From the NCBI RefSeq assembly GCF_000482245.1, contig NZ_AWNH01000066.1:1-64000 (forward strand): a DNA stretch of 64,000 bases, in the 5' to 3' direction. This DNA comes from Leptolyngbya sp. Heron Island J (GTDB taxonomy: Bacteria > Cyanobacteriota > Cyanobacteriia > Phormidesmidales > Phormidesmidaceae). The position numbers and the translations under genes are program-made. Each line of letters starts with the position of its first letter. The first letter of the stretch is position 1. This document shows positions 1 to 64,000 of this stretch, one piece after another. The notes under the pieces are model-generated. The model worked only from the letters and a program-made list of their open reading frames with translations. It did not search any database and was not told where the DNA came from.

Positions 1-381
1 AAGGATCTCAAGCCGATTTATCAAGCCGCTACCCTAGCCGAATCGGAAGCTGCCCTGTATGCCTTCAGTGAAAAATGGGATGAGGCCTACCCAGCCATTA
101 GCCAGATCTGGATTCGCCACTGGGAGAATGTGATTCCCATCTTCGATTACCCCATGGAAATTCGTCGGGTGATTTACACCACCAATGCTATTGAATCTCT
201 CAATCGTTCTCTGCGTAAGGTGATTAAGACCAAAGCCGTTTTTCCAGATGAAGACGCTGTTTGCAGGTTGATGTATCTGGCGATGAACAATATCGCGAAA
301 AAATGGAATCGACCGATTAAAAATTGGCGTGCCGCACTGTCTCATTTTGCTATCCTGTTCCCAGAACGCTTCTCTCTCTAA
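1..381 (+). mobile_element. IS256-family (mutator-type) transposase, 3' part
   Basis: The open frame runs in from the left edge and stops at 379-381, giving about 126 residues of a transposase C-terminus. The block YTTNAIESLNRSLRK (about 171-215) is the hallmark of IS256/mutator transposases; its Glu is the last residue of the DDE catalytic triad. The downstream KKWNRPIKNWRAALSHFAILFPERF is the usual family C-terminus. The 5' part lies outside the window. The IS end should lie shortly after the stop, around 390-408, exactly where receptor gene 1 is interrupted. Whether the copy is intact cannot be judged. Confidence 0.85.
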
Positions 382-408
382 ACAAACAGCGTTTACACAA
401 AATTCAGA

Positions 409-1368
409 TCACTCTCCAACTGTAGCTTCAACTTCATAGGACGGCTCTGAAAGCGGCTTTTCGGTAATGATGTTAACCGTTCCTCCAGGGGTGACCTCCC
501 CGTATAGAACAGACGCTGGCCCTTTCAAAACTTCAACGCGTTCAATATTGACCGGATCAGCAATAATAAATGGACCATTCTCGTCTCTTATTCCATTTCT
601 AAGAAACGATGAGTTGAATGGTCCGCCAAATCCTCGGATGTAGACTCCATCTCCTTCCTGGGCACGTCCAGTGGTGGTTACAACGCCACTAGCGTTTCTT
701 AGAACCTCTCCTAACCGTAAAGCATTTTGCTCCTCAATCACGACCTGAGGAATAACTTGAATTGCCTGAGGAATATCGCGCAGTGATGTATCTGTCCGTG
801 TTCCCACTTCTCCGGTCACCACAAGTCTTAGCGGCTCATCTGTTGCACCTGCCTGGGCAATTCCTGGCATTACGCTTAGCGTCAGCCCTGCTGTATCTGT
901 CCCAATGTCTGCTGTTGGTGCTGCATCGGTCCCGGTAATCACTATCTGCACTCGATTACTCGATAGAGCTGAAACCTGCACAAAGACAATCTCCTCGGCA
1001 GGTCCAAACTGCTCAAACTCTTCTCCAGTCAGTACCGCATTATCAATTTCAACCACCAACGCATCGCCAGATATGCTTGTTGTCGGTGTGGGTAGTTCAC
1101 CGTCTGCTGTTTCCAATATCACCTGTAGACCAGTGTCAGTTTCTTCTAGCCGCACGTTTGTGATTTGTACTATGGGATTCTGGGCTAGGGTTTGGGAGGA
1201 AAGGGAGAGGGGGAGAGGGAGAGAGGGGGAGAGAAATTGCTTGGAAGCTTTATCTAGGGGCTCATTTATCAACTCATTGTCTCTACCTTCTGCCTGAACA
1301 GGCAACGCAAAACCACCCGCTACACTCAACGCGACTATCAACCGCACCATTAGCCCAAGCTTTGTCAT
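409..1368 (-). pseudogene. Truncated AMIN-domain TonB-dependent receptor (receptor 1)
   Basis: This is the N-terminal third of a siderophore-type outer-membrane receptor: signal peptide (MTKLGLMVRL... ending in a QA-E cleavage site), a Ser/Pro/Leu linker encoded by a purine-rich tract, an AMIN domain (VQITNVRLEETDTGLQVILE onward), a TonB-box-like LRLVVTGE, and a plug domain with IRGFGG and VEVLKGPASVLYG. It ends after VEATVGE, where the paralogues continue for about 500 residues of beta-barrel. The stop at 409-411 lies next to the IS256-type transposase end, so the barrel was probably removed by insertion or deletion. The start used is the ATG conserved in receptors 2 and 3; a GTG at 1386 is an alternative. 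A plug without a barrel is unlikely to work. Confidence 0.85.
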
Positions 1369-1414
1369 GATCGCTATTGCCCTCACACCTGATAAAATCC
1401 CTCAATTGCGAAGG

Positions 1415-1452
1415 ATTCTTACTTATTAGAAGTGAGAATAAAAGCAGGACAA
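1415..1452 (-). promoter_or_regulatory. Receptor-1 promoter with flanking inverted repeat
   Basis: On the minus strand TTGTCC (1447-1452) and TAATAA (1423-1428) are separated by 18 bases. ATTCTCA (1433-1439) inside the spacer and TAAGAAT (1415-1421) just after the -10 form an imperfect inverted repeat. The same layout precedes receptors 2 and 3. It may be the operator of the AraC-type regulator or of Fur; the binding factor is inferred. Confidence 0.6.
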
Positions 1453-1515
1453 TACTGAGATCCACTCCGATACTTCACAATCACCCCAAGACTTCGTCTG
1501 AGGAAAAAAATCTTA

Positions 1516-1595
1516 CCCTTCGACTCCGCTCAGGGTACGCTATATCCTTTTCGACTCCGCTTAAGGTGTGCTGTATCTTTGGCTGAGCGGAGTCG
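1516..1595. repeat. Interspersed repeat, two direct units plus an inverted unit
   Basis: Two about 30-base units containing TTCGACTCCGCT (1516-1545 and 1546-1576) are followed by the inverted unit GGCTGAGCGGAGTCG (1581-1595). This family of short interspersed repeats is typical of cyanobacterial genomes. The repeat supplies the last codons and stop of the adjacent regulator gene. Confidence 0.7.
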
Positions 1596-2601
1596 GTCGC
1601 AAAGCGTCTCCTTCGGAGTTAGCCAACGAACCACGCATACATTCGCGGGGTGTCATACCAAACTGACGCTTAAACGCAGCGGAAAACTGGGCCGGATTTG
1701 CATAGCCCACTTGATTGGCCACCTCCGCCACCGTGCAGTCTGGCTGCCGCAGTAGTCGTTCCGCCTGTTCCATGCGATAGCGGGTTAAATAAGCAAACGG
1801 CGTCACTCCAAACACTGTCCGAAATCCTTTGTTTAGAGTAGTGGGTCCAATGCCGATTTGCTTTGCTAGCTCGGTGTTAGAGGGTGGATTTTCGAGGTGC
1901 GATCGCAATATTTCTGCCGCATAGTGAATCCGAGCGGTCGTATCAGCCTTAAGCAAACCCGATGGGGCTGTTTTCTCACTGGACATCCCATCAAGCTGCA
2001 GCGCCATCAGCTCAAACACCTTGCTTTGCAAATACAGTCGCTTGGTGGTGCCGGTAAATGGACAGTCGATGATCTGCTGTACCACCGCTCGCATTGCCCC
2101 AGTAACTTTTGGCGAAAAGACCTGCTGCCAATCATCTCCTTGCATCAGCGGCTGAAATTCGGGCGGCAGTTCTCCCGTTGGTGTTGCAAACAGCTGCCTC
2201 AGCAGCTGCGGCTGCAGATGAATATTCACTCCAATTTCGGGTTGATTAGCCAGGTGATAATTGGTTACGGCAGGTTGAATGCCGCTGCCGCCGATATAGC
2301 TATGGTTTGAATCTTGATAAAGAAAGCTCCCGCTGTCTACGGTTCCTGACAGATGAACCATAAACTGTATCGGATGTGGATTCTCAACGCCTCTGTAGAT
2401 TAGTCCATCTGGATAAGTTTCGTGAAAGATAACTAGCTCTAAACCTGAACACAGTTCGATTGCACGATAGTAACCATAGCCCAGCTGCGAGGGCAGTGTT
2501 TGGATGCTTTCCAGAGCATCAGCTGATGTCACCGGAGGGCATTGCTGTTGAGCGTCCGCGAAAACGTCATCAAATTCTGCGGCTGTCAGGTCTAGACTCA
2601 T
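1561..2601 (-). CDS. AraC/PchR-type transcriptional regulator 1
   Basis: A 346-residue AraC-family regulator of the PchR type, which activates siderophore uptake genes when the ferric siderophore is bound. The N-terminal half is the divergent ligand-binding region. The C-terminal about 100 residues hold two helix-turn-helix motifs (ELAKQIGIGPTTLNKGFRTVFG and VAEVANQVGYANPAQFSAAFKRQFGMTPREC). Its own promoter and a Fur-box match lie 25 bases upstream. It is encoded just upstream of truncated receptor 1, its presumed target. The paralogues end about 5-8 residues after the CMRG motif; this one has about 20 extra residues encoded by an interspersed repeat. Function is from family knowledge; the target assignment is inference. 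Confidence 0.9.
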   Translation of the reverse strand: MSLDLTAAEFDDVFADAQQQCPPVTSADALESIQTLPSQLGYGYYRAIELCSGLELVIFHETYPDGLIYRGVENPHPIQFMVHLSGTVDSGSFLYQDSNHSYIGGSGIQPAVTNYHLANQPEIGVNIHLQPQLLRQLFATPTGELPPEFQPLMQGDDWQQVFSPKVTGAMRAVVQQIIDCPFTGTTKRLYLQSKVFELMALQLDGMSSEKTAPSGLLKADTTARIHYAAEILRSHLENPPSNTELAKQIGIGPTTLNKGFRTVFGVTPFAYLTRYRMEQAERLLRQPDCTVAEVANQVGYANPAQFSAAFKRQFGMTPRECMRGSLANSEGDALRPTPLSQRYSTP

Positions 2602-2626
2602 GGCCAGTGGAATAACTGAGCATTAA

Positions 2627-2670
2627 TGATAATTAATCTCAATAATCCCGAGTCCGACCTAAAAAGTCAA
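2627..2670 (-). promoter_or_regulatory. araC-1 promoter with Fur box
   Basis: Minus-strand TTGACT (2665-2670), 17-base spacer, GATTAT (2642-2647), then TGAGATTAATTATCA (2627-2641), which matches 13 of 15 positions of the 7-1-7 Fur consensus TGATAATNATTATCA. The box covers the expected transcription start, as for iron repression. The same arrangement recurs before araC 2 and 3. Confidence 0.75.
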
Positions 2671-2698
2671 GCTGTTAGGACATATGAACAATCGTCAA

Positions 2699-4498
2699 TC
2701 ACTTGCTGGTCAACGGTTGCTCAGTCCATTTCACACCTGACTGCACTCGCCACAGGTTGGCATAGATTCCATTCTGAACCAGCAGTTGTTCATGGGTTCC
2801 CTGCTCTACCAGCTGACCCTTATCCATCACGTAAATACAGTCACTATGGCGAATAGTCGATAGCCGGTGGGCAATGGCAATCGTCGTTCGATTTTGCGTA
2901 ATCTTAGTCAATGATTTCTGAATTGCCGCTTCAGTTTCGTTGTCTACAGCTGAGGTAGCCTCATCGAGCACAAGAATCGGTGGATTTTTAAGAATAGTGC
3001 GGGCAATGGCGATGCGCTGCCGCTGACCACCGGAGAGTTTTTGCCCCCGTTCGCCCACAACGGTGTCATACCCCTGAGGTAGCTGTTGAATAAAATCGTG
3101 GGCCTCAGCTGATTGTGCTGCCTGGATAATTTGGTCATGGCTAGCCTCAAAGCTGCCGTAAGCAATGTTCTCAGCCACGGTACCATGGAACAAAAAAACA
3201 TCTTGACTAACCCAGCCAATGTGGCGACGCAGGTCAGCCAGGCTTAAGGTCTGAATATCCTGACCATCAATTAAAATATCTCCCTGCTGTGGCTGGTAGA
3301 ATCGGAGTAACAATTTTATCAGGGTACTTTTGCCCGACCCGGTTGCGCCAACAATCCCAATGGTTGCACCGGCTGGAATGTTCAGAGAGAGATTTCTGAT
3401 AACGGGATACTGCGGTTGATAAGCAAAGGTAATCTGGCCAAAGACAATCTCACCGCGTAATGATGGTTGTGAGACGCCTGAATAAGGAGCTGATGCTTCA
3501 ATGGGACTATCTAATAATCCCATCACTCGCCAGACGGATGCCATAGCTCGCTGATACTCATCAAAAATCTCGCCTAGCTCGGTGAAGGGCCAGAGTAGAT
3601 CCTGCACGATAAACACCATAAAGCCGTAGGTGCCGACGCTGAGCTGTCCAGCCAGAACAGCTCGTCCTCCTAGATAAAGGGTAACAACAAAGCCGAGCAA
3701 AATTAAAAACCTCAGCAGTGGTTGAAAGCTAGCGCTAAGGCCAATGACATTACGGTTGCTGGTGCGATAGGCCTCGCTTTCTTGTTCCACACGGTATTGT
3801 TCGTAGGCTTCGGTGGTAAAGCTTTTGATAGTGGCAATACCGGAGATATTGTTGGCCAGCCGGGCACTGATTTGGGCACTGCGGTTGCGGACTTCACCAT
3901 AGCGGGGCCCCAACCGTTGTTGGAATACAAATGCGCCCCCGAGGATAAAAGGAATTGGTACCATGGCGAACCAGGCAATGCCGGGAGCTAAAACAACAAA
4001 GCTCAAGCCAACAGCCGCCACACGCGTAAAAAAGCCGATCAGATAGGGTGCGCCAGCATCTAAAAAGCGTTCTAGCTGGTTGATGTCGTCGTTGAGAATA
4101 GACAGCAGGGTACCGGTGCTGCGGTCTTCAAAGTAGCTGATTTCTAGCCGCTGCAGGTGGCCATAGGCATCGACCCGTAGTTTATGCTGTAGAGTTTGGG
4201 CCAGGTTGCGCCACAGCTGGTCAGCACTATACTGACTCAAGGATTCCAAGCCCCAAGTGAGAATGGTGAGAAAAGAGACAATCAGCAGCTGAGAATGAAC
4301 GTTTTGGATACCCAAACGGGCAAGCTGAGAGATATCTTGCTGAACAAGAATATCGACAGCTAAACCAATTAAATAAGGTGGAGCCAGATCAAAGAGAGTA
4401 CGAAAAATAGAGCAAAGGGTGGCTGCTGTGATTCGAGGTTGGAAGGGTTTGGTGTAGCGGAGTAGACGCAATAAGAGCTGAGTGGGGCGAGTGCTCAT
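2699..4498 (-). CDS. Exporter-type ABC transporter (TMD-NBD fusion) 1
   Basis: A 599-residue half-transporter with six predicted membrane helices in the first about 310 residues, then a nucleotide-binding domain: Walker A GATGSGKST, signature LSGGQ, Walker B ILVLDEATSAVD, and H-loop AHRLST. It has the MsbA/YbtPQ-like fold. In siderophore loci such proteins either export siderophores or, as YbtP/YbtQ, move ferric siderophores inward; the sequence does not decide which. It is last in the receptor 2 - binding protein 1 - ABC order, 61 bases after the binding protein. It is close to ABC 2 over its full length and to ABC 3 mainly in the ATPase half. It probably acts as a homodimer. Confidence 0.9.
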   Translation of the reverse strand: MSTRPTQLLLRLLRYTKPFQPRITAATLCSIFRTLFDLAPPYLIGLAVDILVQQDISQLARLGIQNVHSQLLIVSFLTILTWGLESLSQYSADQLWRNLAQTLQHKLRVDAYGHLQRLEISYFEDRSTGTLLSILNDDINQLERFLDAGAPYLIGFFTRVAAVGLSFVVLAPGIAWFAMVPIPFILGGAFVFQQRLGPRYGEVRNRSAQISARLANNISGIATIKSFTTEAYEQYRVEQESEAYRTSNRNVIGLSASFQPLLRFLILLGFVVTLYLGGRAVLAGQLSVGTYGFMVFIVQDLLWPFTELGEIFDEYQRAMASVWRVMGLLDSPIEASAPYSGVSQPSLRGEIVFGQITFAYQPQYPVIRNLSLNIPAGATIGIVGATGSGKSTLIKLLLRFYQPQQGDILIDGQDIQTLSLADLRRHIGWVSQDVFLFHGTVAENIAYGSFEASHDQIIQAAQSAEAHDFIQQLPQGYDTVVGERGQKLSGGQRQRIAIARTILKNPPILVLDEATSAVDNETEAAIQKSLTKITQNRTTIAIAHRLSTIRHSDCIYVMDKGQLVEQGTHEQLLVQNGIYANLWRVQSGVKWTEQPLTSK

Positions 4499-4559
4499 TG
4501 GTTATTTGTATACCTTGAATGGTAAAAAAATCAGACAAAAAGAGTAGAGCTATATATGG

Positions 4560-5567
4560 TTAAAGCATTTCAGAAAAATATTCATAAAGATCGTCAATTA
4601 CTTGATTAGCCATCACTGGACCTCCACCGTACCAGTTAGTTACATAAACTTGATCTTTCTGAACAGCATTGAGGCTCGACCAAAGTGGCTCTGTAAATAG
4701 AGATAAAGAGTCGATGGACTCAAACTCTTCTTTATAGAAGAGATCTAGAAATAAAAAGTCAGCATCCCAATTGGGAAGAGACTCAAGACTTAATCTCAGG
4801 TGGTTACTTCCGAGATCTTCGTAAGCGGGAATAAACTGTATCCCTGCATCCCTTAAAACCTGCGCGTAAGCAAGGATATCTGGTCCGTAAACATGAACTG
4901 CGGAGCCCCAAAAAGAAAACAAAGAGACTGTCTTGTTCTTCAGCTTATCTCCCATCTGCTGACGGAATTCTTGAATTTGTGCATCATAGTTTGCCAAGAC
5001 CACTTCGGCCTGATTGCTTTTACCTAAGATTTCAGCCAAGTATCTGAAGTTCCGCTTAAAATCATTTCCCTCAGAAAAAATGTCCATTATTACCGTAGGG
5101 GCAATTTCCGACAACCTGGGATAAAAATTTCTCTGCCAGCTATATCCCAAAATCAGATCAGGTTCTAGACCTAAGATAGTTTCTAAAGAAGGCCGACTAT
5201 CGTTGCCTACAGACGGAACATCCTGCAAAAACTCATCGAAATAATTTAAAGCTATACAATCGGCACAGCGAGTTACCCCTACTGGTTGTATTCCCAAAGA
5301 AGATAGCGCATCTATATAAAACGAGCCGATGGCATCTAGTACTACAATCCGCTGGGGCTGTAGCGGAATCTCGACCTGACCTAAGGCATGACCGACAGTT
5401 TTTGTCGCTATTGAATCTTGCTCTGATCTTTCAAGAGCAGTTTGCGCAGATGATTCTGACTGCTCAGTACGCTGGGTATTGCTGTCGCAAGCAGTAACTG
5501 CAAAGATCGCAACAAATACTAAAGATAGGAAGAAGACAGCAGTTTTGTGAATTGCCCTTTTTCTCAT
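4560..5567 (-). CDS. Iron-siderophore binding lipoprotein (FecB/BtuF-type) 1
   Basis: A 335-residue periplasmic binding protein of class III (FecB-like). The N-terminus is a lipoprotein signal with lipobox VTAC, Cys27 being the lipid-anchor residue. The core shows the family landmarks PQRIVVLDA near the start of the mature domain and LEPDLILG in the first lobe. It lies 72 bases downstream of receptor 2 and upstream of ABC 1, so it most likely accepts the substrate of receptor 2. There is no permease next to it; the only FecCD-type permeases in the window are at 30040-32149. Ligand unknown. Confidence 0.9.
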   Translation of the reverse strand: MRKRAIHKTAVFFLSLVFVAIFAVTACDSNTQRTEQSESSAQTALERSEQDSIATKTVGHALGQVEIPLQPQRIVVLDAIGSFYIDALSSLGIQPVGVTRCADCIALNYFDEFLQDVPSVGNDSRPSLETILGLEPDLILGYSWQRNFYPRLSEIAPTVIMDIFSEGNDFKRNFRYLAEILGKSNQAEVVLANYDAQIQEFRQQMGDKLKNKTVSLFSFWGSAVHVYGPDILAYAQVLRDAGIQFIPAYEDLGSNHLRLSLESLPNWDADFLFLDLFYKEEFESIDSLSLFTEPLWSSLNAVQKDQVYVTNWYGGGPVMANQVIDDLYEYFSEML

Positions 5568-5639
5568 CTCTCAAACGAGCCCCTCAGTTAAAGTTGTTGT
5601 CTCAAAGACGATGGTTTGATCAAGCCCATGCTCTCAATC

Positions 5640-8186
5640 CTAAAACTCCCAGCTAATAGAACCCACAATACTGAAGGGCTCTCCTCGCTCAGCAAACAGT
5701 CTATTCCCATTGTTTATTGAGCCTACATAATCTACATCAAAGAGATTGCGGATATTAATTGCCGTATTTAGACTATCTTTACGATAGAAAAGCGCTGCAT
5801 CAGTTCGTAGATAATCATCGACTTGAAATGAATTCGCCAAGTCTCCTTGCCTCTCACCAACGTAGAATAATCCTAAACCGACCCCTAATCCTTGTAAATC
5901 TCCTTCCTGAATTTCGTATGTGGTCCACAGGCTAGCCTGATGCTCCGGTACGTTGGCAAAGCTGTTGCCCTCGTTGTTAAGTAAAGGACTATCGGCGGTC
6001 ACCTTCGTATCTGTTAACGCATAAGAGGCGATAATATTCCATCCCGGTGAGATTTTACCTGCTATGTCTAGTTCTATGCCACGACTCCGCTGTTCTCCAA
6101 CTTGAACCTGGAAGCCTTGTAGTGCCAAAGCTAGATCAGGATTGGGAGCCAAAACATTTGTTCTAGTAAGATTGTAAGCCGCTAGAGTAGTTGAGAGCCT
6201 GCCATCAAGGAAGTCGGCTTTGACCCCTACCTCGTACTGCGTTCCTCTAGTCGGTTCAAAAGGGCTGCCATCTGGGTTACGCCCAGACACAGAATTAAAT
6301 GAGCGGCTGTAGCTCGTGTATAGCGAAACATCGTCATTGGGTTGATACACCAACCCTACGCGGGGGCTAAAGGCACCGTCAGACTGAGATTGGGTACTCC
6401 TCATGTTTGCAGGTGTAATAATTCCTGCATCTTCCGATATCCAGTCATAGCGTCCGCCAATCAGTAATTTCCATTGAGGGCTAAAAGCTATTTGATCTTG
6501 AAGATAAATTCCATAAGACTCTCTATCTGTCACTGACGTATTTTCTGGAAAAACCGCTGGCCTCACTGTCAAACCATCATAGTTAGGATTGAGAATATCC
6601 AGAGGGGGAAGAACGGTAGGATCAAAATTGCCTTCACTGGCAATATTTTGATCAAAGTAGTTGAAGTCGAAGCCAGCTAAAAGTTGATGCGCAATATCTC
6701 CCGTTTCAAATTCTCCAAGTACGTCAATTCCGGCAAAGTAGTTATAGGTATCATTGTCTGCATTGAAAGTAGCAAGACTTAGAAATCGGTCATCTGTAAG
6801 TGAGAGTGGAAAAATTTCTCGTCTTTCATTTTGTGTATTTGTGAAAGCAAAGTTGTTGCGAACTTGCCAATTGCTATCAAACCTGTGAGTCAGTGTATAT
6901 CCAGCCTTGTGGTCAGATAAATCAGCTCTGTTTAAGAAGGGGGAGCTGGGGTACAGGTTCTGCGAAGGCAGAGTTCCATCGCTTAGAAGTGGAACACCAG
7001 ACTGATAGGGATCTGCAAAGTACCGATTGTACTCATAATAAAGATTTAGATCCGTCTGATCTCCTAAGTTTAATGAGACTGAAGGCGCAATTGAAGTGAC
7101 CTCTGAATTAGCAAACTCTTGAAAGCTATCTCGACCTTCATAGGCCGCAATAAAGCGATAAAGCACATTCCTATCAGCTGTTAGCGGGCCTGATAAATCA
7201 ACACTGGGCTGATAAAGTCCGAAATTGCCGATCTCAAGACCAAGGTTGTAATAGGGGTCGCTCAAGGGTTGCTTAGTAACGTAATTAACAACTCCCCCAG
7301 GCTCTATAGCACCTGTTATCACTGAGGAGGGACCTTTCAAAATTTCTAACTGCTCAATTGTCGCTAGGGGCGTTGTGCTAGTCGAAACAGGGCTCTCAGG
7401 GAAACCATTACGAAGTGTTGAACTCGCCGTAAATCCTCGGATACGTCTACTACCACTCGTTCCATTGAAGAATCTGAAGTCTTCAACTACGCCACTGACA
7501 GTCTCCACTGCTTCGGTTATTGTTCTGACGTTGCGATCTTCAATCACCTGTCGCGGTACTACCTGAATGGATTGAGGAATATCTCGCAAGGGCGTATCTG
7601 TTCGCGTTGCCGTAGTCGCGCTTGACGGATTATACCCTTCATCCTCCTCTCCGGTTACCACAAGTCTAAGTGACTCATCCGTTCCATCCACCTGAGCAAC
7701 TCCCGGCACCAAGCTTAGTGTCAGTCCTGCCGCATCCGTTCCAATGTCCACTGTTGGTGCCGCATCTTCTCCAGTGATCACCACCTGCACACGGTTATCC
7801 GGTAGGGTCGAGAGCTGTACAAAAGCAATTCCCTCAGCAGGCTCAAACTGCTCAAAGTCTTCCCCAACTAGCACCGCATTAGAAATCTCAACAATTAGGG
7901 CATCACCAGATACTGCTGTTGCCGGTGTGGACAATAGCTCACCGTCTGCTGTTTCCAGCACTATCTGCAGACCAGCGTCAGTTTCTTCTATCCGTACGTT
8001 GGTGATTTGTACTGGTGGTGTTTGAGCCAGGGTTTGAGAAGAACGAGAGAGGGATTGCTCGGAGGCTCCATCAAGATGTTCACCCATCAACTTATCGAGG
8101 TGATCTTCTGCATGGGTAGGCACTGCCAAACCACCCACTATGCCCAACGCCACCGTTAATCGCACTATTAGCCCAAGCTTTGTCAT
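5640..8186 (-). CDS. AMIN-domain TonB-dependent siderophore receptor 2
   Basis: A full-length receptor of about 848 residues. Order: signal peptide ending VPTHA-ED, Ser-rich linker, AMIN domain (about 55-165), TonB-box-like LRLVVTGE, plug domain (TPLRDIPQSIQVVP, IRGF, LEILKGPSSVITG), then a 22-strand-type barrel of the FhuA/FpvA class ending in the outer-membrane signature SWEF. The start chosen is the ATG shared with receptors 1 and 3 and preceded by GAGGG; an ATG 30 bases upstream is not conserved in receptor 1. It begins the receptor - binding protein - ABC operon and sits downstream of araC 2. The AMIN domain may anchor the receptor to the cell wall (established for AMIN domains generally, inferred here). 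Confidence 0.93.
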   Translation of the reverse strand: MTKLGLIVRLTVALGIVGGLAVPTHAEDHLDKLMGEHLDGASEQSLSRSSQTLAQTPPVQITNVRIEETDAGLQIVLETADGELLSTPATAVSGDALIVEISNAVLVGEDFEQFEPAEGIAFVQLSTLPDNRVQVVITGEDAAPTVDIGTDAAGLTLSLVPGVAQVDGTDESLRLVVTGEEDEGYNPSSATTATRTDTPLRDIPQSIQVVPRQVIEDRNVRTITEAVETVSGVVEDFRFFNGTSGSRRIRGFTASSTLRNGFPESPVSTSTTPLATIEQLEILKGPSSVITGAIEPGGVVNYVTKQPLSDPYYNLGLEIGNFGLYQPSVDLSGPLTADRNVLYRFIAAYEGRDSFQEFANSEVTSIAPSVSLNLGDQTDLNLYYEYNRYFADPYQSGVPLLSDGTLPSQNLYPSSPFLNRADLSDHKAGYTLTHRFDSNWQVRNNFAFTNTQNERREIFPLSLTDDRFLSLATFNADNDTYNYFAGIDVLGEFETGDIAHQLLAGFDFNYFDQNIASEGNFDPTVLPPLDILNPNYDGLTVRPAVFPENTSVTDRESYGIYLQDQIAFSPQWKLLIGGRYDWISEDAGIITPANMRSTQSQSDGAFSPRVGLVYQPNDDVSLYTSYSRSFNSVSGRNPDGSPFEPTRGTQYEVGVKADFLDGRLSTTLAAYNLTRTNVLAPNPDLALALQGFQVQVGEQRSRGIELDIAGKISPGWNIIASYALTDTKVTADSPLLNNEGNSFANVPEHQASLWTTYEIQEGDLQGLGVGLGLFYVGERQGDLANSFQVDDYLRTDAALFYRKDSLNTAINIRNLFDVDYVGSINNGNRLFAERGEPFSIVGSISWEF

Positions 8187-8232
8187 GATCGCTATTGCCC
8201 TCACACCTGATAACATCCTTCAATTGCGAAGG

Positions 8233-8270
8233 ATTCTTACTTATTAAGCATGAGAATAAAGGTCGAGCAA
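8233..8270 (-). promoter_or_regulatory. Receptor-2 promoter with flanking inverted repeat
   Basis: Minus-strand TTGCTC (8265-8270), 18-base spacer, TAATAA (8241-8246). The inverted repeat ATTCTCA (8251-8257) / TAAGAAT (8233-8239) surrounds the -10. The sequence is nearly identical to that before receptors 1 and 3, so it is likely the shared operator and promoter. Confidence 0.65.
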
Positions 8271-8335
8271 TAGCGCGATCCACTCCAAAACTATACTGTG
8301 AGCCCAAACGTTTGTTTTGGAGACAAAAATCTAGC

Positions 8336-9322
8336 TCAGGGGCTGACAGCCCCTCGCATACACGCCTTTGGTGTAATGCCAAAATGGCGCTTAAAGGCCA
8401 TAGCAAATTTAGCAGGGTTAGCATAGCCCACCCGATTGGCCACCTCCGTTACGGTATGGCCGGGCTGGCGCAGTAGTCGTTCGGCCTGCTCCATGCGATG
8501 GCGGGTTAAGTAGACAAACGGAGTAATCTGAAAGAGCTCCCGAAATCCTTTATGTAGGGTGCAGTAACTGATACCAACCTGCTGGGCTAACTCGGTCTGG
8601 TCTGGTGGGTCTTCAAGGCGCGATCGCAATATCTCAGCCGCATAATGAATACGAGCAATAGTCTCAGGCTTGAGGGATGTGAAGGTAGACACCGCATCAC
8701 TTTTCAAAAGGCTATCGAGCTGCAGCGCGATCAGTTCAAACACCTTGCCTTGTAGATACGCCTGCTTCGGAACACCTAAAAATGGACAGTCAATCATCTG
8801 CCGCACCACCGTTCGCATAGCTCCCGTCATCTTGGGTGAAAACTGTCTCTGCCAGTCATTTGCCTGTACCAGCGGCTGCAGTGAGGCAGGCAGTTCGCCA
8901 TGGGAATCGGCAAAAAACTGCTGAAATAGAGCCGGGGGCATGTGAATCTCAACGCCAACCTGATGGTGAGATCGCGGGATGTGTACAAAATGACTTAGTT
9001 GAATGCCGCTGCCGCCTATATAGGTTTGCTGGGGATTAATCTGTAAATAGTCGCCACTGTCTAACACGCCTGACAGACACGCTGCAAATTGGACTGAATG
9101 ATTATTTTCTGGAATTCGCAACGTCAAATCATTGGGCACCGTGTCGATAATGCTCAGATACAACCCTGGACATAGCTCAATCTCTCGCGCATAGCCGCTA
9201 CCCAATTTAGACGGTACCGTACAGATCGTCTCCACTTGATCGATCGAGGTTACAGGCGGGCAGTGCTGTTCGGCTTCTGCATAAATTTCTTCAGCATCTT
9301 GGATGGTCAAATCCAGGCTCAT
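8336..9322 (-). CDS. AraC/PchR-type transcriptional regulator 2
   Basis: A 328-residue paralogue of regulators 1 and 3, starting MSLDLTIQDAEEIYAEAEQ. The C-terminal double helix-turn-helix (ELAQQVGISYCTLHKGFRELF, VTEVANRVGYANPAKFAMAFKRHFGITPKAC) is intact. It lies upstream of receptor 2 on the same strand with a 149-base gap that holds the receptor promoter. Expected role: co-inducer-dependent activation of the receptor 2 operon. A Fur box overlaps the probable transcription start 20 bases upstream of the ATG, so the regulator itself should be iron-repressed. Confidence 0.9.
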   Translation of the reverse strand: MSLDLTIQDAEEIYAEAEQHCPPVTSIDQVETICTVPSKLGSGYAREIELCPGLYLSIIDTVPNDLTLRIPENNHSVQFAACLSGVLDSGDYLQINPQQTYIGGSGIQLSHFVHIPRSHHQVGVEIHMPPALFQQFFADSHGELPASLQPLVQANDWQRQFSPKMTGAMRTVVRQMIDCPFLGVPKQAYLQGKVFELIALQLDSLLKSDAVSTFTSLKPETIARIHYAAEILRSRLEDPPDQTELAQQVGISYCTLHKGFRELFQITPFVYLTRHRMEQAERLLRQPGHTVTEVANRVGYANPAKFAMAFKRHFGITPKACMRGAVSP

Positions 9323-9341
9323 GTCGAGGGAAGCAAGCTAA

Positions 9342-9385
9342 TGATAATTAGTCTCAATAATCCCGAATGGTACCTGAAAAGTCAA
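9342..9385 (-). promoter_or_regulatory. araC-2 promoter with Fur box
   Basis: Minus-strand TTGACT (9380-9385), 17-base spacer, GATTAT (9357-9362), then TGAGACTAATTATCA (9342-9356), 13 of 15 matches to TGATAATNATTATCA. The layout is identical to the promoters of araC 1 and 3. Confidence 0.75.
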
Positions 9386-9409
9386 GGCGTTAATAGATAT
9401 GGACAATCT

Positions 9410-11212
9410 TCATTGCTCGCTCGTTATCAGCGGCTCAGCCCATTCCAATCCTGATTGCACTCGCCATAGCTTGGCATAGATTCCATTCTGGGCCAGCAGT
9501 TGTTCATGGGTTCCCTGCTCTACAAGCTGGCCTTTGTCCATGACATAGATACAGTCACTATGACGAATGGTCGACAGCCGATGGGCAATGGCAATCGTGG
9601 TTCGATTCTGTGTAATCTTTGTCAATGATTTCTGAATTGCCGCTTCAGTTTCGTTATCGACAGCTGAGGTGGCCTCATCAAGCACCAGGATGGGCGGATT
9701 TTTAAGAATGGTTCGAGCAGTAGCAATCCTCTGGCGTTGTCCGCCGGAGAGCTTTTGCCCTCGTTCGCCCACAACAGTGTCATATCCCTGGGGCAGCTGC
9801 TGAATAAAGTCATGGGCTTCAGCTACCTTTGCTGCCTGAACAATCTGATCATGGCTGGCGTCAAAGCTACCATAGCCGATGTTCTCAGTCACGGTACCGT
9901 GAAACAGAAACACATCCTGGCTGACCCAGCCAATGTGACAACGTAGGTCCGCTAACCCCAAGGTTTGAATATCCTGACCATCAATTAAAATGTCTCCCTG
10001 CTGGGGCTGGTAGAACCGCAGTAAAAGTTTTATCAGAGTGCTTTTACCAGAACCAGTTGCACCGACAATGCCAATGGTTGCTCCGGCTGGAATGTTCAGT
10101 GAGAGATTTCTAATGACGGGATGATATTGTTGATAGGCAAAGGTAATCTGGTTAAAGCTAATCTCACCGCGTAGTGATGGTTGTGAGACACTTGGATAAG
10201 GAGCTGATGCTTCAATCGGACTGTCCAATAATTTCATCACTCGCCAGACGGAGGCCATGGCCCGCTGGTATTCGTCAAAAATCTCGCCTAGCTCGGTAAA
10301 GGGCCAGAGCAGGTCTTGAACGATAAACACCATAAAGCCATAGGTGCCAACGCTCAGCTGTCCGGCGAGGACAGCTCGTCCTCCTAGATAAAGCGTGGTG
10401 ACAAAGCCGAGCAAAATCAGAAACCGTAGCAGCGGTTGAAAGCTGGCACTGAGGGCAATGGCTTTGCGATTGCTAGTGCGATAGGCATCGCTCTCTTGTT
10501 CCACACGGTACTGTTCAAAAGCTTCGGTGGTGAAGCTTTTGATGGTAGCGATACCAGAGATATTGTTGGCAAGCCGGGCGCTGATTTGGGCGTTGCGATC
10601 GCGGACTTCACTATAGCGGGGTCCTAAGCGTTGCTGAAAGGCCAGTGCGCCCCAAAGGATAAAAGGAATGGGGACCATGGCGAGCCAGGCAACACCGGGA
10701 GCTAGAATCACAAAGCTAAGGCCAACGGCGGCGACACGAGTAAAAAAGTCAATCAGGTCGCGGGCACCGGTATCTAAAAAGCGTTCTAACTGGTTAATGT
10801 CGTCGTTGAGAATGGAGAGCAGGGTGCCGGTACTGCGGTCTTCAAAGTAGCTGATCTCTAGCCGCTGCAGGTGACCATAGGCATCGACGCGCAGTTCGTG
10901 CTGTAGGGTTTGGGCCAGGTTGCGCCATAGCTGGTCAGCACCATACTGGGTTAGGGATTCGAGACCCCAGGTGAGAATGGTGAGGAGAGAAACAATCAGC
11001 AGCTGTGTGTGGACGGTTTGGATACCTAGACAGGCAAGTTGGGATGCCTCTTGCTGGACAAGGATATCGACAGCGACGCCAATAAGGAAGGGGGGAGCGA
11101 GGTCAAAGAGGGTGCGAAGGATGGAGCAAACGGTAGCGGCTACGATTTGGGACTGGAAGGGAGTAGCGTAGCGGAGTAGATGCAGTAGATGCCGATGTGG
11201 GCGAGTGCTCAT
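9410..11212 (-). CDS. Exporter-type ABC transporter (TMD-NBD fusion) 2
   Basis: A 600-residue paralogue of ABC 1, nearly identical through most of its length. Walker A GATGSGKST, LSGGQ, ILVLDEATSAVD and the AHRLST H-loop are present. It is last in the receptor 3 - binding protein 2 - ABC 2 order, 25 bases after the binding protein. Two differences from ABC 1 sit at conserved places (IATARTI for IAIARTI after the signature; LRCHIGW for LRRHIGW before the Q-loop), but no catalytic residue is lost. Direction of transport and substrate unknown; the context points to a siderophore. Confidence 0.9.
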   Translation of the reverse strand: MSTRPHRHLLHLLRYATPFQSQIVAATVCSILRTLFDLAPPFLIGVAVDILVQQEASQLACLGIQTVHTQLLIVSLLTILTWGLESLTQYGADQLWRNLAQTLQHELRVDAYGHLQRLEISYFEDRSTGTLLSILNDDINQLERFLDTGARDLIDFFTRVAAVGLSFVILAPGVAWLAMVPIPFILWGALAFQQRLGPRYSEVRDRNAQISARLANNISGIATIKSFTTEAFEQYRVEQESDAYRTSNRKAIALSASFQPLLRFLILLGFVTTLYLGGRAVLAGQLSVGTYGFMVFIVQDLLWPFTELGEIFDEYQRAMASVWRVMKLLDSPIEASAPYPSVSQPSLRGEISFNQITFAYQQYHPVIRNLSLNIPAGATIGIVGATGSGKSTLIKLLLRFYQPQQGDILIDGQDIQTLGLADLRCHIGWVSQDVFLFHGTVTENIGYGSFDASHDQIVQAAKVAEAHDFIQQLPQGYDTVVGERGQKLSGGQRQRIATARTILKNPPILVLDEATSAVDNETEAAIQKSLTKITQNRTTIAIAHRLSTIRHSDCIYVMDKGQLVEQGTHEQLLAQNGIYAKLWRVQSGLEWAEPLITSEQ

Positions 11213-11237
11213 TGGCTAGAATGCTTTATTCACAAAG

Positions 11238-12215
11238 TTAGAGATTGTTGCTGAAATACTCGTAGAGGTCATCAATAAATTGATTAACGGTAATGGGTCC
11301 CCATACATCTAAAACCATCGGATGAACTTGCTCATTTTTCACCACGTCCAGGGTGGACCATATTGGCTTCTGCGTCAGTAGCTCAAAGTCTTCGGTGTGT
11401 CTTTCATAATTGCGGACAACAAACAGAAAATCAGCATCCCACTGAGTTAAAGCTTCGGTATTTAAGGGGTGGTAGCCATTGGTTTTGATCGTTTCGTAGG
11501 CGGGGCTAAACTGAACCCCTGCATCACTCATGACTTGGCTGTAGATATTATCTCCTAATTTTCTAACGTAAAACGAAGTTGCATCGACACCAATTACAGA
11601 GACTGTTTTGTCCTGCAATTTTTCTCCAAACTGTTGTCGAAACGCTGAGATTTTCCTGTCATAGTCAGCCAAGATGCCATCAACTAACTCATTTTTATCT
11701 AGAATCTTTGCAAGATATTTGAGAGTTGGGATGAAACCATTAAGCTCAGGTTCTTCTATCATCACGGTTGGTGCGATTTCAGACAGTCGTGGATAAAATT
11801 GCTCCTGCCATGCCAATCCTAAAATTAAATCGGGCTTAAGACTAACAATTTTTTCTAGGGATGGCGCGGCCATATCCCCCAACTTGGGAACATCGACTAC
11901 AAACTCACTAAGAAGTTCTGAAGGGATGCAAACTTGACAAGGGGTATATCCGACTAGCTTGACGTCAAGCGCCGATAGGGTATCCAGCAGATAAAACTCG
12001 TCTAATATAACGATTCGCTGAGGATTAGCCGGGATACAGGTTTCGCCCAGGGCATGTTGAACAACTTTACAGGCTTTTGTGGTGTCTGAATTTTCTGACA
12101 GTGAGCTTGGTGTTTGGCTATTTGGCTGATAACAAGCTGTTACCAGAGTAAAGGATAAAACCATCAGTAGAAATGGCTTTATCAAATGATGCATTGTAGT
12201 GCTGATTGCCCTCAT
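11238..12215 (-). CDS. Iron-siderophore binding lipoprotein (FecB-type) 2
   Basis: A 325-residue class III periplasmic binding protein with a lipoprotein signal peptide (lipobox LVTAC, Cys28). PQRIVILDE and LKPDLILGLAW are the family landmarks. An in-frame ATG at 12194 would give a shorter signal. It lies 51 bases downstream of receptor 3 and 25 bases upstream of ABC 2, giving a compact operon. It should relay the substrate of receptor 3 through the periplasm. It is clearly diverged from binding protein 1, unlike the ABC neighbours, which suggests selection for different ligands. Confidence 0.9.
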   Translation of the reverse strand: MRAISTTMHHLIKPFLLMVLSFTLVTACYQPNSQTPSSLSENSDTTKACKVVQHALGETCIPANPQRIVILDEFYLLDTLSALDVKLVGYTPCQVCIPSELLSEFVVDVPKLGDMAAPSLEKIVSLKPDLILGLAWQEQFYPRLSEIAPTVMIEEPELNGFIPTLKYLAKILDKNELVDGILADYDRKISAFRQQFGEKLQDKTVSVIGVDATSFYVRKLGDNIYSQVMSDAGVQFSPAYETIKTNGYHPLNTEALTQWDADFLFVVRNYERHTEDFELLTQKPIWSTLDVVKNEQVHPMVLDVWGPITVNQFIDDLYEYFSNNL

Positions 12216-12266
12216 GGTTATGATGTTTGATGATTTGCAATCAATTTATAGCGGCTTTTGGGAGTA

Positions 12267-14822
12267 TCAAAACTCCCAGCTGAGAGACGCTGAAACGGTA
12301 AAAGGTTCACCTCTTTCGATATATACCGGACTACTGGAAAAGCTAGCATAGTCGATATCAAACAAATTTCGCACGTTAATTGCTGCTTTAAGCCTATCTC
12401 GTCGGTAGTAAAGGGCGGCATCAGTACGGAGGTAGTCATCCACTTCAAAGGAGTTTGCTAAGTCCCCTTGACGCTCACCTACATAAAACAGTCCTAGACC
12501 AAATCCCAACCCAGCAAGGTCGCCCTCTTGAATTTCATAGGTCGTCCATAAACTAGCCTGATTAAAGGGAATATTAGCTAATTGATTCCCTATGGGAGTA
12601 GAGTTGTCCTCGGTGACTTCAGCATCAGTGTAGGCATAGGATGCAATTATGTTCCATCCAGGCAAAATCTCACCAGAAACATCCAGCTCGATGCCCTGAC
12701 TCCGCTGCTCACCAGTCTGAACAGAGAAAAATGGATTATTTGGATCAGGAGTAGTCACATTCGTTTTTGTCAGATGGTAGGCGGCTAGAGTGGCCGAGAG
12801 GCGGCTATCTAAAAAATCTGTTTTAACGCCTACCTCGTACTGAGTACCCCTTGTCGGCTCAAACATCTCATCTGGACTGAATGCTGTAGTTTGTAAAAAT
12901 GAACGACTATAGCTACCGTAGAGAGAAACGGTATCGCTAGGCTGGTAGACTATGCCGATGCGTGGACTAAATGCACTATCATTGGATTCTGGCGTATCAA
13001 CATCATCAACTAACGATTCAAATTGATTGGATATCCAGTCAAACCGACCGCCAATCAACATTTTCCACTGGTCGCTAAATTCGATCTGATCTTGCAAATA
13101 GACACCAAGGGACTCGGTCGGCCATTCAAATTCAAAGCCCTGAACTAAGTCAGTGGGTCTTGCCACGTCATAATCTGGGTTCTGTGAATCTAGAAGAGGC
13201 AGTGGTGTTGGAATGTTAAGCTCACTGTATCTCTCAAAAACATTTTCATAATCAACGCCAACTAAGAGCTGATGAGAAACCGAGCCGGTGTTGAATTTCC
13301 CCAGTAGATCGATATTGCCAAAGTAAACATCGTTGGAGTTAGTGCGATCAAGATAGAAAAAATCAACAAACCGATCGTCTTGCAGAGCAATTGGGACCGC
13401 AAACCTTTCCTCTGGAACATTGAAGTGATTTCCAGAGAAGGTGGTGCGTAGCTGCAAGTTGTCATCAAAGTCATGCTCTAATCTAAATCCATATTCATGA
13501 CTCACTCTTTCGAGGAAAGTAAGATCTGGGTTACCCCATACATTAACGTCTCTCGGCAGAAAACTACCATCGCTGCGAACCGCAGTATACAGGCCACCAT
13601 AAAGATCGCCTGCATATCTGCTGTATTCATAGAACAGATCTAGTTCTGTTCTGTCGCTAAAGTTGAGGCTAACTGTAGGCGAGATAAATGTATTATCTCG
13701 GCCGCCACCTCTGAAATAGCCATCAAAAGTACTGTATGCACCAACCAATCGATAGAGAGCAGTTTCATCAGCATTTAAAGGGCCTGTCACATCAAAGTCA
13801 GCCTGGTAGAATCCACGATTCCCTGCCTCAAGACCCAGCTCGTAAAAAGGATCACTTAACGGCTGTTTTGTGATAGCGTTAATGACTCCACCAGGGTCTA
13901 TTGCTCCAAACAAAACAGATGCAGGGCCTTTTAGTATCTCCAATCGCTCAATGGATACAAGAGGTTCTTCTGGAATCAGTGAAAAGGTATCTCCTAGACG
14001 ATTGCCATTGCGTAGCTGAGATGTCTGATCTGTGGCAAACCCTCTAAAACTTCTAAATTGCGAGTCTCCACTATCAAGAAAACCAGGAACTGTTTCTAGG
14101 GCATCGTTAACGGTGCGAACGCCTCGGTCTTCAATTACCTGTCGTGGCACGACTTGAATTGCCTGAGGAATGTCTCGCAGCGGCGTATCTGTTCGCGTTG
14201 CTGTACTTGCATTGGATGGATTATAGCCCTCGTCTTCTTCTCCAGTGACCACAAGTCTCAATGACTCATCAGCTTCATCCGCCTGGGTAATTCCCGGCAC
14301 CACGCTTAGGGTCAGTCCTGTCGCATCGGTGCCAATATCCGCTGTTGGTGCTGCATCTTCCCCACTGATTACCACCTGTACCCGGTCACCCGACAGTTCA
14401 GAAACCTGAACAACAGCAATCCCCTCGGCAGGTTCAAACTGCTCAAAGTCTTCTCCAGCGAGCACAACATTAGCAACATCGATAATCAGCGCATCACCAG
14501 ATACCGATGTTGTTGGTGTGGATAGTTCACCCTCTGCAGTTTCTAACACCACCTGCAGGCCAGCGTCAGTTTCTTCTAATCGGATGTTGGTGATTTGGAC
14601 GAGTGGCGTTTGAGCCAAGATTTGAGAGGAGAGGGGGAGGCTTCGACGTGAGCTCAGCCGAACGGGGAGAGGGGAAGAAAGGGAGAGAGATTGCTCGAAA
14701 GTTCCATTGAGGTGTTCACCCATCAACCTATTGAGGCTATCTTCCGCATGAGTAGGCACTGCCAAACCACCCACTATGCCCAATGCCACTGTTAATCGCA
14801 CTATTAGCCCAAGCTTTGTCAT
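12267..14822 (-). CDS. AMIN-domain TonB-dependent siderophore receptor 3
   Basis: About 851 residues. The signal peptide and AMIN region match receptor 2 closely, the plug carries FRGFATDQTSQLRNG and LEILKGPASVLFG, and the barrel ends SWEF. The linker between signal peptide and AMIN domain is longer than in receptor 2 because an interspersed-repeat sequence (14640-14666) is read through, adding residues around RLSSRRSLPL. Loops in the barrel differ strongly from receptor 2, so another siderophore is likely. It starts the operon with binding protein 2 and ABC 2. Start chosen at the conserved ATG behind GAGGG. Confidence 0.93.
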   Translation of the reverse strand: MTKLGLIVRLTVALGIVGGLAVPTHAEDSLNRLMGEHLNGTFEQSLSLSSPLPVRLSSRRSLPLSSQILAQTPLVQITNIRLEETDAGLQVVLETAEGELSTPTTSVSGDALIIDVANVVLAGEDFEQFEPAEGIAVVQVSELSGDRVQVVISGEDAAPTADIGTDATGLTLSVVPGITQADEADESLRLVVTGEEDEGYNPSNASTATRTDTPLRDIPQAIQVVPRQVIEDRGVRTVNDALETVPGFLDSGDSQFRSFRGFATDQTSQLRNGNRLGDTFSLIPEEPLVSIERLEILKGPASVLFGAIDPGGVINAITKQPLSDPFYELGLEAGNRGFYQADFDVTGPLNADETALYRLVGAYSTFDGYFRGGGRDNTFISPTVSLNFSDRTELDLFYEYSRYAGDLYGGLYTAVRSDGSFLPRDVNVWGNPDLTFLERVSHEYGFRLEHDFDDNLQLRTTFSGNHFNVPEERFAVPIALQDDRFVDFFYLDRTNSNDVYFGNIDLLGKFNTGSVSHQLLVGVDYENVFERYSELNIPTPLPLLDSQNPDYDVARPTDLVQGFEFEWPTESLGVYLQDQIEFSDQWKMLIGGRFDWISNQFESLVDDVDTPESNDSAFSPRIGIVYQPSDTVSLYGSYSRSFLQTTAFSPDEMFEPTRGTQYEVGVKTDFLDSRLSATLAAYHLTKTNVTTPDPNNPFFSVQTGEQRSQGIELDVSGEILPGWNIIASYAYTDAEVTEDNSTPIGNQLANIPFNQASLWTTYEIQEGDLAGLGFGLGLFYVGERQGDLANSFEVDDYLRTDAALYYRRDRLKAAINVRNLFDIDYASFSSSPVYIERGEPFTVSASLSWEF
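14640..14666. repeat. Interspersed repeat inside the receptor-3 linker
   Basis: GCTTCGACGTGAGCTCAGCC and following bases resemble the repeat family at 1516-1595 (TTCGACTNCGCTCAGCC type). It stays in frame and lies in a low-complexity Ser/Pro/Leu linker, where an insertion is tolerated. Confidence 0.55.
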
Positions 14823-14868
14823 GATCGCTATTGCCCTCACACCTGATAACATCCTTCAATTGCGAAGG

Positions 14869-14906
14869 ATTCTTACTTATTAGGAATGAGAATAGGGGTA
14901 GGGCAA
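14869..14906 (-). promoter_or_regulatory. Receptor-3 promoter with flanking inverted repeat
   Basis: Minus-strand TTGCCC (14901-14906), 18-base spacer, TAATAA (14877-14882). The inverted repeat ATTCTCA (14887-14893) / TAAGAAT (14869-14875) has the same spacing as before receptors 1 and 2. Confidence 0.65.
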
Positions 14907-14975
14907 TAGTGAAATCCACTCCAAAGCTCCACCATCACCCCAAGATCCTATTTTTAACCCCAAAAATTTAGAAGA

Positions 14976-15968
14976 TCAGGGTTGATGACAAATCAATCCC
15001 CGCATGCATTCGCTGGGGGTAATACCAAAGTGACGCTTAAATGCAGCTGCAAACTGAGCCGGATTGGCATAGCCTACCCGATTAGCCACTTCAGCCACCG
15101 TACAATCTGGCTGCCGTAGAAAACTTTCAGCCTGTTCCATACGATGGCGGGTCAGATAGGCAAACGGGGTCATGCCAAACACATCCCGAAATCTTTTACT
15201 TAAGGTGCTGTGGCCAATGCCCACCAGCTGGGCCAGCTCGATTTGTGAAGGTGGGTTTTCACTATGCGACCTTAATATTTCAGCCGCATAGTGAAGGCGA
15301 GCAACAGTATCGGCCTTAGGGGATGTTGCGGTGGGAGCTGCATCATTCTTCGAGATGCTATCGAGCTGCAGCGCGATCAGCTCAAACACTTTACCTTGCA
15401 GATACGCCCGTTTAGCAGCACCGAGAAATGGGCAATCAATAATCTGCTGCACCACTGTCCGTATGGCTCCCGTCGTCTTAGGTGAAAACCTATGCTGCCA
15501 GTCATTCCCCTGCACCAGCGGCTGCAACGAAGCAGGCAGCTCGCCCTTGGCATTGCTAAAAAACTGCTGAAATAGAGCTGGAGGCATATGAATATCAACA
15601 CCAATCCGCCTATGAGATCTAAGAGTTCTTAAAAAGTGTTGGGGTTGAATGCCGCTGCCACCTACATAGCTTTGATGGGCATTAAGTTGTAGATGGTCAC
15701 CACTGTCGCAAGTACCTGATAGCAATACTGAAAACTGAACCAAATGGTTGTTTTCTGGAACTCGCACAGTCAAATCATGGGATGTTATGTCCATAATGCA
15801 TAACTCTAACCCCGGACACAGCTCCATCTCTCGATTGTAGCCACTGCCTAACTTAGAGGGTTCAGGATAGATTATCTCTATCTGATCAACTGACGTTACA
15901 GGCGGGCAGTGCTGTTGGGCTTCTGCATAGAGTTGCTCAGCTTCTTGGATGGTCAAATCCAGGCTCAT
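14976..15968 (-). CDS. AraC/PchR-type transcriptional regulator 3
   Basis: A 330-residue paralogue of regulator 2 (MSLDLTIQEAEQLYAEAQQ) with both C-terminal helix-turn-helix motifs (ELAQLVGIGHSTLSKRFRDVFG; VAEVANRVGYANPAQFAAAFKRHFGITPSEC). It lies upstream of receptor 3, its presumed target, across a 153-base gap holding the receptor promoter. Fur-type control is indicated by the box 21 bases upstream of the start. The ligand-binding half differs more between paralogues than the DNA-binding half, as expected if each senses its own siderophore. Confidence 0.9.
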   Translation of the reverse strand: MSLDLTIQEAEQLYAEAQQHCPPVTSVDQIEIIYPEPSKLGSGYNREMELCPGLELCIMDITSHDLTVRVPENNHLVQFSVLLSGTCDSGDHLQLNAHQSYVGGSGIQPQHFLRTLRSHRRIGVDIHMPPALFQQFFSNAKGELPASLQPLVQGNDWQHRFSPKTTGAIRTVVQQIIDCPFLGAAKRAYLQGKVFELIALQLDSISKNDAAPTATSPKADTVARLHYAAEILRSHSENPPSQIELAQLVGIGHSTLSKRFRDVFGMTPFAYLTRHRMEQAESFLRQPDCTVAEVANRVGYANPAQFAAAFKRHFGITPSECMRGLICHQP

Positions 15969-15989
15969 GTCAAAGGGGAGAGGTTTTAA

Positions 15990-16033
15990 TGATAATTAGT
16001 CTCAATAATCTCGAATGGCATCTGAAAAGTCAA
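15990..16033 (-). promoter_or_regulatory. araC-3 promoter with Fur box
   Basis: Minus-strand TTGACT (16028-16033), 17-base spacer, GATTAT (16005-16010), then TGAGACTAATTATCA (15990-16004). It is the third copy of the promoter plus Fur-box arrangement. Confidence 0.75.
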
Positions 16034-16061
16034 GGCGTTAATAGATATGGACAATCACTCA

Positions 16062-17852
16062 TCACTCGCTCGTTATCAGCGGCTCAGCCCATTCTAATCC
16101 TGATTGCACTCGCCATAGCTTGGCATAGATTCCATCCTGGGCTTGTAGTTGTTTATGGGTTCCCTGCTCTACAAGCTGGCCCTTATCCATGACATAGATA
16201 CAGTCACTATGACGAATGGTCGACAGCCGATGGGCAATGGCAATCGTGGTTCGATTCTGGGTGATTTTGGTCAAAGACTTCTGAATGGCAGCTTCAGTTT
16301 CGTTATCGACAGCTGAAGTGGCCTCATCAAGCACCAGGATAGGCGGATTTTTGAGAATAGTGCGGGCAATGGCGATGCGCTGACGCTGTCCGCCGGAGAG
16401 TTTTTGACCCCTTTCGCCGACAATGGTGTTGTACCCCTGGGGTAGCTGCTGGATAAACTCGTGGGCCTCAGCTGCCTTTGCGGCCTCAACAATCTGTTCT
16501 TGACTGGCCTCAAAGCTGCCGTAGGCAATATTTTCAGCCACAGTGCCATGGAACAAAAACACATCCTGGCTCACCCAGCCAATGTGACGACGCAGGTCAG
16601 ATAAATTCAAGTCTCGAATGTCGATACCATCGATTAGGATGCGTCCCTGTTGAATGTTGTAAAAACGCAGGAGAAGTTTGACCAACGTGCTTTTACCGGA
16701 ACCAGTGGCACCCACAATACCAATGGTAGATTCGGCTGGAATGTGGAGTGAGAACTGATTCAGAATCTTGCTACGTCCTGGATAGGCGAAGGTGATGTGC
16801 TCAAATTGGACATCTCCACGGATGGTCTTATGTGGCAAAGAAAGACTGCCATGGGAAATTGCAATTGGCGTATCCAGCAGGTCCATCACCCTGCGTACTG
16901 ATGCTATTAACCGATGGTATTCATCGACGATGACACCCAGTTCAGTAAAGGGCCAGAGTAAGCGCTGACTGATAAAGACCATAAAGCCATAGGTGCCCGC
17001 CGATAGGCGACCGTTGGCGACTGCCAAGCCTCCTAAAAACAGGGTAGCGGTAAAGCCGATCAGAATAATAATTCGAATAATAGGGACAAAGGCAGTGCTG
17101 AGGGCAATGGCTTTAGCATTACTGCGGCGGTAGGCATTGCTTTCAATAATCACCCGCTCTCGCTCATAGGCTTCTGCAGTAAAACTTTTGATGGTGGCCA
17201 TGCCAGGGAGATTGTTGGTTAGCCGACTGCTAATGAGGCCATTTTTCTCTCGTACATCGGCATAGCGGGGTTCTAGTTTGGTTTGAAATACCATGCCTCC
17301 CCAAAGAACAAAGGGGATAGGGAGCATGGCCCAGACAGAGACGCCGGGTGCCAGGATGATAAAAGTGGTGCCAACAACGAGAATGGTGGTGAAAAAGTGG
17401 AGGATATGATAAGCACCAAAGTTAAGAAATCTTTCTAGCTGATTGATGTCGTCATTGAGAATGGATAACAGCAGTCCAGTGCTGCGGTCTTCGAGATAGC
17501 TGAGTTCTAAGTTTTGGAGATGGCTGTAGGCGTCGACTCGCAGCTTATGCTGTAAGGTTTGGGCCAGATTTCGCCAGAGGCGACTGTGGCCATATTCTGT
17601 GAGAGATTCAAGACTCCAGATGAGCAGGGTGAGGCCAGAGACGATGGCGAGCTGGCCAGTGAGGCTGTTGATGCCGAATTGGGAAATCAGAGAGCTGTCT
17701 GGGTTAACAACAACATCAATGGCAATACCAATGAGGTAGGGTGGGGCAAGATCAAAGATGGTGTTGAGGATGGAGCATGCGATGGCGCTCCAGATCTCAA
17801 TTTGATGGGGTTTACCGTAGTGGAGGAGGCGCAGCAACGGGGAGGACATCAT
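16062..17852 (-). CDS. Exporter-type ABC transporter (TMD-NBD fusion) 3
   Basis: A 596-residue member of the same family. The transmembrane half (about residues 1-310) is clearly diverged from ABC 1 and 2, while the C-terminal about 170 residues from IGWVSQDVFLF onward are almost identical to them in protein and DNA. This mosaic pattern suggests gene conversion between tandem copies. All ATPase motifs are intact. It is last in the receptor 4 - binding protein 3 - ABC 3 order, 57 bases after binding protein 3. Confidence 0.9.
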   Translation of the reverse strand: MMSSPLLRLLHYGKPHQIEIWSAIACSILNTIFDLAPPYLIGIAIDVVVNPDSSLISQFGINSLTGQLAIVSGLTLLIWSLESLTEYGHSRLWRNLAQTLQHKLRVDAYSHLQNLELSYLEDRSTGLLLSILNDDINQLERFLNFGAYHILHFFTTILVVGTTFIILAPGVSVWAMLPIPFVLWGGMVFQTKLEPRYADVREKNGLISSRLTNNLPGMATIKSFTAEAYERERVIIESNAYRRSNAKAIALSTAFVPIIRIIILIGFTATLFLGGLAVANGRLSAGTYGFMVFISQRLLWPFTELGVIVDEYHRLIASVRRVMDLLDTPIAISHGSLSLPHKTIRGDVQFEHITFAYPGRSKILNQFSLHIPAESTIGIVGATGSGKSTLVKLLLRFYNIQQGRILIDGIDIRDLNLSDLRRHIGWVSQDVFLFHGTVAENIAYGSFEASQEQIVEAAKAAEAHEFIQQLPQGYNTIVGERGQKLSGGQRQRIAIARTILKNPPILVLDEATSAVDNETEAAIQKSLTKITQNRTTIAIAHRLSTIRHSDCIYVMDKGQLVEQGTHKQLQAQDGIYAKLWRVQSGLEWAEPLITSE

Positions 17853-17909
17853 AAATAATGCACTTACAATCTAGAAGCCTGAGGTTGGTAGGTGACAATG
17901 TGGAAAATG

Positions 17910-18917
17910 TTAGATATCGGGTGAAGGGCTATCGATAAGATATTTGTAGAGGTCATCAAGTACGGCATTGGCAGCAAGCACATTTGAGCCTGTCCATACG
18001 TAGTTATCTACTAGATAAGCCTGGCCCTTTTGAACGGATCTCAGCTGATTCCATAGAGGCCTTTGCTGTAGCTCTCTAAAGGTTGCTTCGCGATCTTCTG
18101 CAAAAGCCAAGAAAAACAAAACATCACCGTCTACAGTCTGCTCTAGACTCTCTTCAGAAAGGTTATAGATTGCACCATAAGGTGCATCCACCTTTTGCGC
18201 TTCTGGTTGATCCAGGCCTAAGTCGCTCAAAATAGAGCCTGAAAATGAGTTCTGAGTATAAGCAAACATATCGGGACCAGCCATCCCCGCAACGGAAATT
18301 GTCTGGTTTTGATAGCGATCGCCCAGAGATGCTTTCAGGTCTTCAATTCGCTGAGAGTATTTATCAAGAGCTTGCTGCGCCTGATCTTCCTTTCCAAACA
18401 ATTCAGCGACCAGAGCAAACCCTTTTTTCCAGTCAATAACTATATCTTCGAGTTGAAACAGTACTGTAGGCGCAATTTGAGAGAGTTGGGAATAGATATT
18501 TTCAGAGTCTTCTAAAGCTAAAATCAAATCTGGTTCAAGGGATACAATCTTCTCTATATTCGCTTGGTTTTCTACACCTGTAAGTTCAATACCCTCCGTT
18601 GCATCGCCCATATAAGTTTGTGTATCCAGATAATCCCCTTCTGTCTGTTGAAGATAACGAACATTACTACCCACAGGTTTAACATCAACTGCAAGCGTGT
18701 GACCTAACATGTGGTGCACTATGGTAACAACTCGCTGGGGAGCATCAGGCACGCAGCTCTCACCCATCACATGTTTTATGACTCGACAATTATTTGAGAG
18801 TGGCTCCGGCTTAGACATTTTACTTTGGTTGACAACCCTGCCGTTGCAGGCAGCAATAATTGCGACCGTAAGTAAGAGTAATAACAATCGATTAGCTCTC
18901 TTTATTTGCCACTGCAT
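17910..18917 (-). CDS. Iron-siderophore binding lipoprotein (FecB-type) 3
   Basis: About 335 residues from the chosen ATG (MQWQIKRANRLLLLLL), which gives a normal lipoprotein signal with lipobox IAAC. The frame is open to 19004, but that start would put about 29 charged residues before the hydrophobic core. APQRVVTIVHHM and LEPDLILALED are the family landmarks. It lies downstream of receptor 4 and upstream of ABC 3. It is diverged from binding proteins 1 and 2 and closer to protein 4 (shared GNRYQ/GDRYQ and SLSEESLE-type blocks). Confidence 0.9.
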   Translation of the reverse strand: MQWQIKRANRLLLLLLTVAIIAACNGRVVNQSKMSKPEPLSNNCRVIKHVMGESCVPDAPQRVVTIVHHMLGHTLAVDVKPVGSNVRYLQQTEGDYLDTQTYMGDATEGIELTGVENQANIEKIVSLEPDLILALEDSENIYSQLSQIAPTVLFQLEDIVIDWKKGFALVAELFGKEDQAQQALDKYSQRIEDLKASLGDRYQNQTISVAGMAGPDMFAYTQNSFSGSILSDLGLDQPEAQKVDAPYGAIYNLSEESLEQTVDGDVLFFLAFAEDREATFRELQQRPLWNQLRSVQKGQAYLVDNYVWTGSNVLAANAVLDDLYKYLIDSPSPDI

Positions 18918-19117
18918 AAGCCTTTCGACAACAAAGCAAATTTGGCTACGATAGCTAGCTAGTTTTCTAAACAATGGTCTGAAGTTACTGCTTTGTTTCC
19001 TCATCTGAAAACCTCGTTATAAAACTTGGTAGTCACTCAGGAGCAAAATTTTGGAAATCTGAGATCCTAATGAACCTCTCTCCTTACCCCTGAAGCACTA
19101 CTTGATTTTTTTGAATG

Positions 19118-21646
19118 TTAAAACTCCCATGAAATTGAAGCTTGTACTGTGAGTGGCTCACCTGGATAAACAAAATCTCCAAAACTGCTAAACCCATCGA
19201 AGTAGTCAATATCAAACAGATTTCTGAGATTAATAGCCGCGCGGAAGCGATCTTTGTTGTAGAAAATGGCAGCATCCGTCCGTAGGTAATCCGGAATTTG
19301 GAAGCTGTTGTTTAAGTTGCCTTGTCGCTCGCCTACAAAAAATAATCCCAAACCAGCCCCTAATCCTTCTAAATCGCCTGACTGGATTTCATAGGTGGTC
19401 CATAGATTAAAGGCATGTTCGGGGACGCCTGCTAATTGGTTGCCTGCGGGTATTACATTATCTTCAGTAACTTCAGCATCGGTGTAGGAATAGCCCGCAA
19501 TAATGTTCCATCCAGGCAAAATTTCGCCCTGAGTACTCAGCTCAATGCCTCGACTACGCTGTTCTCCTGTTTGGATAAGAAAGCCTATGTTATTTAGATC
19601 AGGGGTTGACACATTAGAAAGTATTAGGTCGTATAAGGCAAGCGTCGCTGAAAGTCGATCTGTCACGTCTGCTTTCAGTCCGATTTCGTACTGGGTGCCG
19701 CGCTGGGGATCAAATACGCCACCCCCGAAGGCCGTACCGATCACCGGGGTAAATGAGCGACTGTAGCTGGCATACAGGGAGATGGGCTCAATCGGTTGAT
19801 AAACAATACCGACACGGGGGCTAAAGGCTTCTCCAGAAACATTGTTACTATCGGCTAGAAACCTAAAATCTTGGTCAAAGATGTCCAGTCGTCCGCCCAG
19901 CAACAATTTGAGATTATCTGCTAAAGTCACCTGGTCTTGAATATAAAGACCAAGCACCTCTGTTAGCTGATCGCCATCAAACTCAAATACGGAAGGTCCT
20001 GCTACATTCTCATACACAGGGTTAAATATATCCAGGGGGGTAAATATAGTGCTCAATCGCTCAAATTCGAGATAAGAGCGGCTCAGGTCAATGCCTGCAA
20101 GTAAATTATGCTCAATGGAGCCAGTTGAAAACTTACCCGTTGAAAAGGTTGACACGTCATAGTCGTCAAAATCGACGTTATTATCAATGGCTTGTCGGTT
20201 AAGGGTGCGATTATCTGCCGCTAGAACTTCTTCAGTAAGAATATAAAAATCATTACCAGGTCTACCTCTTTGAAATCTGGCTGAAAAGGCATTTTGTAAG
20301 GACCAGTTATCACTAAATTCGTGCTCGAATCGATACCCTATTCTGCCAATAGTGTTGTTAAAAACGCTGTCAGGTTCTCCGGTAAAACGATCGCGCGGAA
20401 TTTCACCGTTAGGGTTTGGCAGTACAGTACCTACTGCAGGTAAACCTCCATACGTGATGCTGCTCTCGTCTGTATATTCACCTTCTACTGTTAAGCGAGT
20501 GCGATCGCTAATCTCCCAACGCACAACAGGTGCGATGGTAAAGGTGTCGCTTTCAAAAAAATCGATAAAGCTGCCGGCATCTCGATATCCTACATTAAGC
20601 CTATAAAGCAATGTGCCAGGCTCGTTTAGCGGGCCAGACAAATCAACCGCACCTTGATAAAAGTCATTGCTCCCAACTGTCGCATCAACAGCATAAAAGG
20701 GCTCACTCAGGGGTTGTTTTGTGACGATATTAATCGTTCCACCCGGGTTAGCATTTCCGTACAGCACTGAGGCAGGCCCCAGGAGAACTTCGATACTTTC
20801 GATATTGGGTGCAAAGTCTAATAAGACATCCCCGCCTTCTCTTAGCCCATTTCTAAGCAAGCTTCCACCGCTGCGAGCAGAGGTATTAAAGCCTCTGATA
20901 TTAAAGAAGGCACCTATAGTAGAAACCTCTGATCCAATGGCTGTAGTTACACTACTTACGTTTTCCAATGCATCGTTCAAGCTGGTAACGTTTTGGTCGC
21001 GTAATACTTCTTGTGGCACCACCTGAATCGACTGGGGAATATCCCGTAAGGGCGTGTCTGTTCTTGTCGCCGTACTCGTACCCAACGGGTTATATCCTTC
21101 GTTCTCTTCCCCGGTTACCACCAGTCTCAGTGGCTCATCTGTTTCACCTATCTGAGCGATTCCTGGCATTACGCTTAGCGTCAGCCCTGCTGCATCTGTT
21201 TTCACATCTGCTGTAGGGGCCGCATCGGTCCCAGTAATCACAACCTGAACTCGATTGTCTGATAGGGCGGAAACCTGTACGAAGGCAATTTCTTCAACGG
21301 GTTCAAACTGCTCAAAGTCTTCCCCAGTCAGTACTGCATTGGTAATTTCAATAATTAGCGCATTGCTAGATACAGACGTTGTCGGTGTCGATAGCTCTCC
21401 GTTCGCTGTTTCCAATATCACATTTAGGCCAGTGTCTGCCTCTTCTAGCCGCACGTTGGTGATTTGTACGAGTGGCGTCTGGGTTAAGGCTTGAGAAGGG
21501 GAGAGAGATTTCTTGGATGCTCCATTGAGATACTCATCCATCAACTCATCAACTCCACCTTCTGCCTGTGCAGGGAGTGCCCAACCGCCTGCCACAGTCA
21601 ATACCCAAGCCAGCTGCAGCGAAACCAAACCAGACCACAAGCGCAT
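19118..21646 (-). CDS. AMIN-domain TonB-dependent siderophore receptor 4
   Basis: 842 residues: signal peptide (MRLWSGLVSLQLAW... ALPAQA-EG), AMIN domain, LRLVVTGE, plug (FNIRGFNTSARSGG, IEVLLGPASVLYG), barrel ending SWEF. The start is preceded by GAGG at 7 bases. The signal peptide and upstream DNA differ from receptors 1-3, and the plug and barrel resemble receptor 5 (for example QRGTQYE(I/L)GLKAD). It forms an operon with binding protein 3 and ABC 3. Regulator 4 lies directly upstream, with a 21-bp palindrome between them. Confidence 0.93.
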   Translation of the reverse strand: MRLWSGLVSLQLAWVLTVAGGWALPAQAEGGVDELMDEYLNGASKKSLSPSQALTQTPLVQITNVRLEEADTGLNVILETANGELSTPTTSVSSNALIIEITNAVLTGEDFEQFEPVEEIAFVQVSALSDNRVQVVITGTDAAPTADVKTDAAGLTLSVMPGIAQIGETDEPLRLVVTGEENEGYNPLGTSTATRTDTPLRDIPQSIQVVPQEVLRDQNVTSLNDALENVSSVTTAIGSEVSTIGAFFNIRGFNTSARSGGSLLRNGLREGGDVLLDFAPNIESIEVLLGPASVLYGNANPGGTINIVTKQPLSEPFYAVDATVGSNDFYQGAVDLSGPLNEPGTLLYRLNVGYRDAGSFIDFFESDTFTIAPVVRWEISDRTRLTVEGEYTDESSITYGGLPAVGTVLPNPNGEIPRDRFTGEPDSVFNNTIGRIGYRFEHEFSDNWSLQNAFSARFQRGRPGNDFYILTEEVLAADNRTLNRQAIDNNVDFDDYDVSTFSTGKFSTGSIEHNLLAGIDLSRSYLEFERLSTIFTPLDIFNPVYENVAGPSVFEFDGDQLTEVLGLYIQDQVTLADNLKLLLGGRLDIFDQDFRFLADSNNVSGEAFSPRVGIVYQPIEPISLYASYSRSFTPVIGTAFGGGVFDPQRGTQYEIGLKADVTDRLSATLALYDLILSNVSTPDLNNIGFLIQTGEQRSRGIELSTQGEILPGWNIIAGYSYTDAEVTEDNVIPAGNQLAGVPEHAFNLWTTYEIQSGDLEGLGAGLGLFFVGERQGNLNNSFQIPDYLRTDAAIFYNKDRFRAAINLRNLFDIDYFDGFSSFGDFVYPGEPLTVQASISWEF

Positions 21647-21664
21647 ACCTATTCCTCACACAAA

Positions 21665-21685
21665 TGCTAATCGTTCTTGATTGCA
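21665..21685 (-). promoter_or_regulatory. 21-bp palindrome upstream of receptor 4
   Basis: TGCTAATCGTTCTTGATTGCA has the dyad TGC-n-AATC ... GATT-GCA and lies 18 bases upstream of the start codon. A closely similar site lies before receptor 5 (26605-26625) and none was found before receptors 1-3. Candidate operator for AraC 4/5-type regulators. Confidence 0.5.
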
Positions 21686-21810
21686 ATAGAGAAAGTTTAG
21701 GAAACCCTTGTGGGCTGGTCTATACAGTAAACGGCTTTTTATGATCCCAAAACGGACTTTTTTAGGTAGTGGTACGAAAGTAAGAATTATTTGCCCGATT
21801 ATCTGTGACG

Positions 21811-22785
21811 TTAGCTAGTATGCTTACCTGCTAAACATTGCTTCGGCGTGATGCCGAACTGTCGCTTAAAGGCAGCGGCAAAGTGCCCCAAATGGCCATA
21901 ACCTACTATGCGGGCCACCTCAGTTACGGTCCCCTGGCCTTCTTGTAGTAGCCGTTTTGCTCGCTGCATCCGCTGCTGGGTTAAATAGCCGATTACGGTT
22001 GTGCCATAGAGTTCTTTAAAGCCCCGACGCAGGGTGCGATCGCTAATCCCAATCTGTTGAGCCAGTTCCAATAGCGAGGGCGGATTCTCTAGCTGCTGGG
22101 TCAGAATCTCCTGGGCATAGTGGATGCGGTCAATGGTGTCAGGCTTAAGACCCGAGGCTGAAGTCTTGGGCTGCTCGGTCAGCAAATCCAAGTGCAGCGC
22201 TAGCAGCTCAAAGACCTTGGCCTGCAGATATAGCTGCTTGGCCGCTCCTCGATAGGGGACGTGCAGCATTTGGTGAATTAGCGATCGCACCTGAGCGGTC
22301 ACCCTCGGATAAAACGACATCTTCCATTCGTCTGTCTTAAACAGCTGCTGAATCTGCCTGCACTGTCGCTGTTGGTCATTTAAAACCAGTGAGTTCAGCA
22401 TCTCTGGCTGAATCGCAATATCGACACAGCTAACCCGCTGACCAGCGCGGTAGGTTTCCACATAGCCAGGAGAAATGCCACTACCGGAGAAATAACCAAG
22501 GGTATTCCCAAATGCAGGGTGGATATTGCAGCTCAAGGTTCCCGATGGCAGGATACAAATCTGAATCGGATGGTCGTGGGCAGACACGTTAACCTGGAAA
22601 TCTTGATGGTACTGACAGTCCAAAAAGCTTAACTCTATCCCTGCTACCATTGTGATTCTGCGAATGTACCCCTGCCCTAGTGACGTTGATATGCCGTTCA
22701 AGGTCTCAAACTCGTCAATGACCATAGGTACAGCTTTTTGGTTATACATGTCCTGCCAGTCGGAGTCATTCAAAGTGAGGGGCAT
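21811..22785 (-). CDS. AraC/PchR-type transcriptional regulator 4
   Basis: A 324-residue regulator (MPLTLNDSDWQDMYNQ) with the standard double helix-turn-helix (ELAQQIGISDRTLRRGFKELYG; VTEVARIVGYGHLGHFAAAFKRQFGITPKQC). It belongs to a second subgroup with regulator 5, shown by SDRTLRRGFK and the GYLxxQR block. It lies upstream of receptor 4. The Fur-box promoter of regulators 1-3 is not present; only a weak ATGAGAAACAGTTGCAAT stretch is seen at about 22806-22824. Confidence 0.9.
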   Translation of the reverse strand: MPLTLNDSDWQDMYNQKAVPMVIDEFETLNGISTSLGQGYIRRITMVAGIELSFLDCQYHQDFQVNVSAHDHPIQICILPSGTLSCNIHPAFGNTLGYFSGSGISPGYVETYRAGQRVSCVDIAIQPEMLNSLVLNDQQRQCRQIQQLFKTDEWKMSFYPRVTAQVRSLIHQMLHVPYRGAAKQLYLQAKVFELLALHLDLLTEQPKTSASGLKPDTIDRIHYAQEILTQQLENPPSLLELAQQIGISDRTLRRGFKELYGTTVIGYLTQQRMQRAKRLLQEGQGTVTEVARIVGYGHLGHFAAAFKRQFGITPKQCLAGKHTS

Positions 22786-22869
22786 GGCAGATCTAGTGGC
22801 AGTTAATGAGAAACAGTTGCAATAAATTTACCATAGCGGTTCTTGGCTGACTAGGTTTGAGGCTGGCCC

Positions 22870-23004
22870 TCACCCTAAATCCCTTTCGATACGGTATAAA
22901 TTAAACGCACCAATGGCATAGGCTTGTTTTTGGGCGGCTTCTAAAAGTTCTTTAGTAGGTGTCAACATAATGGGGAACGGGGTAGATGTCATTCCACGGG
23001 CCAT
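22870..23004 (-). pseudogene. N-terminal remnant of a class II (FbaA/GatY-type) aldolase
   Basis: A 44-residue frame starting MARGMTSTPFPI contains LTPTKELLEAAQKQAYAIGA followed by FNLYRIE. This resembles the N-terminus of class II fructose/tagatose-bisphosphate aldolases, where a peptide ending AIGAFNVYNLEG is usual. It stops after 44 residues and no catalytic His region follows. It fills the otherwise gene-free gap 22786-23103. Likely a decayed fragment; identification rests on this short match. Confidence 0.5.
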
Positions 23005-23103
23005 TATGCCTTAAGCTTTGCATCGGTTATAGTGGAGTTGGTTGGAGTGCGATCGCTCATATAATGCCTCATTAATGTGCATCGATTGTGAATAGGCATA
23101 AAG

Positions 23104-24084
23104 CTAAGGCATGTTCACGAGGTATTCAAACAAGTCGTCAATGATAGCATCAGCAGCCAATGGTGTTCGTGCTCTCCACACAGTAGGATCAACATAATGT
23201 ACACGATTTTGTTGAACTGCGTTGAGTTTTTTCCAGAGCGGCGTTTGCTGAATTCGATTTAAATCGTGCTCACCAATTTCGTTACCACCATAGGCTGCAA
23301 CAAACATCACATCACCATCTGCCATCTCCAAAGCCTCTTCAGAGATGGTGACGTAGCCCTGTGGATTATAGCGCTGTGATTCTGGACGTTGGAGTCCGAC
23401 ATCGCTGAAAATAGAACCTATAAAAGAATTTTCTACCTCGCTATTGATGCCTCCACAGCAAAAGATGACAAAAGAAACCGTTTTGCTTTGATAGCGATTG
23501 CCCAGTGCTAGTTTTAGTTGCTCGATACGCTGCTCATAATGCTGCCATACTTGCTTTGCAGCATCTTTCTGCCCGCTCATATCTGCAACAAAGTTAAAGT
23601 ATTCTTTCCAGTTGTCTTGGTTTTTATTATTCTCATGCCAGTCATACAAAACGGTTGGAGAGATGTTAGAAAGCTGTGTGTAAATTGACTCATAGTTACG
23701 CTTCCAACCAATCATTAGGTCAGGTTTAAGCAGGGCGATCCTCTCTATGCTAGGTTGCCCCACTTTTCCTATTGGTTGAATTTCCCTTACTTCATTCTTT
23801 AGGTAGTTAGGAAACTGGTCATCGTACTCCGTCACGCTCCCTATCGGCGTAACGCCGAGGGAAATCATATTTCCTAAGGCAGCTGGATTAAGCGCAACAA
23901 GATTTTGAGGGTTCTGAGGAATACATAGTTCTCCAAATCCATGTTGTACGACTCGACATTGATCAGTCGGTAAGGTCTGAGTCTCCGCGTTTTGATTCGT
24001 CTTTTGCTGACAAGCTGATATCAGTCCAAAGGTAATGACAGTGAGGAATAGCCAATGCACCAAGCGACGCAGAAAAATCCTCAT
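23104..24084 (-). CDS. Iron-siderophore binding lipoprotein (FecB-type) 4
   Basis: About 326 residues from the ATG that gives MRIFLRRLVHWLFLTVITFG with lipobox ISAC. The frame stays open to an ATG at 24111, which would overlap the receptor 5 stop codon. PQNLVALNPAALGN and LKPDLMIGW are the family landmarks. It follows receptor 5 directly (translational coupling is likely). Unlike the other modules, no ABC exporter gene follows; regulator 4 of the next module comes next. Substrate presumably that of receptor 5. Confidence 0.9.
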   Translation of the reverse strand: MRIFLRRLVHWLFLTVITFGLISACQQKTNQNAETQTLPTDQCRVVQHGFGELCIPQNPQNLVALNPAALGNMISLGVTPIGSVTEYDDQFPNYLKNEVREIQPIGKVGQPSIERIALLKPDLMIGWKRNYESIYTQLSNISPTVLYDWHENNKNQDNWKEYFNFVADMSGQKDAAKQVWQHYEQRIEQLKLALGNRYQSKTVSFVIFCCGGINSEVENSFIGSIFSDVGLQRPESQRYNPQGYVTISEEALEMADGDVMFVAAYGGNEIGEHDLNRIQQTPLWKKLNAVQQNRVHYVDPTVWRARTPLAADAIIDDLFEYLVNMP

Positions 24085-24098
24085 GCGATTCTCATATT

Positions 24099-26576
24099 TC
24101 AAAATTGCCATGAGAGGCTTGCTTCAACTGTGAATGGATCACCTACGGTGACACGACTTGTACCTCGAGCGGATACAAAATAGTCGATGTCGAAGAGGTT
24201 TCTAAAATTGAGGCCAGCTCGAAAGCGATCTCGTTCATAAAAAACACTAGCATCTGTCTGCAGATAGCTAGGAATTTCAAAGGAATTGGCTAGATCACCA
24301 GGGCGGTCGCCTACAAAAAACAGCCCTAATCCAAAGCCCAATCCCTCTAAATCTCCTTGCTGAATTTGGTAGGTCGTCCACAAATTGAAAGCATTCTCAG
24401 GTACATTGGCAATACCATTATCTTCCTCAAAGGTATTATCTTCTGTAATCTCTGCATCTGTATAAGCATAGCCTGCCAGAATGTTCCACCCTGGTAAAAT
24501 TTCACCTGCAACATTCAACTCGATCCCCCGACTTCGTTGCTCTCCCGTTTGAATCGAAAAACTCGGGTTGACTAAATCTGCTGTTTCTACATTGGTACGA
24601 GTTAAGTCATAAAAGACTAAGTTCGCTGAAAGTCGGTCAATAATATCGGCTTTTAACCCAAGTTCATACTGCGTGCCTCGCTCTGGCTGAAATAGATCGC
24701 CATTAAATGAGCGACCAGTGACAGGCTGAAATGAGCGAGTGTAGCTACCATACAGCGAGATTTCTGGAATTGGTTGATAGACGATACCAACGCGGGGACT
24801 AAAGACTTCATCCTGCTGATCGGTTTCTGTCGATGTGATTCGATCTTCTTGCTCCTGATAAGCAATATCAAATCGCCCGCCCAGTAAAAGCTTTAGATTG
24901 TCAGTCAGTGTAATCTGATCTTGAACATAAAGCCCTAAATTATCCGTTCTAGATCGATCGTCAAAACGGAATGTTACGTCCCCGAAAGGCCGACCGTAGA
25001 CTGGGGAAAACAGGTCGAGTGGGTCGGCTTCGCGAATAAAACCTACCGTTTCTGCATCTCGTCTAAAGAGATTTACACCCGCTACCAGCTGATGTTGAAT
25101 CGGTCCGGTTGCAAATTCTCCTACCACGTAAGTATCCAGGTTGTAAATTAAGTCTTCAAAGTTAGCATCTTGAACTCCCCGATTAAGGGTACGGCCATCG
25201 TCTTCTAAAGAAGTACTAAACACACCTACTCGCGAAATGCCATACGCAGTAAATCGAAAGGCGTTGCGAAGCTGCCAATTATCGCTAAAGCGATGTTGCA
25301 AATCATATCCAACTCGGAACGATTCATACTGTCCCGTATCGGATGGCTCACTGATATAGCGATCTCGGGGAATATCACCATTGGGATTGGGTAAAACCGT
25401 TCCGATAGCTGGAATTCCCTGCTCAAATGGTTCTGTAATTTGGGAGTATTCTGTTTCAAAGGTAATGTTGGTGTTATCGCTAATCTGCCAGGACAGGACA
25501 GGCGCGAGAACATAGCGTTGACTGTCAAAAAAGTCGATAAAACTTTCTGTGGTTTGAGCTGCTGCATTAAACCGATACAAGACAGTGCCGCTATTGTTAA
25601 GTGGACCTGACAAATCCAGGGCTCCTCTGTAGAAGTCAAAACTACCCGCCGCTGCTGTTACGGAATAGAAGGGTTCACTTAGTGGCTGTTTAGTGACTAG
25701 ATTGACAATGCCTCCTGTCGAACCTTGCCCATAAAGCACAGAAGCCGGTCCTCTTAAAACCTCAATGCGTTCAGTAGTGGCAGGATCAAAAATCGGAGTA
25801 TTGCTTAAATTGTCCTCTAGGCCATTTATCAAGTAATTAGCACCAAAACCTCGGATGAGTGTTGATTCAAAGCCACCTAGTCTTGGAGATACGTCCCCTC
25901 TATTTACGCCTGGTGCATTTCTCAGTGCATCATTTAGGCGAGTGACTTGCTGATCTTCTAAGATTTGCTGCGGTATCACCTGAATTGATTGAGGAATATC
26001 CCTTAGCGGCGTATCCGTCCGTGTTGCCGTACTTGCACTCGACGGGTTATACCCTTCATCTTCCTCCCCGGTCACCACAATTCTTAACGGCTCATTGGTC
26101 TCACCCGCCTGGGAAATCCCTGGCACCACGCTTAGTGTCAGCCCTGCCGCATCTATACTCACGTCCGCCACTGGCACTGCATCGATCCCGGTAATCACCA
26201 CCTGCACCCGGTCCCCCGATAGTGCCGACACCTGCACCATGGCAATTCCCGCAGCAGGTTCAAACTGCTCGATTTCGTCTCCAAGCAGCACCGCATTTTC
26301 AATCTCAACGATAAGCGCATCGCCAGATACCGCTGTGGTCGGTGCCGACAGTTCACCCTCTGCTATATCTAGCACCACCTGCAGACCAGGATCGGTCTCT
26401 TCTAGCCGCACATCGGTAATCTGTGTCGGTGATGCTTGGGCGAGTTCCAGAACAGCCCCATATATTGCTGTATCTACCAGGCTATTTTCCTGCGCCCACG
26501 TAGGCAGCGCTAGCCCGCTAACTAAACCACCCGACAAAAGCGCCATCAGCGCCAGCTTTATCGAACCTTGTTCCAT
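24099..26576 (-). CDS. AMIN-domain TonB-dependent siderophore receptor 5
   Basis: About 825 residues from the ATG of MEQGSIKLALMALLSGG, preceded by GAGG at 8 bases; the frame also extends to a TTG at 26594. Signal peptide ends LPTWA-QE, then AMIN domain (ITDVRLEETDPGLQVVLDIA), LRIVVTGE, plug (LIRGFGANYLINGLED, IEVLRGPASVLYG) and barrel ending SWQF. It is first gene of an operon with binding protein 4. It groups with receptor 4 by barrel sequence and by the palindrome upstream. Confidence 0.93.
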   Translation of the reverse strand: MEQGSIKLALMALLSGGLVSGLALPTWAQENSLVDTAIYGAVLELAQASPTQITDVRLEETDPGLQVVLDIAEGELSAPTTAVSGDALIVEIENAVLLGDEIEQFEPAAGIAMVQVSALSGDRVQVVITGIDAVPVADVSIDAAGLTLSVVPGISQAGETNEPLRIVVTGEEDEGYNPSSASTATRTDTPLRDIPQSIQVIPQQILEDQQVTRLNDALRNAPGVNRGDVSPRLGGFESTLIRGFGANYLINGLEDNLSNTPIFDPATTERIEVLRGPASVLYGQGSTGGIVNLVTKQPLSEPFYSVTAAAGSFDFYRGALDLSGPLNNSGTVLYRFNAAAQTTESFIDFFDSQRYVLAPVLSWQISDNTNITFETEYSQITEPFEQGIPAIGTVLPNPNGDIPRDRYISEPSDTGQYESFRVGYDLQHRFSDNWQLRNAFRFTAYGISRVGVFSTSLEDDGRTLNRGVQDANFEDLIYNLDTYVVGEFATGPIQHQLVAGVNLFRRDAETVGFIREADPLDLFSPVYGRPFGDVTFRFDDRSRTDNLGLYVQDQITLTDNLKLLLGGRFDIAYQEQEDRITSTETDQQDEVFSPRVGIVYQPIPEISLYGSYTRSFQPVTGRSFNGDLFQPERGTQYELGLKADIIDRLSANLVFYDLTRTNVETADLVNPSFSIQTGEQRSRGIELNVAGEILPGWNILAGYAYTDAEITEDNTFEEDNGIANVPENAFNLWTTYQIQQGDLEGLGFGLGLFFVGDRPGDLANSFEIPSYLQTDASVFYERDRFRAGLNFRNLFDIDYFVSARGTSRVTVGDPFTVEASLSWQF

Positions 26577-26604
26577 AGTCAAAACCTCACCCAAACACCA
26601 CTGT

Positions 26605-26625
26605 TGCCAATCAGTCTTGATTGCA
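26605..26625 (-). promoter_or_regulatory. 21-bp palindrome upstream of receptor 5
   Basis: TGCCAATCAGTCTTGATTGCA matches the receptor 4 site at 17 of 21 positions, including both half-sites (AATC and GATTGCA). It lies 28 bases before the chosen ATG. Candidate operator shared by receptors 4 and 5. Confidence 0.5.
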
Positions 26626-26706
26626 GTGAAGGTAGTGTAAGGAAATGGCCCTAGGTGAATCTACTCAGATCCGGTCTTTGATCCGAATCCGGACCAGGTT
26701 AGGGAC

Positions 26707-27294
26707 TTATTTCTGGCCAAATTCTAAAATCTGAACAACGCTGAGGTTAAATTCTGAAACGATAGTGGATTTTATCGGGGTATCACCTGCATAAACTGTG
26801 TCTTCATATTGGCCATTAACCCACAGGCAAACGGTTATCTGCTGTGTTTCCGGGTCGATAATCCAATATTCCTCAATGCCCCGTGCAGCATATTCGGTGC
26901 GTTTGTGGCGATAGTCACGGTCTCGATTTTCCTGGCCAGGGGAAACTACCTCAATCACCAGAGCCGGTGGCGGCATATCTCGCAGCAGGATAGCTCGCTT
27001 GGCTCCCACCAATGCTGCATGGGATTCCTCAGAATGTACCATCAGATCAGGTAGTCGAGATTTAGCGCGTCTACCGGCGACTTCAATTTCTGTATCTTTA
27101 TAAGCCAGCATTTCCATTGAAAAGTGCTTGAGTAATTCCAGAAGTAGAAACCTGGCAATCAAGGCATTCATCTGGCTTTCAACGGGCATTTCCACTAGTT
27201 CTCCATTGACTAGCTCGTAGCGAGTATCAGTGCCTTCATCATGGGCTAAGTACTCGTCCATGGTCATTACCCGAGGTGCAACAGCTGGCGTCAT
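26707..27294 (-). CDS. Uma2-family (DUF820) putative nuclease
   Basis: 195 residues of the Uma2 family, a PD-(D/E)XK-type fold that is hugely expanded in cyanobacteria and has no firm role. Landmarks: TMDEYLAHDEGTDTRYELVNGELVEM at the N-terminus, LPDLMVHSEES with the conserved Asp, LVIEVVSPG with the Glu, RDYRHKRTEYAARGIEEYWIID with the Lys. It sits between receptor 5 and regulator 5 and is probably a bystander in the iron island. Confidence 0.88.
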   Translation of the reverse strand: MTPAVAPRVMTMDEYLAHDEGTDTRYELVNGELVEMPVESQMNALIARFLLLELLKHFSMEMLAYKDTEIEVAGRRAKSRLPDLMVHSEESHAALVGAKRAILLRDMPPPALVIEVVSPGQENRDRDYRHKRTEYAARGIEEYWIIDPETQQITVCLWVNGQYEDTVYAGDTPIKSTIVSEFNLSVVQILEFGQK

Positions 27295-27342
27295 AGTCAG
27301 AAACCTCCGGATTAAGCGGCCTGTCGTTAGTGTAGCAAACCC

Positions 27343-28329
27343 TTAATTGACTCCTTTACAGCCCATGGTGCACTGTTTTGGGGTAATGCCAAACCGGCGC
27401 TTAAAGGTAGCGGCAAAGTGCCCCTGATTACTATAGCCACAGCAGTGGACCACCTCGGTAACACTCAGAGACGTATCGCGCAGCAGTCTCTCTGCATGTA
27501 AAAGTCGCTGTTCGATCAGGTAGCCTAAAACGGTGGTGCCAAAGAGCTGTTTAAAGCCTCGCCGCAGGGTGCGATCGCTAACGCCCACCTGACGCGCCAA
27601 CGTGGTTTGATCCGTGGGAGATTCGAGGTGCGATCGCAAAATTGCCGCCGCTTGCTGCACCCGCGCCACGGTCTCCGGCTTAAGCGCCCGGTTTTGATGA
27701 ATCGGGGCCGTGAGCCCTGATAGCTGTAGTGCCATCAATTCAAAGACTTTCCCCTGGAGATAAAGTCGTTTGGTCACTCCAGAAAAGGGGCAGTTAATGA
27801 TTTGCTGTACCACCGTCCGCATATCTCCGGTAGTGGTGGGTGAAAAGACTTGCTGTGGTCGATCATTCCCTGGAACCAGGGTCTCAATCGTCGACTGCAG
27901 TTCACTGTCTGAAGTGCCAAAAAACTGTGCCAGCAAATGAGGCTGCATATGGACATTCACACCCAACTGATGTTGCCCTCCCGGCAAAAACGTTCGCACT
28001 GGGCTCTGGATACCGCTACCGCCCACGTAACCCCAGTTGGCATCTTGATAAAGAAAGTCACCGCTATCAGCAACGCCGGACAAATACACCATAAACTGCA
28101 CCGGATGCTGATTTTCAGGAATGTAAATAGCAACATCCTGGTAAGTGCGGTCAACTATGCACAGCTCTACACCAGGCTGTAAGGCAATACACCGGTTGTA
28201 TCCCTTTCCTAGCTGTGGCGGTACTTTGTAAATCGTCTCAAGGCCATCGACAGAGGTAATTGGTTTGAACTGCTGCTCAGCTTCTGTCCATAAAACGTCA
28301 TATGCGTTTCGACTGAGTTCGAGGACCAT
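27343..28329 (-). CDS. AraC/PchR-type transcriptional regulator 5
   Basis: About 328 residues from MVLELSRNAYDVLWTEAEQ, the start that aligns with the MSLDLT start of the paralogues; in-frame ATG 28353 and TTG 28374 lie upstream. It has a double helix-turn-helix (TLARQVGVSDRTLRRGFKQLFG; VTEVVHCCGYSNQGHFAATFKRRFGITPKQC). It lies upstream of the Uma2 gene and receptor 5, its likely target. No Fur box was recognised in front of it. Its HTH region is closest to regulator 4. Confidence 0.9.
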   Translation of the reverse strand: MVLELSRNAYDVLWTEAEQQFKPITSVDGLETIYKVPPQLGKGYNRCIALQPGVELCIVDRTYQDVAIYIPENQHPVQFMVYLSGVADSGDFLYQDANWGYVGGSGIQSPVRTFLPGGQHQLGVNVHMQPHLLAQFFGTSDSELQSTIETLVPGNDRPQQVFSPTTTGDMRTVVQQIINCPFSGVTKRLYLQGKVFELMALQLSGLTAPIHQNRALKPETVARVQQAAAILRSHLESPTDQTTLARQVGVSDRTLRRGFKQLFGTTVLGYLIEQRLLHAERLLRDTSLSVTEVVHCCGYSNQGHFAATFKRRFGITPKQCTMGCKGVN

Positions 28330-28397
28330 AGGAAAAAAAGGGCTTTTAGTCATCCTAATAGGAAAAGCTCTCAATAGTGATATCTCCCGCTTTATTT

Positions 28398-28680
28398 CTA
28401 ACCAGCCAGCCCTCTACAACCAGCTTCCACATTGTTGCCATCAGGGTCGATCAGATAGGCCGCATAATAGAATGCATCACGCTTACCAGGTGCGCCATTA
28501 TCCTTAACCCCAGCATTTAACCCCGCACTGTAGAACTAGTCAACAGCACACAAACCAGCTAGAACCACCAGGCGTAGAATTGTCCTCAATTAACGTGATG
28601 CCTAAGGGTTCTAAACAACAGATATAAAATTGCCTGCTTTGCTCCAGATCAGCGGTTACAAATCCAATATGGTCAAACAT
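28398..28680 (-). pseudogene. Decayed VOC-superfamily (glyoxalase-like) gene
   Basis: Two pieces of one protein lie in sequence. The first starts MFDHIGFVTADLEQSRQFY and runs into a stop after SSWFVCC. The second, after the stop, reads FYSAGLNAGVKDNGAPGKRD followed by YYAAYLIDPDGNNVEA, the C-terminal metal-site region of VOC enzymes. The middle part is missing, so the gene has an internal deletion and a stop. It fills most of the gap between regulator 5 and the HIT gene. Confidence 0.75.
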
Positions 28681-28688
28681 AGAAAGTC

Positions 28689-29126
28689 TCACTCTTGAAG
28701 CATCAAACGTAGAGATTTTGCCGTTGCACTCAGCTCTGAGTCTGGCACTCGTGGTCTATCTTGAAAGGTAATATCCTGCTCCACAATATATTGCTTTGAG
28801 TTGATATCAGTTGCTTCCACTATGGGAACAACATGGGCATGAACATGGGGGATGTCTCCGCCCGTGAACAAAAACGCCACCCGTTTTACCTCAAATAGGT
28901 TGCTCAAGATTGGTGCCAGCTGCTGCCCAACACTGACAATTTCAGTCAAGGTCTCCAGCGGTACTGTGTCGTAATAATCAAAGTGCTCACGGGGGATAAT
29001 TTGCACATGCCCGGTTCGAATAGGTCGAATATCCAAAAATGCTAGAACATCGGGGGATTCATACACCATATGGGCAGGCAGGTGTCCAGCTGCAATCAGA
29101 CAGAATAAGCAAGTCTTATTGGCCAT
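28689..29126 (-). CDS. HIT-family (histidine triad) nucleotide hydrolase
   Basis: About 145 residues from the ATG of MANKTCLFC. The triad motif HVHAHVVPI (HxHxHxx) and the N-terminal CLFCLIAAG with paired cysteines are typical HINT/HIT features; enzymes of this family hydrolyse nucleoside phosphoramidates or dinucleotides. A TTG at 29141 is an alternative start. It lies 113 bases downstream of the ABC ATPase gene on the same strand but has no obvious link to iron uptake. Confidence 0.9.
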   Translation of the reverse strand: MANKTCLFCLIAAGHLPAHMVYESPDVLAFLDIRPIRTGHVQIIPREHFDYYDTVPLETLTEIVSVGQQLAPILSNLFEVKRVAFLFTGGDIPHVHAHVVPIVEATDINSKQYIVEQDITFQDRPRVPDSELSATAKSLRLMLQE

Positions 29127-29239
29127 AAAAAATCTTTTCAACAGCGAATTGGGTCGACCATCCTAGACACGAGATGGCGTTGGAATTAAATCCAGACTGA
29201 TCGTGCTGATTGTGAAAGTCTGTCTGCAGGGCCTGTATC

Positions 29240-30043
29240 TCACACAACTCCTAATACCTTGCGTCCCATAGGAATACAGAGAGGGGTGCCTGCTACCGGG
29301 TCATCAACAATGCGACATTCGAGGCCAAATACATCGCGTACTAAGGATTCGGTCATCACATTGCGGGGTACACCCTGGGCACAGACGTCTCCTGCTTTCA
29401 TGGCAATGACATGGTCGCCGTAGCGACAGGCTTGATTCAGCTCATGGAGCACCATCACAATCGTGCGTCCTTCTTTTTGGTTGAGGTCGTAGAGCAGGTC
29501 TAAAACCTCAATTTGGTGGGCCAAGTCGAGAAAGGTGGTGGGTTCATCCAGTAACAAAATCTGAGTATTCTGAGCCAGGATCATGGCAATCCAGGCTCGC
29601 TGGCGCTGACCACCGGAAAGACTGTCTACAGGTCGTTCGGCAAACTCCTGAAGTTCTGTAATGGATAGGGCCGCTTCGACTTCTTTTTCGTCTTCCTCAC
29701 TCCATTGTTGTAGCCAGCTTTGATAGGGATAGCGCCCTTGGGCAACTAGCTCTCGCACGGTCAGCCCTTCTGGTGCAGTAGGCCCTTGAGGCAACAACCC
29801 TAGCTGTTTGGCCACGGCTTTGGTGGGCAGCTTAAAAATGGGGGTGCTATCTAAATAAACAATGCCGTGACTGGGTTTGAGCAATCGCCCCAATCCTTTG
29901 AGCAGGGTAGATTTACCACAGCCGTTTGGCCCGACGAGAACTGTAATTTTGCCTGCGGGAATAGCTAGGTCCAGACCCTCAATAATGGGCTTGCCGTCAT
30001 AGGCCAGGGTAAGTTTGCGGGTAGTGAGAGCTGGGTCTGTCAT
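29240..30043 (-). CDS. Iron-siderophore ABC transporter ATP-binding protein (FecE/FhuC-type)
   Basis: About 267 residues from the ATG that overlaps the upstream permease stop as ATGA; this coupling decides the start against an in-frame extension to 30109. Walker [10 protein letters not shown], signature [13 protein letters not shown], Walker [14 protein letters not shown], and H-loop [11 protein letters not shown] are all present. It powers the two permeases encoded just upstream. It is the only FecE-type ATPase in the window, so it probably serves all binding proteins of the island. Confidence 0.94.
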
Positions 30044-31095
30044 TTGCGATCGCGAATTAGTAAATACAAAAAGTAAGGCGCACCAATCACAGCGGTGATG
30101 ATGCCGCAAGGGAGTTCAATGGGTGCAAACAACAATCGACCAATCAGGTCGGCTACTACTACCACCATGCCCCCAGTTAGAGCTGCCGTTGGCAACAGCC
30201 CTTCATGGGAAGGCCCCACCAGCTGACGGGCAATGTGGGGAGCCATCAAACCCACAAAGGCAATACTCCCTGCTGTGGCTACAGCTGCACCCGCCAGGGC
30301 TACCGCACTGAGTAACAACCAGCCCCGCTGCCATTCAAGCCGACTACCCAAACTACGGGCCACATCGTCACCCATTTGTAGGGCATTCAGTTCTCGGCTG
30401 AGCAACAGCGATAACAAGCCAAAAACAACTAGCCAGGGGGTAAAGGCCAACACCTGCGCCCAGCTGCGCCCGTAAACGCTACCGGCTAACCACACCAGTG
30501 CCTGACTAACGTCATAAATGTTGCCAAAGGTAATCATCAAACTGGTTAAAGCACCGGCTACCAAACTAAAGCCAACACCGACCAGAATCAGTCTGACAGG
30601 TGAACTACCGCCGTTCCAGGCTAGCAGGTAGATTAAGACAGCAACGGTTAAAGCGCCGAGAAATGCCGCTAGCGGCAGCAATGCTATGGGTGCTCCCGGA
30701 AACGCAACAATGAGACTCACGGCGGCTAAAGAGGCTCCGGCATTCACACCGATAATGCCAGGAGCCGCTAGCGGGTTGCGGGTGATGCCCTGGGTGAGAG
30801 TTCCCGCCATGGCTAGGGCCATACCGACACCCCAGGCTACGAGTGCTCTGGGCAAGCGCAGCGTGTTGACGATAAAAGCATAGTCTGGATTATTTGTGGG
30901 CAATCCTAAAATTGTGCGGATCACATCCAGCGGCGGTACCGGATATTCTCCTTGACTAACGCTCCACACCATGGCGAATAGAGTGACCACCAGCAATCCC
31001 AACAAAATTTTGGGGACGCGTCGATCCAGCCGGGCTGACAGAAACCCAGTTCGGACAATCAGCCACTGAAAATGGGACCGCTCTGTTTTTTGCAT
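30040..31095 (-). CDS. Iron-siderophore ABC permease (FecCD/FhuB-type) B
   Basis: 351 residues with about ten predicted membrane helices and the family landmarks [16 protein letters not shown] and [17 protein letters not shown]. It pairs with the second permease at 31100-32149 to form the inner-membrane channel of a FecBCDE-type importer. It starts 4 bases after the neighbouring stop and overlaps the ATPase gene by 4 bases, so it is translated as part of the tonB-permease-ATPase operon. Confidence 0.94.
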
Positions 31096-31099
31096 AGTG

Positions 31100-32149
31100 C
31101 TACCGCCTCACCTGAGAGCGTGTGAGATAAATGAAGAAGGGGGCTCCCAGCAGTGGCATGACAATACCCACCGGTAGCTCTTGAGGTTGAATAATGAGTC
31201 GAGCCCCAATATCTGCTAAGAGCAACAAAATTGCGCCACACAGGGCAGAATAGGGCAAAATCCAACGGTAGTCGGCCCCTGTCCAAAAGCGGGCAATGTG
31301 CGGGACAATCAGGCCAATAAAACCAATCGGACCTGCGATCGCAACCGACCCACCGGCCAACAAAACAACACTGATAGCAGCCAGTACCTTGATCCAGACT
31401 GTCTTTTGACCCAATCCCTTAGCGACCGAATCCCCTAAGCTTAATGTGGTCAGCTGTTTTCCTAAGGCTAACCCTAAAACCAGACCCACTAAAAGATAGG
31501 GCATGACTTGAACAACCAGTTCCATATCCCGACCAGCCACTGACCCCGCTAACCAAAAGCGAATCTCTTCTAAAGTGCGCTGGCTGAGAATTAGAATCCC
31601 CGTTGTTAGGGAAGAGACTAATGCGGTTAACGCTGCCCCAGCAATGGTGAGATTAAGTGGAGTCAGCCCACCCCGACCTAGAGAACCTAACCCGTACACG
31701 GTTACAGCTGCAATGGCTGCCCCAACCAGAGCAAACCCGGCATATACACCCAGCGATGCCGCATTAAACCAAAACACAGCAATAACGACTGCCAGGGCTG
31801 CTCCAGCATTGATGCCTAAAATACCAGGATCGGCCAGGGGATTTCGCGTTAGCCCCTGCATGATCGCTCCCGCTACTGCCACCGCTGACCCCACTAGTAG
31901 AGCTGTTATTGATCGCGGTAATCGCACAGTGCGAATAATCAAATGTTCTGTCGAACCATCCGGAGATACCAGGGCCTGATAGACATCCGTTGGGGCAATG
32001 TCAGCCACACCCAGCCCAATGCTGGCCAGCAGACAGGCGAGTAAGAGCCAGACTCCCAAGACATACCCTGCCGTTAGTAATGTAGTTCGCGATTGAACAA
32101 GCACGTGATTTTTAATTTTTTCCATAGGTACTAGCTTTTGGTTGTTCAT
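31100..32149 (-). CDS. Iron-siderophore ABC permease (FecCD/FhuB-type) A
   Basis: 349 residues, about ten helices, with [20 protein letters not shown] and [17 protein letters not shown]. The start ATG overlaps the tonB stop as ATGA (32146-32149). Together with permease B and the ATPase it makes the only complete importer in the window. Four binding proteins encoded at 4560-24084 lack dedicated permeases and probably dock here (inference). Confidence 0.94.
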
Positions 32150-33633
32150 TCGCTAGTAGGAGCGGCAGGGGCCGGTTGGGGATTGCTGGGTGGTGCTGGC
32201 TGCGGCGCTGGTTGCGGTCTAGGTTGCGGCGCTGGTTGCGGTCTTGGCTGTGGGGTTGGTGGCGGCGCTGGTTGCGGTCTTGGCTGTGGGGTTGGTTGCG
32301 GTGTTGGTTGCGGTGTTGGTTGGGGCGTAGGTTGCGGTGCTGGTTGCGGCGTTGGCTGCGGTGCTGGTTGAGTGGGAGGGGGGGGGCTAGGTTGAGAACC
32401 TGAAGGTTGTGGAGCGGTGGGGGGCTCGGCTTCAGAGGGGGTAGGCCCATCCTCAACCGGAGGACTGACAGGTGTCTCCGATGTCGGTGCTGGTTCCGGC
32501 GCAGCGTTGCTATCGCTGGAATTCTCGGGTGAGCTAGCTGGCTGATTGTTGTCACCAGTATTGTCGCTCTCAGGCTCTTCCTCTGGACTGGGTGAGCTAG
32601 GCGGTACTGTTTCCGATGATGGGTTTTCTGTTGGCGTCTCTGGCTGACTGGTTACGGGTGCGGGTTCTTCCACTGGAGCGGGTGGTTCTTCCACCGAGAG
32701 GCGCTCGCGGCGGCGGCGGGCGGCCCGATTCCGCTCAGACCCTTCAATGGAAAAGTCCACTTCCATGGTGCGAGCCCGTCCTTGTCCCCCGGAGGTAAAT
32801 CGTGACTGTCGAACGGCGTCTAAAGCTGCCTGGTCCAACGCTGAACTACCGCTAGATTGAACAACACGAGCATTAATGACATTACCGGCTGCATCTACCT
32901 CAAATTCAATCGCGGGTTGGCCCTCAACTTCATCATCTAATGCGGCTTCGGGATAATCTGGTCTGACGCAATCACGACAGCCAAATTGACCACCTCCCCG
33001 ACTGGACCCGGTGCCTGGACCTGCGGCTGCTTGAGTGCCAGCAGCGGGGGCGTCGCCAGTGCCTGAACCTGAGGTCTCACCGTCACCGTCACCGTCACCG
33101 TCACCGTCTCCACTGCCGATCGATCCCCCATCACCTTCACCATCGAGACTGCCATTAGGACTACCTGTAGGGATTGAAATACTAGGGCCAGCTGCTGCTG
33201 CAACTCTGGTGGGGGCGGCGGCAGGGGCGGCAGGTTCGGGGGCGGGAGCTTCCTGGCTATCATTGGTTTCAGACACCTCAGCAGGCTCCTCCGGTGTTTC
33301 CGGCTCCTCTGGTGTTTCCGGCTCCTCCGGCTCTTCTAATGCTCTGGGCTCTTCCGGCTCTTCTGGCCTTTCAGCCCTGGGTGGTGGGGCTGCCGGTTCC
33401 TCTGGCCTTTCTGGCTCTGGCTCTGGCTCTATTGGAGTTTCAGATTCAGTGGGAGCCGTGACAATCAGTTCAATCCGCTCAGGTTCATCCCTTAATGGAA
33501 TCGGATTAAGGGCTAGTAGGGGAACTAGCGCCACATGTAATCCAGATGCGCAAACTAATCCCCAACAGAGCCACCTGCGAGTGATGGCTTCTTCCTGCGC
33601 GTGCTGATCGATACAAGATTTGGAAAGCGCCAT
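32146..33633 (-). CDS. TonB-like energy transducer with a long C-terminal Pro-rich tail
   Basis: 495 residues. One membrane anchor (about 20-45, [20 protein letters not shown]), a Glu/Pro-rich periplasmic spacer (about 50-135), a Gly-Asp run (174-186), then a TonB C-terminal domain (about 215-297: [40 protein letters not shown]). This is followed by about 200 further residues, basic at first ([12 protein letters not shown]) and then Pro/Gln repeats (PQPTPQPAP type, 420-490). TonB domains normally end the protein, so the tail is odd. Cys219 and Cys222 open the domain. It heads the operon with the permeases and is divergent from exbB. It should energise all five receptors. Confidence 0.9.
32190..32370. 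repeat. Minisatellite in the tonB tail
   Basis: Short degenerate repeats of the type GGTTGCGGTNTTGGTTGCGG code for the Pro-Gln-Pro-Thr/Ala/Arg tail. Such tracts are prone to length change; the reading frame is kept. Confidence 0.7.
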
Positions 33634-34028
33634 ACCAGATGTAAAAGCTATTGCGAGTCCTTGATGAAAGCAGTAAATAGAAGCTATTGCTAGCCTCTAT
33701 CAACTAAGGCTGAGCACGAATTGTATCAGTCTAGCTCCATTGATAGAAAAAAGAAATAAGCCAATCCGTATAATTACGGCGTCAGAGAGCTAGGATGAAG
33801 TTGCTCCAAGGCCTTTGTTATAAAGCTTGTCCAATCATTTAGGTCCAGTAAGCTGATTACGTATAGTTGGTGCCTATGTATATTACAATGGGCTGCCATA
33901 TGACATTCACTGTCATTAATGATGGTGCTCAGACGCATTATCTGTGTCGTTTTGATCATGTCCCTAACCAAACGACAATAAAGTCAATGGTGATGGTTGT
34001 TTAATCGGTGAGGTAGTAACAGGTTTTT
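33634..34028. promoter_or_regulatory. Divergent tonB / exbB intergenic region
   Basis: A 395-base gap with no convincing gene. It must hold both promoters. A perfect 5-bp dyad TGACA-n5-TGTCA lies at 33901-33915, and two copies of AAGCTATTGC lie close to the tonB start. No clear Fur box was found. A 65-codon minus-strand frame at 33774-33971 has no recognisable features. Confidence 0.35.
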
Positions 34029-34679
34029 ATGTCTTTTACTGAGATTTTTCAGGCCGGTGGAATTGTCATGTGGCCACTGACCATATTTTCACTAATTGCG
34101 ATCGCGCTCTCCGTTGAACGGCTAATTTTCTGGGTACGTGTAAATCGCAGTCAGCGAAAAGTCGTCAAGAAAATTTTGGCAACTTACCGGCGTCAACCGA
34201 TGGACGTCTTTGCTATCTTGCGACAAAATATCCACCTGCCCATATCGCGCATTTTTCTGGAGGCTCTGGAACTGGAGAAAGCCTCTCCAAACCAGTTTCG
34301 TTTAGCTTTAGAAAGTGCAACTCAAGCAGAGTTGCCCATGCTTAAACGCTTTAACACCGTTTTTCAAACAATTATCACAGTCTCACCGCTGCTGGGGCTG
34401 TTGGGGACCATTTTGGGACTGATCCGCTCATTTGATGCCATTGAGATTAGTGGCATTGGCTCCAATGCAGAAATGGTCACTGGCGGTATTAGTGAAGCAT
34501 TGGTGTCAACAGCAACGGGGATGGTTGTGGCAATTTTCACGTTACTTTTCGCTAATTTATTTCGTGGTCTTTACAAACGACAGATTGCTCTTTTACAAGA
34601 ACATGGTGGTCAGCTTGAGCTCCTGTACGAAGATCACTACGCTAATAAGGTAGGAACTCCCGAATATGCGAATTCTTGA
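34029..34679 (+). CDS. exbB: ExbB/TolQ/MotA-type proton channel subunit
   Basis: 216 residues, three predicted membrane helices: near the N-terminus (MWPLTIFSLIAIALSVERLIFW), and two in the C-terminal half (ITVSPLLGLLGTILGLI; EALVSTATGMVVAIFTLLFANLF). The last two contain the conserved small-residue and Thr positions of the proton path. It forms the ExbB pentamer that powers TonB. It overlaps exbD by 14 bases, so the two are translated together. The position next to tonB confirms the ExbB rather than TolQ or MotA role. Confidence 0.93.
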   Translation: MSFTEIFQAGGIVMWPLTIFSLIAIALSVERLIFWVRVNRSQRKVVKKILATYRRQPMDVFAILRQNIHLPISRIFLEALELEKASPNQFRLALESATQAELPMLKRFNTVFQTIITVSPLLGLLGTILGLIRSFDAIEISGIGSNAEMVTGGISEALVSTATGMVVAIFTLLFANLFRGLYKRQIALLQEHGGQLELLYEDHYANKVGTPEYANS

Positions 34680-35091
34680 TAACGAACAAGACGACGAGTT
34701 TGAGATTAATATCTTGCCGATGATTGATGTAATTTTTGCAATTCTTGCATTTTTCATCATTTCGACGCTTTTCCTGACCCGTACAGAAGGGCTGCCCGTC
34801 AACTTACCTAAAACCGACACCTCTGAACCGCAAGATCCTGCTGACTTTACCGTCACAATTGAGCCCGATGGTAGTCTTTTCCTTGATGAGTTATCTGTTA
34901 CAGAAGATACGCTCCGTGAGCGAATTGTTGCTCAGCTTGAACCTGAACAAGAGGCATTGATCACGATCAAAGCAGATGAGCAGACTTATCATGGGCAAGT
35001 TATTACAGTCATGGACGAATTACGCACCATTGATAGCGCCAGCTTAGGTATTGCCACTGTGCCCAAACCAGATTCCTCTGAATCAGAGTGA
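34666..35091 (+). CDS. exbD: ExbD/TolR-type protein
   Basis: 141 residues: short cytoplasmic N-terminus, one membrane helix (ILPMIDVIFAILAFFIISTLF) carrying the essential Asp of the ExbD/TolR family, then a periplasmic domain (VTIEPDGSLFLDELSVTEDT...). It works with ExbB to drive TonB by the proton gradient. The start lies inside the 3' end of exbB. Confidence 0.93.
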   Translation: MRILDNEQDDEFEINILPMIDVIFAILAFFIISTLFLTRTEGLPVNLPKTDTSEPQDPADFTVTIEPDGSLFLDELSVTEDTLRERIVAQLEPEQEALITIKADEQTYHGQVITVMDELRTIDSASLGIATVPKPDSSESE

Positions 35092-35110
35092 GGTTTCTAG
35101 TATCACTCTG
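35084..35110 (+). terminator. Stem-loop at the end of exbD
   Basis: CAGAGTGA (35084-35091, containing the exbD stop) and TCACTCTG (35103-35110) form a perfect 8-bp stem with an 11-base loop. There is no following T-run, so it may be a weak terminator or an mRNA-stabilising hairpin. Confidence 0.4.
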
Positions 35111-35186
35111 CATTGAACTCGTAACCATCTCCACGCTTATGACAACTTGATAAAGCTCTGTGCCATCGCTGAATGAGAGCAGTAAA

Positions 35187-35990
35187 ATGCTGGCTATGGC
35201 ATACCTACTCTCAGCAACTAAGCTCAAGTCCTATGCCCAGTGTCCCAGGGCATATTATTTTCGTTATGAGTACGGTTTGAAACAGCCGTCAATGTTTGGT
35301 GCAGCTGTTTTGGGGACGGCATTGCATGGTGCCCTGGCACAGCTGTATCAGGATTGGCATTATCAAGAGCCATTGCCGTCTGAGGAGTGGCTACGCTATT
35401 GCTGGGAAAATCAGATTGGTGCCTTGACTGCGGCCCAGGTAGAAGAGGGCTGGCAGATTCTTTGGCGGTATTTTGAAACTGAGATTGTGCCGTTGGGTGT
35501 GATGCAGCGTCCGCTGGCGACGGAGGGCAGAATTCAGGGTTTAACCCAAGTGAATGGCCTGGAGTTTAGGCTAACTGGACGGTATGACCGATTGGATAGT
35601 TTGGAGGATGGCCTGGAGCTGATTGATTATAAGTCAGCGAAGAATCCGAAATTACCTGAGGCTGAAACGGTGGACTTGCAGCTGGGGTTATATAGTTTGG
35701 CCTTGGAGCAGCGTTATGGAAAGTTGCTGCGACGGATGAGTTTACTATTCCTGCGAACGGGAGAGCGGGTGACCTATGAGGTGACCTATGAACATCGGCG
35801 GCAGGTAGAGTCTGTGATTGGTGGGTTGGCGTTGAGCTTGCGGGAAGAGGAAGCATGGCAGCCCAGATGTGGGGAGCAATGTGGGCAGTGTGCCTATGGG
35901 AAGTATTGTTCGGCAGTGGAAGATGACCCGGAGCCGTTGCCGGAAGTAAGACAAAAGACGCGGAAGTTGCAGTTGTGTTTTAGTTTCTAG
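35187..35990 (+). CDS. PD-(D/E)XK nuclease-superfamily protein (RecB/Cas4-like) with Fe-S cysteines
   Basis: About 267 residues from the ATG behind GAGAGC; the frame is open to a GTG at 35160. YAQCPRAYYFRYEYG near the N-terminus, GRYDRLD (first catalytic Asp region) and LELIDYKSAK (D-x-K) are the RecB/Cas4-type nuclease motifs. The C-terminal CGEQCGQCAYGKYCSA, together with the N-terminal Cys, resembles the 4Fe-4S cluster of AddB/Cas4-like proteins. No CRISPR array or cas genes are nearby, so a repair or general DNA-processing role is more likely than CRISPR adaptation. Confidence 0.88.
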   Translation: MLAMAYLLSATKLKSYAQCPRAYYFRYEYGLKQPSMFGAAVLGTALHGALAQLYQDWHYQEPLPSEEWLRYCWENQIGALTAAQVEEGWQILWRYFETEIVPLGVMQRPLATEGRIQGLTQVNGLEFRLTGRYDRLDSLEDGLELIDYKSAKNPKLPEAETVDLQLGLYSLALEQRYGKLLRRMSLLFLRTGERVTYEVTYEHRRQVESVIGGLALSLREEEAWQPRCGEQCGQCAYGKYCSAVEDDPEPLPEVRQKTRKLQLCFSF

Positions 35991-36152
35991 GGGATTGGTA
36001 GGATTGGGGTGCGATACTCCACTGGAGCGACTGTGCGATCGCAACTGTACGATGACCAAAGTCACGAACTTATCCAATACAGACCAAAGGCGACTATTCA
36101 AAAAAATTGACAGAAGTCATCAAATCAACTGTAGCTAAGTTTTTAATAGAAG

Positions 36153-36293
36153 TTAACTAATATGCTGCATAATTCCTTTCGTGTACTCGTAAGTAGCGGC
36201 AAGAGCAATTTCAGCATACAAATCTGTTGGATAAAATCTTGGTAGTGAGAACAACTGATCGAGAAGCTCTACTCTAAAGAATAGGTTATGCAC
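36153..36293 (-). other. Possible small ORF in the 35991-36336 gap
   Basis: A 46-codon minus-strand frame with a GTG start reads like real protein (LLDQLFSLPRFYPTDLYAEI, then ALAATYEYTKGIM). No family is recognised and no good ribosome-binding site is seen. It may be the end of a lost gene. The rest of the gap holds one HIP1 octamer near 36036 and nothing else clear. Confidence 0.3.
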
Positions 36294-36336
36294 CTAGTTA
36301 TCCCATACTCTGACCAGTAAAGAATGAGGTGATATT

Positions 36337-37386
36337 GTGCGAGTCATCAGCTGGAATATTGAGCACATGAACTCTTGGTTTGTTCCAAATAATGCGCCAA
36401 ATTCACCTGCTCTAAGAGCAAGTTTTCCTGGCAGAGGGTTCGGTGGAGGACAAATTGATGACGTCCCAGCATTGGCACAACGAGTAGCAAATGTCTTGTC
36501 CAGACTAGATCCGGATGTAATTTGTATCCAAGAAGGAGCCGGTGAGGAAGAGGTAGCGCTCTTTCTAAACCAGTTTCTACCTATTGCTAATGGAAGGACT
36601 TGGTCAGTTTTTGGAGGGGCAGGAGGTGCGCAGAAGCTGATAGTCGCCGCTCGTACTGATCGTGATGTTACCTCGATTGCTATTGCCACCGACAATACCG
36701 AGATGACTACTAAGTTAGATGAGGCCTATGAAGCAGACACTGATGGGGATGCAGTACTTGAAACCGACACACGTTTTGCTCGCGTACCTCTAGTCATTGA
36801 TTTAGTCGCACACGAACAGAATATCCGACTCATCAACTGCCACCTTAAGAGCAAGTTCGTGCGTAATGGAGAAGACCTATTTAATGGTACACAAGCAGAG
36901 AAGCTTGAGTTTTTTAGAGCAGCCCTAGTGAATCGTCGCCGGATTAGTGCTGAAGCATTTCGGATTCGCACTTACTTAGATGAGATTTTTGATGGCAGCC
37001 CTGATCGACTTATCTTATTAGCTGGTGATCTCAATGATGGTCCTGGGTTTGAATTTTTTGAGCGCCGATATCTGACACACAGTGTAGTAGATCTTGTATT
37101 TGGCTCCGTATTGCTACCAGAGGGACAATTGGCACATCCGCTCATTCACCCAGGGCAGCCGCTTCCAGCAAGTGCATTCTTTGATGATTTTGTAGAAGGA
37201 ATTCAGAATAAGCCTCTTCTACTTGATCATATTGGTCTATCGCCAGAGTTATCGAAGTGGCTCGATAGCGCAAGGGTTGCTGATGCTGAATTTGATGTTG
37301 AAGTCCGACTTGGAGCACAACAGGAACGTGAAAAACTACCATCAGATCACAGACCAATACTGGCTGTACTTACTCCACCAACTTAG
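36337..37386 (+). CDS. Endonuclease/exonuclease/phosphatase-family hydrolase
   Basis: 349 residues with a GTG start (RVISWNIEHMNSWF). Motifs of the EEP (DNase I/exonuclease III) fold: SWNIEH, DVICIQEGAGEEE with the metal-binding Glu, NCHLKSK, LLAGDLNDGPG with the catalytic Asp-Asn, and SDHRPILA with the final Asp-His. Substrate may be DNA, a phosphoinositide-like or another phosphodiester; the sequence does not tell. No signal peptide. It stands alone between two convergent or unrelated units. Confidence 0.9.
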   Translation: MRVISWNIEHMNSWFVPNNAPNSPALRASFPGRGFGGGQIDDVPALAQRVANVLSRLDPDVICIQEGAGEEEVALFLNQFLPIANGRTWSVFGGAGGAQKLIVAARTDRDVTSIAIATDNTEMTTKLDEAYEADTDGDAVLETDTRFARVPLVIDLVAHEQNIRLINCHLKSKFVRNGEDLFNGTQAEKLEFFRAALVNRRRISAEAFRIRTYLDEIFDGSPDRLILLAGDLNDGPGFEFFERRYLTHSVVDLVFGSVLLPEGQLAHPLIHPGQPLPASAFFDDFVEGIQNKPLLLDHIGLSPELSKWLDSARVADAEFDVEVRLGAQQEREKLPSDHRPILAVLTPPT

Positions 37387-37473
37387 AGAGAGAGTAGTAA
37401 AATACTTTTATCTTGTTGAGCAGTCAGTTAGCTTTAAAAAAATAAACTAATAGTATTTAAGGTCACTCAATGT

Positions 37474-39459
37474 CTACATAGAATGGATCGCTACTATACC
37501 TAAAATGTTAATTCCGCATTGCTTCAATTCACGAATTAATTGTTGAAACAGTCTTTGTTTGACTGCTCTAATCCTAACGACCAGTATTAAGCCCTCCAAC
37601 TGACTAGAAATTAGTCGTGCCGCCGCCGAACTTTGTATAGGTGGGGTATCAATCACCAGCGCATCATGCTGTGTTTGAAGTTTTTCTAAAAGCGGTTGGA
37701 GAGAGTTGGCTGAAAATAAGTCTATAGGATTTTTGATAGGTCTCCCCGCGAGCAACAGGGAGAGATGATCAGTGAGTTCAATCGTTGATGCTGGAGAAAT
37801 CATGTCAGCGTTGACCAGCAGATCGGCTAACTTACTTCCGTCATGGTCTAATGGCCCAGTCTGAACAGAATCACTTAGATTAGCATCTATCAAGAGCACA
37901 CGTTGGCTTGATCGAGAGAAGGCTAGTGTCAGGTGCTGTGTAACCGACAACGTTGAAGTGTTATCGGCAGAACTAATTGCTAAGGTGCTGAGGTGCCTGT
38001 CAGGGTACAGTAGTTTAAGATTGGTTTCTAATAACCTAAAAGAATCTAGCAGGTCATGTGAACTGTGAAACTTAGCAGACGAATAGAGTTCTTCTTGTGA
38101 TTTAAATGAATCAAGGGGATATCTTATGCTTAACAGAACAGGTATATCTACGTCGTTTTCAAGCTCTTCAACTGAACGATACGTTTCGTCAAACTGATCG
38201 GCTATTAACACTGTTCCTGAGCCAATAAGGATGCCTGCAAATAATCCTAAAGCAAGTGTGCGAGGTACTGATGATACGGGCTGATCAGGTTCTTCTACAT
38301 CAGAGATGATCTCCCATGGCGGCACTTTTTTCGCAAGCTCAAGTTGTAAATCCTCTCTGGCAGAAAGCAATCGATTTAAACTATCGGTTGAAATCTGTAG
38401 ATCGCGTTGTAGGTCTGTATACTGGTTATCTAAATAGGCTAACATCTGGATATCTTTGTTAATCTCTTGTATAACCTGCGTTAATTCTTCCTTCTGCTGT
38501 GTCAGTGCTGTTAGATCGTTTTCAGCTTGCAACAATTCAAGGACATTATCTAGCTGAACAATATCGCCTGGATGTTTAATATCTTCATCAAGGCTAGAAA
38601 GAGCAGCGAGTCCTAGCCGTGCTTGCTCTTGGTCCTCGGACTTTAAACTATTTAGCAGCAGCAAATATAGAGACACTCCATTTGCTGCTGCTAGGTTCTC
38701 ATCAACCTGTAAGCGCTCGGTTAGTTCATTTAACAGCGCTTCTGAAGAACGGATGGAAAGATCGACGGTCCGCATTTCACTCGTTGACTCGCCAAGCTGT
38801 TGGCTCAGCTGCTGACTGAGTTGTTGTGGCTCGTAAAAGTTGTGGCTTTGCCGAAAATCCTCTAATTTTTCCTGTAACTGTTCAACTCGCGCTTGCACAA
38901 TTGGGAGTTGTTCTTCTACTAAGGCAGTTGCCTGATCGATGCTACGCAGACTAGTTTTTCTTGCATAGAGTATGTAAGCCTCTGCCAAGGATTCTAGGAC
39001 CTGCTCAACTTTTTCAGAACTCGTCGCTTGAAAACTAATCTCCATAATTTCACTACGGGGTAGATGTTTTATCGTAAGTTGCTTCTGTAGTGTTTTATAG
39101 TCTTCATTAGGAAAAAATCGCTGAATTTTGGGCAGGGCCGGTGCAATCACCTCATAGCTCTCAAGTAGCTCAATAATTGTTTGAAAGTCACGAAATTCTG
39201 GTGGAACGTAGGGCCGTTGCCCTCCCTCAGACAGTGACTTAGTGGGTACTGCGAGAAAATCTGGATTGAGTAAAAGCGTTAAGGTTTCGCGATAGAGAGA
39301 AGGCTGAATGACACTTTTGAAGCAAGCCAACAAAAAAATGAACCCCGAAATCCCTAAAAAGAGCGGTAGTCTGTATAGGATGAGGCGTGGTAGATAACGC
39401 AGGGCTGCAATAACAGTGCCTGAGTGAGAAGTACGAGTCAAGGTTATTACTGAGGACAA
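37474..39459 (-). CDS. Wzc/Wzz-like exopolysaccharide co-polymerase with degenerate kinase domain
   Basis: 661 residues. N-terminal Wzz-type region with a membrane helix (about 30-50), a long coiled-coil periplasmic segment (about 170-400, many Gln/Glu/Leu), a second helix (TLALGLFAGILIGSGTVLIA), and a C-terminal BY-kinase-like domain. The domain keeps Walker A' (VLLIDANL) and Walker B (DALVIDTPP), but the Walker A site reads SSADNTSTLSVTQHL where GEGKST would be expected, so the P-loop Lys is missing. No Tyr cluster is seen at the C-terminus. It may control chain length without kinase activity. It is divergent from the glycosyltransferase genes. Confidence 0.87.
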   Translation of the reverse strand: MSSVITLTRTSHSGTVIAALRYLPRLILYRLPLFLGISGFIFLLACFKSVIQPSLYRETLTLLLNPDFLAVPTKSLSEGGQRPYVPPEFRDFQTIIELLESYEVIAPALPKIQRFFPNEDYKTLQKQLTIKHLPRSEIMEISFQATSSEKVEQVLESLAEAYILYARKTSLRSIDQATALVEEQLPIVQARVEQLQEKLEDFRQSHNFYEPQQLSQQLSQQLGESTSEMRTVDLSIRSSEALLNELTERLQVDENLAAANGVSLYLLLLNSLKSEDQEQARLGLAALSSLDEDIKHPGDIVQLDNVLELLQAENDLTALTQQKEELTQVIQEINKDIQMLAYLDNQYTDLQRDLQISTDSLNRLLSAREDLQLELAKKVPPWEIISDVEEPDQPVSSVPRTLALGLFAGILIGSGTVLIADQFDETYRSVEELENDVDIPVLLSIRYPLDSFKSQEELYSSAKFHSSHDLLDSFRLLETNLKLLYPDRHLSTLAISSADNTSTLSVTQHLTLAFSRSSQRVLLIDANLSDSVQTGPLDHDGSKLADLLVNADMISPASTIELTDHLSLLLAGRPIKNPIDLFSANSLQPLLEKLQTQHDALVIDTPPIQSSAAARLISSQLEGLILVVRIRAVKQRLFQQLIRELKQCGINILGIVAIHSM

Positions 39460-39607
39460 CTAACGCGATAAACAGTAGTATCCTTACTATTCGCTCGCTG
39501 GGGTAAGAGACTTTATTATATTGGAATTTTGCTATTTGCAGTAGTTGTTATCAATTAAAGTTAAGATTTCTCCAGATAGTTAGACTTGATTACTTCCCGT
39601 AAGGGAT

Positions 39608-40432
39608 ATGTCTGGTTTTCGCCAACCAACTCGAATGCGTATTTCTATCATTACAGCAGTTAAAAATCGAACAGCAACTATCCGCCACACGATTGAATCA
39701 GTTATCGGACAAGATTATCCTGACATTCAATATATTGTGATCGATGGTGGCTCCGTTGATGGAACCGTTGATATCATAGACAACTATCGAACTAAGATTG
39801 ATTATTTTACGTCTGAGCCCGATGGCGGTGTATATGATGCGCTGAACAAGGGGCTCAAAATAGCCCAGGGAGATATTGTTGGCTTTTTACATTCAGATGA
39901 TTTTTACCATCATCACCGGGTTGTACGCTTAGCTGTTGATGCGATCGCACATCACCAGGCCGATATTGTTTTTGGAGACATTGTATTTATTGATCCCTGT
40001 CGGCTAAATCACATTCTTCGAATCTATCGCTCCCATCGATTTCACCCCGACTTATTTGCCCAGGGTTGGATGCCTGCCCATCCGAGCTGTTTTATTAAAC
40101 GTGAGGTGTATGAACACTATGGCCTTTTTAAGACGTGCTATAAGTTGGCCTCAGATTTTGAATTATTGCTCCGGTTTATCAAGATCAACCAAGTGAAATA
40201 TTGCTATTTGCCAGAGATCCTAGTCTGCATGAGACCAGGGGGATTAAGTAATCGTAGCTTAGCCAATCGCTGGACAAATAATCAAGAAATTCTGCAAATT
40301 TGTAGAGAACAGAACATTCCAACGAATTTGCTGAGGCTGTTGGCACGTTATCCCGCTAAGCTCTGCGAAAAGCTCACTTGGCTGCCCGCTTATCAAGGGA
40401 TGCGCAAGCGTAAGTCCGTTATTTCCAGATAG
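39608..40432 (+). CDS. Family 2 glycosyltransferase
   Basis: 274 residues (or 265 if starting at the ATG of MRISIITAVKNRTA, 39635, where the domain begins). GT-A fold landmarks: IDGGSVDGTVDII, SEPDGGVYDALNKGL and GFLHSDDFY, the DxD-like metal site. Resembles WcaE-type colanic-acid glycosyltransferases. Cytoplasmic, adds a sugar in exopolysaccharide repeat-unit assembly. First gene of the plus-strand exopolysaccharide run. Confidence 0.92.
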   Translation: MSGFRQPTRMRISIITAVKNRTATIRHTIESVIGQDYPDIQYIVIDGGSVDGTVDIIDNYRTKIDYFTSEPDGGVYDALNKGLKIAQGDIVGFLHSDDFYHHHRVVRLAVDAIAHHQADIVFGDIVFIDPCRLNHILRIYRSHRFHPDLFAQGWMPAHPSCFIKREVYEHYGLFKTCYKLASDFELLLRFIKINQVKYCYLPEILVCMRPGGLSNRSLANRWTNNQEILQICREQNIPTNLLRLLARYPAKLCEKLTWLPAYQGMRKRKSVISR

Positions 40433-40467
40433 TTTTCTGTTTTATTCAATTTGTTCCGTATGACTCC

Positions 40468-41976
40468 ATGGCTATGGGAAACAAATCAGTGGAATTTCCG
40501 AGAAAGGTAATTTTTATCGAACTCAATGAAGTCCCTTTCAAGATAATTGATAATTTTATTCGGCAGAATCCTACTTCGGATCTAGCGCTGGCGCTACCGA
40601 AGTTTCACCAGTATCTAACCCACATTGATGACAAGGTTTTGAGTCCGTGGATTTCCTGGCCAACCCTCCATCGAGGCGTCCCGGCTCACAGGCACGGTAT
40701 TTCTAACTTGGGAGAAAATCTCACTCTATTAGATCAGCAATTTCCCCCAATTTGGCAAATATTATCCCGACATGGTGTGAAAACGGGGGTGCTTGGTTCG
40801 CTACATTCCTCTCCTTTACCCCAAAAGCCGGAAAACTATGCCTTTTATCTGCCAGATAGCTTTGCCCTTAGCCCCGATTGTATACCGGCCCACCTATCCA
40901 GCTTTCAGGCGCTAAATTTATCCCTGGCAAGTCATTCTGCACGCAATGTGTCTGGTATGGTGCCAGTGAGGCAATCCCTTGAATTGTTAACGAATGTTAG
41001 ACGTTTGGGGATTTTGCCGTCCACATTAGTAGCGCTTGTCAGACAACTGGGGTTAGAGCGTCTGAAACCTTATCGAAAAAATCGTCGCCGCACCTATCAA
41101 GCTGTTCTGCACTTTGATTTATTTTTTAAGCAGCTCAAAGAGATTCGCCCTGACTTTGCCACCTGCTTTACCAATCATGTCGCCTCCGCCATGCATCGCT
41201 ACTGGGCGGCAGCATTTCCAGAGGACTACCAGAATTTTGGGTTTTCATCGGCATGGGTGGCACGATACCGGGATGAAATTGATTTTGCCTTGGGCCAGTT
41301 TTCTCGCTTCCTGGGCCGGTTGATCCACTTTGTTCAGCAAAACCCTAGTTATATGCTGTGGATTACCTCTTCCATGGGGCAATCGGCAACGACGGCAAAC
41401 CCGATTTTGCGACAGCTGTATCTGACTCAGCCCGCAAAACTGATGGGCACCCTCGGTGTGCCTGATCACGCCTGGAAACCCCAAAAAGCAATGCTGCCGA
41501 TTACCAGCATTTGGGTCAATACCCCCTGGAGAGAATCTGTCCGTAAGGCGCTCAACTCTCTAACCATTAAGGGTGTTCGTGTGACCGTAGACGAAAAGGC
41601 AGACGGGTTCTTTTCTGTCCATCTAGACAATAAGAATCTGGTGACATCTAAAACAACTCAGGCCGTCATTCAAGGACAAGCCTACGGGCTACTGGACTTA
41701 GGTCTAGAAAATGTCACCATTGAGGACCAAAGCGGAGCCAGCGCTTATCATATTCCTGAAGGATTGTTGCTCATTTATGATCCACTGACCCAGGCGGTAA
41801 ACCATCGTCGCAGCTGTGTTTCTGTTCTTGAAATTGCCCCTACATTGCTAGAGCTATTTAACATTTCAGTTCCAGACTATATGCTGCCGCCGTCTGAACG
41901 AGGCCGCCTAGCATCCGATCTTGTTACTAAGGCAAATCAGCTAGCAAATCAACCGGCTACTGTGGCGGTATCCTAA
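40468..41976 (+). CDS. Alkaline-phosphatase-fold hydrolase, exopolysaccharide-associated
   Basis: 502 residues without a signal peptide. KVIFIELNEVPFKII at the N-terminus, SPWISWPTLHRGVPAHRHGI (a Thr in the usual nucleophile place) and ISNLG are landmarks of the phosphodiesterase/nucleotide-pyrophosphatase branch of the alkaline phosphatase superfamily. Metal-binding Asp/His residues of the second half are hard to place (WITSSMGQSATT occupies the place of the usual D-H-G), so activity is uncertain. It lies between glycosyltransferase and polymerase genes and may handle a lipid- or nucleotide-linked sugar (inference). Confidence 0.7.
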   Translation: MAMGNKSVEFPRKVIFIELNEVPFKIIDNFIRQNPTSDLALALPKFHQYLTHIDDKVLSPWISWPTLHRGVPAHRHGISNLGENLTLLDQQFPPIWQILSRHGVKTGVLGSLHSSPLPQKPENYAFYLPDSFALSPDCIPAHLSSFQALNLSLASHSARNVSGMVPVRQSLELLTNVRRLGILPSTLVALVRQLGLERLKPYRKNRRRTYQAVLHFDLFFKQLKEIRPDFATCFTNHVASAMHRYWAAAFPEDYQNFGFSSAWVARYRDEIDFALGQFSRFLGRLIHFVQQNPSYMLWITSSMGQSATTANPILRQLYLTQPAKLMGTLGVPDHAWKPQKAMLPITSIWVNTPWRESVRKALNSLTIKGVRVTVDEKADGFFSVHLDNKNLVTSKTTQAVIQGQAYGLLDLGLENVTIEDQSGASAYHIPEGLLLIYDPLTQAVNHRRSCVSVLEIAPTLLELFNISVPDYMLPPSERGRLASDLVTKANQLANQPATVAVS

Positions 41977-42009
41977 CCCATTAGTTTGAGGGGGTTTGAG
42001 GTTGTGTTA

Positions 42010-43356
42010 ATGGAACAGACGCGACTGTCTGGAGTCTGTGAGTCTTCAGACAGTCGTAGACCAACCTGGTTGCCACTACTGGGCTGGCTGCCACTGGCGT
42101 TAGCGATTAACAGCATTTTTTGGCAAGGACCCATCGCCTATTGGGGACGGTGGCTAGGTCTGCTTGTTTGGATTGGTTATGGATTTTTAACCCTTGTTAC
42201 CAGTCGGAAATGGCGGCTGAGAGAGTTTGATGGTCTGGCCATATGGGTGTTTTCACTGATTGTTATTAGCACTTTTTGGGCAGGAGAGAATTTGAGCAGT
42301 GACCATAGTCTTGCCGCTGTAGATTTTCGCCAAACAGCTCTCATCAAAGCTTGCTCGCTTTTCTTAGGCTACCTGACCCTGACCTGGGGACTGGAGAGCC
42401 TATTGATTTCCCTTCAAACCGTTGTCCAGGTGATCAACAAATTTGTCATTGCCGTAGCATTACTGTTGGCAGTTGGTTTGTTGGGTAATCTAATGGGGGC
42501 TATTCCCTGGATTGCAGGAGCCGGGGCAGGGCTGTTTGTTAACCCCAATACAACCACGGCGCTGGCGCTGGTGACGCTGCCCCTGGCGATTTGGTTTTAT
42601 GTTCAACATCCAGGACTGATGGGGGCTTGGCCGAGTTTGACCCTGGTTACGGCCCTGGTGCTGGCTCAGGCGCGCTCAACAGTTATGGTGTGTGGACTCT
42701 TGGTGTTTTTCTACTTAGTCTGCTGGCCAGGGCTACGACGGTTACGGCTGGCTAATTTACTGTTCCCGTTGGGATTGATGCTACTGGGCCTGGTGCTCTT
42801 TTTGAGCATCGACTTTTGGGGGACTAACCTGGCCGATAGTTTAGTTCATGGGCTGCGCCCCAACTTTGATAATGCGCAGCGACCGGGACTGAGCAGCTAT
42901 CGGCTAAATTTGTTGTGGCCAGTATTCATCCAGGGGATTGCAGCATCGCCTGGGACGTTCTTGATTGGCCATGGCTGGGGTAGCGAAGAGGCGTTGATGC
43001 TATTTCAGGCAGACCAATCCCGTTTTTTTGCCGCCTTGAATCTCATTAGTGCCCACAGTGCCTATTTGGGACTTACGTACCAGATTGGCCTAGTGGGCGG
43101 GGTGTCGGTATTTGGGCCGCTGTGGGCAATGGTGCTGCGGCAGATGCTAACACCTCTACCCGAGACCATAACCCCATACTTTCAGCTCAAGGTTTCACTG
43201 GTGGGTGTTGTCCTCGCTGCCTTGGGTGTGTGTGTGTTTGAGTCTGGCTTTTATAACCTGGGGGCGATTTACATGCTACCAAGCTGGATGGCGATCTATC
43301 TGGTGACGCGCTTGGATCAGCTGCCTGGGCAATCAGAGGAGAGGAGTCCTGTATGA
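42010..43356 (+). CDS. O-antigen ligase/Wzy-like polymerase 1
   Basis: About 448 residues, at least ten predicted membrane helices, with the large loop of the Wzy_C domain (NAQRPGLSSYRLNLLWPVFI... IGHGWGSEEALMLF). Start: ATG preceded by GAGG at 8 bases rather than the TTG at 41986. It probably polymerises or ligates the exopolysaccharide at the outer face of the inner membrane. The stop overlaps the next gene as ATGA. Confidence 0.88.
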   Translation: MEQTRLSGVCESSDSRRPTWLPLLGWLPLALAINSIFWQGPIAYWGRWLGLLVWIGYGFLTLVTSRKWRLREFDGLAIWVFSLIVISTFWAGENLSSDHSLAAVDFRQTALIKACSLFLGYLTLTWGLESLLISLQTVVQVINKFVIAVALLLAVGLLGNLMGAIPWIAGAGAGLFVNPNTTTALALVTLPLAIWFYVQHPGLMGAWPSLTLVTALVLAQARSTVMVCGLLVFFYLVCWPGLRRLRLANLLFPLGLMLLGLVLFLSIDFWGTNLADSLVHGLRPNFDNAQRPGLSSYRLNLLWPVFIQGIAASPGTFLIGHGWGSEEALMLFQADQSRFFAALNLISAHSAYLGLTYQIGLVGGVSVFGPLWAMVLRQMLTPLPETITPYFQLKVSLVGVVLAALGVCVFESGFYNLGAIYMLPSWMAIYLVTRLDQLPGQSEERSPV

Positions 43357-44564
43357 AAGTACTACATGTAATTCCATCACTCAGTCCGGCTTTGGGGGGA
43401 CCCACGGTGGTGGCGCTAAGGCTGGTCAGTCATTTACGAGCCTGCGGTGTTGACGCTGAAATCGTCACGACCAATGACAACGGTGGGCAGGTGTTAGACG
43501 TGCCTCTGGGTGAGCGGATACTTTACCAGCAGGTGCCTGTGTGGTTTTTACCGCGCTTTAGTTTGCCGATGAAAGAATTTCTATTTTCTGTGGCGCTCAC
43601 CCGTTGGCTTTGGCAGCATGCGGCAGATTACGATCTGTTGGATCTGCACTATTTGTTTTCCTATGCACCCACCTGTGCTGGCATACTGGCTCGCTGGCAC
43701 CAGATTCCATATACCGTGAGAACACAAGGACAGTTAGCCCCTTGGGCGCTGCGGCAGAGTCAGTCTAAAAAACAGCTATACAGCTGGCTGATTGAACGGC
43801 GACATTTGAACAGTGCGGCGGCAGTTCACTGTACGGCATCACTGGAGGTTGAGGATGTGCGGCGCTATGGTGTTACCGCGCCAACAAAAGTGTTGCCCTT
43901 GGGGGTGAAGAGTTTGGCGACTAATCCCAACGCCCGTGGGGAACTACAACAGCGCTATCGTATTCCTCTCAATAGGCCGATTATCCTATTTTTATCGCGT
44001 CTGCACTATGTTAAACAGCCAGATGTGCTGCTGCGCGTAATCCACCAATTAACTCAGCGAGGGTGTTCGGCTCATTTGCTAATGGCTGGAACCGGCGATG
44101 CAGCCTATGTCCATAAATTGAGGGGGCTGATTACGGCTTTGGGCCTACAAGATACCGTAACCCTAACTGGGTTTGTTACGGGCACGGATAAACAGCTGCT
44201 ATTACAGGGGGCAGATATGTTTGCCCTGCCTTCTCAGACAGAGAATTTTAGTATGGCGATCGCAGAAGCCATGGCAGCAGGATTACCTGTTGTGATTACG
44301 CCAGAGGTGCAAATCGCACCGGATATTCTATCTGCCGGGGCGGGGGTCGTCGCCAAGGGTACCTGTGATGACTTTGCAGCGGCCATAGCAGGGTTGTTGG
44401 CCGACCCGGACCGACGGCACCAGATGGGAGAACGGGGACAACATTGGGCCAAGCAACATTACGACTGGTCCGTGATTGCGGGACAGCTAACCCAGGTTTA
44501 TTCCGGGATTTTACGACAGCAGGCGCAGGAGACGGGTATGAGCGCACCGGTGGTGGCCCGATGA
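43353..44564 (+). CDS. Family 4 (GT-B) glycosyltransferase
   Basis: 403 residues. N-terminal MKVLHVIPSLSPALGGPTVV and C-terminal FALPSQTENFSMAIAEAMAA (E-x7-E motif) with GLPVVIT are the GT4 landmarks; FLSRLHYVKQPDVLLR is the domain-linking region. Starts by ATGA overlap with the polymerase gene. It adds a sugar from a nucleotide donor during exopolysaccharide assembly; donor unknown. Confidence 0.93.
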   Translation: MKVLHVIPSLSPALGGPTVVALRLVSHLRACGVDAEIVTTNDNGGQVLDVPLGERILYQQVPVWFLPRFSLPMKEFLFSVALTRWLWQHAADYDLLDLHYLFSYAPTCAGILARWHQIPYTVRTQGQLAPWALRQSQSKKQLYSWLIERRHLNSAAAVHCTASLEVEDVRRYGVTAPTKVLPLGVKSLATNPNARGELQQRYRIPLNRPIILFLSRLHYVKQPDVLLRVIHQLTQRGCSAHLLMAGTGDAAYVHKLRGLITALGLQDTVTLTGFVTGTDKQLLLQGADMFALPSQTENFSMAIAEAMAAGLPVVITPEVQIAPDILSAGAGVVAKGTCDDFAAAIAGLLADPDRRHQMGERGQHWAKQHYDWSVIAGQLTQVYSGILRQQAQETGMSAPVVAR

Positions 44565-44577
44565 GGCCTGTCTGCGG

Positions 44578-45810
44578 ATGAAACGAGAGAAGATTTGGTA
44601 CCATACCTATTCTTCTGGGCGGCTGCTATGGCTGAGCTACCTGGGGCTGCCGTTTTATGTTGGCCTGGTGGGGCTGGGGGTGACGCTGCTGTTGGCGGTA
44701 TGGAATTACAAAATGCAGCTGCTGCGTCCTGGCATTGTGCGCTGGCTGGGGCTAGTGGCCCTCTGGATGGTGGGACAGACATTGTTGGCCCATGACCCGG
44801 TCAAGGCTGGGTTTGGGTTGGTGCATTATTTGCCCTACTTTGGGCTATTTGCAGTGCTGCTGGTCCTGGAGTTTTCTGTGGTGGACTGGCGGGGGCTGGC
44901 CTGGGGGCTGTTACTAGCGTCAGTTCCTGTGAATGTGGTGGGCTTGGTGGAGTACATCCTCAAAGCACCGGGAGTGGAGGCCATTTTGGCTGACCAGACA
45001 CTGGTGAATTGGATATATCAGGGAGAGCATTATCACCGGGCGGCCTCTATTTTTTCGAACCCTAATGTGTATGCCAATTATCTGGTGGTCTTGTTGGGGC
45101 TGGGGTTGGGATTAGTGGGGCAGTGGCCGCAGCGCTGGCGACAGATCGCGCTGGTAATCGCACTGGGGTTAGTGGGCATTGGCATTGTGTGTTCGGGATC
45201 GCGTAATGGGTGGTTGATGGCCTTAAGTCAGCTGATGCTGATGCTGTGGCTGGGCAGACTGCGGGGCCGGCTACGCTGGCTGGGGAGGATAGGTGTGCTG
45301 GCGCTGGTGGGAAGTGGGATTTTGGGTGGCATTGGCACCTACGAGCTGACGCTGGCAGATATAAACCAAAGCTGGCAGCATGATTCTCGATTGAATACTT
45401 GGTGGGTCGCTTGGCAGTTGGTACAAGCTAGGCCCTGGCTGGGTTGGGGGTTGGGCAGCTTTGCGCAGCTATACCCAACGCTGAACCCGCTGAAGGACTA
45501 TTTGCAGATGTCCCACGCCCACAATATTGGGCTAATGCTGCTGGCAGAAGGAGGAGTGGTACTGACCCTGGCGCTGGCGTTGCCGGTGGGATATGTGTGC
45601 TATCGGGGGGTGCGATCGCTGCTATTGCCTTTGTTCAAGGACGGAACCAGGGCAACACTGCTGGGCTATGGGCTAGCCCTGTGGGGGCTGCTGGGCTTTT
45701 CGCTGTTTGACCTACCGTTTTACGATGCACGGATTAATGCTCTGCACTGGATGGTGTTGGCGGGGGTGTATGGGCTGACGGGTAAAGACGAGGCATCAAC
45801 ATCTGGATAA
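44578..45810 (+). CDS. O-antigen ligase/Wzy-like polymerase 2
   Basis: 410 residues, about ten membrane helices, Wzy_C-type loop (INQSWQHDSRLNTWWVAWQL... GWGLGSFAQLYPTLNPLKDYLQMSHAHNI with the conserved His). The locus thus has two polymerase/ligase-type proteins; one may polymerise and the other ligate. It starts 13 bases after the glycosyltransferase. The last 77 bases overlap the 3' end of the convergent nucleotidyltransferase gene. Confidence 0.88.
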   Translation: MKREKIWYHTYSSGRLLWLSYLGLPFYVGLVGLGVTLLLAVWNYKMQLLRPGIVRWLGLVALWMVGQTLLAHDPVKAGFGLVHYLPYFGLFAVLLVLEFSVVDWRGLAWGLLLASVPVNVVGLVEYILKAPGVEAILADQTLVNWIYQGEHYHRAASIFSNPNVYANYLVVLLGLGLGLVGQWPQRWRQIALVIALGLVGIGIVCSGSRNGWLMALSQLMLMLWLGRLRGRLRWLGRIGVLALVGSGILGGIGTYELTLADINQSWQHDSRLNTWWVAWQLVQARPWLGWGLGSFAQLYPTLNPLKDYLQMSHAHNIGLMLLAEGGVVLTLALALPVGYVCYRGVRSLLLPLFKDGTRATLLGYGLALWGLLGFSLFDLPFYDARINALHWMVLAGVYGLTGKDEASTSG

Positions 45811-46924
45811 GCTTATGCAACAGGCGCAGTGGCCGAGCGAGATAGGACAGTCCCCAGTGGGAGAAATGGGGGGAAAGCCATGTGCGATCGCGGGAATTGG
45901 GAGTCAGGGCATAGCCAACAACATGGGTCAGCAGGCGCAAGTCGGTCCAGCTGGGCCGGTGGGGGTACTGACACAGTAGCAGAGCACGGAGGCAGGCTTG
46001 CTTGCTGCTGCTGATAGGGTTGGATTGCAAAAGGCTGAAGATGCCCTGGTGGGGGTCGCGCTCAGTGAAGAGTGTGGCAGCGACCTGATCAATATGGCGG
46101 TTAGCAATAGGGTCGCTATAGCTGGCGTGCTCCTCCTGTAGCGGTAAGGGCAAGGTGAGGGGAATAAAACGGTGGGTCAACTGTAGGGCACAGTGCACCA
46201 GACGGAGGTTATTACCGGCCAGGGTGAGCACCTGTTCTGGATCAAGTTTGGGCATCAGATCGGCCAGGTCACAAAATTGCGACAGACGCAGACGGTCAAA
46301 GTAACTGTCTTTAACAATTTGGACGCAAAGGATAAGAAAATGGTCTTCTGGACTGAGGGTAGGTAGGGTAGTTCCCAGGTAGGGCAGGGGACGACAGCGC
46401 TGGTGTAGGGCAGCAAGATCGAGCCGGTAGGAAAAGCAGGGCGGGGCGATTTGCCAGTGTAGGTCGATGCTGAATTGGCCGTTGGGGGCAGTGAAGTCGC
46501 TGCCCCAGGGAGTTCTGTCCCGCAGGCAGTAGCCCTGGGCCAGGAGAAGAGACTGGGCGGCCTCGGCATCTGTCGCATCGACCAGCAGGTCGAGGTCACA
46601 GTAGGTGCGGCGGGAGAGGTCACCGTGGAGGGTGAGGGCCAGGGTGGGGCCTTTGCAGGGGAGGACGAGGATATTGGCTTGGTGAAAAGTGGAAAAGAGA
46701 TGGGTGAGGGTTCTAGCAAGCTGCCAGTTGTAAACCGTGAGGGATTGGGCGGTTTGTTGTAGAGGGCATTGGAGGGAAGGAGGCAGGGTATGGTAGAGCC
46801 GAAGTAAGACGCCGTGGCGCTGTGACAGATGAAATAGGGCAGGCCATTGAGGTGACTCTAGTGCGGCACTAGTCACTGTTTGGTTGAGATAGGATAGCAG
46901 GTAGGTAATTTGTGGAGAGTGCAC
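45734..46924 (-). CDS. Nucleotidyltransferase-family protein (NTP_transf_5-type)
   Basis: 396 residues with a GTG start. LPCKGPTLALTLHGDLSRRT followed by YCDLDLLVDATD is the core of the family, with the DxD metal-binding pair in DLDLLV. Members occur next to lasso-peptide and exopolysaccharide genes; one (PsmN in the pseudomycoidin pathway) is known to glycosylate a phosphorylated lasso tail. It follows the cyclase gene 47015-48910 by 90 bases on the same strand. A similar tail-modifying role is inference. Confidence 0.8.
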   Translation of the reverse strand: MHSPQITYLLSYLNQTVTSAALESPQWPALFHLSQRHGVLLRLYHTLPPSLQCPLQQTAQSLTVYNWQLARTLTHLFSTFHQANILVLPCKGPTLALTLHGDLSRRTYCDLDLLVDATDAEAAQSLLLAQGYCLRDRTPWGSDFTAPNGQFSIDLHWQIAPPCFSYRLDLAALHQRCRPLPYLGTTLPTLSPEDHFLILCVQIVKDSYFDRLRLSQFCDLADLMPKLDPEQVLTLAGNNLRLVHCALQLTHRFIPLTLPLPLQEEHASYSDPIANRHIDQVAATLFTERDPHQGIFSLLQSNPISSSKQACLRALLLCQYPHRPSWTDLRLLTHVVGYALTPNSRDRTWLSPHFSHWGLSYLARPLRLLHKLIQMLMPRLYPSAHTPPPTPSSAEH

Positions 46925-46983
46925 GGGTAAGGGTTGCGTAAAGGGGTGACACTAGCAAGGCTTTGGTAACCAAATAAGACTTA

Positions 46984-47067
46984 AGACAGACCAAGACCAG
47001 GACCCATAACACCATCAAAGGCTACAGGAGTGAACATAACGGCAGTGTTCTCCTTGCGGAGCTGTGG
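46984..47067 (-). other. Candidate cryptic lasso precursor (core) overlapping the cyclase end
   Basis: In a frame different from the cyclase the minus strand reads PQLRKENTA followed by VMFTPVAFDGVMGPGLGLS and a stop. Features match a lasso core: Thr two residues before the core, Asp at core position 9, C-terminal Ser, 19 residues as in the cluster-2 core. Upstream in this frame a TGA stands where the leader pattern wants an aromatic residue (three residues before Pro), so the leader is broken or translation starts at TTG 47067 or ATG 47037 (AAGGAG 12 bases upstream). Hypothesis only. Confidence 0.3.
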
Positions 47068-48910
47068 CAACAGTCAACGGTTGTTCACTAAACGGTTTAG
47101 CTTCAGTAGAAACCTGTAGCCAGTAGGCCAGCCCCAACAGTCTCTCTGTTGCCTCCATAGCCTCAGTTCCTGCCGAATCTGCTGCCCGAAGGATCTTCAA
47201 CAGTTGCTCGCGATTCACATAAGCCTCTAATCCCGGCGCGGTTCTCACCAACTCTTCTATCCACACCGGCAACATCGCCTGCATCACCGTGGCATAGTCC
47301 TTTGGCGCTTCAAACACCATTTTCTTACGGGTGCGAATGGCCTCGGGCAGCTTGCCATACATCATTTCTCGCAACAGCCGTTTATCCACCAGCCAGGGAA
47401 TCGGTGGAATCGCCATCAGAAACTCCACCAATCGCAGGTCAAAGAAGGGGTAGAGCGGCTTCACCGGTAGCCCAGTCATACCCGGATCATGCATTTCAAA
47501 GATATTGGACCAAACAGCGGTGTGACCCATGCCATAGCGAGAGATGTTGTCTAACGCATCGAGCTGCTGGGCGGCCAACCGTTGCTTGAGTCGCCAGCGA
47601 GCCGCAAAGTTGTGGTCTAACGCAGGGGGCACCGTTGCCCGGTTGCGGATAATGGAGCGCCGACAGGCCCGCCGCCAGAATACCCTTGGTGTGCCGTGGG
47701 TCTTAAAGTAATCAAGCTGTACCTGCCACCAGCGCTGTCGCAGCCCCTGCTGCCACCATTCCCAATGGTAAAACTCACCAAAGCGCAGGGCCGAGTCGCC
47801 GCCAAACCCGGTCAGCACCGTGCGGGCATGGTCGCCGCAGCGCCGCATCAATGTTGTTATGGTTTGCCTGCCCATGACAGAGCCCGGTGGCAGCACAGGC
47901 GAGCGGGCGGGGTGCAAATCGGGCACCTGGCGATACCTGCCGGTCGCATCGAGTGTGTTTAGGGGAACGCCCATGGTGTGCGCCACCATGGCCGCATAGG
48001 CGTTTTCTTTTGGCATTATGATCCGGTCTTGCATTGTGAAAGCCTGCAAATGGCCCGCCTGTCCCCGTTGCTGTAGTATGTGCTGGGCCACAGCAGCAAT
48101 ACTATTGGAATCTATGCCACCGCTGAGGTGAGTTGCCACCTGGGGGCTGCGCAACCGGTCAGATACGGCTTGTTCAAACAGTTCAGAGAAGTGTTCGACA
48201 TAGTCTTCTGGGCGCTTGTACAGCGTCAGCGGTTGCACCCTAGGCAGCTGCCAGTAGGGGCGCACCTTGAGCACGCCCGGTTCCCAGGTTAGGGTATGGG
48301 CCGGGGGTAACCGGCGCACATCGTCAAAAAGAGTGGTGGGATAGTCCAGATTCATGCCCCATAGCACCTGGTCTGCCATGGCCTGCTCATTGATGCGATC
48401 GCTAACGCCGGGATAGCGACGCACACAGTCTAGGGTGTTGCTACACACCAAAGTCTCTTTTACCTGGGCATAGAAAAAGGGCACCACACCAAAATGGTCG
48501 CGGGCGGCAAACAGACGCTGTTGCCCCTCATCCCAGATTAAAAAGGCAAAATCCCCCTGGAGATGCTCAACACAGGCCGTATCCCAGGCATGGTAAGCTC
48601 TCAGCACTAAAGATGCATCCGAGCACTGCGATGAAATATCGGCATAATAGGACCTGAGCTTGGCAATGAGCTCATCGCGGCCATCCAAGCGTACGTCTGC
48701 TGAAATCCACACCCACTGATCTAGTGTCAGGGGTTGCTGCTCCTGTTCTGGGGCCGTTCTCAGCAGCGCGTGTCCCAGACCTGCCAGTGGTGTATGCCAA
48801 CAGGTTTGGGCATCTGGCCCGCGAAAGGCCATACTGTCTGTTATTTGACGCAGCAATGCTTGACTGACCGGCTTACTGGGCCGACTAAATAAACCAACTA
48901 TTCCACTCAT
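47015..48910 (-). CDS. Lasso-cyclase-like asparagine synthetase homologue 1
   Basis: 631 residues. N-terminal glutaminase-like domain starts MSGIVGLFSRP: residue 2 is Ser, so the catalytic Cys of asparagine synthetase is absent, as in lasso cyclases (McjC type). Synthetase domain has the PP-motif SGGIDSNS (263-270) for adenylating the Asp/Glu side chain. The C-terminus runs about 30 residues past LAYWL, where the cluster-2 homologue ends. No B1, B2 or exporter gene lies next to it; it may borrow those of clusters 2 and 3 or be an orphan. The nucleotidyltransferase follows on the same strand. Confidence 0.85.
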   Translation of the reverse strand: MSGIVGLFSRPSKPVSQALLRQITDSMAFRGPDAQTCWHTPLAGLGHALLRTAPEQEQQPLTLDQWVWISADVRLDGRDELIAKLRSYYADISSQCSDASLVLRAYHAWDTACVEHLQGDFAFLIWDEGQQRLFAARDHFGVVPFFYAQVKETLVCSNTLDCVRRYPGVSDRINEQAMADQVLWGMNLDYPTTLFDDVRRLPPAHTLTWEPGVLKVRPYWQLPRVQPLTLYKRPEDYVEHFSELFEQAVSDRLRSPQVATHLSGGIDSNSIAAVAQHILQQRGQAGHLQAFTMQDRIIMPKENAYAAMVAHTMGVPLNTLDATGRYRQVPDLHPARSPVLPPGSVMGRQTITTLMRRCGDHARTVLTGFGGDSALRFGEFYHWEWWQQGLRQRWWQVQLDYFKTHGTPRVFWRRACRRSIIRNRATVPPALDHNFAARWRLKQRLAAQQLDALDNISRYGMGHTAVWSNIFEMHDPGMTGLPVKPLYPFFDLRLVEFLMAIPPIPWLVDKRLLREMMYGKLPEAIRTRKKMVFEAPKDYATVMQAMLPVWIEELVRTAPGLEAYVNREQLLKILRAADSAGTEAMEATERLLGLAYWLQVSTEAKPFSEQPLTVATAPQGEHCRYVHSCSL

Positions 48911-49294
48911 GCTGCTGTGCGACCCTTAGTTAATAACAGAAATCATCAATAGACCTTCTTCCACTAGACCGTTCACCGGTGTCTGCATGTCCTGGTTAAA
49001 CTGTTCTACTAAGAATAGACACTGGCACCACAACCTACTGCATACGATTAAAAATGTCACATTAGACTATTTAACCAGACTATTAATTCAAAAAATCTGT
49101 TAGATTGAACTTTCTCTATTGACTGGTGCTAATGGTGTTGATTTTCTGCGTGAAAATACAGTGAGTGTACTGACAATATTTTTCTCGGATTCTTGGTAAA
49201 CCAACGGCTAAGGCTTAAGAGGACTACACTTACAAAAATCTTTCTGTTCTATGGGTAAACACTGTTGTTTTCTACGAGAAGGAAGGTTTGTTCA
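48911..49294. promoter_or_regulatory. Intergenic region upstream of cyclase 1 and the flippase
   Basis: A 384-base AT-rich gap between divergent genes, expected to hold two promoters. No recognisable gene, repeat or operator was found. Confidence 0.3.
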
Positions 49295-49360
49295 ATGTCA
49301 GCTGACGGTACTGTGGAGACTTTACTGGTCTTCAATGAAGCAAACTTAAATCTTAGTTAG
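49295..49360 (+). other. Short upstream ORF before the flippase gene
   Basis: MSADGTVETLLVFNEANLNL plus Ser, 21 codons, preceded by a strong AAGGAAGG ribosome-binding site and ending 9 bases before the flippase start. It could be a regulatory leader peptide or chance. Confidence 0.3.
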
Positions 49361-49369
49361 GATTGAGTC

Positions 49370-50752
49370 TTGCCCAAGCGTTTGTCCCTGTTTCCAAAAA
49401 TTGTTCAAATTCTGACTTCATCGGCCAGCGTCGTGGCGGGGGCAACTCTGGCCACCCGGCTGGCTGGTTTGATGCGAGAGCAGGTAAACGCAGCTGTTTT
49501 TGGGATTGGGCCGCTCTATGGAGCCTTCCAATATGCAGTTTTATTACCAAACCTGTTTCTAGTTGTTCTGGGGGGAATTAATGGCCCGTTGCACAGTGCC
49601 GTTTTGACTATTTTGGCGAACTATCCTCCGGAGAAGTCCAGGGCCATTGTTCGGGCGTTAACGGTGGTGATCGGTGGCGCAATGTTGGGGGTGACTGGCT
49701 TGCTAGTTTGGTTGGCTCCCCAGGGTATTGATCTGATCGCGCCGGGGCTGGCGGTGGGGGCGGGTGACGTCCGAGGCTTGGCAATTCGGCAGTTGCAAAT
49801 TATGGCTGTGACGGTGTGGTTCGGCAGCATGATCGGCCTCAACATTGGTCTGTTGACCTGGCATCGTAACTATTGGCTGCCAACGCTGAGTCCGCTGCTG
49901 TCGAGTTTGGCTGCGATCTCAGGCGCATTTTGGTTTAACCATGGGTTCCAACAACAGCTCAATAGCGCTGACCTAGCGAGCGGCCAGGTGCTGGCCTGGG
50001 CCTACTTAGCAGGGGCGGTGCTGCAGTGGGGAGTGCTGTGGCTGGGCCTGCGGGGGTACCCACTTAGTCATTCGTTGAGTGGGGCTTGGCGACATCTGAG
50101 CACGTGGTCAGAAATCCGAGTGGCGCTGCGTTTGATTGCCTCTAGCTGCTTATTTATGAGTGTTACCCGAGCAAACTGGTACATTGACTTGGCCTTTGCC
50201 TCATGGCTACCTGAGCCGGGGGCGGCGGCCAGTGCGCTAACGCTGGCGTTTCTAGTAGTGCAGGCCCCGGCAGGGATTTTTTCCAATGTGATGCTCGTAC
50301 CGCTGGTGCCAAACTTGGCGCAGGTGGCGAATGAGCCTGGGGAGCTATGGGAGGGATCTCAACGAGCTTTAAGTCTTATTCTCCGACTCGTTTTACCCAT
50401 GGGCGGGCTGATGGCACTGTTGGCCACCCCCATTGTGGCACTGACGTATCGGCGAGGGGCCTTTGACCCGGAAGCGACATTACTGGTGGGGCACGTACTA
50501 CGCTGCTATGGGTTGGGGCTGGGGGCGTACCTGAGCCGAGAACTGCTGGTCCGCGTCCTACATGTGCTCCGCGCCCATCGAGCATTAGGCTGGCTGAGCG
50601 CCTGGAGTCTGGGGTTAAACATTTTATTTAACGGTTTTCTATATCAATCCCTAGGCGTTGCGGGGCTGGCGCTGGGGAGCAGTGTGGTCGATGGGGTGTT
50701 GAGCCTTGGCATGTGGCTTTGGCTGCGGGAGCGATTGGTGTTGAAGCCCTGA
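49370..50752 (+). CDS. MurJ/MviN-like lipid-linked oligosaccharide flippase
   Basis: 460 residues, about 13 predicted membrane helices. TLATRLAGLMREQVNAAVFG and LPNLFLVVLGGINGPLHSAVL are the N-terminal MurJ landmarks. The start appears to be TTG with AGGA upstream; no suitable ATG is available. It is shorter than cyanobacterial MurJ (about 530), and its place beside exopolysaccharide genes suggests a Wzx-like role in flipping the lipid-linked repeat unit rather than lipid II (inference). Confidence 0.87.
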   Translation: MPKRLSLFPKIVQILTSSASVVAGATLATRLAGLMREQVNAAVFGIGPLYGAFQYAVLLPNLFLVVLGGINGPLHSAVLTILANYPPEKSRAIVRALTVVIGGAMLGVTGLLVWLAPQGIDLIAPGLAVGAGDVRGLAIRQLQIMAVTVWFGSMIGLNIGLLTWHRNYWLPTLSPLLSSLAAISGAFWFNHGFQQQLNSADLASGQVLAWAYLAGAVLQWGVLWLGLRGYPLSHSLSGAWRHLSTWSEIRVALRLIASSCLFMSVTRANWYIDLAFASWLPEPGAAASALTLAFLVVQAPAGIFSNVMLVPLVPNLAQVANEPGELWEGSQRALSLILRLVLPMGGLMALLATPIVALTYRRGAFDPEATLLVGHVLRCYGLGLGAYLSRELLVRVLHVLRAHRALGWLSAWSLGLNILFNGFLYQSLGVAGLALGSSVVDGVLSLGMWLWLRERLVLKP

Positions 50753-50809
50753 CAAGTTAACTTCCATGCCCCTGTGGGCTTGTACTTGAGAGCAAATATC
50801 CGTTTCTCT

Positions 50810-52633
50810 CTAACGATATTTTTCAGCTTGTATTTCAAACAACTGGAAATAAAGCCCTTGATTGTTCATCAGCTCAGCGTGGCTGCCACATTCAACGATT
50901 TTTCCCTGTTCCATTACATAAATACGGTCGGCCAGCCTCACAGTGGACATACGATGACTAATCAGAACAATCGCCTGGTGACGAGCTAAGCTTTTTAATT
51001 TTTGAAACACAGCATATTCTGCCTTGGGATCCATAGCGGCAGTGGGTTCATCTAAAACCATAATTTGTGAGTCTCGCAAAAAGGCTCGGGCTAAGGCAAT
51101 TTTTTGCCATTGGCCTATGCTTAGTTCTTCGCCTTGATCAAAGAGTTTGCCTAAAATAGTTTCATAGCCCTTAGGAAGCGTTTGAATAATTGACTCAGCA
51201 CCAGACTGACGAGCCGCAGATTCGATCCGTGTAACGTCATGGTGGTATTCAATATTGCCAAAGCTAATATTCTCGCGGGCTGTGAGATAGTACTTGGCAT
51301 AGTCTTGAAAAATAACGCTGATTTGTCGTCGCAGCTCGGAAATTGCGTAGTGTTTAATATTTTTACTCTCTAAGTAGATATCTCCTGATGTGGGATCGTA
51401 CAGCCGACAAAGTAGCTTAATCAGCGTCGTCTTCCCACATCCATTTTCACCGACTAGGGCAATGGTTTCACCTGGGGCAACCCTGAGGTTAATGTTGTGC
51501 AGAACCTGGCGTTGAGTGTTGGGATATTTAAAATTAACCTGCTCGAAAACAATGCCTTTCTGAAATGTGGTGGGCATTACTTGGGGCTGCTCAGGTTCCA
51601 GCACATGAGGTGTTAGTTCCAGAAATTCGAAGATATTTTTGAGGAATAGATTATTTTCATGGAGTTGCGCCAAACTATTAAAAAACTGTTTTAATGCGGT
51701 TTGCCCTCGCTGCATAGCTTGATAATAAAGAACTAAGTCACCAAAGGTAAATTCGTTGTTAAATGCTCGATAAATAATATAGCCATAGCTAACGAGTAAC
51801 AATACTCCACCAAAGAGTTGGGTGCTAAAGTTGTAGACAGCTTGCTTGGTTGCGATCGCTAATTTTTCTCGATAAATTTTAGTTTGTACTGTGCGATACC
51901 GACGTCTTAAAAATGAGCCTAAATTGAACAGGCGAATTTCTTTAGCAAACTTTGCCTCCGTCAGCAAATGACTCATATAAAAAGATTGGCGCTGCAAGGC
52001 TGTACGGCGACGTTGCCAGCGGTAAAAGACACGGGTATATTTCAGCCGAACCCACAAAGCAGGGAGGGAGGCAGCCACTAGAAGAGCGATAATCTGCCAA
52101 GAAATAGACAGCAAAAGTCCACTGAGGGCAGCTAGCAAAACAGCATTTTTGAAGACATTCGCCAGACTACTCAAAATTTGATTACAGCGAAAAGATGCTT
52201 CATTTTGAGCCCGTTGGAGCACATCATAATACTGAGGATTTTCGTAGTATGCCAAATCTACGGCAATGGATTTTGCATGGAGAATATCTTGCAGACTGTT
52301 GGTTACTTTTTCACCCTGTGCCGTGTTGACCAAGTCAGTGGTGCTTGTTAAGACAATATCAACAATGGCAATGCCCCCAAGTACTACTAACCATGGCATC
52401 AGGTGAGTATAGCTATGCCATGAATTGGGAAGGGCATGAGCTGTACTAAAGATAGCTCCAATATTGTCTACAATTACTTTACTGACATAGAAAAAGGTGG
52501 CAGGCAGCAGACCCTGAAACACTAGCAATAGAGAGCTTACACATGTCCACTGCGGTGCGCTTTGCCAAATAATTTTGATGGCAATAATAAGGTATATTCC
52601 TTGCGGAACAAGGGATCGAAGCCAACGCTGCAT
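50810..52633 (-). CDS. Lasso-peptide ABC exporter (McjD-like, D protein)
   Basis: 607 residues: six membrane helices (1-330) then ATPase domain with Walker A GENGCGKTT, signature LSIGQ (the usual second Gly is Ile), Walker B IMVLDEPTAAMD and H-loop ISHRMST. Family members export peptides, and the McjD-like ones give immunity to the lasso peptide. It lies at the left end of cluster 2, divergent from the B1 gene. It is the only exporter gene near the lasso genes seen here, so it may serve several peptides. Confidence 0.87.
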   Translation of the reverse strand: MQRWLRSLVPQGIYLIIAIKIIWQSAPQWTCVSSLLLVFQGLLPATFFYVSKVIVDNIGAIFSTAHALPNSWHSYTHLMPWLVVLGGIAIVDIVLTSTTDLVNTAQGEKVTNSLQDILHAKSIAVDLAYYENPQYYDVLQRAQNEASFRCNQILSSLANVFKNAVLLAALSGLLLSISWQIIALLVAASLPALWVRLKYTRVFYRWQRRRTALQRQSFYMSHLLTEAKFAKEIRLFNLGSFLRRRYRTVQTKIYREKLAIATKQAVYNFSTQLFGGVLLLVSYGYIIYRAFNNEFTFGDLVLYYQAMQRGQTALKQFFNSLAQLHENNLFLKNIFEFLELTPHVLEPEQPQVMPTTFQKGIVFEQVNFKYPNTQRQVLHNINLRVAPGETIALVGENGCGKTTLIKLLCRLYDPTSGDIYLESKNIKHYAISELRRQISVIFQDYAKYYLTARENISFGNIEYHHDVTRIESAARQSGAESIIQTLPKGYETILGKLFDQGEELSIGQWQKIALARAFLRDSQIMVLDEPTAAMDPKAEYAVFQKLKSLARHQAIVLISHRMSTVRLADRIYVMEQGKIVECGSHAELMNNQGLYFQLFEIQAEKYR

Positions 52634-52735
52634 CTCAGTTCCTGACTTGGGTTGGACTGTGTGACCTGAATAGTGCTCAGCGTACTCATTTAATACTATA
52701 AAAAGTGTTTTTGACAGTCTGGAAAATTATTCAGG

Positions 52736-52902
52736 CAACATTCGTATAATTACTGATGGCAACTCACACAATCGTTGAGATCCTCTTGTTGTAAGACCAT
52801 TGATTTAGTAGAGATTTTTGGCTTGCCGTAATCGGCCCCTAGTTTATCTGAAGTCTATCTGCAAAATCTAAATCTAAGATTCTAGTTTGTCACAGGAAAA
52901 GA
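52736..52902. repeat. Duplicated cluster upstream region, copy A
   Basis: Bases 52736-52902 (CAACATTCGTATAA ... GGAAAAG) match 60850-60917 plus 61148-61234 upstream of the kinase in cluster 3. Copy A is continuous; copy B is split by a 223-base insertion. Probably a promoter region carried along when the clusters duplicated. Confidence 0.8.
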
Positions 52903-52956
52903 ATGTGAATCAATTGCGCTCTTGAGTTTTCTCCAGACTATGGGTTCCAGATCCCG
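52903..52956 (+). pseudogene. Deletion scar of an HPr-kinase-like gene
   Basis: ATG at 52903 corresponds to the start of the cluster-3 kinase (61235), and 52915-52953 (TGCGCTCTTGAGTTTTCTCC and following) matches 61763-61801 inside that kinase, in the right frame (CALEFSP..GFQ). Everything between and after has been deleted, and the B1 gene follows. A TGA stands at codon 2. Confidence 0.75.
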
Positions 52957-52980
52957 ATTTCGTTCAACAATCCTAAAACT

Positions 52981-53268
52981 ATGATGCAATTTTCGTTAGA
53001 TCAAGGACTATCCGTGACCTCCCATGTGTTAGCTCAAGACTTAGCCGGAGAGTCTGTGTTGTTAAATATTCAAACTGAGGAATATTTTGGATTGGATGAT
53101 GTGGGAACTCATATGTGGCAAACCTTGATTGAGAAAGAGTCCATTGAAATGGCCATCGCCACCTTGCAAACTGAATATGATGTGGAGCCAACACTGCTAC
53201 AGCATGATGTGGAAACATTAATTGACGAATTATTAACCCATGGTTTAGTTGAACTGAGTGCTGCGTAG
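52981..53268 (+). CDS. PqqD-family lasso leader-recognition protein (B1), cluster 2
   Basis: 95 residues. ESVLLNIQTEEYFGLDDVGTHMW is the hallmark of PqqD-like RRE proteins, which form the winged-helix fold that binds the precursor leader and hands it to the B2 protease. It stands alone on the plus strand between the divergent exporter and the convergent P450. Its upstream region is copy A of the duplicated segment plus a kinase-gene scar, showing it once followed a kinase gene as in cluster 3. Confidence 0.9.
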   Translation: MMQFSLDQGLSVTSHVLAQDLAGESVLLNIQTEEYFGLDDVGTHMWQTLIEKESIEMAIATLQTEYDVEPTLLQHDVETLIDELLTHGLVELSAA

Positions 53269-53306
53269 CTTCCATGGCTACTTTATAATCATGCTGGCTC
53301 GATTGA

Positions 53307-54545
53307 TTAAAATGAGAGCGGTAATGATTTTAATCCCCGTCCCAGAAAAGACTCTTCCCAGTTGAAAGACTCTGGCGCTGTGGATACTAAGGATAACTTA
53401 GGCAAACGCTGCACTAGAATCCCTACGGTGATTTCCGCCACAAGTTTAGCCATATGTTTGCCGATACACAGGTGAATGCCTTGGCCAAAGGACAGGAAAG
53501 GATTGGGGCTGCGTTTAATGTCAAAGACGTCAGGTTCAGAAAATTTAGCCGGATCTCGATTAGCGGCAGCGATAATACAGTTCACCACTTGTCCCTGTGG
53601 AATCATGTGATTGTCAAGTTCAACATCCACCAGTGCTTGGCGTGAGACCCCCTGCACCGGACTGTCATAACGCAAGACTTCATTAATTGCCGTCCCCATT
53701 AAGGATGGTTCACTCTGGAGTAGCTGTAGCTGATGTGGATGTTGAAGTAAGGTGAGCATGCTTATGCCCAATAAATTTGCAGTGGAAGAGTGCCCAACGG
53801 TAAACATGAATATACAGGTTGAGAGCAGTTCTGTTTCACTTAACTGATGGTCGGCTACGGCTTGCATCAGGGTGGCAATTAAGTTGTCCTGGCCTTGAGG
53901 GATAGTGCGACATTGATCAAACCAACTTTGAAAGTAGTCAGCTAAACCTGCGATCGCTAACAGTCCCCGTTCTCTCGCCATGGGTGTCACATCCATATCT
54001 GCAATTACAGATAAATCTTCTGACCACTGCTTAAACTTGGGATGCCAAGCTTGGGGCGGAATGCCTAAGATTTTGCAGTTCAAACTGAGGGTGAGGGGAT
54101 AGGCGAGATCTGCAATCAGGTCCATCTGGCCTTGAGCTTGGACCTGATCAATCAGGGTATGGACTGTTGTTTGCAGATGCGATCGCAAGGCCTGAACCCG
54201 GACAGGCCGATAGGGATGATGTAAAAGAGAACGAATTCTGCTGTGATCGGGTGGGTTTCTCAGCACTAGCCATAGGCCCATCAGGTTTTGGCTTTCCTGT
54301 CGCAGTTTGAAGAATCGATGCAGAGGCCGTTGGCTGCTGATTTGTTGTACCGATGACTGGTGGTGTTCTGTACGACCAAACTTAGAACTTTTGAGAACGT
54401 CTGCAACATCAGCGTAGCGCGTCAGTAACCAGTCGTTATGGTCAGGCCGATAATAAATGGGATGATGGGTCTGCAGATAACGATAGGTAGGATAGGGGTT
54501 GGCCCGAAACTCTGGCAATCGAGGGTCAAAAGGTAGACAGTCCAT
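53307..54545 (-). CDS. Cytochrome P450
   Basis: 412 residues. Heme-binding motif [10 protein letters not shown] with ligand Cys360, K-helix ExxR in NEVLRYDSP, and I-helix [13 protein letters not shown], where the usual acid-Thr pair is replaced by HSST. Soluble bacterial class (CYP107/CYP110-like length). It is last in the cyclase - precursor - kinase - methyltransferase - P450 run of cluster 2, 38 bases after the methyltransferase, so it may hydroxylate or otherwise oxidise the lasso peptide; no such reaction can be assigned from sequence. Requires ferredoxin partners encoded elsewhere. Confidence 0.92.
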
Positions 54546-54583
54546 TTCGGCTTTTTTTAGCAGCTAACGTTAAATGAAATACC

Positions 54584-55354
54584 TCAATTTGCCACGATGT
54601 CTATCAACGGGAAAGACTGACACCAACCTCTGGGCGATCGCAACGCAGTATCCACCAGGCCACGCAAAACACCAAGCTGTCCAGGGGGTTCAGAATCACC
54701 ATAGATTCGCTCAAAATTCTGTTGCCAAAGTAAGATCGTCCTTAGGGAGTAAACCCGTCGATTTTTTATAGATTGAATGGTCCAGCCTGCCGACTCCAAA
54801 TTGCGCACCAGTTCAGAAACAGTGCAAAGCACAATGGAGTTACCAAATGTTAAACGATCACCGCTATAACCATCTGCCGCACAGCTTTCTGACAAAATTA
54901 AGCGTGATCCACAGGAACGTAGACGATGTAGCAAGCTTAATTTGTCCTGAATATGGGAAATCATTTCAAGGCTAATTATCACATCATAATCGCCAGGAAT
55001 TTTCCCAGAATCTTGATCTAAATTCTGTTGCCATACATGTAAACCTAGGCTTTGGCAATAATTCACTTGGGCCGTACTACAGGTAATCCCAGTGACCGTG
55101 CATTCCCGTTCTGCAATTAATAGTTGGGCCGGACCACCCCAACCACAGCCAACATCTAAAACGTTTGAACCCGGGGGAATATGGGGATAATAATTTCTAA
55201 CCGTTTGTTTTAAGCCTGTTTCTAATGTTTCAGTACCTCGAAAATAGCCAAAATGATAATGTAAATCTTCACCAATAATCTGTTTCCAGGCCTGAACTGG
55301 TTCAGTTGAATAAAAACGATCTAAGTCCAAGACTACTCCAGTGTCCATGGTCAT
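54584..55354 (-). CDS. SAM-dependent methyltransferase
   Basis: 256 residues, class I fold. LHYHFGYFRGTETLETGLKQ precedes motif I VLDVGCGWGG (65-74); the pattern resembles the cyclopropane-synthase/tocopherol-methyltransferase branch. It follows the kinase gene by 32 bases in the cluster 2 operon. Likely a tailoring enzyme of the lasso product. It is not obviously of the StspM type known to methylate lasso C-termini, so the methylated site is open. Confidence 0.9.
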   Translation of the reverse strand: MTMDTGVVLDLDRFYSTEPVQAWKQIIGEDLHYHFGYFRGTETLETGLKQTVRNYYPHIPPGSNVLDVGCGWGGPAQLLIAERECTVTGITCSTAQVNYCQSLGLHVWQQNLDQDSGKIPGDYDVIISLEMISHIQDKLSLLHRLRSCGSRLILSESCAADGYSGDRLTFGNSIVLCTVSELVRNLESAGWTIQSIKNRRVYSLRTILLWQQNFERIYGDSEPPGQLGVLRGLVDTALRSPRGWCQSFPLIDIVAN

Positions 55355-55386
55355 TTAACAATTCCTGGGTTAATGGCATTGCAGCT

Positions 55387-56394
55387 CTAAACTGCACTCA
55401 GCCTCACATCTTCTACAATCGCATCACAGAGTTGAGGCAGTGCCTGCAAATTATGACTGCGTTTCACCTTTCGTACAGGTACATCCCTGACCACAGAACT
55501 CATCGCTGCAAACTCCCTAGCTTGCTGCTCGGCATCCGCGTTCATCAACTGGCCAGCCGATCGATGTCTCATCAGTAGCATCACAGCGGCAGCAGGGGAA
55601 ATGGGGTCGATTGTTGGCACTGCCGCTGTCAGCTGATCTTGATTCACGGTATCTAAGACATAAATAGCCGACAACGGTAGGGGATGAGGATAAAAGTTCC
55701 ATGCCGTTTGATTGAGCGCCGGAGAATCACTGGGAGTTAACTCAACAAAACGTTTCTCCGAAAAGCTAAAAACCCTTGTCAAATCAGCCTCTGATCCATA
55801 TACAGCCTGGATCGTTTCAGGCCATAGCCGTAGACGAGGATAGCCCGGATGGACATGCCAGGACTGGGATAAATTGTCCAGTACCGCCACATCGTCAGCC
55901 AGCATTGGGTAGCCTTGACTGACCAAGGCTGCTGCTGTAGTTGATTTTCCGGCTCCGGTGTCACCTACGATGGCAATGGCCTGTTTCCCCATGGCAACCA
56001 CACAAGCATGAAGACACAACCTACCTCGCAACCGCAACACACAAGCTAAAACGGGTCCCACTAAGAGGCCAGTAACTTCTTCTAGAACCGAGCGATCCCA
56101 GGTGGCTGAAATGTCAGTACCCAGAGCATCGATCTCAAAATTAAGCTGTCCATCGCCACGAAACCAAAGTTGGTAATAGGGTACATCGGCCTGGGTGACA
56201 ACCGTCAATCCCGACGACACAAACTCAACATCAGGAGACGGTATCTGGGATTTCTCTCCACCCATTAAGTCAACCTTGACATCAATGGGTAAATCAGGGC
56301 TAGCGGAGATGAGATTAGGCAAACATCGATTTACCTGGAGGGTCAGGCCATAAATCCTGTATGTTTTATTCTGCTTAGAAGCTTGTTGAGGCAC
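55387..56394 (-). CDS. HPr-kinase-like lasso tail kinase, cluster 2
   Basis: 335 residues with a GTG start. P-loop GDTGAGKST at 144-152, then LADDVAVLD with the catalytic-type Asp pair of HprK-like kinases. In other lasso clusters (paeninodin, ThcoK) proteins of this kind phosphorylate the C-terminal Ser of the precursor. The precursor gene lies 25 bases upstream and its core ends in Ser, which fits. It is related to, but clearly diverged from, the cluster-3 kinase at 61235-62206. Confidence 0.85.
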   Translation of the reverse strand: MPQQASKQNKTYRIYGLTLQVNRCLPNLISASPDLPIDVKVDLMGGEKSQIPSPDVEFVSSGLTVVTQADVPYYQLWFRGDGQLNFEIDALGTDISATWDRSVLEEVTGLLVGPVLACVLRLRGRLCLHACVVAMGKQAIAIVGDTGAGKSTTAAALVSQGYPMLADDVAVLDNLSQSWHVHPGYPRLRLWPETIQAVYGSEADLTRVFSFSEKRFVELTPSDSPALNQTAWNFYPHPLPLSAIYVLDTVNQDQLTAAVPTIDPISPAAAVMLLMRHRSAGQLMNADAEQQAREFAAMSSVVRDVPVRKVKRSHNLQALPQLCDAIVEDVRLSAV

Positions 56395-56419
56395 AGATAT
56401 AGACCGTTCAAAACGTCAG

Positions 56420-56578
56420 CTATGAAGCATATTGGAAAATTCCACTGCCACCGTCTGAACCCACAAATGTTGTGCTAGTCAGTGTAAGCTCACTCACTTT
56501 ACCTAATTTATCGAATTTAGGAGAATGGTATAGACGCTTGCCTGATTTTGGTGTCTTATTAGGAGTCGTTTGAGACAT
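56420..56578 (-). CDS. Lasso peptide precursor (A), cluster 2
   Basis: 52 residues starting MSQTTPNKTPKSGK, with AGGA 8 bases before the ATG; the longer open frame to 56674 overlaps the cyclase and is not the real start. Leader pattern Y17-x2-P20-x-F22-x3-G26-x5-T32-L33 matches the lariatin leader spacing exactly (17 residues from Tyr to the cleavage site, Thr at -2). Predicted core TSTTFVGSDGGSGIFQYAS, with a nine-residue ring from Thr1 to Asp9 and a C-terminal Ser as kinase target. An alternative cut before the second Thr pair would give a seven-residue ring; the leader spacing favours the first. Cyclase gene 70 bases upstream. Confidence 0.85.
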   Translation of the reverse strand: MSQTTPNKTPKSGKRLYHSPKFDKLGKVSELTLTSTTFVGSDGGSGIFQYAS

Positions 56579-56648
56579 GATAATCATCCTGTAGTATGGT
56601 ACTTGAGTGCCGTTATTCTTGACTGAAATGAAACTCAGCCTATGGATG

Positions 56649-58448
56649 CTATGAATGGCATAGCCAATAAGCAAGTTGTAAAACGCTTGATGCCTGATTA
56701 TAGCCCAGGGAAGTGAGAGTTTCAGGCTTTTGCAACGTTTGTAATAGTTGTTCTGACTTAATATAAGGTGTTAACGCAGTGGTATGAATTAATTCTGTCA
56801 TCCAGGGTTGGATGCCTCGCTGTTGCATCAACTTGTAATGGGGAGACTCACCTAAAGGGGTTTTAGGCCGCTGCCGCACAGAATCTGGCAATCGCCCCTG
56901 CATCGCTTCCCGTAACAAGAACTTACTTTGGAACCAGGGGACTGGTGGGACGGACAGTAAAAATAACACCAGGTGCAAATCGAAAAAGGGAAAGCGCGAT
57001 TTAACGGGGAAGCCGCTGAAGCCAGGGTCAGACCAGCCAAAAATGTTAGACCAAAGGGGTTCATCGGCCATCCCATAGCGTTCTAGTTGTCGTGATATCG
57101 TCAATTGTTCTTGCAATCTTGCGGCTAGGTCCGTTCGTTTAGCAAAATCTGGGTTAAACCAGCCAGGTAACACCATCGTTTGGTCTCTTCCAAGCCATCG
57201 ATTAAGGCGAGTTCGGAGGCGGAGCTTTGAGCGAAGTGTTCCCATACAGCCCAGGAGATTAGGAATAAAATACTGGTATTGTAGTAACTGAGATAGATTG
57301 ATGGGCACTGGATAAAGGGCGGGATCCCCGCCAAATCCTTGCAGTAAGACGCGACCATAGGTGGCTACCCGGCGAATAATCTCCACCTCTGCCACCTGGG
57401 TGGGAATTAGGAGAGGTTCAGGATAACGATAGTCTGGTTTCTCTGGGGGAGCTTGCTCAATAAAATCTTCTGCAATAAGGTATTCCAGGGGCAATCCAGC
57501 CTGTTGAGCAACCTGTGCCGCATAGGTCCCCTCATCTTCTTCGATCAAATGGTCGTAAACAATCGCGTAGGCCCGGAGGTCAACCTTAAAGCCACAAGTT
57601 GTTTTCAACAAACCATGGGCCGTGGCCGCAATACTGGTGGAGTCCATGCCGCCACTTAAATGGGTACCTACTTGACCGGTACGCAGCCGATCGGCCACAG
57701 ACCGGTCAAATAATTCTCGAAAGTGTTCGATATACTCCCGTGGGTCTTTATAGTGGAGTATTTCCACCTGTTCTGGCAACTGCCAGTACTGCTGGATACG
57801 CACCTTGCCTGCGGACCATATCAGGGTGTGAGCTGGGGGCAACCGTTGAATATCGGCAAAGGTGGTACTGCTGCGATCCATATTCATGCTGAACAACAGT
57901 AGGTCTGCGATCGCCTGCTCGTTCAAATAATCGGACACGTGCGAATGCAGCCGTAGGCAATTCAAATGGTTGCTGACAATGACACCGTTACCAACGGTGG
58001 CATAATAGAGCGGCACCACCCCAAACTGATCCCGCGCACAAAACAGACGCTGCCGGGGACCATCCCATAGGGCAAAGGCAAAATCTCCACTCAGTCTGTC
58101 TAAACAATTCTCTTGCCAAACCTGATAGGCCTGTAAAACCAGTTCAACATCGGCGGCCTCTGATTTTACCATGCACCCAGCCTGGCGGAGTTGATCGATT
58201 ACCCCCTGACGGCGATCGAGACGGATATCTCCAGTTAACCAAACCGTGCCATTTAAACTATGGGGTTGCCGTTCTTGCTCAGATTCCCAAGTGGTGCGCA
58301 ACAGGGCATGGCCAAGCCCCACATAACTTTCACTCCAGATATTCTGGGCATCTGGGCCGCGAAACACCATTAAATCTGTCATTTGCTGAAGCAAAGAACA
58401 GTCAAGGGGGTGACCCTCTCCATTGAGAATAGCAACAAAACCACTCAT
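56649..58448 (-). CDS. Lasso cyclase (asparagine synthetase-like C protein), cluster 2
   Basis: 599 residues. Starts MSGFVAILNGEG, so the glutaminase nucleophile Cys2 is replaced by Ser, as usual in lasso cyclases. FRGPDAQ, SGDFAFALWD and the PP-motif SGGMDSTS (265-272) are present. It adenylates the side chain of core Asp9 and joins it to the N-terminus. It is first gene of the five-gene minus-strand operon. It shares its upstream region (58540-58625) with the B2 gene. Confidence 0.92.
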   Translation of the reverse strand: MSGFVAILNGEGHPLDCSLLQQMTDLMVFRGPDAQNIWSESYVGLGHALLRTTWESEQERQPHSLNGTVWLTGDIRLDRRQGVIDQLRQAGCMVKSEAADVELVLQAYQVWQENCLDRLSGDFAFALWDGPRQRLFCARDQFGVVPLYYATVGNGVIVSNHLNCLRLHSHVSDYLNEQAIADLLLFSMNMDRSSTTFADIQRLPPAHTLIWSAGKVRIQQYWQLPEQVEILHYKDPREYIEHFRELFDRSVADRLRTGQVGTHLSGGMDSTSIAATAHGLLKTTCGFKVDLRAYAIVYDHLIEEDEGTYAAQVAQQAGLPLEYLIAEDFIEQAPPEKPDYRYPEPLLIPTQVAEVEIIRRVATYGRVLLQGFGGDPALYPVPINLSQLLQYQYFIPNLLGCMGTLRSKLRLRTRLNRWLGRDQTMVLPGWFNPDFAKRTDLAARLQEQLTISRQLERYGMADEPLWSNIFGWSDPGFSGFPVKSRFPFFDLHLVLFLLSVPPVPWFQSKFLLREAMQGRLPDSVRQRPKTPLGESPHYKLMQQRGIQPWMTELIHTTALTPYIKSEQLLQTLQKPETLTSLGYNQASSVLQLAYWLCHS

Positions 58449-58539
58449 AGTATTAGAAAAAGTTCAAAAATGTGAGCGGCTCACATGTGCTCTTAAAGCA
58501 AGGACTACAGTTTCTGGATTGTCCACGGTTACGATAATT

Positions 58540-58625
58540 ATGATTTTCGGTTTTTACGCATACTCAACAAAACAAACGAATGATAAGTGAAACATACTTG
58601 TAAAAACACTCGTAAAAACACATAA
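58540..58625. repeat. Duplicated upstream segment of cyclase 2 and B2
   Basis: CATACTCAACAAAACA and the flanking TTTTTAC and AAACACTCGTAAAAA blocks recur at 60697-60790 upstream of the B2 gene, in the same orientation. A shared promoter for co-expression of C and B2 is the simplest reading. The rest of the gap 58449-58869 shows nothing recognisable. Confidence 0.65.
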
Positions 58626-58869
58626 ATCACCGCAGTAAAGCAGGCATAGGCCCCTACGCAAAATTATGTACACCATGGGAGTTATTGAATCACCTAAAGG
58701 AAAGATTAACCCGATCTATCTGAAGACTAACTAGGGTTGCTGACCCATTATGGTGATCATAAAGACCTAACTGTTGAAGGTCTAACTCTATAGCGCTATC
58801 GTATTTATGGCTTAACGTTAGTTGCTAATCAGCCCATTTCCAGGTTAACGAGGGCATCAGCTAGTTAAC

Positions 58870-59991
58870 TTGCGCATAACACTCCTAAAACCGATGACGG
58901 CTGTATTTGCTGAATCCATTGACTTACTCTTACCCCAACTCTCCGCCGCATTATTGGAGCCAAACCAGGTGCCTGGGCTCAAAATCCTTGCCAGTCAGAT
59001 GGCCCCGATTTTACGGGGTGGATTTGAGTGTCGTCTAGGGGACAACTCACCCCAGGTGGACATTCAACAATGTGTCATATCTGGCAATGATGAACCAGCG
59101 CTATTGAAAAAATATCTTGCCGAGCCATCCTTGGCAATTAATCCGCTATGGAACCACATTCAGACCTTCCTCCATCACTGGTCGGATCCCGACTCCAGTC
59201 TTCATGACAGCATTCCAGAGATTTGGCTTGAGTTTGACAGTGATGTCTCAAACCCTCGGCTGTTGCCCTCGCTCTTCTTTGCTTTACCCACCCATCTTTC
59301 AGATCCATCCCAATCGTTTATGCAGGCCAGCCAAGTATTGGATAGTCTTCTGGGATCCACTTGGGTACCCTGGCAGGATTCGTTAAAACGTTGCTTTACG
59401 GCTTGTCCAGAAGGTACTTTCGTCAGCCATATTGGCGTCATGTTGTCCCGTTCTGTCGAGGCATTGCGGGTGAATGTCAAGCGCCTACAGCCGGAGCTGT
59501 TGGTCCCGTACTTACAACGGATAAAATGGCTAGGCCAAACCGATGAAATCGAGTCACTTATGACAAAACTAGCGACCCAAGTGGATCGGATCACGGTGTG
59601 CCTGGATGTGGGGCAACAGGTATATCCCAAGTTAGGCTTTGAATGTATTTTCCTAAAGCAGCCCCAGGATGAACCCGGTTGGGCCAATTTTTTAGATACC
59701 CTCGTTGATCAGGGATACTGTACGCCTGCCAAGCGACAAGCTTTTTTGCAATGGCCAGGACAAACCACCCCCATGACTATCCCCACCCATTGGCCGGGGG
59801 AGTTGATTAAGGCCTCATTATTGCGACCTCAGAACTGTTTTACTAGCCTGAGCCGCCGCGTCAGCCACATTAAGGTGGTCTATCATCCCCACTCTCCCTT
59901 GGAAGCAAAAGGATATTTATGGTTTGCCCACGAATGGCTCTCTCCACCCTCAGCAAGTAAGCCAAGCTCGATATCAGTGTCCATGGATTGA
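58870..59991 (+). CDS. Uncharacterised protein in the lasso cluster
   Basis: 373 residues, start TTG (an ATG eight codons in, 58894, is an alternative). I do not recognise a family with certainty. No signal peptide or membrane segment. Notable blocks: INPLWNHIQTFLHHWSDPDS, EIWLEFDSD, LLPSLFFALP, SHIGVMLSRSVEALRVNVKR, CLDVGQQVYPKLGFECIFLK and DQGYCTPAKRQAFLQWPG. The Leu/Trp-rich, Asp-poor sequence has no obvious catalytic motif. It lies on the plus strand between the divergent cyclase and convergent Nif11/B2 genes, inside cluster 2, so a role in the pathway is possible. Confidence 0.7.
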   Translation: MRITLLKPMTAVFAESIDLLLPQLSAALLEPNQVPGLKILASQMAPILRGGFECRLGDNSPQVDIQQCVISGNDEPALLKKYLAEPSLAINPLWNHIQTFLHHWSDPDSSLHDSIPEIWLEFDSDVSNPRLLPSLFFALPTHLSDPSQSFMQASQVLDSLLGSTWVPWQDSLKRCFTACPEGTFVSHIGVMLSRSVEALRVNVKRLQPELLVPYLQRIKWLGQTDEIESLMTKLATQVDRITVCLDVGQQVYPKLGFECIFLKQPQDEPGWANFLDTLVDQGYCTPAKRQAFLQWPGQTTPMTIPTHWPGELIKASLLRPQNCFTSLSRRVSHIKVVYHPHSPLEAKGYLWFAHEWLSPPSASKPSSISVSMD

Positions 59992-60010
59992 ACGCTTTGC
60001 CTGTTCATTT

Positions 60011-60220
60011 TCAGTAAGACTGATAATGAACCCAGCGCATCATCCAGTCATGTCTGTGCGCCTGTTGCAGTTCTTCCATCGTAAATTCAAAGCCATACAT
60101 AGCTCCGATATCCACCAACGCGGCTAACCCCACCTGTAGATCCGTCGATTCAAGCTGATGTTGAACTGTCTCATTGCTACGAACATGCTGAATAAATTGT
60201 AAGGCAGTTTGAATCGACAT
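60011..60220 (-). CDS. Nif11-family peptide
   Basis: 69 residues. MSIQTALQFIQHVRSNETVQ ... LAALVDIGAMYGFEFTMEEL is the Nif11 leader-type domain, found in RiPP precursors and stand-alone cyanobacterial proteins. The C-terminal HRHDWMMRWVHYQSY has no Gly-Gly cleavage site, so it is more like a stand-alone Nif11 protein than a processed precursor. It is 18 bases downstream of the B2 gene and probably co-transcribed with it. Role in the lasso pathway unknown. Confidence 0.8.
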   Translation of the reverse strand: MSIQTALQFIQHVRSNETVQHQLESTDLQVGLAALVDIGAMYGFEFTMEELQQAHRHDWMMRWVHYQSY

Positions 60221-60238
60221 CTTGTTTACTTAATTTAC

Positions 60239-60613
60239 TTACAAAGAAGAAATGTCAATGGGGCGATCAAACATGGCAAATTGCTTCCGCACATCCTGGC
60301 GATCGCCCAGGATAAAGTCTTGCCACTCTACCCAGGCATGGGCTTCAAATTTTTGGGTATCTTGTCGCACCCCAATGCGCAACTGGCCATCAATCCCTTG
60401 AGCTCGTAGTAAGCTCCATAATACTAATGATTTTTTTAAACAGTTAGCCCAAGGCTGACAGTATTTTGTCGCCAACTGCACCATCCGAGTTGTGGTAATA
60501 AGCCGGTGTGAATGATCAGGTGGCGGCGAAGCTGGGGTAGGGAACAGTTTTACTAAAATTGCTTGGGTGAACCTTAGCCCCCAGAATTTTAAGGATAGGG
60601 CCACTGACGGCAA
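60239..60613 (-). CDS. Lasso leader protease (transglutaminase-like B2), cluster 2
   Basis: At least 124 residues of the B2 family (Transglut_core3): NCLKKSLVLWSLL with the catalytic Cys, FEAHAWVEWQ with the His, and a following Asp (FILGDRQD). It cuts the leader after B1 delivers it. The first usable start is TTG 60613, but the reading frame is open to 60718 and the extra residues (RTLWSLDVESRWLLLQTFLL) match the N-terminal helix of the family. No ATG, GTG or TTG occurs there, so a CTG (60637) or ATT start, or loss of the start, must be considered. Confidence 0.85.
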   Translation of the reverse strand: MPSVALSLKFWGLRFTQAILVKLFPTPASPPPDHSHRLITTTRMVQLATKYCQPWANCLKKSLVLWSLLRAQGIDGQLRIGVRQDTQKFEAHAWVEWQDFILGDRQDVRKQFAMFDRPIDISSL

Positions 60614-60696
60614 GAGGAGAAAAGTCTGTAGTAACAGCCATCGGCTCTCGACATCTAAACTCCATAGCGTACGGAACTTACGAACTAACCTAGTTA

Positions 60697-60790
60697 AGAT
60701 AATAATAACTTTCGATTTTTACACATACTCAACAAAACAGGTAAATAGTACTCGACCATCTCCAGTAAAACACTCGTAAAAATACATAAA
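60697..60790. repeat. Duplicated upstream segment of cyclase 2 and B2, second copy
   Basis: Partner of 58540-58625 with the same blocks (TTTTTAC, CATACTCAACAAAACA, AAAACACTCGTAAAAA) in the same order and orientation. It lies directly upstream of the extended B2 reading frame. Confidence 0.65.
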
Positions 60791-60849
60791 CTTCATTCAA
60801 TTTTAACTTGTTGCCCAATGGTTTTTAAAAGTCCAAAGATTGATTTAGA

Positions 60850-61234
60850 CAACATTCGTATAACTACTGATGGCAGCTTACACAATCGTTGAGATCCTCT
60901 TTTTGTAAGACCATTAAGTTATTACTGAGATCTTGCACCTGGCAAGGAAGCATTAACCCGCCTTGGACTCAAAGTCGCAAGGCTAACTGGCTCAAAACCG
61001 CTCAAGCGGTTAAAGAATCCCTAAACGCTCTATATTGAGAGCGGCCCAGCCAATCTTGTCCCTTGAGTGGACAGCCCTCAATTAGCGTTGGGTTTTGAAC
61101 CCAGCGTGGGTTTGAGCTTCACAACCGACCTTAGGGCAAGATCTGAGTAGTAGAGATTTTTAGCCCATTGTAAGCGGCTCCTAATTTATCGGAAAAATCT
61201 AAATCCAGGATTCTGGTTTTTTAAAGGAGAAAGG
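60850..61234. repeat. Duplicated cluster upstream region, copy B (split)
   Basis: 60850-60917 and 61148-61234 together match copy A (52736-52902). The break is filled by the element at 60925-61147. The segment ends at the kinase ribosome-binding site (AAAGGAG). Confidence 0.8.
60925..61147. mobile_element. MITE-like insertion with TA target duplication
   Basis: A 223-base element bounded by CTGAGATCTTGC (60925-60936) and GCAAGATCTGAG (61136-61147), inverted repeats matching at 11 of 12 positions. It is flanked by TA on both sides (60923-60924, 61148-61149). The duplicated copy A has a single TA at this point, giving an empty-site comparison. TA targets point to a Tc1/mariner-IS630-type transposase in trans. 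Two internal hairpins lie at 60996-61011 and 61089-61103. Confidence 0.75.
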
Positions 61235-62206
61235 ATGTGGATCGATTTAGAGACAAAAACCACTGAACAATCGAAGATACGTCTACACTATCCAAACAAT
61301 CATTTTCATCATTATTATGGATTTGGGTTGCATATCGTATCGGAATTCGAATGCCCCGAACTATCGCCCATTGCCGCCGCTCACTCAAGCCCCGATGTTG
61401 TCATCAGAGTTGGCCTTGTCCCTAGTATCTTAGAGGGACGTCAGCTTGATGATGGATTTAGTCAGGTTAAACCAGACGCGTATCTATTGCGTCTTGACAA
61501 TATCGCTAATTATCACGTCACCAATGGCTGCGAGATTGTGGTTCAGCCCCAGGCAAGCTGTTCGGATAGTCTTGTCCGGTTGTATTTGTTTTCCCAATGT
61601 ATTGGTGCATTACTCCATCAACGCCATCAGCTGATTCTCCATGCAAGTGCGATCGCAACTGACCAAGGTGCCTTAATTTTTATGGGACCATCTGGTTCTG
61701 GAAAATCAACCCTGGCAGCAGGCTTGATCGATACTGGGTATAAACTGTTGGCAGAAGACCTATGCGCTCTTGAGTTTTCTCCAGGCCGTGGGTTCCAGGT
61801 ATTGCCAGGCATGGCCCAGCTTAGATTATGGCATGACACCATCCAGCAGCTAGGACACAATAAAAAGCTAATGCAAAAGGTATGGCAAAAGGAAGATAAG
61901 TACTCGCGTTTATTACAAGATGAGCTGGCTTCGGTGCCCACCGCCCTGAAAATGATCTATTGGCTTAACCCAGCCGATGTTGAGACCGTGGAAATTACAC
62001 CACTATCACTGCCAGAGATGACAGCTGCCATTGTTAAGAATATCTTTCGAGGGGAGTACACCCAAGCGTTGGGCGTACAAAAACGGCTCTTTAGGCAGAC
62101 GGCTGAACTGATTCGTGCTGGCCAGATATGCCAGCTAACACGACCTAGGAATGGTTTTTCACTTATCAACCAGATCACACTATTGCAGAAAGTACATTCT
62201 CTTTAA
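61235..62206 (+). CDS. HPr-kinase-like lasso tail kinase, cluster 3
   Basis: 323 residues; ATG preceded by AAAGGAG. P-loop GPSGSGKST at 151-159 followed by LLAEDLCALEF, the acidic catalytic region. Expected to phosphorylate the C-terminal Ser of the cluster-3 core. First gene of kinase - precursor - B1 - B2 - cyclase, all on the plus strand. The same gene once stood in front of the cluster-2 B1 gene, as shown by the scar at 52903-52956. The MITE-like element lies about 90 bases upstream. Confidence 0.86.
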   Translation: MWIDLETKTTEQSKIRLHYPNNHFHHYYGFGLHIVSEFECPELSPIAAAHSSPDVVIRVGLVPSILEGRQLDDGFSQVKPDAYLLRLDNIANYHVTNGCEIVVQPQASCSDSLVRLYLFSQCIGALLHQRHQLILHASAIATDQGALIFMGPSGSGKSTLAAGLIDTGYKLLAEDLCALEFSPGRGFQVLPGMAQLRLWHDTIQQLGHNKKLMQKVWQKEDKYSRLLQDELASVPTALKMIYWLNPADVETVEITPLSLPEMTAAIVKNIFRGEYTQALGVQKRLFRQTAELIRAGQICQLTRPRNGFSLINQITLLQKVHSL

Positions 62207-62300
62207 AGGGCTTCTGAGTCTGCGGATAATCAATTTAAATTTGACCGTTAGACCTGGTTTAGACTAAGTTTTCTTTGTGAATTTGGGAAATATGAATTAG

Positions 62301-62322
62301 TAGCATCTCGAAAGGGATGCTA
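62301..62322 (+). promoter_or_regulatory. Stem-loop upstream of the cluster-3 precursor
   Basis: TAGCATC (62301-62307) and GATGCTA (62316-62322) form a 7-bp stem with an 8-base loop in the kinase-precursor gap, 45 bases before the precursor ATG. No T-run follows. It may be an mRNA-processing or stability element. Confidence 0.4.
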
Positions 62323-62367
62323 AACACCCTTGTGCAACATTAAAACCATTAACGAGGATTGAGCAGG

Positions 62368-62496
62368 ATGAAAAACGAAGCATCTACCCATAAAAAACAA
62401 TGGACAGCTCCCGAGCTAAAGAAAATTAGCGTTAAGGATACCAATAGCGGTCCTTTCATCCCTAACGTAGAAGCTGGTGCTTGTAGACCTTCATGA
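62368..62496 (+). CDS. Lasso peptide precursor (A), cluster 3
   Basis: 42 residues, MKNEASTHKKQ then W12-T-A-P15-E-L17-KKISVKD-T25-N26, with AGG just upstream of the ATG. The leader follows the aromatic-xxP-x-L pattern and has Thr two residues before the cut. Predicted core SGPFIPNVEAGACRPS (27-42): Ser1 to Glu9 gives a nine-residue ring and the tail ends in Ser, the likely kinase target. A single Cys lies in the tail, so no disulfide within the peptide is possible. Lies between the kinase and B1 genes. Confidence 0.8.
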   Translation: MKNEASTHKKQWTAPELKKISVKDTNSGPFIPNVEAGACRPS

Positions 62497-62606
62497 TATC
62501 TACTGAGTCAAAACAGCATCGATAGATTCTGAGAGAGATGGGTTGAAGATGAGGGCTTTATTTGCATAATCGAGATGCACTTCACACATGCCCCTGGGAG
62601 ACGTAA

Positions 62607-62888
62607 ATGCTTGAGCTGACAACTAAAATTGTGCAAAAAGAAGACCTCATCGCAGCTAACTTAGGCAACGAAGTGATGATGATGAGTCTGGAGACAGATA
62701 ATTACTTCGCGCTCGACTCTGTGGGGAGCGAGATCTGGCATTTAATACAGCACCCTGTAACAATTGCTGAGATTTGCGCCGCCTTGCAGGAACGTTATGC
62801 GGTATCAGCGGATACTTGTCTCGCTGATACACAAGCTTTTCTACAGCGGATGATCGATGAAAAAGTAGCCCATGTTGTTGAATCATAG
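62607..62888 (+). CDS. PqqD-family lasso leader-recognition protein (B1), cluster 3
   Basis: 93 residues. NEVMMMSLETDNYFALDSVG followed by SEIWHLI is the PqqD/RRE core; it parallels the cluster-2 B1 (VLLNIQTEEYFGLDDVGTHMW). It binds the precursor leader. The stop TAG shares its last base with the GTG start of the B2 gene, so the two are translationally coupled. Confidence 0.9.
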   Translation: MLELTTKIVQKEDLIAANLGNEVMMMSLETDNYFALDSVGSEIWHLIQHPVTIAEICAALQERYAVSADTCLADTQAFLQRMIDEKVAHVVES

Positions 62889-63358
62889 TGCACAGCAATA
62901 TAGATAGGGCTCTCCCAGGATGGCGCTATAGAGTAGGGCGCTACATTAACCTGCCGATGGCAACACAGTTCATGTTGTTGGAAGCAACTGTACTGCTGGC
63001 GTTGTCTCGCTGTGCGGTACTTGTTTTACCGTTGCGTCTTCTCGGATCTTGTCTTGGCCATCTGAATTGTGAAACGCCTAAAGTTTGCACGGGGTCTCAC
63101 CAGCTGATTGCCCAACAGATTGCCACAGCTATCACTATGGTAAGCCCTTACACGCCTTGGCGCAGTAACTGTTTGGCACAAGCTATCTCAGGAAAGCTCA
63201 TGCTGCGGATGCGTGGGATTTCCAGTACGCTCTATCTAGGACTCAGCAACGAAGGCACTCAGCTGGCGGCACACGCTTGGCTACGTGTTGGGGAGCAAAC
63301 GATTACGGGCGGGGCGATCGCTGCTCAATATCAGGTTGTTGCATTTTACGGAAAGTAG
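62888..63358 (+). CDS. Lasso leader protease (transglutaminase-like B2), cluster 3
   Basis: 156 residues with a GTG start. N-terminal helix region (MATQFMLLEATVLLALSRCA), then RSNCLAQAISGKLMLR with the catalytic Cys and QLAAHAWLRVGEQTI with the His, as in Transglut_core3 B2 proteins. Full-length for the family, unlike the cluster-2 copy. It lies 16 bases before the cyclase start. Confidence 0.9.
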   Translation: MHSNIDRALPGWRYRVGRYINLPMATQFMLLEATVLLALSRCAVLVLPLRLLGSCLGHLNCETPKVCTGSHQLIAQQIATAITMVSPYTPWRSNCLAQAISGKLMLRMRGISSTLYLGLSNEGTQLAAHAWLRVGEQTITGGAIAAQYQVVAFYGK

Positions 63359-63374
63359 ACACGGTAAGTAGACT

Positions 63375-64000
63375 ATGCGCGGCATTTTTGGGATTTTTCA
63401 CAAAAACGGCCAACCTGTCACCCCTGAAACATTGGGGGCCATGCGAGCCATCATAAAGCTGTGGGGGCCAACGGGCACTCGCACCCACTGCACTGAGGAG
63501 ATCGGAGAGGAGATCGGATTCGGTTATTCTCTTTGTGACCTAGACTCTACATCAAATCCTGAGCGTTTGCCGATTACCCATCCACAGGCTTTAGGACTGT
63601 TTATCATAGCCGATGCACGGATCGATAATCGGGAAGAATTATACGAGATATTGAAGATTCCCGTGAGTGAACGTCGCACACTCACTGATAGCCACTTAAT
63701 TCTATTAGGGTACGCGAAGTGGCAGAAAGCTTGCGTTGGGCAGCTAGTTGGGGCGTTTGCTTTTGTTATCTGGGATCAGCAACGCAAAGAATTGTTTTGC
63801 GGTCGGGATCATATGGGGCTGAGGCCATTTTTTTATTATGACGCTCCCGGCTGCTTTGTCTTTGCCTCAGATATCGAAGCTATGCTGGCCTGCTCCTCCG
63901 TGCCTCAAAAGTTGAACGAGCCGCTGCTAGCTGCGCATCTCCAAGAAGATACGTATTTTGCTGAGAAGCATCAGACATTTCATGCCAATATTTTCAAGCT
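63375..64000 (+). CDS. Lasso cyclase (asparagine synthetase-like C protein), cluster 3, cut by window end
   Basis: The first 208 residues of a third cyclase, open to the window edge. Starts MRGIFGIFHKNGQPVTPETL: residue 2 is Arg, not the glutaminase Cys. ADARIDNREELYEIL, GAFAFVIWDQQRKELFCGRD and HMGLRPFFYYD are the usual N-terminal-domain blocks. The synthetase domain with the PP-motif lies beyond the window. It closes the kinase-A-B1-B2-C operon. Confidence 0.9.
   Translation, partial: MRGIFGIFHKNGQPVTPETLGAMRAIIKLWGPTGTRTHCTEEIGEEIGFGYSLCDLDSTSNPERLPITHPQALGLFIIADARIDNREELYEILKIPVSERRTLTDSHLILLGYAKWQKACVGQLVGAFAFVIWDQQRKELFCGRDHMGLRPFFYYDAPGCFVFASDIEAMLACSSVPQKLNEPLLAAHLQEDTYFAEKHQTFHANIFK

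Follow-up and report, generated by a model that had tools for sequence, protein, structure and literature searches.

What product does the lasso operon at the right-hand end of this window encode, and what do the genes beyond its cyclase add? The window is the whole stretch of DNA analysed, positions 1–64,000 of a 68,419-bp contig from an 8.06-Mb cyanobacterial genome. An earlier note on it had described a kinase, a precursor, B1, B2 and a cyclase lying in one operon, whose product would have a Ser1–Glu9 ring and a free Cys in its tail. We found that this operon stands apart from ordinary lasso operons as a member of a small lasso family that crosses phyla and is distinguished by a dedicated GT41 glycosyltransferase together with an invariant Cys. 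On balance, we favour the view that the family makes glycosylated, and probably also phosphorylated, lasso peptides, with Cys13 as the likeliest sugar acceptor and the C-terminal Ser as the main alternative.

Gene content of the locus

The lasso cluster proved to be real, with its genes on one strand at the positions proposed and family scans backing each one (Table 1). An RRE protein (B1), a transglutaminase-like peptidase (B2) and an asparagine-synthetase-like cyclase (C), which together define a lasso gene cluster, were all present. B2 scored 90.5 bits against NF033537 (lasso_biosyn_B2; above the cut-off of 33) and B1 74.2 bits against NF033536 (lasso_PqqD_Bac; cut-off 80). The top NCBIfam match of the cyclase was lasso cyclase, at 430.7 bits and under its cut-off of 525. 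The kinase matched HprK_rel_A with an E-value of 3e-12, below the family cut-off, and HPr_kinase_C weakly.

Table 1. Features of the operon and of the neighbouring lasso cluster. Window and contig share one numbering; positions above 64,000 lie past the window end.
Feature	Position	Strand	Remarks
Kinase (K), HprK-like	61235..62206	+	323 aa; LHAS...GPSGSGKST...LAED
Precursor (A)	62368..62496	+	42 aa; leader MKNEASTHKKQWTAPELKKISVKDTN, core SGPFIPNVEAGACRPS
B1, RRE/PqqD-like leader-binding protein	62607..62888	+	93 aa; PqqD 67.9 bits
B2, leader peptidase	62888..63358	+	156 aa; SNC...AHAW; Transglut_core3 79.8 bits
C, lasso cyclase	63375..65291	+	638 aa; Asn_synthase 143.5 bits; SGGLDSS motif
GT41 glycosyltransferase	65270-66967	+	565 aa; PF13844
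NAD-dependent epimerase/dehydratase	66980-68005	+	341 aa; 174.8 bits
Neighbouring cluster, B2	60242-60613	-	
Neighbouring cluster, Nif11-type peptide	60014-60220	-	ends HRHDWMMRWVHYQSY
Neighbouring cluster, cyclase	56652-58448	-	
Neighbouring cluster, likely precursor	56420-56578	-	core STTFVGSDGGSGIFQYAS with an Asp8 ring and a Ser at the C-terminus
Neighbouring cluster, ABC transporter	50813-52633	-	nearest ABC exporter to the operon
Neighbouring cluster, cyclase	47018-48910	-	
Neighbouring cluster, NTP_transf_5	45737-46924	-	

The genes from kinase to cyclase probably form one operon, a reading drawn from shared strand, gene order and conservation rather than from transcripts. The kinase and precursor are 161 bp apart, and the precursor and B1 110 bp. 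A copy with 92–100% identity and the same gene order in Adonisia turfae CCMR0081 (G019) puts the arrangement beyond chance. The cyclase, which the window cuts, continues intact beyond it, so that the break in this gene named by the earlier note as a ground for refutation is not there. An exporter had been expected to the right of the window, but none was found there: GT41 and epimerase genes follow instead, before the contig runs out at 68419. GT41 begins within the last cyclase codons, overlapping the stop of that gene, and all seven reading frames are open. Since A. turfae has the same seven genes followed by unrelated ones, the cassette is K-A-B1-B2-C-GT41-epimerase, with no exporter of its own.

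Three lasso B2 loci occur in the source genome, the operon being one of them. The neighbouring cluster (window 45737-60643, minus strand except for 58870-59988) also holds an HprK-like kinase, a methyltransferase and a P450. The third cluster, on another contig (C84; L005 9514-17080), comprises B1, B2, C, a precursor (TKGSGAINIGDS...), a kinase, an ABC transporter and an NTP_transf_5-like gene.

The precursor and its kinase

The precursor length is counted from an ATG, with an upstream TTG start possible at 62359. Glu9 is the sole acidic residue of the 16-residue core, so a Ser1–Glu9 ring is the only sensible reading; the tail is then AGACRPS. We obtained five different cores: SGPFIPNVEAGACRPS (both Adonisia genomes), SGPLLPNPESGACSPPPVLPS, SGPFQPNAESGACQPVPS, GGPFQPNAESGACQPVPS (Roseofilum) and SGAMTPNSESGFCSPS (Thiosymbion), all matching [SG]G[PA]xxPNxE[AS]G[AF]C..S. 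The five homologous precursors share a leader motif Lys-Lys-x-Trp-x-x-Pro (WxxPxL), Thr at -2 and, in the core, G2, P6, N7, E9, G11, C13 and the C-terminal Ser. The Thr at -2 and the acidic residue at core positions 7–9 by which lasso precursors are recognized are thus T25 and E35 of the precursor, both invariant. This conservation supports the core boundary, the Ser1–Glu9 ring and the C-terminal Ser as previously proposed. The precursors of the source genome and A. turfae differ at three sites, all synonymous, and their cores are identical. Judging from these genes and motifs, the operon product is almost certainly a lasso peptide, predicted to be a threaded macrolactam.

The earlier note had taken the leader Trp for a departure from the usual Tyr. 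This does not hold, as WxxP is reported to be nearly invariant in paeninodin-like precursors (PMC13381572); the motif is present here (QWTAPEL) and in all five homologues. W-leader precursors found in this analysis all come from kinase-bearing clusters, and the combination of a WxxP leader, an HprK-type kinase and a C-terminal Ser matches the syntax published for paeninodin-like peptides. We call the precursor paeninodin-like rather than a member of that family because it scored 15.6–15.7 bits against NF033524, not reaching the cut-off of 27.

In paeninodin, the C-terminal Ser is phosphorylated by a kinase with a His-Lys-Asp-Asp motif (PMC9266682). The His, the P-loop Lys and the second Asp are conserved in the operon kinase. 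The first Asp of its DD pair, which we read as the Asp-Asp of the published motif, is Glu (LAED) in both Adonisia genomes and Asp (LADD) in the Roseofilum, Thiosymbion and Thiomargarita homologues. With Glu at this position, Ser16 of the Adonisia peptide might stay unphosphorylated and open to GT41.

The GT41 glycosyltransferase and the distribution of the cassette

Besides its GT41 domain (PF13844, 87.2 bits, cut-off 25, Pfam scan), the glycosyltransferase has a short TPR part. Its structure model (AlphaFold, 49 sequences; m085a01f0ba79) had a mean pLDDT of 91 and, as best PDB matches, human O-GlcNAc transferase (OGT), Thermobaculum O-GlcNAc transferase, SPINDLY and a Xanthomonas homologue (E ~1e-29 to 1e-26). 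The above-cut-off domain score and the OGT-like fold together place it in GT41. In a profile alignment with human OGT, K378 lines up with K842, H210 with H558, and Thr463 takes the place of H920 (human numbers counted from the alignment after subtracting a tag offset of 10). K378, a catalytic-type lysine, is invariant in 49 homologues. Among the closest solved relatives of the epimerase are UDP-glucose 4-epimerases as well as a GDP-sugar reductase; as their substrates are mixed, several nucleotide sugars are possible. Epimerase relatives also occur between B2 and the kinase in GT41-less cyanobacterial lasso clusters (L056 6148-7050, L057 6048-6866, L071 3503-4321).

We sought GT41 relatives in 386 genomes of the phylum and by a scan of GTDB contigs. 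They were detected in 112 of the 386 genomes. Most had ~44% identity or less, with lasso genes at none of their examined loci. The few above 50% all had lasso genes beside them: A. turfae, three Roseofilum (R. acuticapitatum BLCC-M154 (G276), G451 and G452), Ca. Thiomargarita nelsonii and the Ca. Thiosymbion ectosymbiont of Robbea, the gammaproteobacterial copies being ~56–62% identical. Among 195 and 43 genomes from the orders to which Thiosymbion and Thiomargarita respectively belong, no GT41-lasso loci were found besides their own, and relatives in the plasmid collection searched were all <60% identical. A phylogeny of 86 GT41s placed the seven lasso-linked enzymes together in a single group (support 100) that covers both Cyanobacteriota and Pseudomonadota. 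As this group spans two phyla, the tree points to transfer of the cassette between them. Seven positions set the lasso-linked GT41s apart from others, including S282 (otherwise Gly), T305-Y306 (otherwise His-Pro) and A461 (otherwise Ser).

The full cassette was found in two Adonisia genomes, which have nearly identical B1 and B2, and in Roseofilum, where the order B1-B2-C-GT41-epimerase is also kept. Ca. Thiomargarita retains K-B1-B2-C-GT41-epimerase; its precursor was not found at the locus or in a whole-genome search. In Ca. Thiosymbion the genes are split over two contigs, one with K-C-A and the other with GT41-epimerase-B1. Taken together, these genomic associations make it probable that the downstream GT41 modifies the operon's own peptide, the predicted reaction being sugar transfer.

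Several loci differ in detail. In Roseofilum BLCC-M154 the kinase (L050 14809-15715) is frameshifted, and the precursor gene is placed between those for the cyclase and GT41 instead of between kinase and B1. Beside this cassette (L050 15741-19210) lie homologues of genes at window positions 53310-55354 and 58870-60220: the Nif11 peptide (44% identity), the P450 (55%), the methyltransferase (51%) and a protein of 363–373 aa with no known function (50%). This gene set may form another peptide pathway, one with modification by the P450. The kinase of two Roseofilum is adjoined by genes for an ABC transporter and an NTP_transf_5 protein. The Thiomargarita copy (L089 3255-9968) has a kinase without its N-terminal part and an unrelated 203-aa ORF separating cyclase and GT41. 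Elsewhere (L028 5032-5319, 5876-8107), a TPR-GT41 of 40% identity lies beside a gene for a small peptide (MIISDLSYLENIAEEE...); this seems to be a further GT41-linked peptide family.

The site of the sugar

Of the residues to which a sugar could be attached, only three do not vary among the five cores: N7, C13 and the C-terminal Ser. The N-glucosyltransferase sequon is N-x-S/T; Asn7 is followed by x-E and was kept as an unlikely site of N-glycosylation.

The Cys of the tail, present as the earlier note had said, is probably not simply free, as it co-occurs with the dedicated GT41 and epimerase. Among 38 GT-free lasso precursors, counted by hand, Cys occurred in the core of nine, always as two residues, and a lone Cys in none. 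The nearest kinase-bearing relatives without GT41 (L029, L030, L033) have W-leaders and a C-terminal Ser and no Cys, so that this Ser is invariant in the five GT41-type and three related GT-free precursors. One of these relatives (L030 4318-5190, 7844-8293; core AGFLPGSVENPVYFPS) also holds two sulfotransferase-like frames, recognized by eye. Because GT41-less kinase relatives keep the Ser without the Cys, the pattern is suggestive of Cys tracking GT41 and the C-terminal Ser tracking the kinase; with only about three independent lineages carrying the cassette, this covariation is statistically not strong.

We therefore set out a possible order of events. B1 would bind and present the WxxP leader, B2 would cleave after KDTN, i.e., after Asn(-1), and C would close the ring between the amine of Ser1 and Glu9, with the tail left threaded. 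The kinase would be expected to phosphorylate Ser16, as PadeK does in paeninodin. GT41 would then add a sugar, in a nucleotide form supplied by the epimerase, most likely S-linked to Cys13. Such a sugar would add bulk to a tail whose only other large residue is Arg14, and export may run through the ABC transporter of the neighbouring cluster. Assignment of the sugar to Cys13 is tentative, with the chances slightly below even. Human OGT is also able to modify Cys, giving S-GlcNAc. This modification is treated in PMC8386111. Against Cys13, the best-studied GT41s use Ser/Thr or Asn as acceptors. Lasso sugars known so far sit on Ser (PMC9266682, PMC13352647). The fullest version is a conjecture with about one chance in three: in this family the C-terminal Ser would bear a phosphate and Cys13 an S-linked sugar placed by an OGT-like enzyme; the sugar would form part of a plug holding the short tail in its threaded state, and gene transfer would have carried the family between cyanobacteria and sulfur-oxidising gammaproteobacteria.

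The most serious rival, though a rather unlikely one, places the sugar on the C-terminal Ser or its phosphate and gives Cys13 another use (disulfide dimer, metal or redox contact, target binding). Ser and Thr are the usual GT41 acceptors, the C-terminal Ser is invariant in the five precursors, and the Adonisia kinase reads LAED, not LADD. There is precedent in the hexose on the phosphorylated C-terminal Ser of pseudomycoidin (PMC9266682), and Ser glycosylation is reported for a lasso peptide (PMC13352647). However, the Ser is equally conserved in GT41-less kinase clusters and Cys13 is not, so this reading leaves the conservation of the Cys unexplained; moreover, the separate NTP_transf_5 (PF14907) gene beside the cluster in two Roseofilum could itself be a pseudomycoidin-type glycosylator of phospho-Ser.

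It is improbable that the product is a plain paeninodin-like phosphorylated peptide with a free Cys, next to a GT41 and epimerase that serve a cell-surface glycan pathway. GT41-type genes are indeed common in cyanobacteria, and polysaccharide loci often house paeninodin clusters (PMC13381572). Yet the lasso-linked GT41s are a single clade found only with the cassette in two phyla, with S282, T305, Y306 and A461 at otherwise conserved positions; the overlap with the cyclase also speaks against it, as do the genes after the epimerase in A. turfae, which are unrelated and not glycan genes. That the locus is a decaying relic without a product is very hard to credit: relatives are damaged (the BLCC-M154 kinase, the truncated Thiomargarita kinase and missing precursor), but here seven frames are open, changes in the Adonisia precursor are all synonymous, and B1 and B2 have hardly diverged.

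A glycosylated peptide of the kind we favour would join a small company, as few glycosylated lasso peptides are known and this sugar-decorated kind appears undescribed in the literature searched, which also yielded no account of GT41 in the making of lasso peptides. Were Cys the acceptor, thioglycosides and lasso knots, chemistries separate until now, would be joined, and a small enzyme able to attach a stable S-linked sugar to a peptide would be at hand. With so few invariant candidates, the acceptor is directly testable by three point mutants. A cassette common to mat-forming cyanobacteria and sulfur bacteria hints at an ecological exchange worth following.

Comparison with known systems

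A Roseofilum lasso cluster from Siderastrea corals is possibly the same cassette, having a 98-aa RRE, B2, a 633-aa cyclase and ABC genes; the available text of that report gives no precursor, kinase or glycosyltransferase (PMC9967302). With paeninodin-like systems (PadeA/PadeK, ThcoK, pba) the operon family shares discrete B1 and B2, an HprK-like kinase, the WxxP leader, Thr at -2 and the C-terminal Ser. Unlike them, it has Ser/Gly at position 1, Glu9, the conserved Cys13, and GT41 and epimerase genes, and its hosts are cyanobacterial and gammaproteobacterial.

Pseudomycoidin, on whose phosphorylated Ser hexoses are added by a nucleotidyltransferase-type protein (PMC9266682), likewise combines a kinase (PsmK) with a sugar-adding enzyme (PsmN), the latter activity being predicted here. 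PsmN differs in being nucleotidyltransferase-type, not GT41, and a conserved Cys is not reported. No gene of that type is present in the operon; NTP_transf_5 genes (PF14907), the family to which PsmN may belong, lie in the neighbouring cluster and beside the Roseofilum G451 cassette. A sugar-adding enzyme also acts on the Ser-glycosylated lasso peptide for which PMC13352647 cites Sun et al. 2025.

Glycocins such as sublancin, bacteriocins with an S-linked sugar on Cys, are likewise bacterial peptides with Cys as the sugar carrier, as proposed here. They differ in having two disulfides and no lasso machinery; the source core, with its one Cys, lacks the two disulfides that mark the helix-loop-helix glycocins. 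Glycocins use GT2-type enzymes. The operon enzyme resembles O-GlcNAc transferase and SPINDLY in its TPR and GT41 domains, its modelled fold and the conserved Lys and His that line up with K842 and H558 of human OGT, and differs from them in its very short TPR part, its own clade and Thr463 at the position of human H920.
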